From: Bacteroidota bacterium
GTDB taxonomy: Bacteria > Bacteroidota > Bacteroidia > UKL13-3
Assembly: GCA_034439655.1 (NCBI GenBank)
Contig: JAWXAU010000205.1
Span: 1 to 42,875 of the forward strand
DNA length: 42,875 nt
Direction of reading: 5' to 3'
The notes beneath the pieces were generated by a model. The model was not told the origin of the DNA. It saw only the letters and a list, made by a program, of their open reading frames with translations, and searched no databases. Below, piece after piece: positions 1 through 42,875 of the stretch (positions are counted from its first letter, which is position 1; each line of letters starts with the position of its first letter). Position numbers and translations under genes: made by a program.

Positions 1-160
1 AAACTCAATATATAATAGTCCAAAAGAAAGGGACTAATCCCCCCGCATCCCGATAATTATCGGGATTAAGCGGGGCTTTCGGGATGTAGTTCGGTATTAA
101 CATTCTAAAAACTAAGTCCGCCACAGGCGGAGAACTATTTTAGTTTAAGAATTGGTATAA
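1..160 (+). repeat. MITE-like intergenic repeat, copy 1 (left end cut by window)
   Basis: First of four related copies (others at 1549-1697, 16509-16678 and 26961-27126), all in the same orientation. It contains a nested hairpin at about 42-77: a CCCCGC/GCGGGG outer stem around the palindrome CCCGATAATTATCGGG. A second small hairpin, TCCGCC-aca-GGCGGA, follows at about 117-131. The right end reads GGTATAA, the reverse complement of the left end TTATACC seen in the complete copies. It lies downstream of the leftward lipoprotein gene at 258-737. No open frame in it looks protein coding. Confidence 0.8.
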
Positions 161-188
161 TATCAAATAGTTTAAGTGTTTCGAAATA

Positions 189-235
189 AACAAATCGAAG
201 CTATAGGAAACAGTTATCCTATAGCTTGATTTGTT
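189..235 (-). terminator. Hairpin terminator for the leftward lipoprotein gene
   Basis: A long inverted repeat with arms 191-208 and 217-233, containing AAGCTATAGGA and TCCTATAGCTT, with one bulged base and an 8-nt loop. On the minus strand it follows the stop codon of the gene at 258-737 and is followed by a T-rich stretch, as expected for an intrinsic terminator. Confidence 0.6.
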
Positions 236-257
236 AAAATATAAACCGCATTCCCAT

Positions 258-737
258 TTATCTTGGAACCACCTTAAAATTAATGGTGATTATATAGTCG
301 TTCTCTAGAGCTTCATTCTTTTTGCATTTGCGGTGCTTTGGAGGACGAGGGCCTTTGCAAGTAGAATCCATTTTGCTTGAGTCTCTTGGAGGAGGAGGAG
401 GCATCAAAGAATCTTTGGGGTGTTTGCATTTGCCCTTAATTCCTTTCACTGTAGAGATAACTACCTTATCAGTTCCGGTATAGGTACCATCAGGAATATA
501 CTGATAAATTAATTGTCCTGCTGCATCTACTCCCAAGGCACTTAATGTGCCGTGCAAAGGTTGCGTAGTTACTTCAAAGGCATCATCCGTATTTGTAGGC
601 AATACATAGGTGTAGGTGGTACCCGCTGCAACAGTAGCTGACTCAATGGGTGTAAGTAGGGTTTCTGCTTTTTTGCAGCTTGGCATAAAGAACATCGCGG
701 TGCCGGCAATGGCCAACATTAAAATTGATTTTTTCAT
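258..737 (-). CDS. Putative lipoprotein with Ig/cadherin-like domain and basic proline-rich insert
   Basis: A 159-residue predicted lipoprotein. The N-terminus has a lysine pair, a hydrophobic stretch and the lipobox MPSC, so Cys21 would be lipidated and the protein anchored in an envelope membrane. Residues about 30-95 read like one bacterial Ig/cadherin-type module (the 'TTQPLHGTLS…YIPDGTYTGTDKVVIST' pattern typical of Big_9/Cadherin_5-like domains). The last strand, NDYIITINFKV, comes only after an unusual insert at about residues 100-142 that is rich in Pro, Lys and Cys (a PPPPP run, KHRKCKK). No enzyme motif is visible. It is transcribed divergently from the lipoprotein at 1015. Function unknown; a surface-exposed binding or structural role is inference. 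Confidence 0.75.
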   Translation of the reverse strand: MKKSILMLAIAGTAMFFMPSCKKAETLLTPIESATVAAGTTYTYVLPTNTDDAFEVTTQPLHGTLSALGVDAAGQLIYQYIPDGTYTGTDKVVISTVKGIKGKCKHPKDSLMPPPPPRDSSKMDSTCKGPRPPKHRKCKKNEALENDYIITINFKVVPR

Positions 738-962
738 GGTGTTTAATAATTAATTGTGAGTTGAAATAAAATTTAAAGTAGATGTTCTTTCAATATTTTT
801 AATTGCTTTTCAAATACCATTACGGGGGAGTTTTTGAAAAGGTGGGCTTGGGATTATTTTTTATTTTACATTTTTAGAATTTACATTTTATTTCCTATGC
901 TGTAGATTACATTTTCGTTGGTGACACCTTTAGGAAAGTTTAGAACTTTCTTAAAGAAAACA

Positions 963-994
963 TTTGGTTTGTAAGGTTAAGAGGCTTTATTTTG
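963..994 (+). promoter_or_regulatory. Candidate Bacteroidota-type promoter for the 1015 gene
   Basis: TTTG at 963-966 is followed after 20 nt by TTATTTTG at 987-994, seven of eight matches to the Bacteroidota -7 consensus TAnnTTTG with the expected -33 TTTG spacing. The ATG at 1015 is 20 nt downstream. Predicted from consensus only. Confidence 0.5.
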
Positions 995-1014
995 TAATCT
1001 AATAAATTAAAATC

Positions 1015-1434
1015 ATGAAAAAAATAATTACCCTAACCCTTATTATCGCAGCGTTGGCTGTAACTTTTAGTTCTTGTAATAAAGAAAAGCAACTAGAAAA
1101 ACGCATTGAAGGTACTTGGAACATTGACAAAGCTGATGGTATAGTCACTCCTATTGGTGGTGGTGCTGGACAAACTTTTTCTTTCCCAAACATTGGTACT
1201 TTCACTTTTAAGAGTGACGGCACTGGCACAAGTTCAACAAACTTTGGTGGTGGCTCTCAAAATAGTACCTTCAATTGGACTAATACTGAGACTACTGTAA
1301 CTATTACAGAAAGTGGAAAAACACCTTCTGTAATGACCGTAACTACCAATGAGAAGACCAAACAAATTTGGACTTCTACCGAAAGTGATGCTACCTCAAG
1401 CACCACTTATACTTATACATTAAGCAAAAAATAA
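1015..1434 (+). CDS. Lipocalin-like domain lipoprotein
   Basis: A 139-residue predicted lipoprotein with lipobox FSSC (Cys21). After the anchor, the mature part begins 'EKRIEGTWNIDKADG', the L/I-x-G-T-W signature that opens lipocalin-like domains common in Bacteroidota lipoproteins. The rest is a run of short Thr/Ser/Gly-rich beta strands ('GTFTFKSDGTGTSS', 'TTTYTYTLSKK'), consistent with a small beta-barrel. No catalytic residues are expected; such proteins may bind small hydrophobic ligands, but the ligand cannot be read from the sequence. The ATG at 1015 starts a good signal peptide. A strong terminator follows directly, so the gene appears monocistronic. Confidence 0.8.
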   Translation: MKKIITLTLIIAALAVTFSSCNKEKQLEKRIEGTWNIDKADGIVTPIGGGAGQTFSFPNIGTFTFKSDGTGTSSTNFGGGSQNSTFNWTNTETTVTITESGKTPSVMTVTTNEKTKQIWTSTESDATSSTTYTYTLSKK

Positions 1435-1455
1435 TTAGTTAAAACAAACTAAATC

Positions 1456-1491
1456 AAAAAGCCCCGTCAAAATATTTTGGTGGGGCTTTTT
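1456..1491 (+). terminator. Rho-independent terminator after the lipocalin-like gene
   Basis: AAAAAGCCCC (1456-1465) pairs with GGGGCTTTTT (1482-1491), with an inner CAAAATATTTTG helix and a closing T tract. It is A/T-flanked on both sides, so it could act in both directions. Confidence 0.85.
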
Positions 1492-1548
1492 ATTTTACTA
1501 TAGTTTATATCTTGAAATTTACATTCTTATTTTTTTGAGAAATATGTA

Positions 1549-1697
1549 TTATACCGAAACTCAATATATAATAGTCCAAAAGAAAGGGCTAATTCCCCCG
1601 CAAGTTTGCGGGGCTTTCGGGATGTAGTTCGGCATTACCATTCTACAAACCAATCCGCCACAGGCAGAGAACTATTTTAGGTTAAGAATTGGTATAA
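1549..1697 (+). repeat. MITE-like intergenic repeat, copy 2 (complete, 149 bp)
   Basis: Both ends are present: TTATACC at 1549-1555 and GGTATAA at 1691-1697. The outer ~29 nt form an imperfect terminal inverted repeat (about 21 of 29 positions match when the ends are compared by eye). The central hairpin differs from the other copies: the CCCGATAATTATCGGG insert is absent and the stem is closed directly as CCCCGCAA-gt-TTGCGGGG. Pairing is thus kept while the sequence changed. It fills most of the 1435-1752 gap together with the terminator at 1456-1491. Confidence 0.8.
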
Positions 1698-1752
1698 CAG
1701 ATACCAGAAATAAGTTTTTTATTAGCATATAGAAGCTATATTTGCTTCCTTA

Positions 1753-4513
1753 ATGAAAAAGGTAAATACATACTTTTATGCTATACTATTTATATGCTTT
1801 TGTATTATAATGCCTAACAAACTGTATTCTCAGTGTAGTTCATTTCCCTATAACAGTACTGCGGCAGGCAAGATTGACCCTTCGCTAGGAATTAGTGGGA
1901 ACAACCTGATTTGTTATAAAGGATGTATTGATTTAGAAATTAAAACTAAAATATCTGTTGATTCAATATGTGTCGATTTTGGCGACAATAAATATTTGAC
2001 AATTATTTCTTCAACCTTGGACACCACAATAAAACATTGTTATAACTTTACACCTAAAGATAGCTGTCCTGCAAGCAGACCACAAGATATAAAAGTTGAA
2101 GCCAAATATTATAAAGGCAGCCCCGCTGCTACCTTTAGTTTTAGTTCAATAAGCACTACAGTTTCAGTGCAATATTTACCCCGTTTACCCAAAGTTAATT
2201 GTCAAGATACGGTTTGCGTGAATGACTCTCTGGTTCTGAGTTTAACTGGAAATAGCTGCACGAATGGATTTGTGAATAATTCTGCAACTATTATTTGGAA
2301 TTTTGGAGATGGCACCTCTCCATATTCTGTAAATGATATCACGAACAACTATACACTTCCTATTCCACGGCACGCTTATACAAAACCGGGGATATATTAT
2401 ATAAAGCTTACCTGTTCTAACACTTGCGGGAGTGTAGAAGATTCAATCCCAATTGTAGTGGTAAAAATAGACAGTGTGCAATGTGCAAAAAAAACTTGTA
2501 CTGGCGACACAATTGCAGCAAGAGTATATGCAAAAAATATTAAATATTACGATTGCTATAGTTTGAATGGATGGGTAACTATTATAGGAAAAAATACCAG
2601 CACCCCTAAAATTATTTTTAATAGTACGGGCACTTTTGTTATAGCCTTCGCTATTTGCAATCCAGTTACTTGTATCAAATACGATACAATTATAGTGGGC
2701 AAGGGCCTGACATGAATTTATCTGCGGTTCCTGATTTTTGCTTTTTCCAACTATTTTTCGACAAATGGTATACCTCAGTCAAATCATTATTATATATTAT
2801 TAAAGAATAGTATTATATATCAAAAAATTGATTCGGGTATTCCAGCTTCGATAAATCTAACTAAAGCAGGAACCTATACCGTTATTGATTCTGCATTCAA
2901 TACTTGTGGTTTTAAAGTTATGATTCGTACATTTAATTTGTCATCGATCGACAGTGTTCAACTTCCCAAAACTGGATGTACTGGCGATACAATTAAGGCT
3001 TTTGTTTATGCAAGCAATACTTCAATATATAATTGCAGTAGTATAAATGGTAGCGTTTCAATAGTAGGGCAAAATACCAATGCCCCGAAATTTGTCTTTA
3101 ATAGTCCAGGGACTTATACTATACAATTTACCATAGGTACATCCTCAGTATGTCCTGCTGATAGTGTTATAACAATTGCACAAGGCCCTATGATGAACAT
3201 GAACGCCATGCCCGATGGTTGTTTTACGGGAAATGATTCATTCTATTTCGACAAATATTTTAGTTCGGGAGTGAGTACACAGTCGAATCATTTTTATGTA
3301 TATAGAAACAATACACAAATAAATAAATTTACAAGCACTGGAATTCCCGCACCCATATTATTGCCGCAAACAGGCAAATATGTTGTTTTAGACTCCTCAT
3401 TTAATGGTTGTGGTTTTATAGTTTTAAGTGACACTTTTGATTTGTTAACACCAGCTATAGTTAATTTACCAAGTGATTACGACACCTGCATCCAATCTAC
3501 CATTTCACTTCCTAGTAAAGCAGGTACCACTATATATTTGGATGGAAATATTGTTTCTGCCACCTCCCTGTTTTTAGACTCAGTAAGGAAATATAGTTTT
3601 ATATATATTCCTGGGTGCGGAAATGCTGATACTATAAATATCAATGCAAGAGGTGTGAAGGTGAAAGGCCATGAATATATATATTGCTATATTGGACACC
3701 ACCATCTGTGCCCGTTCAAATTTTAGTATTTCAGTAGATGCAACTTACTTTGATGTGTCTTATTATTGGAAATTGTACCATAATAATGATTCTATTCTCA
3801 TTACAACTTATGATGGAAAAATGAAAATGAATACCAAGGATACGGGCTTATATGTTTTAAGTCTGTTAGCATCGAACAACAACCCGCCATTTTGTAGTGC
3901 GATTTCGAAAACAACTTCCATATATATACATATAACTCCTCGTGCTTCTTTTATTATTGACCGCAAATCGGATTCTATTAAATTCAATACAGATACAATC
4001 CCTGCCAATATTATTTTAATAGATAAAAGTATAAATGCGACGAGCTATCTTTGGCATTTCGGCAATGGTGAATCTAGTTTTAACAATAACCCCGTCGTAA
4101 ATTATACAACTCCAGGGCAGTATAAAATACAGTTGATTGCTTATAACGGAATTTGTAGTGATACAGCAGAAAATCCTATAAAAATATACCCATTCTTTTC
4201 AATATATGTTCCCAATGCCTTTACCCCCAACAATGACGGTGTGAATGACTTTTTTGATATCAAAGTTAATGGGTATGAGGATTATACTTTTACCATTTTT
4301 AATAGGTGGGGTGAGCGTGTATATGTAGGCCACAAGAATGACATAGGTTGGGATGGAACATTTAAGGGAAAACTATGCAATCAGGATGTTTACCTTTGGG
4401 TATTGAGCAATGTAATGTATAATAATGTAGGAAATTTAAACATTAATACTTCTAATAATTGTATTGATTGTAATAAGAAAAACTTATCTGGGGATATACA
4501 TTTGTTAAGATAG
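1753..4513 (+). pseudogene. Frameshifted PKD-domain protein with T9SS type B sorting domain
   Basis: The ATG at 1753 opens a signal peptide (MKKVNTYFYAILFICFCIIM…YSQ). The first open stretch runs to a TGA at 2713-2715. Translation by eye shows that homologous sequence continues in frame 3 from about 2703 and returns to frame 1 by about 2776. A third shift at about 3660-3680 moves the reading into frame 2, which stays open to 4513. Joined, it would encode roughly 900 residues. PKD-like motifs are visible (IIWNFGDGTS; LWHFGNGES), and the end carries a T9SS type B C-terminal domain (VPNAFTPNNDGVND, IFNRWGERVY, last residues HLLR). The middle holds a tandem 480 bp duplication. An intact relative would be exported by T9SS and placed on or released from the cell surface. 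At least three indels make a functional product unlikely unless they are sequencing errors. Confidence 0.8.
2470..3429 (+). repeat. Tandem 480 bp (160-codon) duplication inside the PKD pseudogene
   Basis: Two adjacent blocks, 2470-2949 and 2950-3429, encode clearly homologous segments: 'IDSVQ…CTGDTI…VYA.N…NG.V.I.G.NT..PK..FNS.GT' in both, ending 'TCGFKV' and 'GCGFIV'. The offset between matching codons (GAC at 2470 and at 2950) is exactly 480 nt. The first copy carries the two frameshifts, the second copy is open. Confidence 0.75.
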
Positions 4514-4529
4514 TAGGTCATCTTTAACT

Positions 4530-4568
4530 TTTAACTTTTGGAAAGTTCTATACTTTCCAAAAGTTAAA
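4530..4568. terminator. Bidirectional terminator between convergent genes
   Basis: A perfect 17 bp stem, arms 4530-4546 and 4552-4568 (TTTAACTTTTGGAAAGT and its complement), with a 5-nt loop. It lies between the end of the rightward PKD pseudogene (4513) and the stop of the leftward helicase (4571). Confidence 0.75.
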
Positions 4569-4570
4569 CC

Positions 4571-7500
4571 TCAATCCCTCCTATTCAACTTACACCAATC
4601 ACACTCACCACACCCTTTATCAAACTCGTGGTTTTTAATGCGGGTGTAAACATCTTTTATTTGAACTGATAGCATGCCGGTTTCTTCTGGAACTATATGC
4701 ATCGTTTCTTCATGAAATTGCTTGGTATCTTTATCGGGTTCTATAAATTGATATACTGCTTTGTCAAAATTCCAAGCACGCATTCTGGCTTTTGGATCGT
4801 TGTCTAGTAATATTTTATAGAACACAGCTTGCCTCCAATAGTCGCCACCCAAAGCAATTTCAGGATCTATATTACCTGGCTCGGGTCGTTTTAATTTTTT
4901 CTTATCGAACTTGCCAGTTTTATAATCGACCACTGTGGCTTTGCTCCCCTCAAATTCTAATTTATCTATGAAACCTTTTAAGGGTATATCATTGAAAATA
5001 ATAGCTTCCATGCGTACCTCTGTTTGTATAATAGGATTCCATTTATCTTTGAAATGATTGTGGTATTGTTTTAATACATCGCTTCCATATTCTATTCTAC
5101 GTTCATATTCTTCGGCCACAAATTCATGTTTTCGCAAATACATTTCATAGGTAAAAAATTGCACCAACTCTTCCGCATTGTCAAATGTTTTCTCCTCTTT
5201 GTTTTTATTGAAATAACGCTCCAATGCTTTGTGCACTGCGTTTCCAAATGACAATGCTGGGGCACTTCCTGTAGGCACTTTTAATAAATACATATAATAA
5301 AAACCAATGGGACATTCCAAATATGCATTGAGATGTGACACACTTAATTTATAATCGCCCAACAAATTTTCCATTTCTTCATTGGCCAATAATTCTGGCT
5401 TGCTTTCTTTTTGTTCTGCCATTACCAGAGCAAGTGCTTCGGCTAATATATCATCATTTGCTTCTACTCTTTGTATCATAATACCTGCCTTTTCTACCTC
5501 GGGAACAAAACGGGTTGGGATAGCTTCTTTATCTTCATTGTCAAAATTATAATAACTCATATATAAACCATGCTTTGCTCTTGTCATACCCACATAGAAA
5601 AGTCGACGGCTTTCTTCAATAGCTAATGCATCAGTATCCACCGCCATTTGACTGGCTTGACGTTGGGTATGGTCTAATATATTGGGCGGGAATTTAAATC
5701 CATCTCCTCTTCTGCCACCTTCCCAATACTTGCCTACCAAACCCACCATAAATACATGCTCAAATTCCAAACCTTTGCTACTATGAGCGGTTGTAAACTT
5801 TACGCCTTTGCCAGTTCCAGTGTTTAATACCGCTTCCAAAGTTATATTATACTCCGCCATCAATTCCAAACTTTGCATGAAACGTGCAATATTTAATCCT
5901 GGTGCTTTATGTTCTTCTATTGTTATATAATTATGCAAGGCATGGATTTGCTGCAAATACAAATTTCTTTCGGGGTGATGAAGGGCAAATTTCAGTGCAC
6001 CTGAACGTGTAATCACATCTTCAAAAAACTGTAATAATGTTTTGTTTGCACAAGCAGGAACCCAATGGTTAATCATATCTGATAACTTGGAGGCACTTTT
6101 TTCAAAATCACTCAAACCACTAAATAAATTAGGCTTCTCGGGGTTTGCTATAGTTTCTAATGCTGCACGAAGTGAGTTTATATTTCCCCGTGTTTTCGGA
6201 GTTTTTTGCCAACGAGCCATAAATCTTGCTGCCTCCACTGGCGGACCAAATCCTAAAAAATCTATATGGAATAGTTGAAATAATAAATCATCATTACTAT
6301 GTGGTCTGTCAACTTGTGTTTTTATATAATTAAGAAGTGTAATTAAATGTTGTGTAAAAGGTTCTTTCAATACATCAATTTTGCGTTGCAAACTCACAGG
6401 TATTTCTTTTTGTTTGAAAAACTTGACTAAGTTTTCTACCTGTCGATGTTCTCTATATATCACTGCAATTTCTGCGGGGTTGGTATCTTCTTCTATCAAC
6501 TCCATGATATGTTTGGCAACGCCCGCCATTTCAGCAGTTTCAGTAGGATAGTTTATAATAACAGGTGCTTGAATATTGCTCGGAAATTCTCTTTGAGCAA
6601 TGAGTTTTTTATCCAGTTTTTCAAAACCTGCAATACGTGTAATACGTTCAATATTCAAATCAATTAATGCTTTTGATGCATCTAAAATTTGTTGCGTACT
6701 TCTATAATTATCTCGCAGCATCACTACTTTTAAATGGGCATCATATTGTTGTTTGAAATTAAAAATATTCGCCACATTCGCACCTTGAAATCTATATATA
6801 CTTTGATCATCATCGCCTACTACAAATACATTGGGATTGGGCCAATAATTACACAGCAGTTGCACCAATTGATTTTGTGCATCATTGGTATCCTGAAATT
6901 CATCCACCAATATATATTGAAAACGCTCCTGAAAAATACGCAGTGTTTGCGGGCGGTCCACAAATAGTTGAAGCACCCACAATATCATATCATTAAAATC
7001 GTAGCGGCCAAGTTCTTTTAATTGTTCATTATAGTTGGGATATAAATTTGCAGCAGCAATTAATTGTTGCATATCCTTTTGCAACTTCTCCATAGCCGTG
7101 GGTTTGGCATCGCCCGCATTATACTGCTTGTATTTTTTTTGATAATAAAATTCTGAATTAGTCGTATCACTTTCCACTTCTTTCAGATACTCGCCTACCC
7201 TTTCTGTTATATATTCGGGCATCCAGTTTTCGTGCTTCATTACGCCAAATAATTTCTGCAAACGAGCCACATCATAATATGCTCCGCTGCCCTGCCTTTT
7301 TAGCGGATGCTGGAGCGGCAATTTATCGATCATTTTGCGTAATAGTTCTATTACTTCTATTTCAGTAACAGGGCTCATTTCACGCAATCCAAAATCGGCA
7401 GCATGTTGTTGTATAATATCATTACAAAAAGAGTGAAAAGTTTCTATCTTAATTCTGTAAGCATCAGGACCAATTAAATGCAATAAGCGTTTACGCATGG

Positions 7501-7714
7501 CCACCACTCCTGCATTGGTATAGGTAATACATAATATATTTTCGGGTGCCGCGTGTGTAGTATCCGACACCAATATATGCCCAATACGTGTAGCAAGAAT
7601 TTGTGTTTTGCCTGTGCCTGGGCCAGCTATTACGAGTACTGGGCCTTCTATTTGGTCTACTGCTTCGCGTTGGGCTTCGTTGAGGTTGTTGTAGGCTTCT
7701 TGAAACGGGGTCAT
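4571..7714 (-). CDS. UvrD/PcrA-type ATP-dependent helicase fused to PD-(D/E)XK nuclease
   Basis: A 1047-residue superfamily 1A helicase with a C-terminal nuclease. Seen in order: the Q-motif region LNEAQREAV, Walker A AGPGTGKT (residues 30-37), Walker B LVDEFQDTND, motif III VVGDDDQSIYRFQG, motif V TAHSSKGLEF and motif VI FYVGMTRAKHGLYM. The C-terminal ~250 residues hold a PD-(D/E)XK core (GFIDKLEF…VVDYKTGKFDKK). Four cysteines, C801 (YLECPIGFYY) and C1035, C1038, C1041 (CGECDWC), have the spacing of the 4Fe-4S 'iron staple' known from AddB and Cas4-type nucleases. By family it acts in DNA end processing or repair; with its own nuclease domain it could work as a one-chain AddAB-like enzyme, which is inference. 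The ATG at 7714 places the Q-motif at the normal distance. It appears to be a single gene. Confidence 0.92.
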   Translation of the reverse strand: MTPFQEAYNNLNEAQREAVDQIEGPVLVIAGPGTGKTQILATRIGHILVSDTTHAAPENILCITYTNAGVVAMRKRLLHLIGPDAYRIKIETFHSFCNDIIQQHAADFGLREMSPVTEIEVIELLRKMIDKLPLQHPLKRQGSGAYYDVARLQKLFGVMKHENWMPEYITERVGEYLKEVESDTTNSEFYYQKKYKQYNAGDAKPTAMEKLQKDMQQLIAAANLYPNYNEQLKELGRYDFNDMILWVLQLFVDRPQTLRIFQERFQYILVDEFQDTNDAQNQLVQLLCNYWPNPNVFVVGDDDQSIYRFQGANVANIFNFKQQYDAHLKVVMLRDNYRSTQQILDASKALIDLNIERITRIAGFEKLDKKLIAQREFPSNIQAPVIINYPTETAEMAGVAKHIMELIEEDTNPAEIAVIYREHRQVENLVKFFKQKEIPVSLQRKIDVLKEPFTQHLITLLNYIKTQVDRPHSNDDLLFQLFHIDFLGFGPPVEAARFMARWQKTPKTRGNINSLRAALETIANPEKPNLFSGLSDFEKSASKLSDMINHWVPACANKTLLQFFEDVITRSGALKFALHHPERNLYLQQIHALHNYITIEEHKAPGLNIARFMQSLELMAEYNITLEAVLNTGTGKGVKFTTAHSSKGLEFEHVFMVGLVGKYWEGGRRGDGFKFPPNILDHTQRQASQMAVDTDALAIEESRRLFYVGMTRAKHGLYMSYYNFDNEDKEAIPTRFVPEVEKAGIMIQRVEANDDILAEALALVMAEQKESKPELLANEEMENLLGDYKLSVSHLNAYLECPIGFYYMYLLKVPTGSAPALSFGNAVHKALERYFNKNKEEKTFDNAEELVQFFTYEMYLRKHEFVAEEYERRIEYGSDVLKQYHNHFKDKWNPIIQTEVRMEAIIFNDIPLKGFIDKLEFEGSKATVVDYKTGKFDKKKLKRPEPGNIDPEIALGGDYWRQAVFYKILLDNDPKARMRAWNFDKAVYQFIEPDKDTKQFHEETMHIVPEETGMLSVQIKDVYTRIKNHEFDKGCGECDWCKLNRRD

Positions 7715-7746
7715 AATATTTACGATTTAATGATTTACGATTTACG

Positions 7747-7764
7747 TCCCGATAACTATCGGGA
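7747..7764. repeat. Small TCCCGATA-ac-TATCGGGA palindrome
   Basis: An 18 bp inverted repeat upstream of the helicase gene. The same core is nested in MITE copies 1, 3 and 4 and, in variant form, in the 54 bp palindrome at 15458-15511. It is part of a recurring intergenic repeat family in this window. The surrounding 7715-7977 shows 'gatttac' short repeats but no gene. Confidence 0.6.
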
Positions 7765-7977
7765 TGCTGACGCAAGATTTAGATGAATGGACAAATATAA
7801 TAGTAGAGTTGTTACCAAAAGTAGGAGTTGATAAAAAGAGGAAGAAGTTGTGGATATAGATCAGCCTGCACAAATGATTAGTTTCTACAATCAAAAAAAA
7901 ATGTTATTTGGTATTATTCAATAGTTTACATTTGCCATACAATTTTTTTATTTTAAACCTTAAACAAATATAACTAA

Positions 7978-9122
7978 ATGAAAAACAGCATATTACTCCT
8001 CCCCCATTTCGAATTCGATAACTTCCAATTACAAAGTTGTTAAACCGTTCTTACAAAAGAATTTCTATATTCTTTTATTATTGGCGATGTGTAGCACTAC
8101 TAATTTAATTGCACAAAAAAGAGATTGGACGTTCTTTAATGTACAGCCATCTGGAACTGCTAATCTTAATGGTTTTATTTTTAAAGGTGTCTACAACAAA
8201 AAACACCCGCATTCCCGATTTTACTGCTTATCCTCCTCCTATTACGCCTCCAATTAACAATGGAGTATGGCTTGACCAAACCGATGAATGCACTGTCTCC
8301 AATAGTAAATTTCATTATTGCAAAAATGGCTTGCAGTATTATAATACACACTCAAACCAAGCCACGACAACAATTACAGAAAATGTATTTTTTAACAATC
8401 AATTTGGTTTGGTGATGGCCTCAAGTAACCACCCAAATACATGCGGTAGTATTTGTAATAATACCAATACGAATACTATAGCAGTCAATATTGGGTGTAA
8501 TAATTTTCTGCTGAATAATGTAGGTATTTTTGGTTGCGGTAAATTAAATGATATTGGCGGTGCACAAGAATCCGGAAATATATTTATTTGGAGTAATAGT
8601 AACAATAATAATATTGATTGGGACTTTTTGTGGGATGATTTGTCGGGGAATGCTAATCAGAAACATATTGAATTAAATAGCGGTGGACAGGGGTTCGCAT
8701 ATTATGATATTAACAAACCTAATCACAATACTCTTAATCCTTATCAAATGAATTCAAATGTTGCTTTTTCTTTAAATGGATTTAAAGGCAACTCGAACGG
8801 CGGAGCTCCTTCTGGCTGTAATAGGTCTGCGGGGCGTGCATTTGCCCCTCAGGAGTCTATGAACGAAATAACTCAGCAAATAATATCATATTTCCCAAAC
8901 CCATTTTACGACTTATTAAACATTACTATTAATTCTATAGATGAACAGGAGATTTTCTACTACGAAATATTTGATATGACTGGACGAATCACTCAGAAAG
9001 GAAAATTATCTATAAGCAATAGTATAAACTGTAGTTCAATGCCTTCTGGGGCATATATAATAAAGATTTTTTCTAACAAAGGATTTAATCAGTATAATAA
9101 AATTAATAAACTAAATAATTAG
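7978..9122 (+). pseudogene. Decayed secreted protein with T9SS type A sorting domain
   Basis: The reading is broken. The ATG at 7978 stops after 21 codons. A second frame, open from 7982, encodes a signal-peptide-like stretch (KNFYILLLLAMCSTTNLIAQ, 8057-8116) and continues as 'KRDWTFFNVQPSGTANLNGF' before losing sense near 8190. A third frame from about 8186 to the TAG at 9120-9122 carries the rest. That part has Asn/Gly-rich, repeat-like strands resembling a right-handed beta-helix (FHYCKNGLQYYNT, ENVFFNNQFGL) and a T9SS type A C-terminal domain (ISYFPNPFYDLLNITI…YEIFDMTGR…MPSGAYIIKI). An intact relative would be a T9SS-exported surface or secreted protein. The open stretch from 8109 uses an out-of-frame TTG and is not the true start. 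Confidence 0.75.
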
Positions 9123-9362
9123 ATAGTGCGATATTTAAAATATTTTATATTGCTTATAATAGTAATCAATTGTGACATATCTAATGCCCAATATGATAAC
9201 AATTGGACTTTTGGCTGGCACGGTGGCATTAATTTTAGCACTTCACCCCCAACATTGTTCCAGTCAGGGTCATGTTATGACTCAGGTATTACCAATAAAA
9301 ATGATATAAGTAAATTTTCAAGTGCTATTTCAAGTTGTAGTGGTGATTTACTTTTTTATTTA

Positions 9363-9371
9363 GGGGGGGGG
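9363..9371 (+). repeat. Nine-base G homopolymer inside coding sequence
   Basis: A G9 tract in an otherwise AT-rich gene, in the N-terminal part of the deleted T9SS cargo gene (residues about 80-83, reading Gly-Gly-Gly). Such tracts slip easily, so it may be a phase-variation site or an assembly weak point. Confidence 0.7.
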
Positions 9372-9714
9372 TGTCAGCTATGGAATAAAAATCATAATTT
9401 AATGCCACTAAAAATAAGTTTCCTACCACAACTGTTTGCCAATATCAAGAAAGGAAAAGATAGTTTATATGTGATAACTACAAGGCCTATTGTTAGTTAT
9501 ACTTGGTATAAAGATAATATATTATATAGTAACAGCTCCGCACTTTTACACCCACCCACAGGCAGATATAATGTGCAAGTGCTGGATGCGGATGGATGTG
9601 TAGCTAATAGTAGTTCCTTGATGTTTACTGGGATTGCTAATTATAATAGTAGTGTGTTTAATATATATCCAAATCCGACTAAAGATATATTATATATTGA
9701 GGGAATGCGTGGGA

Positions 9715-9736
9715 TGGTTGGTGGGGACACCAACCA
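9715..9736. repeat. REP-like palindrome inside a coding region
   Basis: TGGTTGGTG-GGGA-CACCAACCA, a perfect 9 bp stem with a 4-nt loop, inserted in the sorting-domain coding region of the 9126 gene between 'YIEG' and 'RIVLHD'. A closely related palindrome lies intergenically at 41061-41084. Confidence 0.65.
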
Positions 9737-9999
9737 CGGACAAACACGCATCGTACTGCATGATATGCTAGGTAAGAAAATATATGATACAATTACAAAT
9801 GGGGAGAATGTATATAGTATAAATGTGGGAGGGCTGCCAAAAGGATTATATATAATACTTGTGGGCGATGTGATGCAAAAGATTGTGGTGGAATAGTAGC
9901 TAAGTCAAAAGACTTTTTATTTCATAAATAACCACAAGTCATCATTCGCTTATGGCCAAACACGCGACACTTGCGGCAAAAATGGGTATTTGCATGCAC

Positions 10000-10048
10000 A
10001 GATTTGACAACTCTGCGTACGTATGGGCTTGGCTGGGTTGTCAAATCT
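10000..10048. repeat. Inverted repeat AGATTTGACAAC … GTTGTCAAATCT
   Basis: Perfect 12 bp arms at 10000-10011 and 10037-10048 with a 25-nt spacer, in the gap 9897-10176 between the truncated cargo gene and the leftward M43 protease gene. The same core (GATTTGACAA) recurs at 16458-16469 and 17231-17278. The rest of this gap shows AT-rich 'aattcgtaatt' repeats and no convincing gene; it may terminate one or both converging transcripts. Confidence 0.6.
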
Positions 10049-10176
10049 ACCAACTGCACTAAAATCGTAGATACCTCCTACATCGGTATAACAAATTTAA
10101 TTAAATTGCGGAATGGGGAATTACGGCTATTCAGCGACAAAAAAAATCGTAATTCGTAATTGAAAATTTGTAATTC

Positions 10177-12270
10177 TTATTCCACCACCAAACTCTTACT
10201 CACACTTCCCTTTTCTGTCACAAAAATCAATTGATAAATTCCTTTGCTCAAGGTATTGTTATATATGTTTCTAAGTTCGAAAGTTGAGGTATTGCTTGGA
10301 AGTTGTACGTTTGTCAATTGTCTTCCTGTCATGTCCACCAAAATAATTTTTATATTATCATATATGTTTTCAGGTAATTTGATAGTGGCATTTCCATTAT
10401 TTGGGTTGGGATAAATTTCAATAATGTTTGCCATATCTATATCATTTGTTGCCAACGGCCACCCACCAACATTAATATTATCTATATAGAAATTATTACC
10501 TACGCCACTTGTGATAAAAGTAAATCTGAGCATTAGATTCTGTACGGTTTGGTAAGCACTCAAACTTACTTTCTCTCTACGCCAATCGGCTGTCGAGGCG
10601 GGAGTGAAGGTACTGTTTTGGGTGGTGGTAGTTTCTAATTTTCCGCCTGATTTTGAAAATATATTATTCCAGTTCAAACCACAATCGGAAGAAGCAAATA
10701 TCTTTAAATTATCAAAACTAGCAGCAGTGCGACGGGCATAGGATATAAAAAATTCTAAGTTGGGGGCCAAGCGTGAAGTCATGTCCAATGGGGGAATGGT
10801 GAGTTCGCAATAATCGCCTACATTGAAATTATTATAGTTATTGATATATAAACAGGAGGTACTAGCATAACCTGTTGTTTTATTTAATTTCCACCCATTA
10901 CTCCCTGCTACTGCCATTGCGGTCAATTCGGACGGCAAGGTGGTATTTGTTTCAAAACTATATTGCCAAGGGGTTTTATAACCCGATACATTTGATACAA
11001 CATTGATATAAGAAATTTTAGTTACCGAGTCGGCTCCGCTTGCATTAGCTACCACCAACTTTACATACATTGAACCGGATTTGGTAAAAGATACGGTAGG
11101 GTTTGAATCTATAGCTGTAGCTGGATTTCCATTTTCGAAATACCATTTATAGTTCGCTACTTTTCCTCTCGTGCTATTATCATAAAACTTAATTTGTGAA
11201 CCTTGACATACATTGACCAATGGCGTATAAAAATCGGCCTTGGGAATACACAAGGCAATATTTGAAGTATCATATACTCCTGTTGCTTTTAAATTGGCTG
11301 TTGTATATATAGTTCCTCGATATTGTTGGAACACGCCATCAATCACATCTTTTTGCCCCGATGAAAACATATTCTGGCATTTACCATCACTGTAATCCAT
11401 AAAGTTTTCTGTTTGGTCGGGAAGATCGGGTACATCATTCGTACAACTGTTACGATTGCTGGGGCAGCCTGAATTTGCTGAAGCTACAGGTGGTGTATCA
11501 TAAACATCTTCTGCCGGGAAACTACCATTACAACCACCTTGAAAGGTATGAAACAAACCCAACCAATGCCCTATTTCATGAGTGGCCACTCGACCATTAT
11601 TTCCACTATTTTTGGCTGAACCTATGCTGCCAAAATAATCTCCTCTTATTAGCACACCATCCGTTTTGGTAGCACCCGAACCTGGATATGGAAATTGTGC
11701 ATAGCCCAAAACCGTTCCTATTCCCCCTCCTCCTATATTATCATCAATAGTTTTCACTATCCATATATTCAAATATTGAGTTTTAGGCCAAGGATTTAAT
11801 TTGCTGGCTTCATTAGCAGTATTGGTAAGCGATGAATATATACGTTCGATGCCATCAGTGCAATTGCCCTGCGGGTCCTTCGTTGCCATACGAAACTCAA
11901 CTTCACAATCAATTGCAACATTTTGAAATATACTTCTTGTACTACTCGCATCTGCATTCTGCCGGCGAAAATCGAGATTGAGAATCCGTATCTGATCAAG
12001 TATTTGATTCTTTGAAATGTTTTCGGGCCCATATTGATGTATTACATGAACCACTACTGGAATGATACGCAGATTGGCTCCACGTTCATTTTTATGCGAA
12101 TGGCCTGCTAATTTTACCCCCTGCTGAAAATTCAGAATTTCATTTTTTAAAGCTATATTATTGTGCAGTTGCTTTTGAAAATATTCATCGGTGAGACAGG
12201 ATTGTGCTTGAATTTGAAGTTTGCTGAAAACAAAAATAGTAAGACTAATAATAATTAATAATTTTTTCAT
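10177..12270 (-). CDS. Secreted M43-family zinc metalloprotease with PKD, MAM-like and T9SS type A domains
   Basis: A 697-residue exported protease. Signal peptide at residues 1-22 (MKKLLIIISLTIFVFS…AQA). The pappalysin-type catalytic domain holds HEIGHWLGLFH (residues 231-241), matching HExxHxxGxxH: H231, H235 and H241 bind zinc and E232 is the catalytic base. A downstream 'ENFMDYSDGKC' fits the Met-turn. A PKD domain follows at about 343-425 (YKWYFENGNPATAIDSNPTVSF), then a choice-of-anchor J/MAM-like domain at about 432-605. The T9SS type A sorting domain at about 615-697 has IIEIYPNPNNG and ends KSLVVE. By family it cleaves extracellular protein, outside or on the surface of the cell. Its start is preceded closely by the end of the MuiA-like gene (52 nt), so co-transcription is possible. 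Confidence 0.92.
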   Translation of the reverse strand: MKKLLIIISLTIFVFSKLQIQAQSCLTDEYFQKQLHNNIALKNEILNFQQGVKLAGHSHKNERGANLRIIPVVVHVIHQYGPENISKNQILDQIRILNLDFRRQNADASSTRSIFQNVAIDCEVEFRMATKDPQGNCTDGIERIYSSLTNTANEASKLNPWPKTQYLNIWIVKTIDDNIGGGGIGTVLGYAQFPYPGSGATKTDGVLIRGDYFGSIGSAKNSGNNGRVATHEIGHWLGLFHTFQGGCNGSFPAEDVYDTPPVASANSGCPSNRNSCTNDVPDLPDQTENFMDYSDGKCQNMFSSGQKDVIDGVFQQYRGTIYTTANLKATGVYDTSNIALCIPKADFYTPLVNVCQGSQIKFYDNSTRGKVANYKWYFENGNPATAIDSNPTVSFTKSGSMYVKLVVANASGADSVTKISYINVVSNVSGYKTPWQYSFETNTTLPSELTAMAVAGSNGWKLNKTTGYASTSCLYINNYNNFNVGDYCELTIPPLDMTSRLAPNLEFFISYARRTAASFDNLKIFASSDCGLNWNNIFSKSGGKLETTTTQNSTFTPASTADWRREKVSLSAYQTVQNLMLRFTFITSGVGNNFYIDNINVGGWPLATNDIDMANIIEIYPNPNNGNATIKLPENIYDNIKIILVDMTGRQLTNVQLPSNTSTFELRNIYNNTLSKGIYQLIFVTEKGSVSKSLVVE

Positions 12271-12322
12271 TGAAATATATGATAGTGGATTTTTTAGGGT
12301 GGTTTTCTATTATAATATATAT

Positions 12323-13984
12323 TTAAAAGTCGGGGCAGTATAATGCTTTGTGGCGTTCGGCCTTCACTTTTACAGGTCTATTTTTTGGATATTTTACAGA
12401 GTATGATATAATATATTTTACGGATTCGCCCGCTTTCACATTGATGTTCCACTGCAGTTTACCATTGTCTTTGTTCCAGTCGGCTGCTGATATTTCTGTT
12501 ACATCAACCACAATCTCACTATTAGCACTAATTGGCACTTGGTCGAACAAATTAATAGATACATCTTTACTATTTCCATTTCGAATAGATATTTCATACG
12601 TGAAATTACTGACTGTGTTTCCACTAAAAAAAGTCTTATGAGATTTTTCTTTTTTCTTCTCATATTTCAGAACAACCTTTTGGTCACGGCCCACCGAAAC
12701 TTCTAGGGTATCACCATCAATATTTGGGTTAATATATGATTCGCCTATATATGTTTTTCCCATATATACATTTGCGGGGCCTTCAATCAAATTCAAAGTA
12801 TCCCAATCTAAAATACTGGCCATCAAATAAGCCTTTGCATCTAATTTGGGAATAGCTACATAGTGATAATCTGCTTTCAAAGTATATTGTTTCATTTCTA
12901 CCAAATAAGGTTTTCCATCGGTAGGAATTGTTTTCTTTTCTGCTATTTCAAAATCTACACTTAATTGTGATATATCAATGGTGGTAAATTTTTTCTGTTC
13001 ATCTCTATTACTATTTGTTATGATATCATAAGTAGTATAACCGTTACTATTTTTTTGAATTTTACTTTTATTGGCCCAGTTGGATTGTCTACCACTTGAA
13101 TACATTTGCCCTGTTGGCGACTCAAAATCGATACGCCAAGGATCGAGCACTGGCACCATGGCCGACTTAGAAGGGTCAGCCGTTGACACCACCAATTGTA
13201 TATTATTCCAATCGATTCCAGTATTATTATACATTTTTGCATTATATACTAAATTGACGGGTTTGGAAATATCTGAAATTTTAAAATCGTAAAAGGGAGC
13301 CCAACCGCAATCGGTAACAAAATGTTGGAACTCGTATATTTCGGTTGTGGCCATTTCACTTTCTACAGTTGCTTTCACCAGCCTGTTTGTCTTGTAAAAG
13401 GTATTCTCCATTTTCGACTTATATACTTTTAAAGCTGTGCGTATACCGGCCAAACTATCTAATTGTATTTGGTACTTTCGTAATAAATGAACAATCTCGG
13501 TAAGCCTTGAACGAAATAGGTTAGCCATTTTCTGTAGCTCCACTACTTGCACGCCCACATTGCTACCACCTATATTCATATTACTTGAAAACAAATCACG
13601 TTCTTTATTATAAATGCTAATCAAATCATTGGTCTCATTAATCTGAGCCTGTATCAATTTGAGGCTGTCTGTGATGCTTTTGTAATGTATGTTTTGCTCC
13701 AATGCCGTCAATTCTAAAGACACTTCTGTAAGTGCGACTACTTTGGCATTGCCCGAAAACTGTAACAAAATTCGGTCAGCATCGGCTTTGGCTGAAATGC
13801 CCTTGAATTCGATTTGGTTGGTTCCCTTTTTAAGATTGACGGATCCATATTGGACGAGTGTTGCTCCCATTGTATAAATGGTAACATTAGAAGGTTTACT
13901 GTCAAAATTCAGACGCTCTTGTGCTTGAGCGATGTGAAGACTAACACTACAAGCAAATACTAAAATACTAAATAATTTTTTCAT
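12323..13984 (-). CDS. MuiA-family protein (DUF4140 + DUF4139), exported
   Basis: A 553-residue protein when started at the ATG at 13984, which opens a clear signal peptide (MKKLFSILVFACSVSLHIAQAQ); an in-frame ATG seven codons upstream would spoil it. The N-terminal part (VTIYTMGATLVQYGSVNLKKGTNQIEFKG recognisable in pieces) matches DUF4140. A coiled-coil-like middle (about residues 80-180) and the long beta-rich DUF4139 region (WAPFYDFKI…YNAKMYNNTGIDW…) follow, ending RHKALYCPDF. Family members are called 'mucoidy inhibitor A-like', but the biochemical role is unknown. It probably sits in the periplasm or outer envelope. It is divergent from rbfA and precedes the M43 protease gene on the same strand. 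Confidence 0.85.
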   Translation of the reverse strand: MKKLFSILVFACSVSLHIAQAQERLNFDSKPSNVTIYTMGATLVQYGSVNLKKGTNQIEFKGISAKADADRILLQFSGNAKVVALTEVSLELTALEQNIHYKSITDSLKLIQAQINETNDLISIYNKERDLFSSNMNIGGSNVGVQVVELQKMANLFRSRLTEIVHLLRKYQIQLDSLAGIRTALKVYKSKMENTFYKTNRLVKATVESEMATTEIYEFQHFVTDCGWAPFYDFKISDISKPVNLVYNAKMYNNTGIDWNNIQLVVSTADPSKSAMVPVLDPWRIDFESPTGQMYSSGRQSNWANKSKIQKNSNGYTTYDIITNSNRDEQKKFTTIDISQLSVDFEIAEKKTIPTDGKPYLVEMKQYTLKADYHYVAIPKLDAKAYLMASILDWDTLNLIEGPANVYMGKTYIGESYINPNIDGDTLEVSVGRDQKVVLKYEKKKEKSHKTFFSGNTVSNFTYEISIRNGNSKDVSINLFDQVPISANSEIVVDVTEISAADWNKDNGKLQWNINVKAGESVKYIISYSVKYPKNRPVKVKAERHKALYCPDF

Positions 13985-14109
13985 TGTGTTAAATGAGGGG
14001 TTCAAAAATAATGATTATTGTGCAAAGTATAACGGCGTATCGCGTAATAAAGTTGCAATCTTTGCGAGAGGATTGGGGAATTGGAATTCAGATTTCATCC
14101 TATTCCCCG

Positions 14110-14141
14110 TTTCCCAATTCCCAAATCCTATCTTACCTTTG
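14110..14141 (+). promoter_or_regulatory. Promoter of rbfA, apparently giving a leaderless mRNA
   Basis: TACCTTTG at 14134-14141 is a perfect match to the Bacteroidota -7 element TAnnTTTG. A near -33 element, TTTC at 14110-14113, lies 20 nt upstream. Only four bases (CACC) separate the -7 box from the ATG at 14146, so transcription should begin at or next to the start codon. Confidence 0.6.
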
Positions 14142-14145
14142 CACC

Positions 14146-14505
14146 ATGGCTTCCATCAGACAAGAAAAATTTGCTAGGCTCCTACAGCGTGATTTGTCTA
14201 ACATTATACAACAACGCACGCACAGTTATTTCGAGGGGAAAATGTTAATGGTGAACGACGTAGAAGTATCACCCGATCTTGGTTATGCCAAAGTATATTT
14301 GGGATTTGTTAACCAAAGCGAGAAAGATTATTTATTGGGCCTGGTTAATTTCCACAGCAAAGAAATTAGACACGAGCTCGCTCAAAAAATAAGAAACGAA
14401 GTACGCAAAATTCCAGAACTCACTTTCTATATCGACAACACCTTGGACAATGCCCTGAAGATGGAGAAAATTTTGGAAAAATTGAAAGAGAATAATGAAT
14501 TATAA
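14146..14505 (+). CDS. rbfA: 30S ribosome-binding factor A
   Basis: A 119-residue protein starting MASIRQEKFARLLQRDLSNI. RbfA binds the 30S subunit and helps mature the 5' end of 16S rRNA, important in the cold. The compact KH-fold sequence is recognisable: conserved N-terminal helix R-x-x-R-x-x-x-x-L-x-x-x-I, then VNDVEVSPDLGYAKVYLGF, then IRHELAQKIRNEVRKIPELTFYIDNTLDNALKMEKIL. Length is normal for the family (~110-130). I chose the ATG at 14146 over upstream in-frame starts because the reading upstream has no family similarity and overlaps the promoter. In many genomes rbfA is next to infB/nusA; here it stands apart. Confidence 0.93.
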   Translation: MASIRQEKFARLLQRDLSNIIQQRTHSYFEGKMLMVNDVEVSPDLGYAKVYLGFVNQSEKDYLLGLVNFHSKEIRHELAQKIRNEVRKIPELTFYIDNTLDNALKMEKILEKLKENNEL

Positions 14506-14514
14506 TAGTTGACA

Positions 14515-14542
14515 GTTGCGAGTTGCGGGTTGCGGGTTGTGA
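14515..14542. repeat. Heptanucleotide tandem repeat (GTTGCGR, four units)
   Basis: Units GTTGCGA, GTTGCGG, GTTGCGG and GTTGTGA in tandem, just after rbfA. Similar heptamers appear at about 19427-19470 in another intergenic gap. No gene function is apparent. Confidence 0.6.
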
Positions 14543-14644
14543 GAGGCATACGCGAGATAGCCCATACCCCACTCCTAACTAATAACGCACAACCGACAAC
14601 TAAAAAATCATTAAATCAAAAATCACTAAATCATACATATCAAG

Positions 14645-15451
14645 ATGCATTATGACCCAATAAAAGACGGACTCGGCAGGTTTTTTAATAAGAGCACTGC
14701 TAGCCGCAAATTTTTCTACAAACTATTAGATCTTTTGTTGCTGCGTTGTTGGCATATTCACCAAGAATTGCGTGTATGGCAAGATGAAAATCCAAACAAA
14801 AAAGAAGTATTGGATGCAGGTTGTGGCTTTGGTCAATATAGTTTTTGGATGGCGAATAAAAATCCCAAATTTAATATTACTTCTGTAGATGTGAAAGAAG
14901 ATTACTTGGCCGATTGCCGTGTATTTTTTAAAGAATGTGGATTGAATAATGTGAAATTTGAAGTGGGCGATCTTACCAATTTCCCCCGTGAAAACAGCTA
15001 CGATTTAGTGGTGTGTGTAGATGTGATGGAACATATATTGGAAGATGTGGAAGTGTTCAAACATTTCTATAAAAACTTAAAACCCGGAGGTATGATGTTG
15101 GTATCAACCCCTAGCGACCAAGGTGGCAGCGATGTTGGTGATGATAGTGATGAGTCATTTATTAGCGAACATGTACGTGATGGTTATAATATAAATGAGA
15201 TACAAGACAAATTACGTTTGGCTGGTTTCACCAAAACATTTGCTAGATACAGTTATGGTACACCTGGCAAAATTTCGTGGAGATTGTCTATGAAATATCC
15301 CATACAAATGCTCAATACTTCCAAACTTTTCTATATCATTATTCCTTTTTGGTATCTGGTATTTTATCCACTTTGTTATGTATTAAATTGGGTGGATACT
15401 TTAGGCTCGCACAAAACAGGAACAGGTTTGATAGTGAAAGCTTGGAAGTAA
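14645..15451 (+). CDS. Class I SAM-dependent methyltransferase
   Basis: A 268-residue methyltransferase. Motif I VLDAGCGFGQYS (from residue 55) binds S-adenosylmethionine, and ITSVDVKEDYLADC supplies the acidic residue at the end of strand 2. YDLVVCVDVMEHILEDVEVF and LKPGGMMLVSTPS are the usual motif IV and post-IV stretches. After the Rossmann core, residues about 220-250 are very hydrophobic (LFYIIIPFWYLVFYPLCYVL), suggesting membrane association or one membrane hairpin. The substrate is unknown; such proteins act on quinones, lipids or small molecules. Spacing to xerC/D (74 nt) is filled by a perfect palindrome, so the two are probably separate transcription units. Confidence 0.85.
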   Translation: MHYDPIKDGLGRFFNKSTASRKFFYKLLDLLLLRCWHIHQELRVWQDENPNKKEVLDAGCGFGQYSFWMANKNPKFNITSVDVKEDYLADCRVFFKECGLNNVKFEVGDLTNFPRENSYDLVVCVDVMEHILEDVEVFKHFYKNLKPGGMMLVSTPSDQGGSDVGDDSDESFISEHVRDGYNINEIQDKLRLAGFTKTFARYSYGTPGKISWRLSMKYPIQMLNTSKLFYIIIPFWYLVFYPLCYVLNWVDTLGSHKTGTGLIVKAWK

Positions 15452-15457
15452 TACCTA

Positions 15458-15511
15458 TCATTCTGTCCCGATAAGTCCCGAAAGCTTTCGGGACTTATCG
15501 GGACAGAATGA
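15458..15511. repeat. 54 bp perfect palindrome, possible terminator
   Basis: The two 27-base halves, meeting at 15484/15485, are exact reverse complements with no spacer. It contains TCCCGATAAGTCCCGAAAG and its complement, combining the 'CCCGATAA' core found in the MITE copies with a 'GGGACTTTCGG-like' arm. It begins 7 nt after the methyltransferase stop and ends 13 nt before the xerC/D ATG. As RNA it would form a 27 bp stem; as DNA it could extrude a cruciform. Confidence 0.9.
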
Positions 15512-15524
15512 CATATATAATATA

Positions 15525-16415
15525 ATGAACACCGATTCTGCTCAAACTATATATATTGATTATCTCAAATTTGAGAAGAAAGCATCGCCACATACTGTCG
15601 ATGCATATCTTACCGATTTAGGCCAGTTTCTTGCTTTTATAAAACTAGATTTCGAAATAGAAAATCTGGAAGAATGTTCACACCAGATAATCCGCAGTTG
15701 GCTGGTACAGCTAATGGGAGATGGCATTAGCCCACGTTCGGTTAATAGAAAGATTACTTGTTTGCAAAGTTTTTTTAAGTATCATATTCGCTTGGGAAAT
15801 ATTATACAAAATCCGATACAAAAAGTACAAAGACCCAAGCAGGGAAAAAAACTTCCTGTTTTTATTGACGAACAAAATATCAATAACTTTTTGGATATTA
15901 AAAATGAAGAAAATGATTTTGCCACACAGCGTAACCAAATGATTTTATTATTATTATATCATTGTGGAATTAGGAGAGCGGAATTGGTGAATTTAAAAAC
16001 TGCTGATGTTGATTTATTGCGTGGGCAAATAAAAGTATTAGGTAAACGCAACAAAGAACGCATTATCCCTATCCTGCCTGAATTACAAGATGCCATCAAA
16101 GAATATATAATTGCAAAAACAGAAATGGGTTTTAACAATATAGAACTCTTATGCAGCGATAAAGGAGTTATACTTAGTGTGGGAATGGTTTATACAAAAG
16201 TGAAGAATTTTTTATCGCAGTTTACTACTTTGCAAAAGAAAAGTCCGCATGTATTACGTCATACATTCGCTACGCACATGCTCAATCATGGTGCCGATTT
16301 GAATGCAATTAAAGAATTGTTGGGTCATGCAAATTTAGCAGCCACGCAAGTATATACGCATAATTCGTTCGAGCGATTAAAAGCACAGCATAAGCAGGCA
16401 CATCCAAAGGGGTAG
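15525..16415 (+). CDS. xerC: Tyrosine recombinase XerC/XerD
   Basis: A 296-residue site-specific recombinase that resolves chromosome dimers at dif in the cell division zone. The N-terminal SAM-like DNA-binding domain covers about residues 1-95 (SPHTVDAYLTDLGQF; SPRSVNRKITCLQSFFKY). The catalytic domain has R150 (HCGIRRAEL), H242 and R245 (HVLRHTFATH), H268 (LLGHANL) and the nucleophile Y277 (TQVYTH). Length and motif order are those of a chromosomal Xer protein and not of an integron or phage integrase. XerC and XerD cannot be told apart safely here, so the symbol is tentative. There is no att-like duplication next to it. Confidence 0.9.
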   Translation: MNTDSAQTIYIDYLKFEKKASPHTVDAYLTDLGQFLAFIKLDFEIENLEECSHQIIRSWLVQLMGDGISPRSVNRKITCLQSFFKYHIRLGNIIQNPIQKVQRPKQGKKLPVFIDEQNINNFLDIKNEENDFATQRNQMILLLLYHCGIRRAELVNLKTADVDLLRGQIKVLGKRNKERIIPILPELQDAIKEYIIAKTEMGFNNIELLCSDKGVILSVGMVYTKVKNFLSQFTTLQKKSPHVLRHTFATHMLNHGADLNAIKELLGHANLAATQVYTHNSFERLKAQHKQAHPKG

Positions 16416-16508
16416 CATGTTTAGATTTCACAGCCGTACTTGTTTCGAGATGGTAAAGTTGTCAAATCTTTAGAAAGCAAAATATATACATATTTTACAA
16501 AAAACCAA

Positions 16509-16678
16509 ATTATACCGAAATTAAATATATAATAGTCCGAAAAAAGGGGGACTAATTCCCCCGCATCCCGATAACTATCGGGATTAAGCGGGGCGTTCGG
16601 GATGTAGTTCGGCATTACGATTCTAAAAACTAAATCCGCCACAGGCGGAGAACTATTTTAGTTTAAGAATTGGTATTA
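16509..16678 (+). repeat. MITE-like intergenic repeat, copy 3 (170 bp)
   Basis: Starts TTATACC (16509-16515) and ends GGTATTA (16672-16678). It contains the CCCCGC/GCGGGG hairpin around CCCGATAACTATCGGG and the TCCGCC-aca-GGCGGA hairpin. It occupies the gap 16416-16771 between xerC/D and a leftward lipoprotein gene. Besides it, that gap holds one GTTGTCAAATCT motif at 16458-16469 and nothing else I can assign. Confidence 0.8.
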
Positions 16679-16771
16679 TATACTGTGGTTTAGGCTTTCC
16701 ATAGCAAAGATGAGAGAACAGAAATAGTATAACATATATATTCATTTTCATATGCTTCACTTTACACTTAA

Positions 16772-17191
16772 TTATTTATCAATAGTTATTATTGGAAGTT
16801 TGAAAGTGTAGTTCTTTGTTGCGTCGATGGGTGTAAACTCTACATATCCTTTCTTTAGTGAATCCTGTTGTTGTGTAATTAATATATATGGATAGTAATC
16901 TTCTAACGGATGATTCAGGGAATAGGCTAAGTCGATTGTGTCTGAGTTATTTCTTTTATTCCAATCACCTGTATAGTATGTTGAACAACCAAAAGCAGAG
17001 GAAGTGCTAGCAAATTTATTATGTTCTCTTAAAGTAAAATCGAAAGTACTTACCGCCCCTTCTGAACCTGCATAAAGAATTATTTTTTCGTGTTTCACAT
17101 TCTTTATAAAATCACGTCTTGCCTTTTTGTCAATTTTAGACATGATGCAACTTGTGAAAAATAAAGTCGATATAATTATAAGTTTTTGCAA
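16772..17191 (-). CDS. Small putative lipoprotein, function unknown
   Basis: A 139-residue protein with a short signal and lipobox FTSC (Cys15), so probably membrane anchored. The mature part starts with a basic segment (KIDKKARRDFIKNVKHEK) followed by beta-rich sequence with 'GSEGAVSTFDFTLREHNKF' and 'FGCSTYYTGDWNKRNNSDTIDL'. It ends in 'IDATKNYTFKLPIITIDK'. I do not recognise a family. It is the last gene of the leftward block, 93 nt after the EnvC-like gene, but an inverted repeat between them may separate the transcripts. Confidence 0.7.
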   Translation of the reverse strand: MQKLIIISTLFFTSCIMSKIDKKARRDFIKNVKHEKIILYAGSEGAVSTFDFTLREHNKFASTSSAFGCSTYYTGDWNKRNNSDTIDLAYSLNHPLEDYYPYILITQQQDSLKKGYVEFTPIDATKNYTFKLPIITIDK

Positions 17192-17230
17192 AACATATTA
17201 ATTAGTGTGTGTTGCTATTTAATAGTGATA

Positions 17231-17278
17231 GATTTGACAAATCTGCAAACACACATGCCAATACTGATTTGTCAAATC
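17231..17278 (-). terminator. Inverted repeat, possible terminator of the EnvC-like gene
   Basis: GATTTGACAAATC (17231-17243) and GATTTGTCAAATC (17266-17278) are perfect complements with a 22-nt spacer, directly after the stop of the leftward gene at 17285. There is no strong T tract, so termination is a guess. The core is shared with 10000-10048. Confidence 0.45.
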
Positions 17279-17284
17279 ATCTTC

Positions 17285-18622
17285 CTAATTCCCCAACCAA
17301 TCTTCCGGGTTCAATTTCACGGTATCTTTCCACACCTCAAAGTGTAAAATTGTTTGTCCTTCGTCTACATCAGTATAGATGGAGCCCAAGGACTGACGGG
17401 CGTTTACATTGTCGCCTACTTTTACGGTTACATTCTCTAAATGGCAATAAACAGTATAATAATTACCATGACTCACCATCACCATTTTTTGCAAACCGGG
17501 AATCGTTACTACAGCTTTCACGGTGCCTTTATATACTGCGGTAACATTGCTACCAGGGGTGGTGCTTATGTCAACGCCATTATTTTCTATCACAATGTTT
17601 TTGAGATTAGGGTGAGAATGGACCCCAAACGAACTCACTATTAATCCCTTCGAAACTGGCCAAGGTAAATTGTTGCGATTCACGGCAAAGTTTGTAGTAA
17701 GCGGGTCTATAGTGGCATGTGCAGGTAAGTCTGCTTTTTTAGGTTGGTCTTCCTTGTCTTCTTTTTTAGGCTCAATACCATCTTGTTTTTGTTGTTCCAG
17801 CTTCTTCCGTTTCTCTTCGTCTTTTTTGCGTTTTTCTTCGGCATCAGCTTCACGTTGTTTACGTTTGGCTTCTTCTATTTCGCGTTTTATAATATCTTTA
17901 ATAGCACGATCCAATTGAGCCATCGCTTTTTTGCGGTCGTTCAACTGGCGTTGTAAATCTTTTTCTTGTCCCTTTAGTTGTGTTAATACATCGGTTTGCT
18001 CTACGCGGTCACTTTGCAGGGCATGCTTTTCGGTTTCTTTTTCGCCAATGGTTTGCTCTTTATTTGTTTTGGTATAGGTCAATCTTTTTTGCTTACCAGA
18101 TAATACAACTTTGGTCTCTTTAATTTTATTTAACTGTGTTTTGCGTTGCTCGGCTAGTGTCTTATAATACTTTATTCTATTTACTGCTTGGTTAAACGAA
18201 CTTGCAGAAAATATATATACCAGTTTATTATAGTGGTCACGGTTTTTATAAGCACCCACTACCATTTTGGCAAGTTTGCTTTTCTGTTGTTTTAAGTTTT
18301 GGCTTAGTGTTACTACCGAATCTTCAATTGCAATCAATTCATTTTCTAAGTAGTCTACTTGTTGGCCCAAATTAGAGATAACAGATTGTCTGGTATATAT
18401 TTGCCTGGTGAGCGACTGTAATACAAAAAGTGATTTGTACTGACTATTTTTGTTATGAGAAATATAGTTTTTTATTTCTTGTATCTCTTGCTGTTTTTGT
18501 TTTTTGCTTTTTTCTAAATCACTTTTGCTAGGCTGTTGGGCAAGTGAAACAAATGCATTGTTGATAGCCATAAAGGTGATGATATATATATATATTCTTT
18601 TCATCTTCATTTTTTTTGACAT
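17285..18622 (-). CDS. EnvC-like murein hydrolase activator with degenerate LytM domain
   Basis: A 445-residue exported protein: signal peptide (MKRIYIYIITFMAINNAFVSLAQ), long coiled coil at about residues 30-265, a highly charged Lys/Glu linker (about 250-295), and a C-terminal M23/LytM fold (about 325-445). The fold is recognisable (SSFGVHSHP, NNGVDISTTPG, HGNYYTVYCHLENV, ILHFEVW). Two positions that carry histidine in active LytM enzymes are changed: N347 instead of the first His of HxxxD (D351 kept) and I425 instead of the first His of HxH (H427 kept). That is the pattern of EnvC-type proteins, which do not cut peptidoglycan but switch on amidases during cell separation. Its start overlaps the end of the DUF4292 gene by 16 nt, indicating translational coupling. 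Confidence 0.85.
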   Translation of the reverse strand: MSKKMKMKRIYIYIITFMAINNAFVSLAQQPSKSDLEKSKKQKQQEIQEIKNYISHNKNSQYKSLFVLQSLTRQIYTRQSVISNLGQQVDYLENELIAIEDSVVTLSQNLKQQKSKLAKMVVGAYKNRDHYNKLVYIFSASSFNQAVNRIKYYKTLAEQRKTQLNKIKETKVVLSGKQKRLTYTKTNKEQTIGEKETEKHALQSDRVEQTDVLTQLKGQEKDLQRQLNDRKKAMAQLDRAIKDIIKREIEEAKRKQREADAEEKRKKDEEKRKKLEQQKQDGIEPKKEDKEDQPKKADLPAHATIDPLTTNFAVNRNNLPWPVSKGLIVSSFGVHSHPNLKNIVIENNGVDISTTPGSNVTAVYKGTVKAVVTIPGLQKMVMVSHGNYYTVYCHLENVTVKVGDNVNARQSLGSIYTDVDEGQTILHFEVWKDTVKLNPEDWLGN

Positions 18623-19413
18623 TTGGTATAACTGGCAGGGATATTAAAATCGGGTGAGAGTAGCTTATTGAAAGCAGGCTCATCATAATCGAATTTGATG
18701 GTAGCTTGTTGTGGTCGAACGGTATTGAACTCCAAACTATGTGGTATTTTAGTTGATTCTACCATGTTGAAATTACTATAGTTTATTCTCAGATCCTGTT
18801 TCTTAATTTTATCTTCGACTGCGTTCTCAAATATCTCTAACGTATTAAGTAGTGCTTTTATTGTGTTTTTGGTAGCAGTGTCTTCCAAATTAGCAGTGAC
18901 CACACCCAAACTGTCTTTACTAAAAAAAGCCTTAGCCAAGTCGATGGTTGAATTTCCTATAAGTGCCGCCTGTAGTTTCTCGAGTGTGAAAGGTACATTG
19001 GAGAATTTTTGTATATAATTGTAATTGGCAAGTATATAACATTTATTAAATTTGTTGAGCACCTTAAGTGAATCTTTGGTGACCAAAACCCTAGCTTGCT
19101 CACCTAAAAAAGGGACAGATACAGAAAGCCAAACATATTCTCCTTTTTTCATTCGAAGCGTCCCACTAAAATTACTAATAGGCAAACTGATGGCACTGGT
19201 GTTCAGATCAATGTCTACCTTGGCAGTAAAAGTATTCCACTCAATGTTTTTAAATTGGTAGCTTTCAGCTTTTACGGGAATGGGTTCTCTATTTTTTAAA
19301 ACCAGCACAGTGTCCTTTTTTTCAACAGGTGTAGTTTTTGTTAAATTCTTTTTCGGTTTACACGAATACGCAAACATCGAAACTGAAAGTATTATATATA
19401 GTAGTTTAGTCAT
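18607..19413 (-). CDS. DUF4292 lipoprotein
   Basis: A 268-residue predicted lipoprotein; lipobox AYSC with Cys18. The mature sequence fits the DUF4292 family: 'FTAKVDIDLNTSAISLPISNFSGTLRMKKGEYVWLSVSVP' near the start and 'LRINYSNFNMVESTKIPHSLEFNTV' near the end, in pieces no longer than the family core. LolA/LolB-like folds have been suggested for proteins of this shape, but the role is not established. In Bacteroidota this gene commonly sits between a TPR gene and an EnvC/M23 gene, as here, so an envelope-assembly role is reasonable inference. Confidence 0.85.
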   Translation of the reverse strand: MTKLLYIILSVSMFAYSCKPKKNLTKTTPVEKKDTVLVLKNREPIPVKAESYQFKNIEWNTFTAKVDIDLNTSAISLPISNFSGTLRMKKGEYVWLSVSVPFLGEQARVLVTKDSLKVLNKFNKCYILANYNYIQKFSNVPFTLEKLQAALIGNSTIDLAKAFFSKDSLGVVTANLEDTATKNTIKALLNTLEIFENAVEDKIKKQDLRINYSNFNMVESTKIPHSLEFNTVRPQQATIKFDYDEPAFNKLLSPDFNIPASYTKCQKK

Positions 19414-19489
19414 TGTTTTTTAGTTGCGAGTTGTAATCCCGATAGCTATGGTGTGGGTTGTGGGTTGTATTCGCGTTAGCATCATTAAC

Positions 19490-19503
19490 CCCGCCGCGGC
19501 GGG
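19490..19503. repeat. GC-rich perfect palindrome CCCGCCGCGGCGGG
   Basis: A 14 bp palindrome in the 121 bp gap between the TPR and DUF4292 genes. The gap also holds GTTGCGAGTTG-type heptamers and an imperfect CCCGATAGCTAT. It is strikingly GC-rich for this genome and looks like accumulated small repeats. It may lower readthrough from the TPR gene. Confidence 0.6.
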
Positions 19504-19534
19504 AATCATTTATCATTGCATTATCGATTCACCA

Positions 19535-21292
19535 TTATTCAATCATTTTACTACTAATCTTACGGTCTATCATTTCACTTGCTCCACCTTTCTCTTTAGC
19601 AAGTATCCAATATTTAAGTGCCTCTTCGGGCTTTCCGTTTTTATATAAAGCATCTGCATAATGTTCTAATACTTCTCCATTATCGGGGTTACCGTTCGCA
19701 GCTTTCTTTAAATTGATTTCAGCATCATTGTATTTTTTGTTTTTATATAATACATAACCGTAGGTATCTAAATAATTGGCATTGTCAGGAAAACGCTCAA
19801 TGATGCGTTTCGACATTTCTTCTGCTTTATTGAGTTTATCACCACGCAAGGCCAAAAAATATGCCCAGTTGTTTAGGGTATAATAGTTATCTATATCAAA
19901 TAGTAATACTTGTTCAAAAGCGGAATCGGAAGTGCTGTATTGTTTTGCAAAATGTGCGGCATCGCCCAGTGTGGTATATAATAATATATTCAAACTGCGG
20001 TCGATGGGCGAAGTCTCAATACCTTGTCTGCAAAGGGTTACCACTCGGTCATACTTTTTAAGGTTATAGTTTGCTTGTGCATTATACAAATAAAAACCTG
20101 TAACGTGGGGGAAGTATGAAATGGCCCTATCGGCATCCTCAATTACTTTTTTATCATCTTTTAATTTAATATCAATTTCGATAATTTCTGAATGGGCATT
20201 TTGTATACTGGGCGATAATTGTATTGCTCTTTCCAAATCGTTTCTGGCATCTTCCAATTTGTCAATGGTTTGGTTGTAACGAGCAGAGATAAGAAAAAAA
20301 GTGGGTTCTTCACTTTCATTCAGTTTTAATATATTTAATAAATCTTCAAAGTCTTCCCTGGTTTTTGGGTCCGATTTTTTGATACGTTGCAAGCGTGGTA
20401 TCAAATTTTCCATTTTGTCTTTACTTGGCACATCATCGCTCGCAAAGGCAAGCTTAAGGTGATGCACGGCACTATCGTCCATACCTTTACTTTCATAATA
20501 TTGCGAAAGGGCCATGTGGGCCAATCCGCTTTGTGGCTTTGTGGCCGCAATTTCATAATACATTTTTATTGCTTTTTCTACTTGATTATGTTGTTGGTAT
20601 AAATCGGCAAGCATACCTTTATATCTTATTTCTAATGGAAATGCATCTGCTAATTTTATCAATGTTTTAATGGCATTGTTATAATCTTTTTTCTGTAAAT
20701 ACACATCTTCCTTGCTTAACGATGATTTTTCGTTGATGCCCTCTTTCTTTTCAATTTTATTGTAGAGTTTAATTGCTTTGCTTGTTTTTCCACTGATGCC
20801 CCACATGGCAGCGGCATTATACACATGATTAAGCTGGTCGGGTTCAAGTTTATATAATTGTTCGAAAGTTTGAGCCGCTTCTTCATATTGCCTCACAGCT
20901 TTGTACATATCGGCTAGATGTTGCAAATACCAGCGGTTTTTGGGATCGAGTTTGGATGCATTTGAATAGTATATCAAAGCTTGCCTATAATCGCCTTTCC
21001 CCTGCAGAATGGTGCCAATTAAATACATACTTGCATGATGCTTGGGCTCAATCTCTAAGCAACGCAATAGGTTTGTTTCAGCACTTTCTTTATTAGACAA
21101 AGCTAATTGTTTGAGGGCCTCATAATAATAATTGTCGAGTTTTATTTTTTGCTGTTCAGCTATAACAGACTCTATAGAATTCTGTGAAAAACTATAATTT
21201 GAGAAACAAAAAAGAGCAATAAATATATATAATATCCTTTTAATGATTTGCCCCTTGCAAAAGCCGTGATTATATAATATAATTGGTAACAA
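19535..21292 (-). CDS. Exported tetratricopeptide repeat protein
   Basis: About 585 residues made almost entirely of TPR helices. Recognisable units include 'ASMYLIGTILQGKGDYRQALIYYSNASKLDPKN', seen in parts, then 'YEEAAQTFEQLYKLEPDQ', 'LARYNQ…' type helices, and a C-terminal run 'AEEMSKRIIERFPDNANYLDTYGYVLYKNKKYNDAEINLKKA'. A signal peptide lies at about residues 18-37 (KRILYIFIALFCFSNYSFSQ). The only standard in-frame start giving this signal is TTG at 21292, 7 nt after the nucleotidyltransferase stop; an ATT at 21244 next to AAGGGG would give a neater signal peptide, so the start is uncertain. TPR arrays hold protein complexes; its position upstream of DUF4292 and EnvC suggests envelope work. 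Confidence 0.85.
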   Translation of the reverse strand: MLPIILYNHGFCKGQIIKRILYIFIALFCFSNYSFSQNSIESVIAEQQKIKLDNYYYEALKQLALSNKESAETNLLRCLEIEPKHHASMYLIGTILQGKGDYRQALIYYSNASKLDPKNRWYLQHLADMYKAVRQYEEAAQTFEQLYKLEPDQLNHVYNAAAMWGISGKTSKAIKLYNKIEKKEGINEKSSLSKEDVYLQKKDYNNAIKTLIKLADAFPLEIRYKGMLADLYQQHNQVEKAIKMYYEIAATKPQSGLAHMALSQYYESKGMDDSAVHHLKLAFASDDVPSKDKMENLIPRLQRIKKSDPKTREDFEDLLNILKLNESEEPTFFLISARYNQTIDKLEDARNDLERAIQLSPSIQNAHSEIIEIDIKLKDDKKVIEDADRAISYFPHVTGFYLYNAQANYNLKKYDRVVTLCRQGIETSPIDRSLNILLYTTLGDAAHFAKQYSTSDSAFEQVLLFDIDNYYTLNNWAYFLALRGDKLNKAEEMSKRIIERFPDNANYLDTYGYVLYKNKKYNDAEINLKKAANGNPDNGEVLEHYADALYKNGKPEEALKYWILAKEKGGASEMIDRKISSKMIE

Positions 21293-21299
21293 AATGCAC

Positions 21300-22301
21300 T
21301 TAGGTTAATATAGAATAATCGCCCAAACTGAGTTCTTCTGTCGGGCCTTTGTAATGAACGTTGTTACCTATCATACTGTTACAAATATTTGCATATTCTA
21401 TAAGGGTATTGCTTTGTATAATACTGTTACTGATTACAGAATGAGATACTTTGCAGTTGTCGCCCACAGAAGCATAAGGCCCCACCACTGAATTTTCTAT
21501 CACGACATTGTGGCCGATATAGGATGGTTCGATAACTATACTATTAACTAGTTTGGCCGATGGGCTAAGCAACGTTTCGTTACGTTTGTTTTCCAATACT
21601 CGTTGGTTGGTGAATACGGTGCTTTGATAATTACCGCAGTCGAGCCATTCAGTAACTGCGGCTGGGGCAAATTTGAGACCCTTGTTTTTCATATTGGCCA
21701 AGGCATTGGTAAGTTGGTATTCGCCTTTTTCTTTTATATTATTATCGATAAGATATTGCAATTCGGTGCGAAGATTTTCACCATCTTTAAAATAATATAT
21801 ACCGATGATGGCCATATCGCTCACAAAATCTTTGGGTTTTTCTATCATATCACTGATAAAACCATCCTCACCCATTTTCACCACCCCAAACTGTTCGGGA
21901 TTTTTCACATGGTTCACCCAAATAACCCCATCGAGGTTGCGGTCAATTTTGATATCGGCCACAAAAAGAGTATCAGCAAATGCTACAATTACGTTTCCTT
22001 TAAGGCTTTCGGCTGCACATAAAATAGCATGGCCTGTTCCCAAAGGTTCGTCTTGATAAAATATTTTACCTTTTGCCCCTAGGCTTTCTGCAATACTGAT
22101 GAGACTTTGTTCGGCCTCGAGGCCAAATCGTCCCACCACAAATGCTATTTCCTCAATTTTTTCGTTGCTTTCTTTTGCTAAATCTTCTACGAGTCTTTGC
22201 ACAATTGGCTTGCCAGCCACGGGTAGCAGGGGTTTGGGCACGGTGAGGGTATGTGGCCTCATGCGTTTGCCCATGCCTGCCATGGGTATGATAATGTTCA
22301 T
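21300..22301 (-). CDS. Sugar-phosphate nucleotidyltransferase with left-handed beta-helix tail
   Basis: A 333-residue enzyme of the GlmU/RmlA type. The N-terminal catalytic domain opens with MNIIIPMAGMGKRMRPHT and PKPLLPVAGKPIV, the nucleotide-binding GxGxRxxPxT…PKP signature. Further conserved pieces are GTGHAILCAAESL and FADTLFV (metal-binding Asp) and FGVVKMGEDG. The last ~80 residues are hexapeptide-like repeats (IEPSYIGHNVVIENSVVGPYASVGDNCKVS in parts), giving a left-handed beta-helix. It should form an NDP-sugar from NTP and a sugar 1-phosphate in the cytoplasm; which sugar cannot be read off. It lies 28 nt downstream of dut in the same direction. Confidence 0.87.
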   Translation of the reverse strand: MNIIIPMAGMGKRMRPHTLTVPKPLLPVAGKPIVQRLVEDLAKESNEKIEEIAFVVGRFGLEAEQSLISIAESLGAKGKIFYQDEPLGTGHAILCAAESLKGNVIVAFADTLFVADIKIDRNLDGVIWVNHVKNPEQFGVVKMGEDGFISDMIEKPKDFVSDMAIIGIYYFKDGENLRTELQYLIDNNIKEKGEYQLTNALANMKNKGLKFAPAAVTEWLDCGNYQSTVFTNQRVLENKRNETLLSPSAKLVNSIVIEPSYIGHNVVIENSVVGPYASVGDNCKVSHSVISNSIIQSNTLIEYANICNSMIGNNVHYKGPTEELSLGDYSILT

Positions 22302-22329
22302 CTATTTTTTTCTTTCGTTATTATAATAT

Positions 22330-22764
22330 TCAAATTCCTGTACTTCCATAGCCACCATTGCCTCGTTGTGTTTCATTGAGCTCTTCAACGGGCTGCCAAG
22401 TAATAGTTTCGTGTTTAGAAACTATCATTTGGGCTATTCTTTCGCCTGGGGTTAGAGTCACTTTTTCGGGGGACAAATTTATGATTAAAACTTGGATTTC
22501 ACCCCGATAATCCGCATCGATGGTGCCTGGGGTATTGAGCACGGTAATTCCTTTTTTTAATGCAAGCCCACTGCGGGGTCTAATCTGGGCTTCGTGGCCA
22601 ACGGGCAGCTCAATGAACAATCCAGTAGGAATTAATTTTCGCTCCAATGAATTCAGTTCAATCGGGCTTTCGATATTGGCCATTAAATCTAAGCCCGCTG
22701 CGGCTACCGTTTGGTATGCAGGCAATGGGTTGGCCGATTTATTAACGACGAGTACGTTGAGCAT
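22330..22764 (-). CDS. dut: dUTP diphosphatase (dUTPase)
   Basis: A 144-residue trimeric dUTPase, which hydrolyses dUTP to dUMP and pyrophosphate and keeps uracil out of DNA. All five motifs are present: [46 protein letters not shown] and [11 protein letters not shown]. The ATG at 22764 gives the standard length; an upstream in-frame ATG would add 34 residues of low-complexity sequence (IFFFFVA…) that overlap the promoter. It is the first gene of the leftward envelope block. Confidence 0.95.
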
Positions 22765-22779
22765 ATTGTTATTAGTTTT

Positions 22780-22812
22780 CAAAATTAAGGAATGTAAGCT
22801 AATAGCGACAAA
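22780..22812 (-). promoter_or_regulatory. Promoter of dut and the leftward block
   Basis: On the minus strand TTTG (22812-22809) is followed after 21 nt by TAATTTTG (22787-22780), a perfect TAnnTTTG. The dut ATG at 22764 lies 15 nt downstream of the -7 box, so the leader would be only about 5-12 nt. Confidence 0.65.
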
Positions 22813-22849
22813 GAAAAAGAATATACATTGGGGATAACTTGATTGATGG

Positions 22850-22892
22850 CAGTCTGAGTTTATCAAAGACGGTCTTCAATAAACTCAGACTG
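22850..22892. repeat. Strong stem-loop in the dut/PKD divergent gap
   Basis: CAGTCTGAGTTTAT (22850-22863) pairs perfectly with ATAAACTCAGACTG (22879-22892) around a 15-nt loop. It lies upstream of the promoter of dut, in the 333 bp gap 22765-23097. The remainder of the gap up to 23097 contains no convincing gene; a short open frame across the stem-loop has no family features. Confidence 0.65.
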
Positions 22893-23097
22893 ACAATTGT
22901 GTTAGCAGCTTATTTAGGTGTTCTCATTGACTGCACAATAAAGTTGCTGTTAGCAAGCTTTCTAATTTGTGTAGGCCTGAGGAATATTGTGTTCGATTTT
23001 TTGGTATTTTGGATTTTATCAGGTTTGATTTTTTTCCTAAAACAAGGGCAACGTATTTTTTAAAATTGTGTCTTAATGCGAGCAATTACCCTTTACT

Positions 23098-26000
23098 TTG
23101 CTGAAAACTATATTTATTATTTTTTTGAGAAGCTGTCAACTTTTATTTTGCACTATACTTTTAAATCTGCTGTGTTTGCATGCAGAAGCACAATCGTGTA
23201 CAATAAAATGCGATAATTACACTTGTCTTGGAAGTAGTATGGTCTTCGTGCTGGATGCAGGTGCTCAGACACCCGTAAGTTATGATTGGGATTTCGGGGA
23301 TGGGCAAAAATCCACATTATCGTCGCCTGCAAATTTATATATTAAGGCAGGAATATATAAAGTAAAAGTAACGTCTACTTTTACTGGTGGTGCATCGTGC
23401 AGCGATACTAAAACCATTTCTGTATATGACTTGCCTGTTGCCAAATTTTCTATAAACCCAATATCCCAGTTTTGTTTTGTGGGAAATAATATATGCGTTG
23501 CAGACGAAAGTACTGAAAGTGCAGACAAAAATGCGTTAAAAAAGCGAATTATTCTATGGGGCGATGGTGCTGCAAATATTGATACAGGAAGTAGTATAAA
23601 TAACAAAGGACTTTGCCATAGCTATAATCAAACGGGTCAGTTTATTATAGATATGGAAATAACGGACACGAAAGGATGTACTAAAAAGTTTGGGGTTACC
23701 ATTAATATTAAGCATGATATTGTGGCACAGTTTTTTGCAGATACTGTTGACCGAAACTGCGATTCACCTAGGATTTGCTTTACAGATATATCCATTGCAC
23801 AAGCCGGTACACATGTGAAAGGCCGTATATGGAAATCGGGGAATACAACGGATAGCAATGCGACATTTTGCAAAACATTTTACGCAGGAAAGTATGATAC
23901 GGTTAGATTATATAGTTATAATGATTCTGGATGTGTGGATACGGCAGAAACATTTATTTATATTCCGAAGGTAAGCAGTAACTATCAATTTCGCGATTCA
24001 ATAGTCGAGCATTGTTTTGGGACAAATGAGGTTTGGGTAAGTTTGCCGCCTAACTCAGCCTATATAAAAAGTGTGAATACCACATTTTATAATGAGTTTC
24101 ACAAACCACTCGAGAAAGTATTGATATATGTGGGTGAAAATAGCAAATGGGAATTCTATCATATAGCTAGAGAATATGGAGCTGGTGTTTTTTATATAAG
24201 CCAATCTATAAATTATGGTTTTTGTAATACCACTTATACCGATTCGATATATATAAATGGGCCAGGATTAAATGATAAATCAGTAAAATTTAGAAATACA
24301 AATCAGTGTAAAGAAAAGAACGATTCCGTATTTGTATGTGTAGATTTTATTAAGGCTCGTGCAAAGAATGCAAAAGTAACCGTCGACTATGGCGACAACT
24401 ACAGCCCTGCATGTACTTCGTGGGTTGGCAAAGGGATTAATGTGGGACAAAATTGTAATATAAGTCATGATAATCCAAGTGCACATTTATATACTAAGCA
24501 AGGTTGCTATCAATTAAAATTAACCGTAGAAGATACAATTCTACATTGTGTAGATTCTATGATACAAAACGTGTGGATTGGTCCACCCAAGCTTACGCCG
24601 TTTTATTATTCAAGTACCAATCATTGTAAAGGTTCGCTATTCACTTTTTTTAAAGAAAAGATGCAACCTAGTTTGCCTTGCGGTTTTAAAGATTGGTGGA
24701 TTAATTTTGATTCGGCATGTGATATTAAAAATTTTGTACATCGAGATACCACACCACTTGATGGCAACGGAAATCCGTTTACAAGATATAATTATACTTG
24801 CGGCTCCGATGGTTGGGTAACTGTTGGTTTCGTGGGTAAGACAGGTGGTGGCCCAATATATACAGGATGCAATAGTAGCAATGGAGAAATGGATTCGTGT
24901 ATAGATACTATATGGGTGCACAATTGGTTTAGAATATTTCGTCCGAAAGCAATTATGGTGTTACTAAAACAAAATGTATGTGCCAATGGTGAAATAGAAG
25001 TTGGTTTGCGTGATTCTATTCAAGACAGTATAGATATTGTGGTGTGGGATTTTAATGATGGTACTATTGTATATGATACTATAAAGGGACCAAAGTGGCT
25101 TATCAAAAGTCAGAAACATATATATAAATCGCAAGGGCATTGGCCTATTACAGTTACGGTTAATGATAAGCATGGTTGTAGTGCCTATTCCTATCAATTT
25201 ATTGATGTAGGCCATTCTAGTTTTTTTACAGTAAAAGATACCGTGATGTGTATGGGAAGTCCCACAAGGTTTTATGATGATATATGGTATTGGTCATCGA
25301 TAGGAAAATATACCTATAATGATTCCCAATATTTATGGAAATTCGCCAACCGTCCCGAAAAAATGTATTGGTATTTTGGTGATGGCGATTCGGCCACGGG
25401 TACGCGTCCGCAGCACACATATAAGCAAGCAGGTAAATATAAACCTATGCTAGTGAGCATTGATAGTTTGGGATGCATAGATACTTTTTATGCAAATTTT
25501 GGTATACATATATTAAACTTCCATGCAAATTTTTATCAGAAAAATGATAAGTTTTTATGTGGTGAGTTTGTGCAGTTATTCGATTCAAGTTATAGTTCAT
25601 CCGACTCCACTTATACCGCAGCTAACGATACGGCAATATGGTGGGATTGGGATTTTGGCGATGGTAAACGACACAGTAGTTTGCAAAATCCTTATCATAA
25701 TTATTCTTCTTTTGGTTGGTTTACGGTTACCTTAAAAACAAGAAATAAAAAGGGTTGTGAAGATAGTATTTCGAAACGCATATATGTGAAAGGTCCTATT
25801 CCTTCTTTTGAAATTATTTCTGACTCTATCGGCTGTGTCGCAATGACGGTGAGGTTCCGCAATACCAGTATCGATACCACCTGTTCAAGATATATATGGT
25901 TGATGGGCGACAGCAATCGTACTATAATTTCTACCACTAGCGATACAGATATAGTGTTTACTTATACCAAACCGGGCCGATACGAAATATATTTATATGG

Positions 26001-26919
26001 TGAAGACAGTATATATAATCCAGATACCAAAAATAAATATTATTGTTCATCTCTATTTCCCGATACTAATTTTCAAATGAAAAGAGTAGTGATTGTGCAG
26101 CCATTTCTACCAGCAGATTTTACAAAGCCCGATACCGTATGCCCACACCAGTACTTTGATTTGATTGACAAAAGTGATTCTGCATATACTTTTTATAGAA
26201 TAAATTGGGACGATGGAACTTATGATAGTGCAATAGCAAAAACCATCAAACATGCTTATAACAAATCGGGGATATATACCATACAGTATATGCCCGGCAA
26301 TGTGCCACAACCATTATATGATACTTGTTTTAATCAGATATCGAAAACTATTATAGTAAGTAATATTATAGCAGATTTTGATTTGGACGCTACCAAAATT
26401 GGAGAAACGGGTGAGATTGGTACCATTCAAAAATCGACTTACGCTGTAAAATATAAATGGGATTTCGGCAATGCAAAACAGGGAAGTTCAAACAAAAGCA
26501 CAGAAATAGCCCCATCGCATAATTATGCAGGCGACACAGGAATATTTAATGTGTGTTTATGGACATATAATGAACAAGGCTGCTGGGATTCTTTGTGCAA
26601 ACCAGTACACGCATTCCTTATACACCATATTCTCATCCCCAATGTATTTACTGCCAATGGCGATACTATTAATGATGCATTTGATATTGATATAGAAGGC
26701 GAAGAAGATTATCATTTGTATATTTATAACCGTTGGGGTGAATTGGTATTTATAGGAACCGAAGACGGAGAAGGCGATGATGGAAAAAACTGGAATGGTC
26801 ATGTATTCAATACAGGAGCTGAGTGTGCCGAAGGTACTTACTATTGGGTACTATCATGCAGATTTCGAGGGTACAAAAAACAGGAGTATCGTAAAGGCTT
26901 TTTAACTTTGCTGAGGTAG
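23098..26919 (+). CDS. Large PKD-repeat surface protein with T9SS type B sorting domain
   Basis: A 1273-residue exported adhesin-like protein. A signal peptide ends near LCLHAEAQS (about residue 33). The only fitting starts are TTG at 23098 or CTG at 23101. The body is a chain of PKD and PKD-like beta-sandwich units, shown by SYDWDFGDGQKST, VVWDFNDGTIV, MYWYFGDGDSATGTRPQHTY, WWDWDFGDGKRHSSLQNPYHNY and YKWDFGNAKQGSS. Cysteines recur near the beginning and end of units. The last ~95 residues are a T9SS type B domain: IPNVFTANGDTINDAFDI, IYNRWGELVF, ending GFLTLLR. T9SS would carry it across the outer membrane. A role in adhesion or gliding is inference. It is free-standing, divergent from dut. 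Confidence 0.88.
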   Translation: MLKTIFIIFLRSCQLLFCTILLNLLCLHAEAQSCTIKCDNYTCLGSSMVFVLDAGAQTPVSYDWDFGDGQKSTLSSPANLYIKAGIYKVKVTSTFTGGASCSDTKTISVYDLPVAKFSINPISQFCFVGNNICVADESTESADKNALKKRIILWGDGAANIDTGSSINNKGLCHSYNQTGQFIIDMEITDTKGCTKKFGVTINIKHDIVAQFFADTVDRNCDSPRICFTDISIAQAGTHVKGRIWKSGNTTDSNATFCKTFYAGKYDTVRLYSYNDSGCVDTAETFIYIPKVSSNYQFRDSIVEHCFGTNEVWVSLPPNSAYIKSVNTTFYNEFHKPLEKVLIYVGENSKWEFYHIAREYGAGVFYISQSINYGFCNTTYTDSIYINGPGLNDKSVKFRNTNQCKEKNDSVFVCVDFIKARAKNAKVTVDYGDNYSPACTSWVGKGINVGQNCNISHDNPSAHLYTKQGCYQLKLTVEDTILHCVDSMIQNVWIGPPKLTPFYYSSTNHCKGSLFTFFKEKMQPSLPCGFKDWWINFDSACDIKNFVHRDTTPLDGNGNPFTRYNYTCGSDGWVTVGFVGKTGGGPIYTGCNSSNGEMDSCIDTIWVHNWFRIFRPKAIMVLLKQNVCANGEIEVGLRDSIQDSIDIVVWDFNDGTIVYDTIKGPKWLIKSQKHIYKSQGHWPITVTVNDKHGCSAYSYQFIDVGHSSFFTVKDTVMCMGSPTRFYDDIWYWSSIGKYTYNDSQYLWKFANRPEKMYWYFGDGDSATGTRPQHTYKQAGKYKPMLVSIDSLGCIDTFYANFGIHILNFHANFYQKNDKFLCGEFVQLFDSSYSSSDSTYTAANDTAIWWDWDFGDGKRHSSLQNPYHNYSSFGWFTVTLKTRNKKGCEDSISKRIYVKGPIPSFEIISDSIGCVAMTVRFRNTSIDTTCSRYIWLMGDSNRTIISTTSDTDIVFTYTKPGRYEIYLYGEDSIYNPDTKNKYYCSSLFPDTNFQMKRVVIVQPFLPADFTKPDTVCPHQYFDLIDKSDSAYTFYRINWDDGTYDSAIAKTIKHAYNKSGIYTIQYMPGNVPQPLYDTCFNQISKTIIVSNIIADFDLDATKIGETGEIGTIQKSTYAVKYKWDFGNAKQGSSNKSTEIAPSHNYAGDTGIFNVCLWTYNEQGCWDSLCKPVHAFLIHHILIPNVFTANGDTINDAFDIDIEGEEDYHLYIYNRWGELVFIGTEDGEGDDGKNWNGHVFNTGAECAEGTYYWVLSCRFRGYKKQEYRKGFLTLLR

Positions 26920-26960
26920 GTATTATCTTGAATTGAAGAAAACTTTGAACGAATAAAATT

Positions 26961-27126
26961 TTATACCAAAACTCAATATATAATAGTCTAAAAAAGGGGA
27001 CTAAACCCCCCGCATCCCGATAATTATCGGGATTAAGCGGGGCTTTCGGGATGCAATTCGGCATTACCATTCTAAAAACTAATCCACCACAGGCAGAGAA
27101 CTATTATAGTTTAAGAAATAGTGTTA
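26961..27126 (+). repeat. MITE-like intergenic repeat, copy 4 (right end eroded)
   Basis: Starts TTATACC (26961-26967) and keeps the CCCCGC/GCGGGG hairpin around CCCGATAATTATCGGG. The right end has drifted (AATAGTGTTAA instead of AATTGGTATAA), and the second hairpin is now TCCACC-aca-GGCAGA. It occupies the left part of the 26920-27470 gap. Confidence 0.78.
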
Positions 27127-27234
27127 AAGATATTGGATCCCTTTCAGCATTCCCTTCTGCTATAGTAAGCACAATAGTATAAGCCAGCCACTGGCGGGAA
27201 GGGTCGATGCCAATGTTCATTAAGTGTAAGAGCA

Positions 27235-27352
27235 AATTGCAAAACAGGGGAGGAGGCAAACCCGCGTAGCTGCGTGAGGGATGGCAGCGGAAAGCCCGCA
27301 GCAGAGCGAGGACTTGCAGCGTACAGCCCGACGCCGCTTCGGCGGCACGCCC
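27235..27352 (+). ncRNA. GC-rich structured RNA-like element
   Basis: A sharply GC-rich block in an AT-rich gap. It contains several possible helices: CCC…CGCGTAGCTGCG…GGG at about 27261-27280, a GGCAGCGGAAAGCCC…GCAGCG pattern at about 27283-27320, and a perfect GCCGC-TTCG-GCGGC hairpin with a stable UUCG tetraloop at 27333-27346. The word order (GGATGGCAGCGG, AGCGAGGACTTGCAGCG, ACAGCCCGAC) resembles an abundant, conserved intergenic element I know from Bacteroidota genomes, similar in style to the Flavo-1 RNA motif. I am not certain of the family. The strand is assumed to be plus, upstream of the giant PKD gene. A minus-strand open frame here looks spurious. Confidence 0.45.
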
Positions 27353-27434
27353 ACAAAAACACTGAGAGAACTTAATAAAAAACTCATTTTTTTACATTCC
27401 CGTTATTAAACCTTATTGTACTTTTGCTTGTCAG

Positions 27435-27442
27435 TAACTTTG
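27435..27442 (+). promoter_or_regulatory. Candidate -7 promoter element of the giant PKD gene
   Basis: TAACTTTG matches TAnnTTTG exactly, 28 nt upstream of the TTG start at 27471. No good -33 TTTG is found at the right distance, so the call is moderate. Confidence 0.45.
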
Positions 27443-27470
27443 CTTACAAAGCAGAGGGTCATGTTATAAC

Positions 27471-30400
27471 TTGAAAAAACTATTATATATATTTATTATA
27501 CTATTTGCCACGCAGGTAAATGCACAGGTTACGAGCAATAAGGGCACTGACTTTTGGGTGACCTATGCCAACCACTATGAAGGTAGCAATAGCCAAATGG
27601 CATTATATATAACTTCGGATGTGAACACGAGCGGCACCGTTTCTATACCCGGTAAAAGTTGGTCGACCACTTATACTGTGAGTGCAAATTCCATCACTAT
27701 CATATCCATTCCACAAACTTTTGCCATTATGAACTGCACCGAATGCACGCAGAGTAAGGGAATTAATGTTACCAGCGTGGATCCTGTGGTGGTTTATTCA
27801 CATATATATTATAAAAACAAATCGGATGCAACACTTGTGCTGCCTACCGAAACTGCAGGACGAGAGTATTATGTGATGGGTGCTACCCAAATGAAAACAG
27901 GTTATAACAATACAACAGGCGTGTATAGTGCAAGTCAATTTCAGATTATTGGATTATATGATAGTACAGAAATAGAGATTACACCCACAGCAGGAAGTAT
28001 AAATTCGGCCCACAGCAAGGGCAGCACTTTTAATATATATTTAAACAAAGGTGAAGTATACCAATACCAATCGGATACTGACCTTACGGGTACTTATATA
28101 ACATCGGTAACGAGCAGCGGCACCAATTGTAAGCGTATAGCAGTATTTGCAGGTAGCACCTGGACGCCCTTGGGATGCAGTGGGGCGGGCACAGGCGATA
28201 ATTTATACCAACAATTATATCCAGTTAGTGCGTGGGGTAAATCATTTGCAACTGCACCTTGGAAAACAAGAACTGGTGGTGATGTATATAGAGTTTTGGC
28301 ATCGGTGAATAGCACAAAAGTTACCATAAATAACTATAATACACAAACGCTTAGTGCAGGTCAATATTATGAGTGGATGATTGATTCGGCACAATATATT
28401 ATAGCAGACCAGCCCATTTGTTTGGCTCAATATCAACGAACGCAAAGTTGCGATAACGTAACGGGGGACCCCAGTATGACTATATTGTCGCCCATTGAAC
28501 AACAGCTCAGCAATATAACTTTATACAGTTCGCCTTATTATCAGATTAGTGGACATTATATAAATATATTGATGGAAAGTGATGATACCAGTAATTTTTA
28601 TTTGGACAATAATAAAGTGATATGGAAAACTATCCCTGCAAATACCACCTATGCATACTCGCAAACTGCGGTGAGCAGTGGCAACCATACACTTATTGCC
28701 GATAGCGGATTTAATGCGATAGCTTATGGCTTTGGAAATATAGAAAGCTATGGATACAGTGCAGGTGCCAATATTGTGAATTTGGTACAACATATAGAAT
28801 TAGGTAATACCAAAGAATGCAAAGGGCGAAGTGTTTCGTTTAAAGGTTTCTGTGTATATACTCCCATAAAATGGAAATGGACATTTGGCGATGGAGGTAC
28901 GGATACAGTACAGAATCCTTATCATATTTATCAAGATACGGGCACTTTTATAGCCACCTTGGTTACGTTAAAATCGAATGGGAATGATTGCAGTTCGCAG
29001 GACTCAACGATTTATACCGTAAAAATATCTATGCTGCCCGTCGCTGATTTTACTTACGACAATTCCTGCTCAAAAGGGGATGTAAATTTCTATGATAAAA
29101 GTAGTATTGCAAACGGAAGTATAACTAAGTACTATTGGGAATTTGGCGACGGATCTTATGCTACTTCCAAAAATACCACACACCATTATAATAATACTGG
29201 AAACTATACCGTAAAATTAATGGTGACCTCGGCAAGCTTATGTGACTCAACCATCTCAAAAACTATTACTGTAAATGAAACACCTGCCGCAAACTTTAAT
29301 ATAACACAAATTTGCTATCCTGACACTATCGTACTTTTTGATTCATCGACCTTGGGCAATGTATATAAAACAAACTATAGTTGTTCTAAAGCCTATGTGA
29401 GGTGGGGTGATGGCACTGTGAGCGATACTTTTTATAACCAAATAGGCAATCAGAATTTCAAACATAAATATAACACTTATGGCACTTATTCGGTTACTAT
29501 CATCGTGAACGATTGTTATAAGACTTGTGTTGATTCATTTACCAAATCGGTTATTATATATGATAAACCAAAACCGAAGTTTGTATTGAGCAATACTTGT
29601 CAAAAAGACAGTTTCACCATTATTGATTCATCGAGTATTGCCTATGGCTCAATTACGCAGTGGGATTGGACCTTTGGCGATGCTACGACCAAAACGTATA
29701 CCAGCAAAGTAAGTAGTTTTAAGAAAGCATATACCAATAATGGTGTGTATCTGATCTCGTTGAAAGTATATAATGCCAATGCTTGCTATGATACGGTATC
29801 GCAATATATAACTATATACCCCAAACCAAAACCAGGATTTACTTTTGGAAATGTATGTTATCCTTTCACTGCTACTTTTAATGATACCTCTACCATTACT
29901 TCGGGGAGTATTGTATATAAAAGAATTTATTTTGGCGATGGCAAGGATAGCATATTTACAAGTAGTTCTGTGGGGCATACATTTACCACTGCTGGAACTT
30001 ATACGGTAAAATTATATTTGGAGAGCAATATGGGCTGCAAAGATTCGGTAAGTAAAAGTATAGTTATATATCCAAAACCAACCGTAAATTTCACGGTTAC
30101 CAATTCGTGCTTGAATGATTCGGTACCATTTACGGAAAGTTCTAGTGTTTCATCAGGTTCAATTACCAAACGCTATTATGATTTTGGCGATGGCGATACT
30201 ATCACTTATTTCACTACCAAAAGTAGTTTCAAAAAATTATATCAGGATACTGGCATCTATGCTGTGCAATTAATTATATATACCGATAAGGGCTGCTCAG
30301 ATAGCGTAAGCAAAAATGTATATATCGCCCCATTGCCTACGCCTGTGTTCTCGACACTAAACGTGTGTTACCAAGATACTGCCTCGTTCTACGATTCGAC

Positions 30401-33400
30401 AAATATATACAATACCAATATCATCAAATGGACTTGGGATTGGGGTGATGCACAAACCACTACATATACAACTTATAGCAGCTCCGTAAAACACTATTAT
30501 AGCACTTCGGGAATATATAAAGTCGTACTAAAAATAACAAATACCACCAATTGTTATGATACTTTTTCGCAATATCTACAGATATATAAAAAACCTTTCA
30601 TGGGTTTTACCGCTATCAATAATTGCTTAAATGACAGTGTGATATTTACTGACACTTCTATCTCTGCTGATGGTCAAATAATCAGTAGGAACTGGGACTT
30701 TGGGGATGCAAGTACCTCAAATGGTAATGACAGTATCGTTAAACATCATTATAATAGTATTGGAAATAAAACAGTGAAATTGGTTGAAATTTCTCAATAT
30801 GGTTGTAAGCAAACCTATACAAAAAATATCACGATTGATACCGTGCCTGTACCAGCGTTTTCTAATACAACGGGTTGTGCAAAAGACAGTATTATATTCA
30901 CCAATGCCAGTACCATAAAATCGGGAAGTATATCAAATTATCAGTGGATCTGGGATGATACCACCACTTCTGCGGTAACAAATAGCAGCAATATCAAACA
31001 CGGGTATTGGAAAGGTGGCTATAAAAATGTATCGCTGATTGCATACTCTGCCAAAGGTTGCAGAGACACCCTTACGAAAAAAATATATATAAACCCCAGA
31101 CCCAATGTCACTTTCTCAACGCCTGGAATATGTTTTAAAGACTCCGTTACTTTTGTAGATTATTCTACTTTGGATAGTGGCAGTATAACACTCTGGCGAT
31201 TTGATTTTGGCGACGGGAATCAAACTACTTATTTTTCGAAGAGTAATTTAACGCACAAGTATGCCACGCCAAATACCTATCCTGTAAAGATGTATATAGA
31301 GACTACTTGGGGATGTGCTGACAGTGCCACTGCACAGTTTGTTGTAAACTCGTCACCCGTGGCCAAAATTTCTTGGGACAAACTCTGCAAGAACGATTTC
31401 GTGTTATTTATTGACTCAACGTATATGGCTTATGGAAGCGTGTTGAAATGGTTCTGGAAATTCGGAGACAGCTATTCTGATACCCTAAAAAACCCTTTAC
31501 ATAAGTATGCGGATACAGGAACTTATACCGTTTCACTAAAAGTGAAATCTGGGAATTTGTGTGAAGATTCTACCACTACAAAAGTTTATATAAACTTAAA
31601 CCCGCTTACCAAATTTACATTGAGCAATATATGTGAGGACGATACTGTGGTGGTTAATATACAATCATCGTTATATAATAACCCATTGCTATATTATGTA
31701 TGCAACTGGGGCGACGGAAGTATTGATACTTCAACATCTTCTAAGATGAAGCATGGCTATAGTAATTGGGGCTACTATCCGATTACAGTCAACACCTTAT
31801 CCATTTACAGTTGTGGCGATACCTTAACCAAATATGTATATATTCGTCCAAAACCTATTCCTACTTTTAATTTCAACCAAGTTTGTATTTATGATAGTTT
31901 GTATTTAATTGATTCCAGTTTTATACCACGAGGAAATATTATACAATGGAAATGGGATTGGGGCGATGGAAACCAAACCACAAAGAATACGAATATAGCT
32001 GTAGCACATAAATACAATGCTCCAGGCAAATACTCCGTAAGCCTTTTGCTTAGCAGCGACAGTGGTTGTAGTGATATAAAGTATGATACCGTGGAGATAT
32101 ACCCGGTACCCAAACCCAAAATCTACATTGCTGATTCAAGTCAGTGCGAACCTATGCAACAATTTAATTTTATTGATACTTCCACCATCGCTTATGGTTA
32201 CTATAGCCGTGTTTGGGATTTTGGTGATGGCAATACGGATACGAACAAAACGATTACACATACCTATGCTACTTACGGAAATTATACCGTAAAGCTCAAA
32301 CTTAAGTCTGTCAATGGTTGTGAGGATTCAACCACACAAAGTATTATAGTGTACGAAACACCCAAACCTAGAATATATTATACCATAGCCGATAGTTGTG
32401 AGCAAACTGATATTATCAATTTGTATGATAGTACTACCTCAAAAACAGTGACGTGGAATGTGAATTGGACTTTCGGTGATGGCAATAACAGCAATGCTTT
32501 CAACCCTGTACATCATTATAATGCAAGCGGAAGTTACAAAGTGCAATTGTATATTACTTCATTAAATGGTTGTGTAGATTCTATTACACAAAATATTATT
32601 GTTCATGCAAATCCAGTGGTACAAATTTCTACCAATAATAACTGTTTTGGGGATTCTTCTGTATTTGTGGATTTATCGAGTGTTTCTGTAGGTACTATAG
32701 CCAAAAGAGTTTGGTACTTTGGAGATGGAGATTCACTTTCTACAAACAAAACAACTATTTCACATTTATATAAAGTTTTTGGTTCTTACCAAGTAATATT
32801 AAAATGTACCACTAATAAATTATGCGAGTGGAGTGATACGCAAACTATTGTGATACAACCAAAGCCTAACGCCAGTTTTTACCAAATACAAAACTGTGTG
32901 AATGATTCGGTCGTATTTGTAGATCAGTCAACGGTTTCAACAGGGAAGCTTGTTTCTCGTTTGATGTATTTTGGAGATGGAGATTCATCCTATTTTAGTG
33001 ATACTTTGTTAAAGCATAAATATATAAACAGTGGCAATTATATTTCCACCATCAAAATAATTTCGGATAGTGGATGCAGCGATATATTTACTAAGAATAT
33101 AATTATATACCCTAAGCCTAGTGCTAAAGTTTTTGCTGCCAATGCTTGTTTGAACAACGTGGTTGCAATTTACGATAGTAGCAGTGGAATTTACCCTATT
33201 GGATATCGCTACTATAGTTTCGGCGATGGAATGGATACCGTGACAGATCAAAGTATTTTCTTTCACCAATATACTACTTCAGGTTATAATACTATTACAC
33301 AGATTGTACAAAACTCTGTAGGATGCTTTGATACCAATAGTATTACAATATATATATATCCGCTGCCCAAGTTCAATATCAAAAATACCAATGCTTGTGC

Positions 33401-34667
33401 ATTTGAGCTTATGCGTTTTAATGATTCAACAACGATTGATTCTGGCGGTTTCAAGCAGTTTGTGTGGGATTTTGGTGATAACTCTGGAAAATTATATTCG
33501 CCTAAAAATGTGGGTGTGGGACATATATATAATTATGGTGGAATCTATAATATAAGTGTGGCCACACAAACAGGATTTGGTTGTACCGATTCATTTAATT
33601 TTTCTGTATATATCAATTATTCTCCTGAACCAAAATTTATTGCTGATGATGTTTGCGTGGGAGATAGTACCATATTCAGCGACTTATCTACTATTCCCCG
33701 AGATACTATTAAACAGTGGGATTGGGACTTTGGTGATGGAAAAAAAATAAGTTATAATACTTTTTCTTCTTTATTCTCGCATCTATATGATACTGCTGGA
33801 AATTTTTTGGTAAAGCTAACTTGCACCAGTAGCTCCAATTGTAAAAAGGACTATACTAGTTATATAACGGTTCACGATATTCCACATATTAAATATAAGA
33901 TTGACTCTTACCGTGGTTGCTTACCACTTACTATCAATTTCAAAGACAAATCATATAATTCAACCGATTCTATTGTTTCTTATGCATGGGATTTTGGTGA
34001 TGGCTATGGTTCTGTTTTGCAAAGCCCTATCCATACATTCCGTAAATCGAAACTATATACTGTTTCATTAAAACTCGTTTCAGCATTTGGTTGTATTAAT
34101 TCATTTATTGACTCTACGCCTATCTTCCCATACCCGCTTCCCAAGGCCATCATCAATGCCTTCCCCGATTCTACACCTTCGCTACAGGCCTTAGTTCAAT
34201 TCAGCAATTTATCATTTCAATATATACAAGGCAAGTGGGATTTTGGCGACGGTACCACTTCGACCTTGACCAATCCATTCCACCACTACGAAGACACAGG
34301 AGCTTATAATTCTCAATTGGTAGTGAAGAATCATTTTGGTTGTTATGATACGGCCTACAAACGTATCTTCATCATGCCCGATTTTACTTTTTATGTGCCC
34401 AATACTTTCACACCCAATGATGATGACCTCAACGAAACCTTTGGCCCCAAAGGGTTATTCAAAGGTATTATACATTTTCAAATGACTGTATGGAACCGAT
34501 GGGGAGGGGTGGTATTTGAAACAACAGATATCAATAATCAATGGAACGGTACTTTTAGAAACCAAGGTGTGGCCTCACCTATGGATGTATATATATACCG
34601 CATGGAATACCAAGACTATTTTGGACGAAAACATAATTCTGCTAATCAGGTGCATTTGATAAGGTGA
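27471..34667 (+). CDS. Giant IgGFc-binding-like / 22-PKD-repeat surface protein with T9SS type B domain
   Basis: A 2398-residue exported protein starting at TTG 27471 with a clean signal peptide (LKKLLYIFIILFATQVNAQ). Residues about 20-440 match the N-terminal domain found in IgGFc-binding-protein-like bacterial surface proteins (GTDFWVTYANHYEG, VDPVVVYSHIYY, AGREYYVMGATQMK, YQQLYPVSAWGKSFATAPW). Then come 22 PKD-like units of about 80-85 residues, each built on a W-x-F-G-D-G motif or variant; most begin near a Cys and end 'GC.DS/T', suggesting one disulfide per unit, with 'IYPKPKP'-type linkers. The final ~95 residues are a T9SS type B domain (VPNTFTPNDDDLNETF, WNRWGGVVFE, ending HLIR). It should form a long surface fibre, probably an adhesin (inference). 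The next gene starts 3 nt after its stop. Confidence 0.9.
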   Translation: MKKLLYIFIILFATQVNAQVTSNKGTDFWVTYANHYEGSNSQMALYITSDVNTSGTVSIPGKSWSTTYTVSANSITIISIPQTFAIMNCTECTQSKGINVTSVDPVVVYSHIYYKNKSDATLVLPTETAGREYYVMGATQMKTGYNNTTGVYSASQFQIIGLYDSTEIEITPTAGSINSAHSKGSTFNIYLNKGEVYQYQSDTDLTGTYITSVTSSGTNCKRIAVFAGSTWTPLGCSGAGTGDNLYQQLYPVSAWGKSFATAPWKTRTGGDVYRVLASVNSTKVTINNYNTQTLSAGQYYEWMIDSAQYIIADQPICLAQYQRTQSCDNVTGDPSMTILSPIEQQLSNITLYSSPYYQISGHYINILMESDDTSNFYLDNNKVIWKTIPANTTYAYSQTAVSSGNHTLIADSGFNAIAYGFGNIESYGYSAGANIVNLVQHIELGNTKECKGRSVSFKGFCVYTPIKWKWTFGDGGTDTVQNPYHIYQDTGTFIATLVTLKSNGNDCSSQDSTIYTVKISMLPVADFTYDNSCSKGDVNFYDKSSIANGSITKYYWEFGDGSYATSKNTTHHYNNTGNYTVKLMVTSASLCDSTISKTITVNETPAANFNITQICYPDTIVLFDSSTLGNVYKTNYSCSKAYVRWGDGTVSDTFYNQIGNQNFKHKYNTYGTYSVTIIVNDCYKTCVDSFTKSVIIYDKPKPKFVLSNTCQKDSFTIIDSSSIAYGSITQWDWTFGDATTKTYTSKVSSFKKAYTNNGVYLISLKVYNANACYDTVSQYITIYPKPKPGFTFGNVCYPFTATFNDTSTITSGSIVYKRIYFGDGKDSIFTSSSVGHTFTTAGTYTVKLYLESNMGCKDSVSKSIVIYPKPTVNFTVTNSCLNDSVPFTESSSVSSGSITKRYYDFGDGDTITYFTTKSSFKKLYQDTGIYAVQLIIYTDKGCSDSVSKNVYIAPLPTPVFSTLNVCYQDTASFYDSTNIYNTNIIKWTWDWGDAQTTTYTTYSSSVKHYYSTSGIYKVVLKITNTTNCYDTFSQYLQIYKKPFMGFTAINNCLNDSVIFTDTSISADGQIISRNWDFGDASTSNGNDSIVKHHYNSIGNKTVKLVEISQYGCKQTYTKNITIDTVPVPAFSNTTGCAKDSIIFTNASTIKSGSISNYQWIWDDTTTSAVTNSSNIKHGYWKGGYKNVSLIAYSAKGCRDTLTKKIYINPRPNVTFSTPGICFKDSVTFVDYSTLDSGSITLWRFDFGDGNQTTYFSKSNLTHKYATPNTYPVKMYIETTWGCADSATAQFVVNSSPVAKISWDKLCKNDFVLFIDSTYMAYGSVLKWFWKFGDSYSDTLKNPLHKYADTGTYTVSLKVKSGNLCEDSTTTKVYINLNPLTKFTLSNICEDDTVVVNIQSSLYNNPLLYYVCNWGDGSIDTSTSSKMKHGYSNWGYYPITVNTLSIYSCGDTLTKYVYIRPKPIPTFNFNQVCIYDSLYLIDSSFIPRGNIIQWKWDWGDGNQTTKNTNIAVAHKYNAPGKYSVSLLLSSDSGCSDIKYDTVEIYPVPKPKIYIADSSQCEPMQQFNFIDTSTIAYGYYSRVWDFGDGNTDTNKTITHTYATYGNYTVKLKLKSVNGCEDSTTQSIIVYETPKPRIYYTIADSCEQTDIINLYDSTTSKTVTWNVNWTFGDGNNSNAFNPVHHYNASGSYKVQLYITSLNGCVDSITQNIIVHANPVVQISTNNNCFGDSSVFVDLSSVSVGTIAKRVWYFGDGDSLSTNKTTISHLYKVFGSYQVILKCTTNKLCEWSDTQTIVIQPKPNASFYQIQNCVNDSVVFVDQSTVSTGKLVSRLMYFGDGDSSYFSDTLLKHKYINSGNYISTIKIISDSGCSDIFTKNIIIYPKPSAKVFAANACLNNVVAIYDSSSGIYPIGYRYYSFGDGMDTVTDQSIFFHQYTTSGYNTITQIVQNSVGCFDTNSITIYIYPLPKFNIKNTNACAFELMRFNDSTTIDSGGFKQFVWDFGDNSGKLYSPKNVGVGHIYNYGGIYNISVATQTGFGCTDSFNFSVYINYSPEPKFIADDVCVGDSTIFSDLSTIPRDTIKQWDWDFGDGKKISYNTFSSLFSHLYDTAGNFLVKLTCTSSSNCKKDYTSYITVHDIPHIKYKIDSYRGCLPLTINFKDKSYNSTDSIVSYAWDFGDGYGSVLQSPIHTFRKSKLYTVSLKLVSAFGCINSFIDSTPIFPYPLPKAIINAFPDSTPSLQALVQFSNLSFQYIQGKWDFGDGTTSTLTNPFHHYEDTGAYNSQLVVKNHFGCYDTAYKRIFIMPDFTFYVPNTFTPNDDDLNETFGPKGLFKGIIHFQMTVWNRWGGVVFETTDINNQWNGTFRNQGVASPMDVYIYRMEYQDYFGRKHNSANQVHLIR

Positions 34668-34670
34668 TAT

Positions 34671-35345
34671 ATGAAAAACTATATTATACTGTTATCATTT
34701 ATAATGCTGCTTTCCTGTAAAAATGATACACAAATAGAAGCAGTGCCCATTCCTCACGGACTCAAAATTCCCCCACGGGGAATTGATATTACTTTAGTGC
34801 AAAGACACAGTATAGATATAGTAGGCTACGGATCCAATCTGCATGTAAAGATAGATGAAATCACTGCGAAGCAAACAATTATCACACTTCAAGATTCTCA
34901 AATTATATTACAACAATCTATCCACGAAGGCGATACTTTTGCTTTTGAATTTGGTGGAGTAGGATATATTATAGAATGTAAAAAATTAATCAATCATTTA
35001 TTAGATGAAGACAATGGAATTTTCACCATCACCAGAGATTCACTGAATAAAAAAGTTGCCGTATTGAGCGAGAAAGAAAAGATAGAAAAACTATTATATA
35101 CAATTGCTCATTCCAATTTTATTTTCATCCGTAATGGCGATGAACATAAATCCGCCGATGCCGCATCACACCTGCGTAGCAAATGGGACTATGCAAAAAA
35201 TGATATACATACCGTAAATGATTTTATCGAAAAAATTGGCAGCAAATCATCAAGTTCAGGAAAATCCTATCAAATAAAACTTCCAAACGGAAGTATTGTA
35301 GGTGCCGAGAAATGGATGAGGGAGCTGGTGGAGGGGATGAAGTAG
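34671..35345 (+). CDS. DUF5329-like lipoprotein coupled to the giant adhesin
   Basis: A 224-residue predicted lipoprotein, lipobox LLSC with Cys16. The first half is a beta-rich region of unknown type (HSIDIVGYGSNLHVKIDE, GDTFAFEFGGVGYIIECKK). The second half matches the DUF5329 pattern: EKIEKLLYTIAHSNFIFIRNGDEHKSADAASHLRSKW in pieces, then VNDFIEKIGSKSSSSGKSYQIKLPNG. Function of DUF5329 is unknown. The ATG lies 3 nt after the stop of the 2398-residue adhesin gene, so the two are surely co-transcribed and may work together at the surface. Confidence 0.8.
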   Translation: MKNYIILLSFIMLLSCKNDTQIEAVPIPHGLKIPPRGIDITLVQRHSIDIVGYGSNLHVKIDEITAKQTIITLQDSQIILQQSIHEGDTFAFEFGGVGYIIECKKLINHLLDEDNGIFTITRDSLNKKVAVLSEKEKIEKLLYTIAHSNFIFIRNGDEHKSADAASHLRSKWDYAKNDIHTVNDFIEKIGSKSSSSGKSYQIKLPNGSIVGAEKWMRELVEGMK

Positions 35346-35580
35346 GGTCTTTATATTGAATTAATATGACACTAATGTAGTTTAATATGCATAGTAAAAA
35401 AATATCCACTACAGAGCTTTCGTCAATATTGATAGGCAACTTAACTTTTCTAAACTAATTTAAATGCTCGCTAAAGCCCTATTTAATCATAACTAACACA
35501 GATGTGTGGAATTAAACCTTAAAAGCTTAAATCTTTGTTATAAATTTAAGCGTTAATTTGCAATTGTATTATTTTCATAA

Positions 35581-36606
35581 ATGAGTCAATTTTCCTTCAT
35601 AAAAGATATAGCTAAGTACGGTCTGGAAAATGACCAAGAAAAACTATTGTCTACTTTAAATGAGCTTATTGAACATTCAAAGTAAAGCAAAAAAATAAAT
35701 TTTGCTTTACAGCTTCAATCAATTTTAAAGGATACAATTCGTCAACAACAAACTAGCGGTCTGACAAAAGTTGGTTCTGACAATTATACGCAAAGAGCTG
35801 AGGATAGAGAGGTTAATGAACTAATTCTAGAAAAATTAACAAGTGATTATTCTTTTGAAAATTTAGTTTGTGACAATAGAGTAAAGCAGGAACTTGAATA
35901 TTTCATAAAGGAACACCAAGCAGCTGATATTTTGCTCACGTATGACTTACCCATTGCTAATAAAGTATTACTTTATGGCCCTTCTGGCTGTGGTAAAACA
36001 TTGGCTTCTTATGTTCTGGCAGGAGAACTGCAAAAAATGATGGTCGTTGTAAATTTAGGAGCAATTGTATCTGCAAAACTTGGGGAAACAAGTAAAAACC
36101 TAGCAAAAATATTTCGTAAAGCTGCTTCTGAAGAATGTATAATTTTCATTGATGAATTTGACTCTCTTGGTAAAGTTAGAGATTATGGACAAGACCACGG
36201 AGAAATGAAACGAGTTGTAAATACTATTTTACAACTATTTGATTACTTACCGCAGAACAGTTTGGTTATTGCAGCAACCAATCAAAAGGAAATGGTTGAT
36301 GATGCTTTGCTCCGCCGATTTGATTTTAGTTTGAATTTTGATTTACCAACAGTTAGACAAATTAATGAGCTTATTAAACTGACTTTAAGAAATGGGCAAT
36401 TTGTATTTGACAATAAAACTAGAGCCGCCGAAGTAATTAAATTATCAAAAGCACTATCATATTACAGTGTTCAAAAAACTCTCGTCACAGCAATCAAAAG
36501 AAGTATTTTTAGTCAAGCTAAAAAGGCAAGACCTATCATTACAAAAATTAGCACGACCGTTTGGAGAGAATTAATTATTGAAGAGAAAAAAGCTTTTTCG
36601 AGATAA
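35581..36606 (+). pseudogene. AAA ATPase with in-frame premature stop
   Basis: From the ATG at 35581 one frame runs to the TAA at 36604-36606, broken only by a TAA at 35683-35685 (codon 35). Without it the product would be 341 residues. An N-terminal helical part (MSQFSFIKDIAKYGLENDQ … NFALQLQSILKDTIRQQQ) leads to the AAA core: Walker A GPSGCGKT (codons 133-140), Walker B IIFIDEFDSLG, sensor-1 VIAATN and LLRRFDF with the arginine-finger region. By family it remodels or unfolds protein with ATP. It faces a broken S8-protease gene, with stops 2 nt apart. AAA/S8 gene pairs recur in bacterial accessory regions, and a conflict role is inference. Only a restart at TTG 35932 or later could give a truncated ATPase. 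Confidence 0.82.
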
Positions 36607-36608
36607 TT

Positions 36609-38520
36609 CTAAGCTTCAGCTTCCATATCTTCAATTGTATTCAATAATTCTAGTGTATTAATCGCAGTTAGTTCATCATATAGTCTTCCCGTTCTGTTTT
36701 TAATTTGTGTATTTTCCTCTATTGTAAAAACAATAGAAAATGTAATTTTTCTGTCTTTCAATTTACTTTTATCAAGTGCATTAAGCAACTTATGGAGCTT
36801 TGCATTTACTACTATTTTCAAAACACAATCTTCCTCAATCAAAACTTTCTTTGAAATTGAGAAATTTATCCGTTGTGTATTGCTCAACATCTTTGCTTTG
36901 AAATAATAATCCTGTGACCAAGATTCTGAAAAAACATAGTTAGAAGTTTTAATATTATTTATACCTGTCGAAATATTCTTTCCTTTTTCATTCTTGAGAA
37001 GGTTTCCATTTCAATCATAAGCATAATCTTCTAAAGGTTTATTTCTAAATACACCAAAGGAAATGTGCAAAGGATTATATGCTAAATAATGATGTTTTAA
37101 TGGCTCGAATTTGAAACATAAAGTTGCTTTTACTTTCAGCAATGAACTTGTTTGGTCAATATCAATTAAATATTTAGGAATTTGAATAGGATAGGATTGT
37201 ATATTGTCGGGGTGAATATCATCTTCTAATATTATTGTTGCAGAATTTTCAGATGAATAAAGGCAACTTTTATCATCGGGGATTCCATGACCTATTATTG
37301 AATTTGGAAGAATATCCTCCACTCTTTCAAACGCTTTTCCAATATCACTATCCATCGCCGCATTAAAGATTAAGGCTTTCACGGTTTGCATATTTTTGTT
37401 TATATCAGGATACGTTTTCAGAATCCATAAATCTGGTGAGCTTCTCGAATTAATCTTAGAACCTCACTTTCTATAATATAACCAGAGGAACCGTTTAAAA
37501 TTTTTATACTTAGTAATTTTGCGTCAGCTTCAAAACTTCCAATAGGATTTAGATAAAATTTCTTACCAAAAGCTGCCAAAGCCCCTACAGCAGTTCCATG
37601 ATTGGCCTCATCAATATTGATTTCTGTCGAAGTTAGATTTAAATTATTATCGGTATTTACAATTAAATCTCTTAAGGGAGTTTCAGCACTAATACCAGTG
37701 TCGATAATTCCAATAATAGGTAAATCTTCACTTGAATTGCTTATCGTAAAACCAAAAGATTTATCAGACAAATTGAATATATCTGGTTTAACAAAACCTG
37801 CTGCATAGGAATTAATAGATTGTAGAATATCAAAGTTATCAGCAATCTCCTTTAAATTATTTACAGTGATATTCAACAACTCAATTTTGTTATTATTCAA
37901 ATCTTGAAAATCTCGAATTTCGTTTTCATCTAGGTATTGCTTTAACCTCCTTTCAATCGGTTGTATATAGTTTAGAAATATCTCAACATTGTCAATGAAA
38001 TCAATGATGACATGTGGTTTAAGCTCTTTATACTTGATTATTTTCTCAGAAGAATAGAATGTAAATTCTTTAATATATTTTATAGCTGGATGATACTGTG
38101 GATTTGAATGATTTGTAGTGTCAATAAAAATTTGAAGTTGTTGAATAAAATAATCAAATTTATCTTCAGAAATTACTACAAATAATCCAACAGTATTAAA
38201 TATACTATAACGTGTTGGAGACAATCCAAAATTTGCTCTATAACGATTTTCAAAAACATCCGAATCAAATACATCATGGAAAACAATTTCAATCAAATCA
38301 ACTTTGGCTGGTACTTGCAGAGAATTATTCCTATTTGCTTCTCTTTTGTTTTTTCATCTCTATACTGTCTAATAGAACGAATAAAGTCTTCTCTTTTAGG
38401 ACTGTAATCTTTTTTTTATTCAACTCCTTCTTGTTGAGCACCAGAGTATCTAGATACTTGTTTATATCTTGTTACACCTTCTTGTGGATTACGAAACATT
38501 CTATGCGGTTTGTTTGTCAT
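36609..38520 (-). pseudogene. S8 subtilisin-like protease, heavily degraded
   Basis: The original start is probably the ATG at 38518-38520 (MTNKPHRMFRNPQEGV…). Lesions read leftward: TAA at 38416-38418; a frameshift near 38330 between '…RQYRDEKTKEKQ' and 'NNSLQVPAKVDLIEIVF'; an internal deletion plus frameshift at about 37395-37420; and an in-frame TGA at 37011-37013. The catalytic Asp (PIIGIIDTGIS, codon 199 of the 38296 frame) and His (NHGTAVGALA, codon 233) remain. The sequence then jumps from REAHQIYGF to LKTYPDINKNMQTVKALIFNAA, the helix that normally follows GTSxAxP. The oxyanion Asn and catalytic Ser region are therefore gone. The C-terminal domain continues to the TAG at 36609. No active protease can be made. 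Confidence 0.85.
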
Positions 38521-38578
38521 AAACTACGAATATTCTTCTCTATAATTTAGATATAATGATCTTTTAGTAGAATAATTA

Positions 38579-39469
38579 TCACTCATATCCAAACTGCTTC
38601 AACAGCCCATCATCATTTCTCCAATTTTCTTTTACTTTTACAAACGTATGTAGGAAAACTTGCTTGGCCCAAAATTTCTCCATAGTATGGCGTGAGCGGC
38701 TTCCAATCATTTTTAATTTACTACCGCCTTTACCAATTAATATAGCCTTTTGGCTATCACGCATTACATATATAGTGGCTTCAATTTTTAATATTTTGGC
38801 GTTGTCTTTAAAACTTTCTATCACTACTTCTACATTATAAGGAACCTCTTCTTGATACGCTGTCATAATTTGTTCGCGTATCATTTCGGCTGCAATAAAT
38901 CTTTCACTACGGTCGGTGAGTTGTTCCTTATCATAATAATAAGGACCTTCGGGAAGTAGTGATTTTATTAAATCTAAAAGCGTATCTACATTGAATTTTT
39001 TGAGTACCGAAATTGCCAATATATGTGCAGGTGCTAGTAATTCTTTTACTTGTTCCATGCGTTCATTCACAACTTCGGGCGTACTCACATCCATTTTGTT
39101 AAGAACTGCTATTACAGGCTTGTCCATCTTTTTGAGCTTCTGTACAAACTCATCATCTTCCCATTTATCATCCAAGTCTATCATATATACAAATACATCA
39201 GCATCGGCAAAACTTTCGTTTACAAAACCCATCATTTTTTCGTGGAGTTTATGAGCAGGTTTTAAAGTACCTGGTGTATCAGAAAAAACAATTTGATAAT
39301 CGTCGCCACTTAATATACCTTGTATACGGTGACGTGTAGTTTGTGCTTTGTGCGTAACAATAGACAAACGCTCGCCCAACAAGGCATTGAGCAACGTAGA
39401 TTTGCCAGCATTCGGTCGTCCTATAATACTTACAAAACCGGAGTGGGCTAATATTTTATTTGGATCCAT
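38579..39469 (-). CDS. era: GTPase Era
   Basis: A 296-residue GTPase that binds 16S rRNA and aids 30S assembly. G1 GRPNAGKS (residues 17-24), effector-loop TTRHRIQGI, G3 SDTPG, G4 NKMD and the 'AHILAISVLKKFNVDTL' G5 region are visible. The C-terminal KH domain carries the IGKGGSKLKMIG loop, followed by VKVKENWRNDDGLLKQFGY, the usual Era ending. Length is normal. It lies 48 nt downstream of hutH on the same strand, so they may be transcribed together. Confidence 0.96.
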   Translation of the reverse strand: MDPNKILAHSGFVSIIGRPNAGKSTLLNALLGERLSIVTHKAQTTRHRIQGILSGDDYQIVFSDTPGTLKPAHKLHEKMMGFVNESFADADVFVYMIDLDDKWEDDEFVQKLKKMDKPVIAVLNKMDVSTPEVVNERMEQVKELLAPAHILAISVLKKFNVDTLLDLIKSLLPEGPYYYDKEQLTDRSERFIAAEMIREQIMTAYQEEVPYNVEVVIESFKDNAKILKIEATIYVMRDSQKAILIGKGGSKLKMIGSRSRHTMEKFWAKQVFLHTFVKVKENWRNDDGLLKQFGYE

Positions 39470-39517
39470 AGTGTGAGTTTTTTGGTAGAAATATGATATA
39501 TAATAAATCGAATAAAA

Positions 39518-40990
39518 CTATTCGAAGTTGAAGTTGGTTATAAAGTTATTTGAAGAAATTAGCAGCGGATGCATATATGTATCATGTTCGATATATGGAA
39601 TTTCTTTGCGGAAAGTATGATATATATGTTCTAGTTTTTCGGAAGTTTTTTTTGGCCTGCGAAACTCGAATGCTTGTGCTGCAGTCATCAATTCTATAGC
39701 TAGTATTTGTTGTAAATTATTCACTACTTCATATGCTTGCACGGCAGCATTGGCACCCATGCTCACATGGTCTTCTTGGCCGTTACTACTAACGATGCTA
39801 TCAGCACTTGCGGGTGTACAAAGTTGTTTGTTTTTGCTTACAATACTTGCCGCAGTATATTGTGGTATCATAAATCCAGAATTCACTCCAGCCTTGGGAG
39901 CCAAGAATGACGGCAATCCGCGTTGACCCGACACCAATTGATAGGTTCTTCGTTCTGAAATATTTCCCAATTCATGCAATGCGATTTTTAAATAATCTAA
40001 TGCCAAGGCTAAAGGCTGCCCGTGAAAATTGCCACCTGATATAATACGATCCTCATCCGCAAAAATATTCGGATTATCACTCACCGCATTTACTTCTGTT
40101 TCAAACACAGAAAGTACATGTGCAACTGCTCCGCGTGTGGCTCCATGCACTTGCGGAATGCAACGGAATGAATATGGATCTTGCACTTGAGTTTTAGTTT
40201 CCGCCGCAAAAGGACTTCCTTCAATCCATTTCAAAAATTGTTTTGCTTCATGCATCTGCCCATTATGCGGGCGTATAGCATGCACCAACGAATCGAATGC
40301 ATCGTAGCGGCAGGCAAAAGCTTCAGCACTCAATGCGGAAATTGCTGTGGCGGCTTCTATAAGTTTAGCAGCTTTTAATAATATAATAGTTCCATAGCCA
40401 CTCATAAACTGCGTCCCGTTTATCAATGCCAAGCCTTCCTTGGGGCCTAGTATTATAGGTTTATATAATTCATTTGTTGATTGCACTTTTCCGTTTTGCT
40501 CCACTTCTCCTTCGCCCAATAATGGCAAACACAAATGTGCCAAGGGAGCTAAATCGCCTGATGCACCAAGACTTCCCTGCTCATACACGACGGGATATAT
40601 ATATTGATTGAAAAAATCTAATAAACGTTGAACGGTTTCTTTTTGAACGCCAGAATATCCTTTGCTCAATCCCAAAACTTTTAATAATAGCATAGCCCGC
40701 ACCACCTCATTGGGAACTCTATCGCCCGTGCCGCAAGCATGAGAGCGAAGTAAATTAATTTGCAGTTGTTCTAATTCATTGCTATCAATTACCGTATCGC
40801 ACAAAGAACCAAAACCTGTATTGATGCCATAAAACACCGCCCCGGGCTTGGCGATTTTTTGTTTCAGAAACTGATGACAATGCTCGATTGCTTGAATCAT
40901 ATCGCTACCGAGCTCATGCGGTTCAGTAGCAGCAAGCAGTTTGCCTAATTCTTCAATGGTATAATGTTTTTGATTTGACAGTGTAGCCAT
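39518..40990 (-). CDS. hutH: Histidine ammonia-lyase
   Basis: A 490-residue lyase that releases ammonia from histidine to form urocanate. The MIO cofactor forms from A143-S144-G145 in GSLGASGDLAPLAH. NLLRSHACGTGD and SNGQEDHVSMGANA carry the His and Glu typical of histidine enzymes, whereas phenylalanine and tyrosine lyases have Gln at the Glu position. FYGINTGFG supplies the catalytic Tyr loop. Length fits HutH (about 500). No hutU, hutI or hutG is next to it, so the pathway must be completed elsewhere or the enzyme serves another use. A TTTG-CAAC-ATG arrangement at its start (CAACTTTG on the minus strand, seven of eight to TAnnTTTG) suggests a leaderless or near-leaderless mRNA. Confidence 0.93.
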   Translation of the reverse strand: MATLSNQKHYTIEELGKLLAATEPHELGSDMIQAIEHCHQFLKQKIAKPGAVFYGINTGFGSLCDTVIDSNELEQLQINLLRSHACGTGDRVPNEVVRAMLLLKVLGLSKGYSGVQKETVQRLLDFFNQYIYPVVYEQGSLGASGDLAPLAHLCLPLLGEGEVEQNGKVQSTNELYKPIILGPKEGLALINGTQFMSGYGTIILLKAAKLIEAATAISALSAEAFACRYDAFDSLVHAIRPHNGQMHEAKQFLKWIEGSPFAAETKTQVQDPYSFRCIPQVHGATRGAVAHVLSVFETEVNAVSDNPNIFADEDRIISGGNFHGQPLALALDYLKIALHELGNISERRTYQLVSGQRGLPSFLAPKAGVNSGFMIPQYTAASIVSKNKQLCTPASADSIVSSNGQEDHVSMGANAAVQAYEVVNNLQQILAIELMTAAQAFEFRRPKKTSEKLEHIYHTFRKEIPYIEHDTYMHPLLISSNNFITNFNFE

Positions 40991-41060
40991 GTTGCAAAGT
41001 TGCGTTAAAAAAAGGATATTGTATTCACAAATCGGAGGTTACCAATAAACTAGGCTGCCC

Positions 41061-41084
41061 GTGGTTTGCGTCCCCACAAACCAC
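41061..41084. repeat. REP-like palindrome GTGGTTTG…CAAACCAC
   Basis: An 8 bp stem (41061-41068 with 41077-41084) around CGTCCCCA, between the leftward gene at 41098 and the start of hutH. It is a sibling of the palindrome at 9715-9736 and may serve as terminator for the 41098 gene. Confidence 0.6.
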
Positions 41085-41097
41085 TCACGATAGCATT

Positions 41098-41628
41098 TTA
41101 ATTCAACCGAAACCCAATTACAGAAACTTCTTTTGTATCTTTCACAAAAGTCAACATTACTCCCATACCTTTCCCATTGGGATCGGTAACACACATTATA
41201 TTAGCGACGCAATCAAGTTTGAGGGATGTATTGGTATTGATATCTTGAGCGGTAGTTTTTTTTGTTATATGATACTTATCCAAAATCAGAGTTCCAATAT
41301 ATATATTCTTCGAAACTTTTCTGTCGCCATCAAAATTATAAGTAATGGCAAAGGAGGTTAAAGTTCTCACTGTTGTATCTCTTCCTATTTCAAATGAAAA
41401 TCCCAATTTATCATAGACAAATACACGTTCTTTGCCTACAAGCTTTTCAATTCTGTCAGGCTTCCCCAGCATTTTTTTTACCTGTTCGATTGTTGTAGTG
41501 GACAATATAATATGTTTCCCAATAGTTATTTTTTTTGTGGAAGAATTAACTGTAATTGTATCTTTTTGTTGGGCAAACAAATTAAAAGAGAATAAAATCG
41601 AACTCAGAATTATATATATATGTTTCAT
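41098..41628 (-). CDS. Exported protein of unknown function
   Basis: A 176-residue protein with a signal peptide (MKHIYIILSSILFSFNLFAQ) and no lipobox. The mature part has 'TIGKHIILSTTTIEQVKKMLGKPDRIEK' and 'RVFVYDKLGFSFEIG', a pattern seen in small Bacteroidota proteins with a 'GKPxR…VYDxLG' signature (I think of the DUF7738 group, unsure). Two cysteines late in the chain (DCVANIMCVTDPNG) could pair. No catalytic motif is visible. It is separated from the operon at its right by 58 nt and probably has its own promoter. Confidence 0.7.
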   Translation of the reverse strand: MKHIYIILSSILFSFNLFAQQKDTITVNSSTKKITIGKHIILSTTTIEQVKKMLGKPDRIEKLVGKERVFVYDKLGFSFEIGRDTTVRTLTSFAITYNFDGDRKVSKNIYIGTLILDKYHITKKTTAQDINTNTSLKLDCVANIMCVTDPNGKGMGVMLTFVKDTKEVSVIGFRLN

Positions 41629-41686
41629 GGTAAATTAAAAAAATGTCCTATTTAATTCATATAGAGATAAGCTATATTATGGTAAC

Positions 41687-42208
41687 CTACATATCAATAT
41701 CTATTGGGAGCCCCACTCTCATAAAATATCTAGCAAATGCTTGAGACAAATGCTCCCTATACGGTGGTAAAATCCTAATTCTATATTCTATATCTTTTAA
41801 ATGGTTTTTGAGGAATCCAAAATCTACTCCATAAACATTTAGAAAATCTACTACAATATAGTCAATAAGATTATAGTTTTCTTCCTTTTGTAGTATATGA
41901 TACCCAGGGAAATTCCCTTTTTTTAAATTATCAATTACTTTACTTACCCCCTTACCCCCATTTTTACTGACTGGATGCTTTTCTAAAAAATCTTTCAAGT
42001 TATAATAAGGGCAAACCAATACAATAGCAATTTTATCATTTTCTAAATCGCACGATTGTGACATTATAATAGTATTAAGCACTTTGACTTGTAAATCATG
42101 CTCTCCATCAAATGTTTCAGGAGGGACAATTATTGGGCAATCAAAAACAAAATCACCTTGAAGAACATTATCTGAAAATGAAATAGTTTCATACCAAGGA
42201 TAAACCAT
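41687..42208 (-). CDS. Unknown protein with 'SQSCDL' motif
   Basis: A 173-residue cytoplasmic-looking protein with no signal peptide. A conserved-looking centre, TIIMSQSCDLENDKIAIVLV (about residues 47-66), contains S-Q-S-C-D-L, a motif I associate with uncharacterised accessory proteins in which Cys-Asp may be functional. Other pieces: 'GDFVFDCPIIVPPE' near the N-terminus and 'RIRILPPYREHLSQAFARYFMRVGLP' near the end, the latter helical and basic, perhaps nucleic-acid or partner binding. It is the last gene of a tight leftward operon; the gap to the preceding gene is 3 nt. Confidence 0.7.
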   Translation of the reverse strand: MVYPWYETISFSDNVLQGDFVFDCPIIVPPETFDGEHDLQVKVLNTIIMSQSCDLENDKIAIVLVCPYYNLKDFLEKHPVSKNGGKGVSKVIDNLKKGNFPGYHILQKEENYNLIDYIVVDFLNVYGVDFGFLKNHLKDIEYRIRILPPYREHLSQAFARYFMRVGLPIDIDM

Positions 42209-42211
42209 ACT

Positions 42212-42577
42212 TTATAAATTCAAGGATATTGATTTATCTATTATGAAAGATTTTACTTTCATTGTAAATTCTTTCACATACATAGGTTTCATAACAAAAT
42301 CTAACAAATCATCTTCATCCTCATCGATTCGTATTTTTGTTTCTAAAGTAGAATTAACGGTATTAAATATTGCTAAATTTGTATATGACTTATTATCGAA
42401 ATTTGCAAGGTTTCCCACAAAACCATGTTCTAGTGGATATTTATTATAACTATTAGGCATAAGCGACATCCCCCCAATCAACATTATTCCAACGCTAGTA
42501 CTAAGATGAGAATTGGCTGCATTTCTAAATATTGAAGTCGGTTCCGAATAAAATTCACTTTGATTATTCTTTTGCAT
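42212..42577 (-). CDS. Small unknown protein in the right-end operon
   Basis: A 121-residue protein, no signal peptide. It starts polar (MQKNNQSEFYSEPTSIF), has a short hydrophobic Gly/Met stretch (SVGIMLIGGMSLM), an acidic patch (RIDEDEDDLLDF) and a basic, strand-like end (VKEFTMKVKSFIIDKSISL). I do not recognise a family. It sits 14 nt after the partial gene at 42592 and 3 nt before the SQSCDL gene, so the three are very likely co-transcribed. Confidence 0.65.
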   Translation of the reverse strand: MQKNNQSEFYSEPTSIFRNAANSHLSTSVGIMLIGGMSLMPNSYNKYPLEHGFVGNLANFDNKSYTNLAIFNTVNSTLETKIRIDEDEDDLLDFVMKPMYVKEFTMKVKSFIIDKSISLNL

Positions 42578-42591
42578 AACTTTTATATTTT

Positions 42592-42875
42592 TTAAGATTT
42601 AAAACTATCATATAATTTCCCCTTTGTCATACCTTTAAACATTTGACTACAAAACTCATGCGACTCATTCACCCATTGTTGAATTAATCCAATTTCTGGT
42701 TTCATAGAAGGGCTCGTTACATTTGTTTGAATTACTATACCTGGAATTTTTTTTTCTATATTTTTATTACCTTTTGAAATAACAATTGACAACGCCCCTA
42801 ATTCTGTCTCATAATAAAAACTTAAATTTAAATTATTAGGATGATTCTTATTTTTATAAAAATCTTGCTTAATAC
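42592..42875 (-). CDS. C-terminal part of a TIGR04255-like protein (runs off the window)
   Basis: The frame is open from the right edge of the window to the stop at 42592 (94 codons visible), so the start is not seen; a GTG/TTG or ATG inside is not needed. Visible sequence: 'NLSFYYETELGALSIVIS', then beta-rich sequence, then 'LIQQWVNESHEFCSQMFKGMTKGKLYDSF'. The ending resembles the C-terminus of TIGR04255 family proteins, in which a W/L-x-x-x-H-x-x-x-x-x-x-F helix closes the chain. That family is sporadically distributed and its role is unknown. First visible gene of the three-gene leftward operon. Confidence 0.55.
   Translation of the reverse strand, partial: IKQDFYKNKNHPNNLNLSFYYETELGALSIVISKGNKNIEKKIPGIVIQTNVTSPSMKPEIGLIQQWVNESHEFCSQMFKGMTKGKLYDSFKS

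Follow-up and report, generated by a model that had tools for sequence, protein, structure and literature searches.

A decayed ATPase–protease gene pair and a tail-to-tail branch related to IetAS in Bacteroidota

Two-gene toxin–antitoxin and defence modules almost always form operons, a layout usually seen as part of the mechanism. The stretch of DNA analysed here (the window: 42,875 nt, contig JAWXAU010000205.1 of the Bacteroidota bacterium assembly GCA_034439655.1) carries an AAA ATPase gene and a subtilisin-like protease gene that face each other and are both broken. Does this arrangement belong to the decay of a single copy, or to the family from which the pair descends? A sequence-only reading had proposed an ATPase–protease conflict pair, inactivated here, in an unusual convergent order. 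Comparison with relatives placed the pair with the IetAS family, also a PADLOC defence system, and gave a different answer on the order.

The decayed pair and its site

Both genes are recognisable, through alignments to the IetA and IetS proteins of L007 and through matches to the PADLOC IetA and IetS models. L007, the closest intact pair, comes from a Flavobacteriales MAG and served as the reference for lesion mapping. The features of the locus are as follows.

34671–35345, plus strand: left flank, DUF5329 gene (Pfam PF17263, 1e-27)
35346–38540, no strand: stretch missing from the congener G033; two genes, nothing else recognised inside
35581–36606, plus strand: ietA pseudogene, AAA ATPase, antitoxin-like partner (best PADLOC IetA match 5e-67; Pfam AAA 1e-30)
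35683–35685, plus strand: in-frame nonsense codon, codon 35 of ietA (sequence and L007 alignment)
35965–36342, plus strand: AAA domain in the frame still open 3′ of the nonsense codon (Pfam AAA, residues 94–219 of the open frame starting at 35686)
36604–36611, no strand: tail-to-tail junction, with the ietA stop at 36604–36606, a 2-nt gap and the ietS stop at 36609–36611 (sequence; kept in relatives)
36609–38520, minus strand: ietS pseudogene, S8 subtilisin-like protease, toxin- or effector-like partner (PADLOC IetS 1e-11 and 7e-6 in two pieces; three-frame alignment to L007 IetS)
37011–37013, minus strand: in-frame nonsense codon in ietS (sequence and L007 alignment)
37424, minus strand: breakpoint of a deletion (about 570 nt) that also changes the frame; L007 residues 374–564, including the catalytic serine, are gone (blastn and tblastn against L007; triad columns of the relatives' alignment)
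38344–38353 (approximate), minus strand: ietS frameshift (frame switch in the alignment to L007 IetS)
38416–38418, minus strand: in-frame nonsense codon in ietS (sequence and L007 alignment)
38579–39469, minus strand: right flank, era-type GTPase with KH domain (Pfam MMR_HSR1 and KH_2)

The three nonsense codons and the 2-nt spacing of the stops agree with what the sequence-only reading had reported, and the shift it had placed near 38330 was located at about 38344–38353. Its second shift, near 37400, does change the frame; however, it is the large deletion at 37424 and not a mere shift.

The intact L007 IetA aligned over its full length to 35581–36603 (84% identity, E 0), with one internal stop codon in the window gene; the ATPase is truncated, with its normal N-terminus lost. 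L007 IetS aligned piecewise, in three frames, to 36612–38520 (60–72% identity, E 3e-147). Beyond the two pieces that hit the IetS models, the protease frames gave a weak Pfam Peptidase_S8 match, and the C-terminal piece matched none of the PADLOC IetS models. The predicted structure of IetS adopts a subtilase fold at medium confidence (pLDDT 77). The catalytic triad Asp281, His315 and Ser545 (L008 numbering) is invariant in the alignment of convergent relatives; the window gene still encodes Asp and His, and Ser is deleted. Because the serine region is gone, we class the window copy as a non-working IetAS member, its protease dead as judged from the alignment, with the deletion at 37424 as the most damaging lesion.

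In G033 the DUF5329 gene and era lie about 235 nt apart without the pair, and G034 has neither the pair nor the DUF5329 gene at the corresponding site. Similarity by blastn between the window and L007 is confined to the pair (35551–38499). Since the congener site is empty and DNA similarity to L007 is limited to the pair, these comparisons indicate that the two genes entered beside era as one compact cassette, decaying afterwards. No integrase is visible with the cassette. Elsewhere in the window, 23098–26919 and 27471–34667 each encode a large PKD-repeat protein that carries type IX secretion signals; the latter has an IgGFc-binding domain in addition.

A convergent branch related to IetAS

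Scanning genome contigs with the window ATPase yielded 22 loci, 60–85% identical, of which 21 have ietS on the other strand in a tail-to-tail arrangement with ietA. The remaining locus, L028, is a decayed lone ietA on a Sphingobacterium faecium contig that also carries, about 24 kb away, a convergent ietAS pair whose frames are open (L023). Later searches added eight genomes (G098, G277, G771, G639, G462, G724, G938 and G846) and two viral contigs (L123 and L124), all convergent. Intact homologues therefore do occur as pairs, and every relative retaining both genes (31 of 31) has the convergent layout; the genes are adjacent in 30 of these 31, as in the window. In L010 (Chitinophaga japonensis), the two genes are separated by a gene that matches the defence reverse transcriptase Drt8 (9079–10686), located on the ietS strand, 18 nt after ietS.

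More distant pairs are organised differently. Twenty-six IetAS pairs in Bacteroidota and eight reference pairs from plasmids and one phage (Proteobacteria and Actinobacteria, pTiC58 included) are all same-strand with the ATPase first (34 of 34 examined), an order found neither in the window nor in any of its 31 relatives. The IetAS of the Agrobacterium Ti plasmid pTiC58 (Yamamoto et al. 2009, as cited in PMC5006074) likewise combines an AAA ATPase with an adjacent subtilisin-like protease of about 800 residues, and both the IetA and IetS models match; its genes, however, form the ATPase-first, same-strand arrangement, whereas those of the window are tail to tail. SgiAT of Salmonella genomic island 1 (PMC5006074) and the AAA-ATPase/subtilisin-like module TA132/133 of Mycoplasma mycoides (PMC8562856) share both protein classes, yet SgiAT is an operon with the antitoxin gene first, and TA132/133 is an RNA-seq-confirmed operon with the antitoxin upstream and no intergenic gap.

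Phylogenetic analysis mirrored this division. In a 76-protein IetA tree, one branch (support 99/99) divides 32 convergent rows, the window included, from 33 operonic ones, with pTiC58 IetA on the operonic side. The tree topology indicates that the layout changed once; which layout came first is a matter of inference on an unrooted tree, the operonic form being far more widespread. A convergent-IetA profile scored convergent proteins at 537–653 bits and operonic ones below 191 bits, a gap that is partly by construction, as the profile was built from the convergent rows; only two lone phage ATPases (470–480 bits) fall between the two groups.

Because the layout is convergent throughout, we file these loci as a separate branch related to IetAS and not as classical IetAS. 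We read the branch, from its sequences, as a Bacteroidota variant of IetAS with a convergent layout—a toxin–antitoxin-like defence module without an operon. No published description of such a variant was found in a literature search that left out preprints and most subscription papers. The order that had seemed unusual is thus the rule within the pair's own branch, and unusual only against the operonic one (pTiC58, SGI1, mycoplasma).

Several IetA-like ATPases occur without IetS. Two viral contigs, L125 (52.5 kb) and L126 (50.6 kb), carry a lone IetA-like ATPase near a tail tape-measure gene (5998–6999 and 5998–7002, respectively), with no IetS anywhere in either contig. These ATPases are sister to the convergent branch in the IetA tree and are possibly orphan antitoxins used by phages against IetAS. 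Shorter solo ATPases (about 235 residues; L097:3965–4678, L098:3995–4702 and many similar matches) lack both the N-terminal domain and an IetS; they are chromosomal and common in the class. L060 and L061 likewise have an IetA-like ATPase but no IetS; the gene after it in L060 resembles, by eye, a type I restriction specificity subunit.

Probable role of the convergent pairs

The two proteins travel together. Of 395 genomes of the class, seven contain IetA and IetS of the convergent branch, in each case both, the window genome with its IetS in pieces among them; no orphan of either was found among the 395. Their distance matrices correlate (r 0.46, matched by 0 of 2000 permutations).

Defence genes accompany several of the convergent loci: DRT reverse transcriptases near L010, L018 and L024, type I restriction enzymes near L019 and L020, a DISARM component near L203, and AbiE and Thoeris components in a pooled scan. 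Several other convergent loci have no recognised defence neighbour. The suggestion that defence genes might lie nearby holds for those relatives and not for the window, where no specific defence gene appears among 25 neighbours and the PADLOC matches listed are UvrD-type helicase models only.

Roles have been assigned experimentally in the operonic systems. In SGI1 the protease was tested as toxin and the ATPase as antitoxin (PMC5006074), and the mycoplasma proteins have the same roles, deletion of the ATPase gene alone being lethal and the protease gene being deletable (PMC8562856). IetAS itself is listed as a phage-defence system with its mechanism described as unknown (PMC11878078, PMC9958689). 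By homology, the convergent pair most likely consists of a protease effector and an AAA ATPase that restrains it. IetA would hold the subtilisin-like IetS in check, perhaps also acting as a sensor for infection or element loss; if this control failed, IetS would cleave proteins and the cell would be stopped or killed, which could serve phage defence or maintenance of the element.

A housekeeping protein-quality system, in which an unfoldase feeds a protease, would be compatible with the same AAA ATPase and protease domains, and the pair lacks the operonic order that would fit a toxin with its antitoxin. We nevertheless regard it as rather unlikely: the distribution is patchy (7 of 395 genomes), the insertion is cassette-like, the pair turns up in viral contigs and near defence genes, and its homologues are tested toxin–antitoxin pairs. 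The window pair is probably a recently inactivated member of the convergent IetAS branch, whose working copy would be an IetA-restrained IetS effector, even though the operonic co-expression of every characterised member, absent here, counts against it.

Two further lines of evidence were considered and dropped. The protease frame is broken in three relatives (L015, L021 and L026) with the ATPase open, and the reverse was never seen; this 3-to-0 imbalance is not significant, and as an argument for a toxin role it fails because there are only three cases and the protease gene has about 2.4 times the length of the ATPase gene. An acidic C-terminal tail of IetS was discarded as a hallmark of the branch, its contrast with operonic IetS being weak.

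Decay, junction and layout

Were the lesions assembly or sequencing errors, the window pair would really be intact. The assembly is a draft, with 205 contigs; however, five lesions fall within 3 kb, amid long frames (2398, 1273 and 1047 codons) that are intact. These open neighbouring frames, and a 570-nt deletion that mistaken base calls would not produce, make sequencing error an improbable source, and we give an intact pair very little credence. Codon comparison with L007 gave dN of 0.09 for ietA and 0.16–0.20 for the ietS pieces; dS, at 1 to 3, was close to saturation. These values indicate that both genes were formerly under strong and long purifying selection, and the low dN/dS relative to L007, the nearest intact pair, suggests that they decayed recently. 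As a pseudogene pair, the window copy is ordinary.

Its layout is not a product of that decay. Stops in the relatives lie a median of 2.5 nt apart (range −14 to 46) and within 15 nt in 27 of 30 pairs (L010 excluded); a comparison set of 32 other convergent gene pairs, drawn mostly from these loci, has a median of 126 nt, with 7 pairs within 15 nt. That ietS was inverted within a former operon might be suspected, as all characterised IetAS pairs are operonic and the window copy is damaged, yet intact relatives are convergent with the same tight spacing, including the nearest, L007, with 1 nt between its stops. We consider inversion during decay ruled out for practical purposes: all pairs found in the branch are convergent, so the order predates the decay. 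Chance adjacency of unrelated genes, which opposite strands and the lack of a common transcript might suggest, is equally implausible given the side-by-side recurrence in 31 relatives, the tight spacing, the perfect co-occurrence across the 395 genomes and the correlated divergence.

Since the genes face each other and do not form an operon, each would need its own promoter. For the same reason the 3′ ends of the ietA and ietS transcripts probably overlap in most loci, wherever the junction lacks a terminator. In general the junction showed no conserved RNA structure (mean z about −0.5 and −0.4); only four loci have strong hairpins there, and those of L023 and L024 resemble two-way terminators. 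For the convergent branch as a whole we infer the toxin and antitoxin roles, the defence function, and the transcript overlap, along with any regulatory effect it may have.

More speculatively, a whole branch of IetAS may have exchanged co-expression from an operon for a conserved tail-to-tail layout whose stop codons touch or overlap, and opposed transcription, through effector and restraint mRNAs that overlap at their 3′ ends, may help to check the protease; we hold this as a tentative idea, less likely than the effector reading above. The main value of the window pseudogene is the convergent branch to which it points. There the pair has been kept but facing, with protease identity falling as low as 26%, which raises the question of how the balance between restraint and effector is held without co-transcription. 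Such convergent loci may be misread by tools or readers looking for pairs on one strand.
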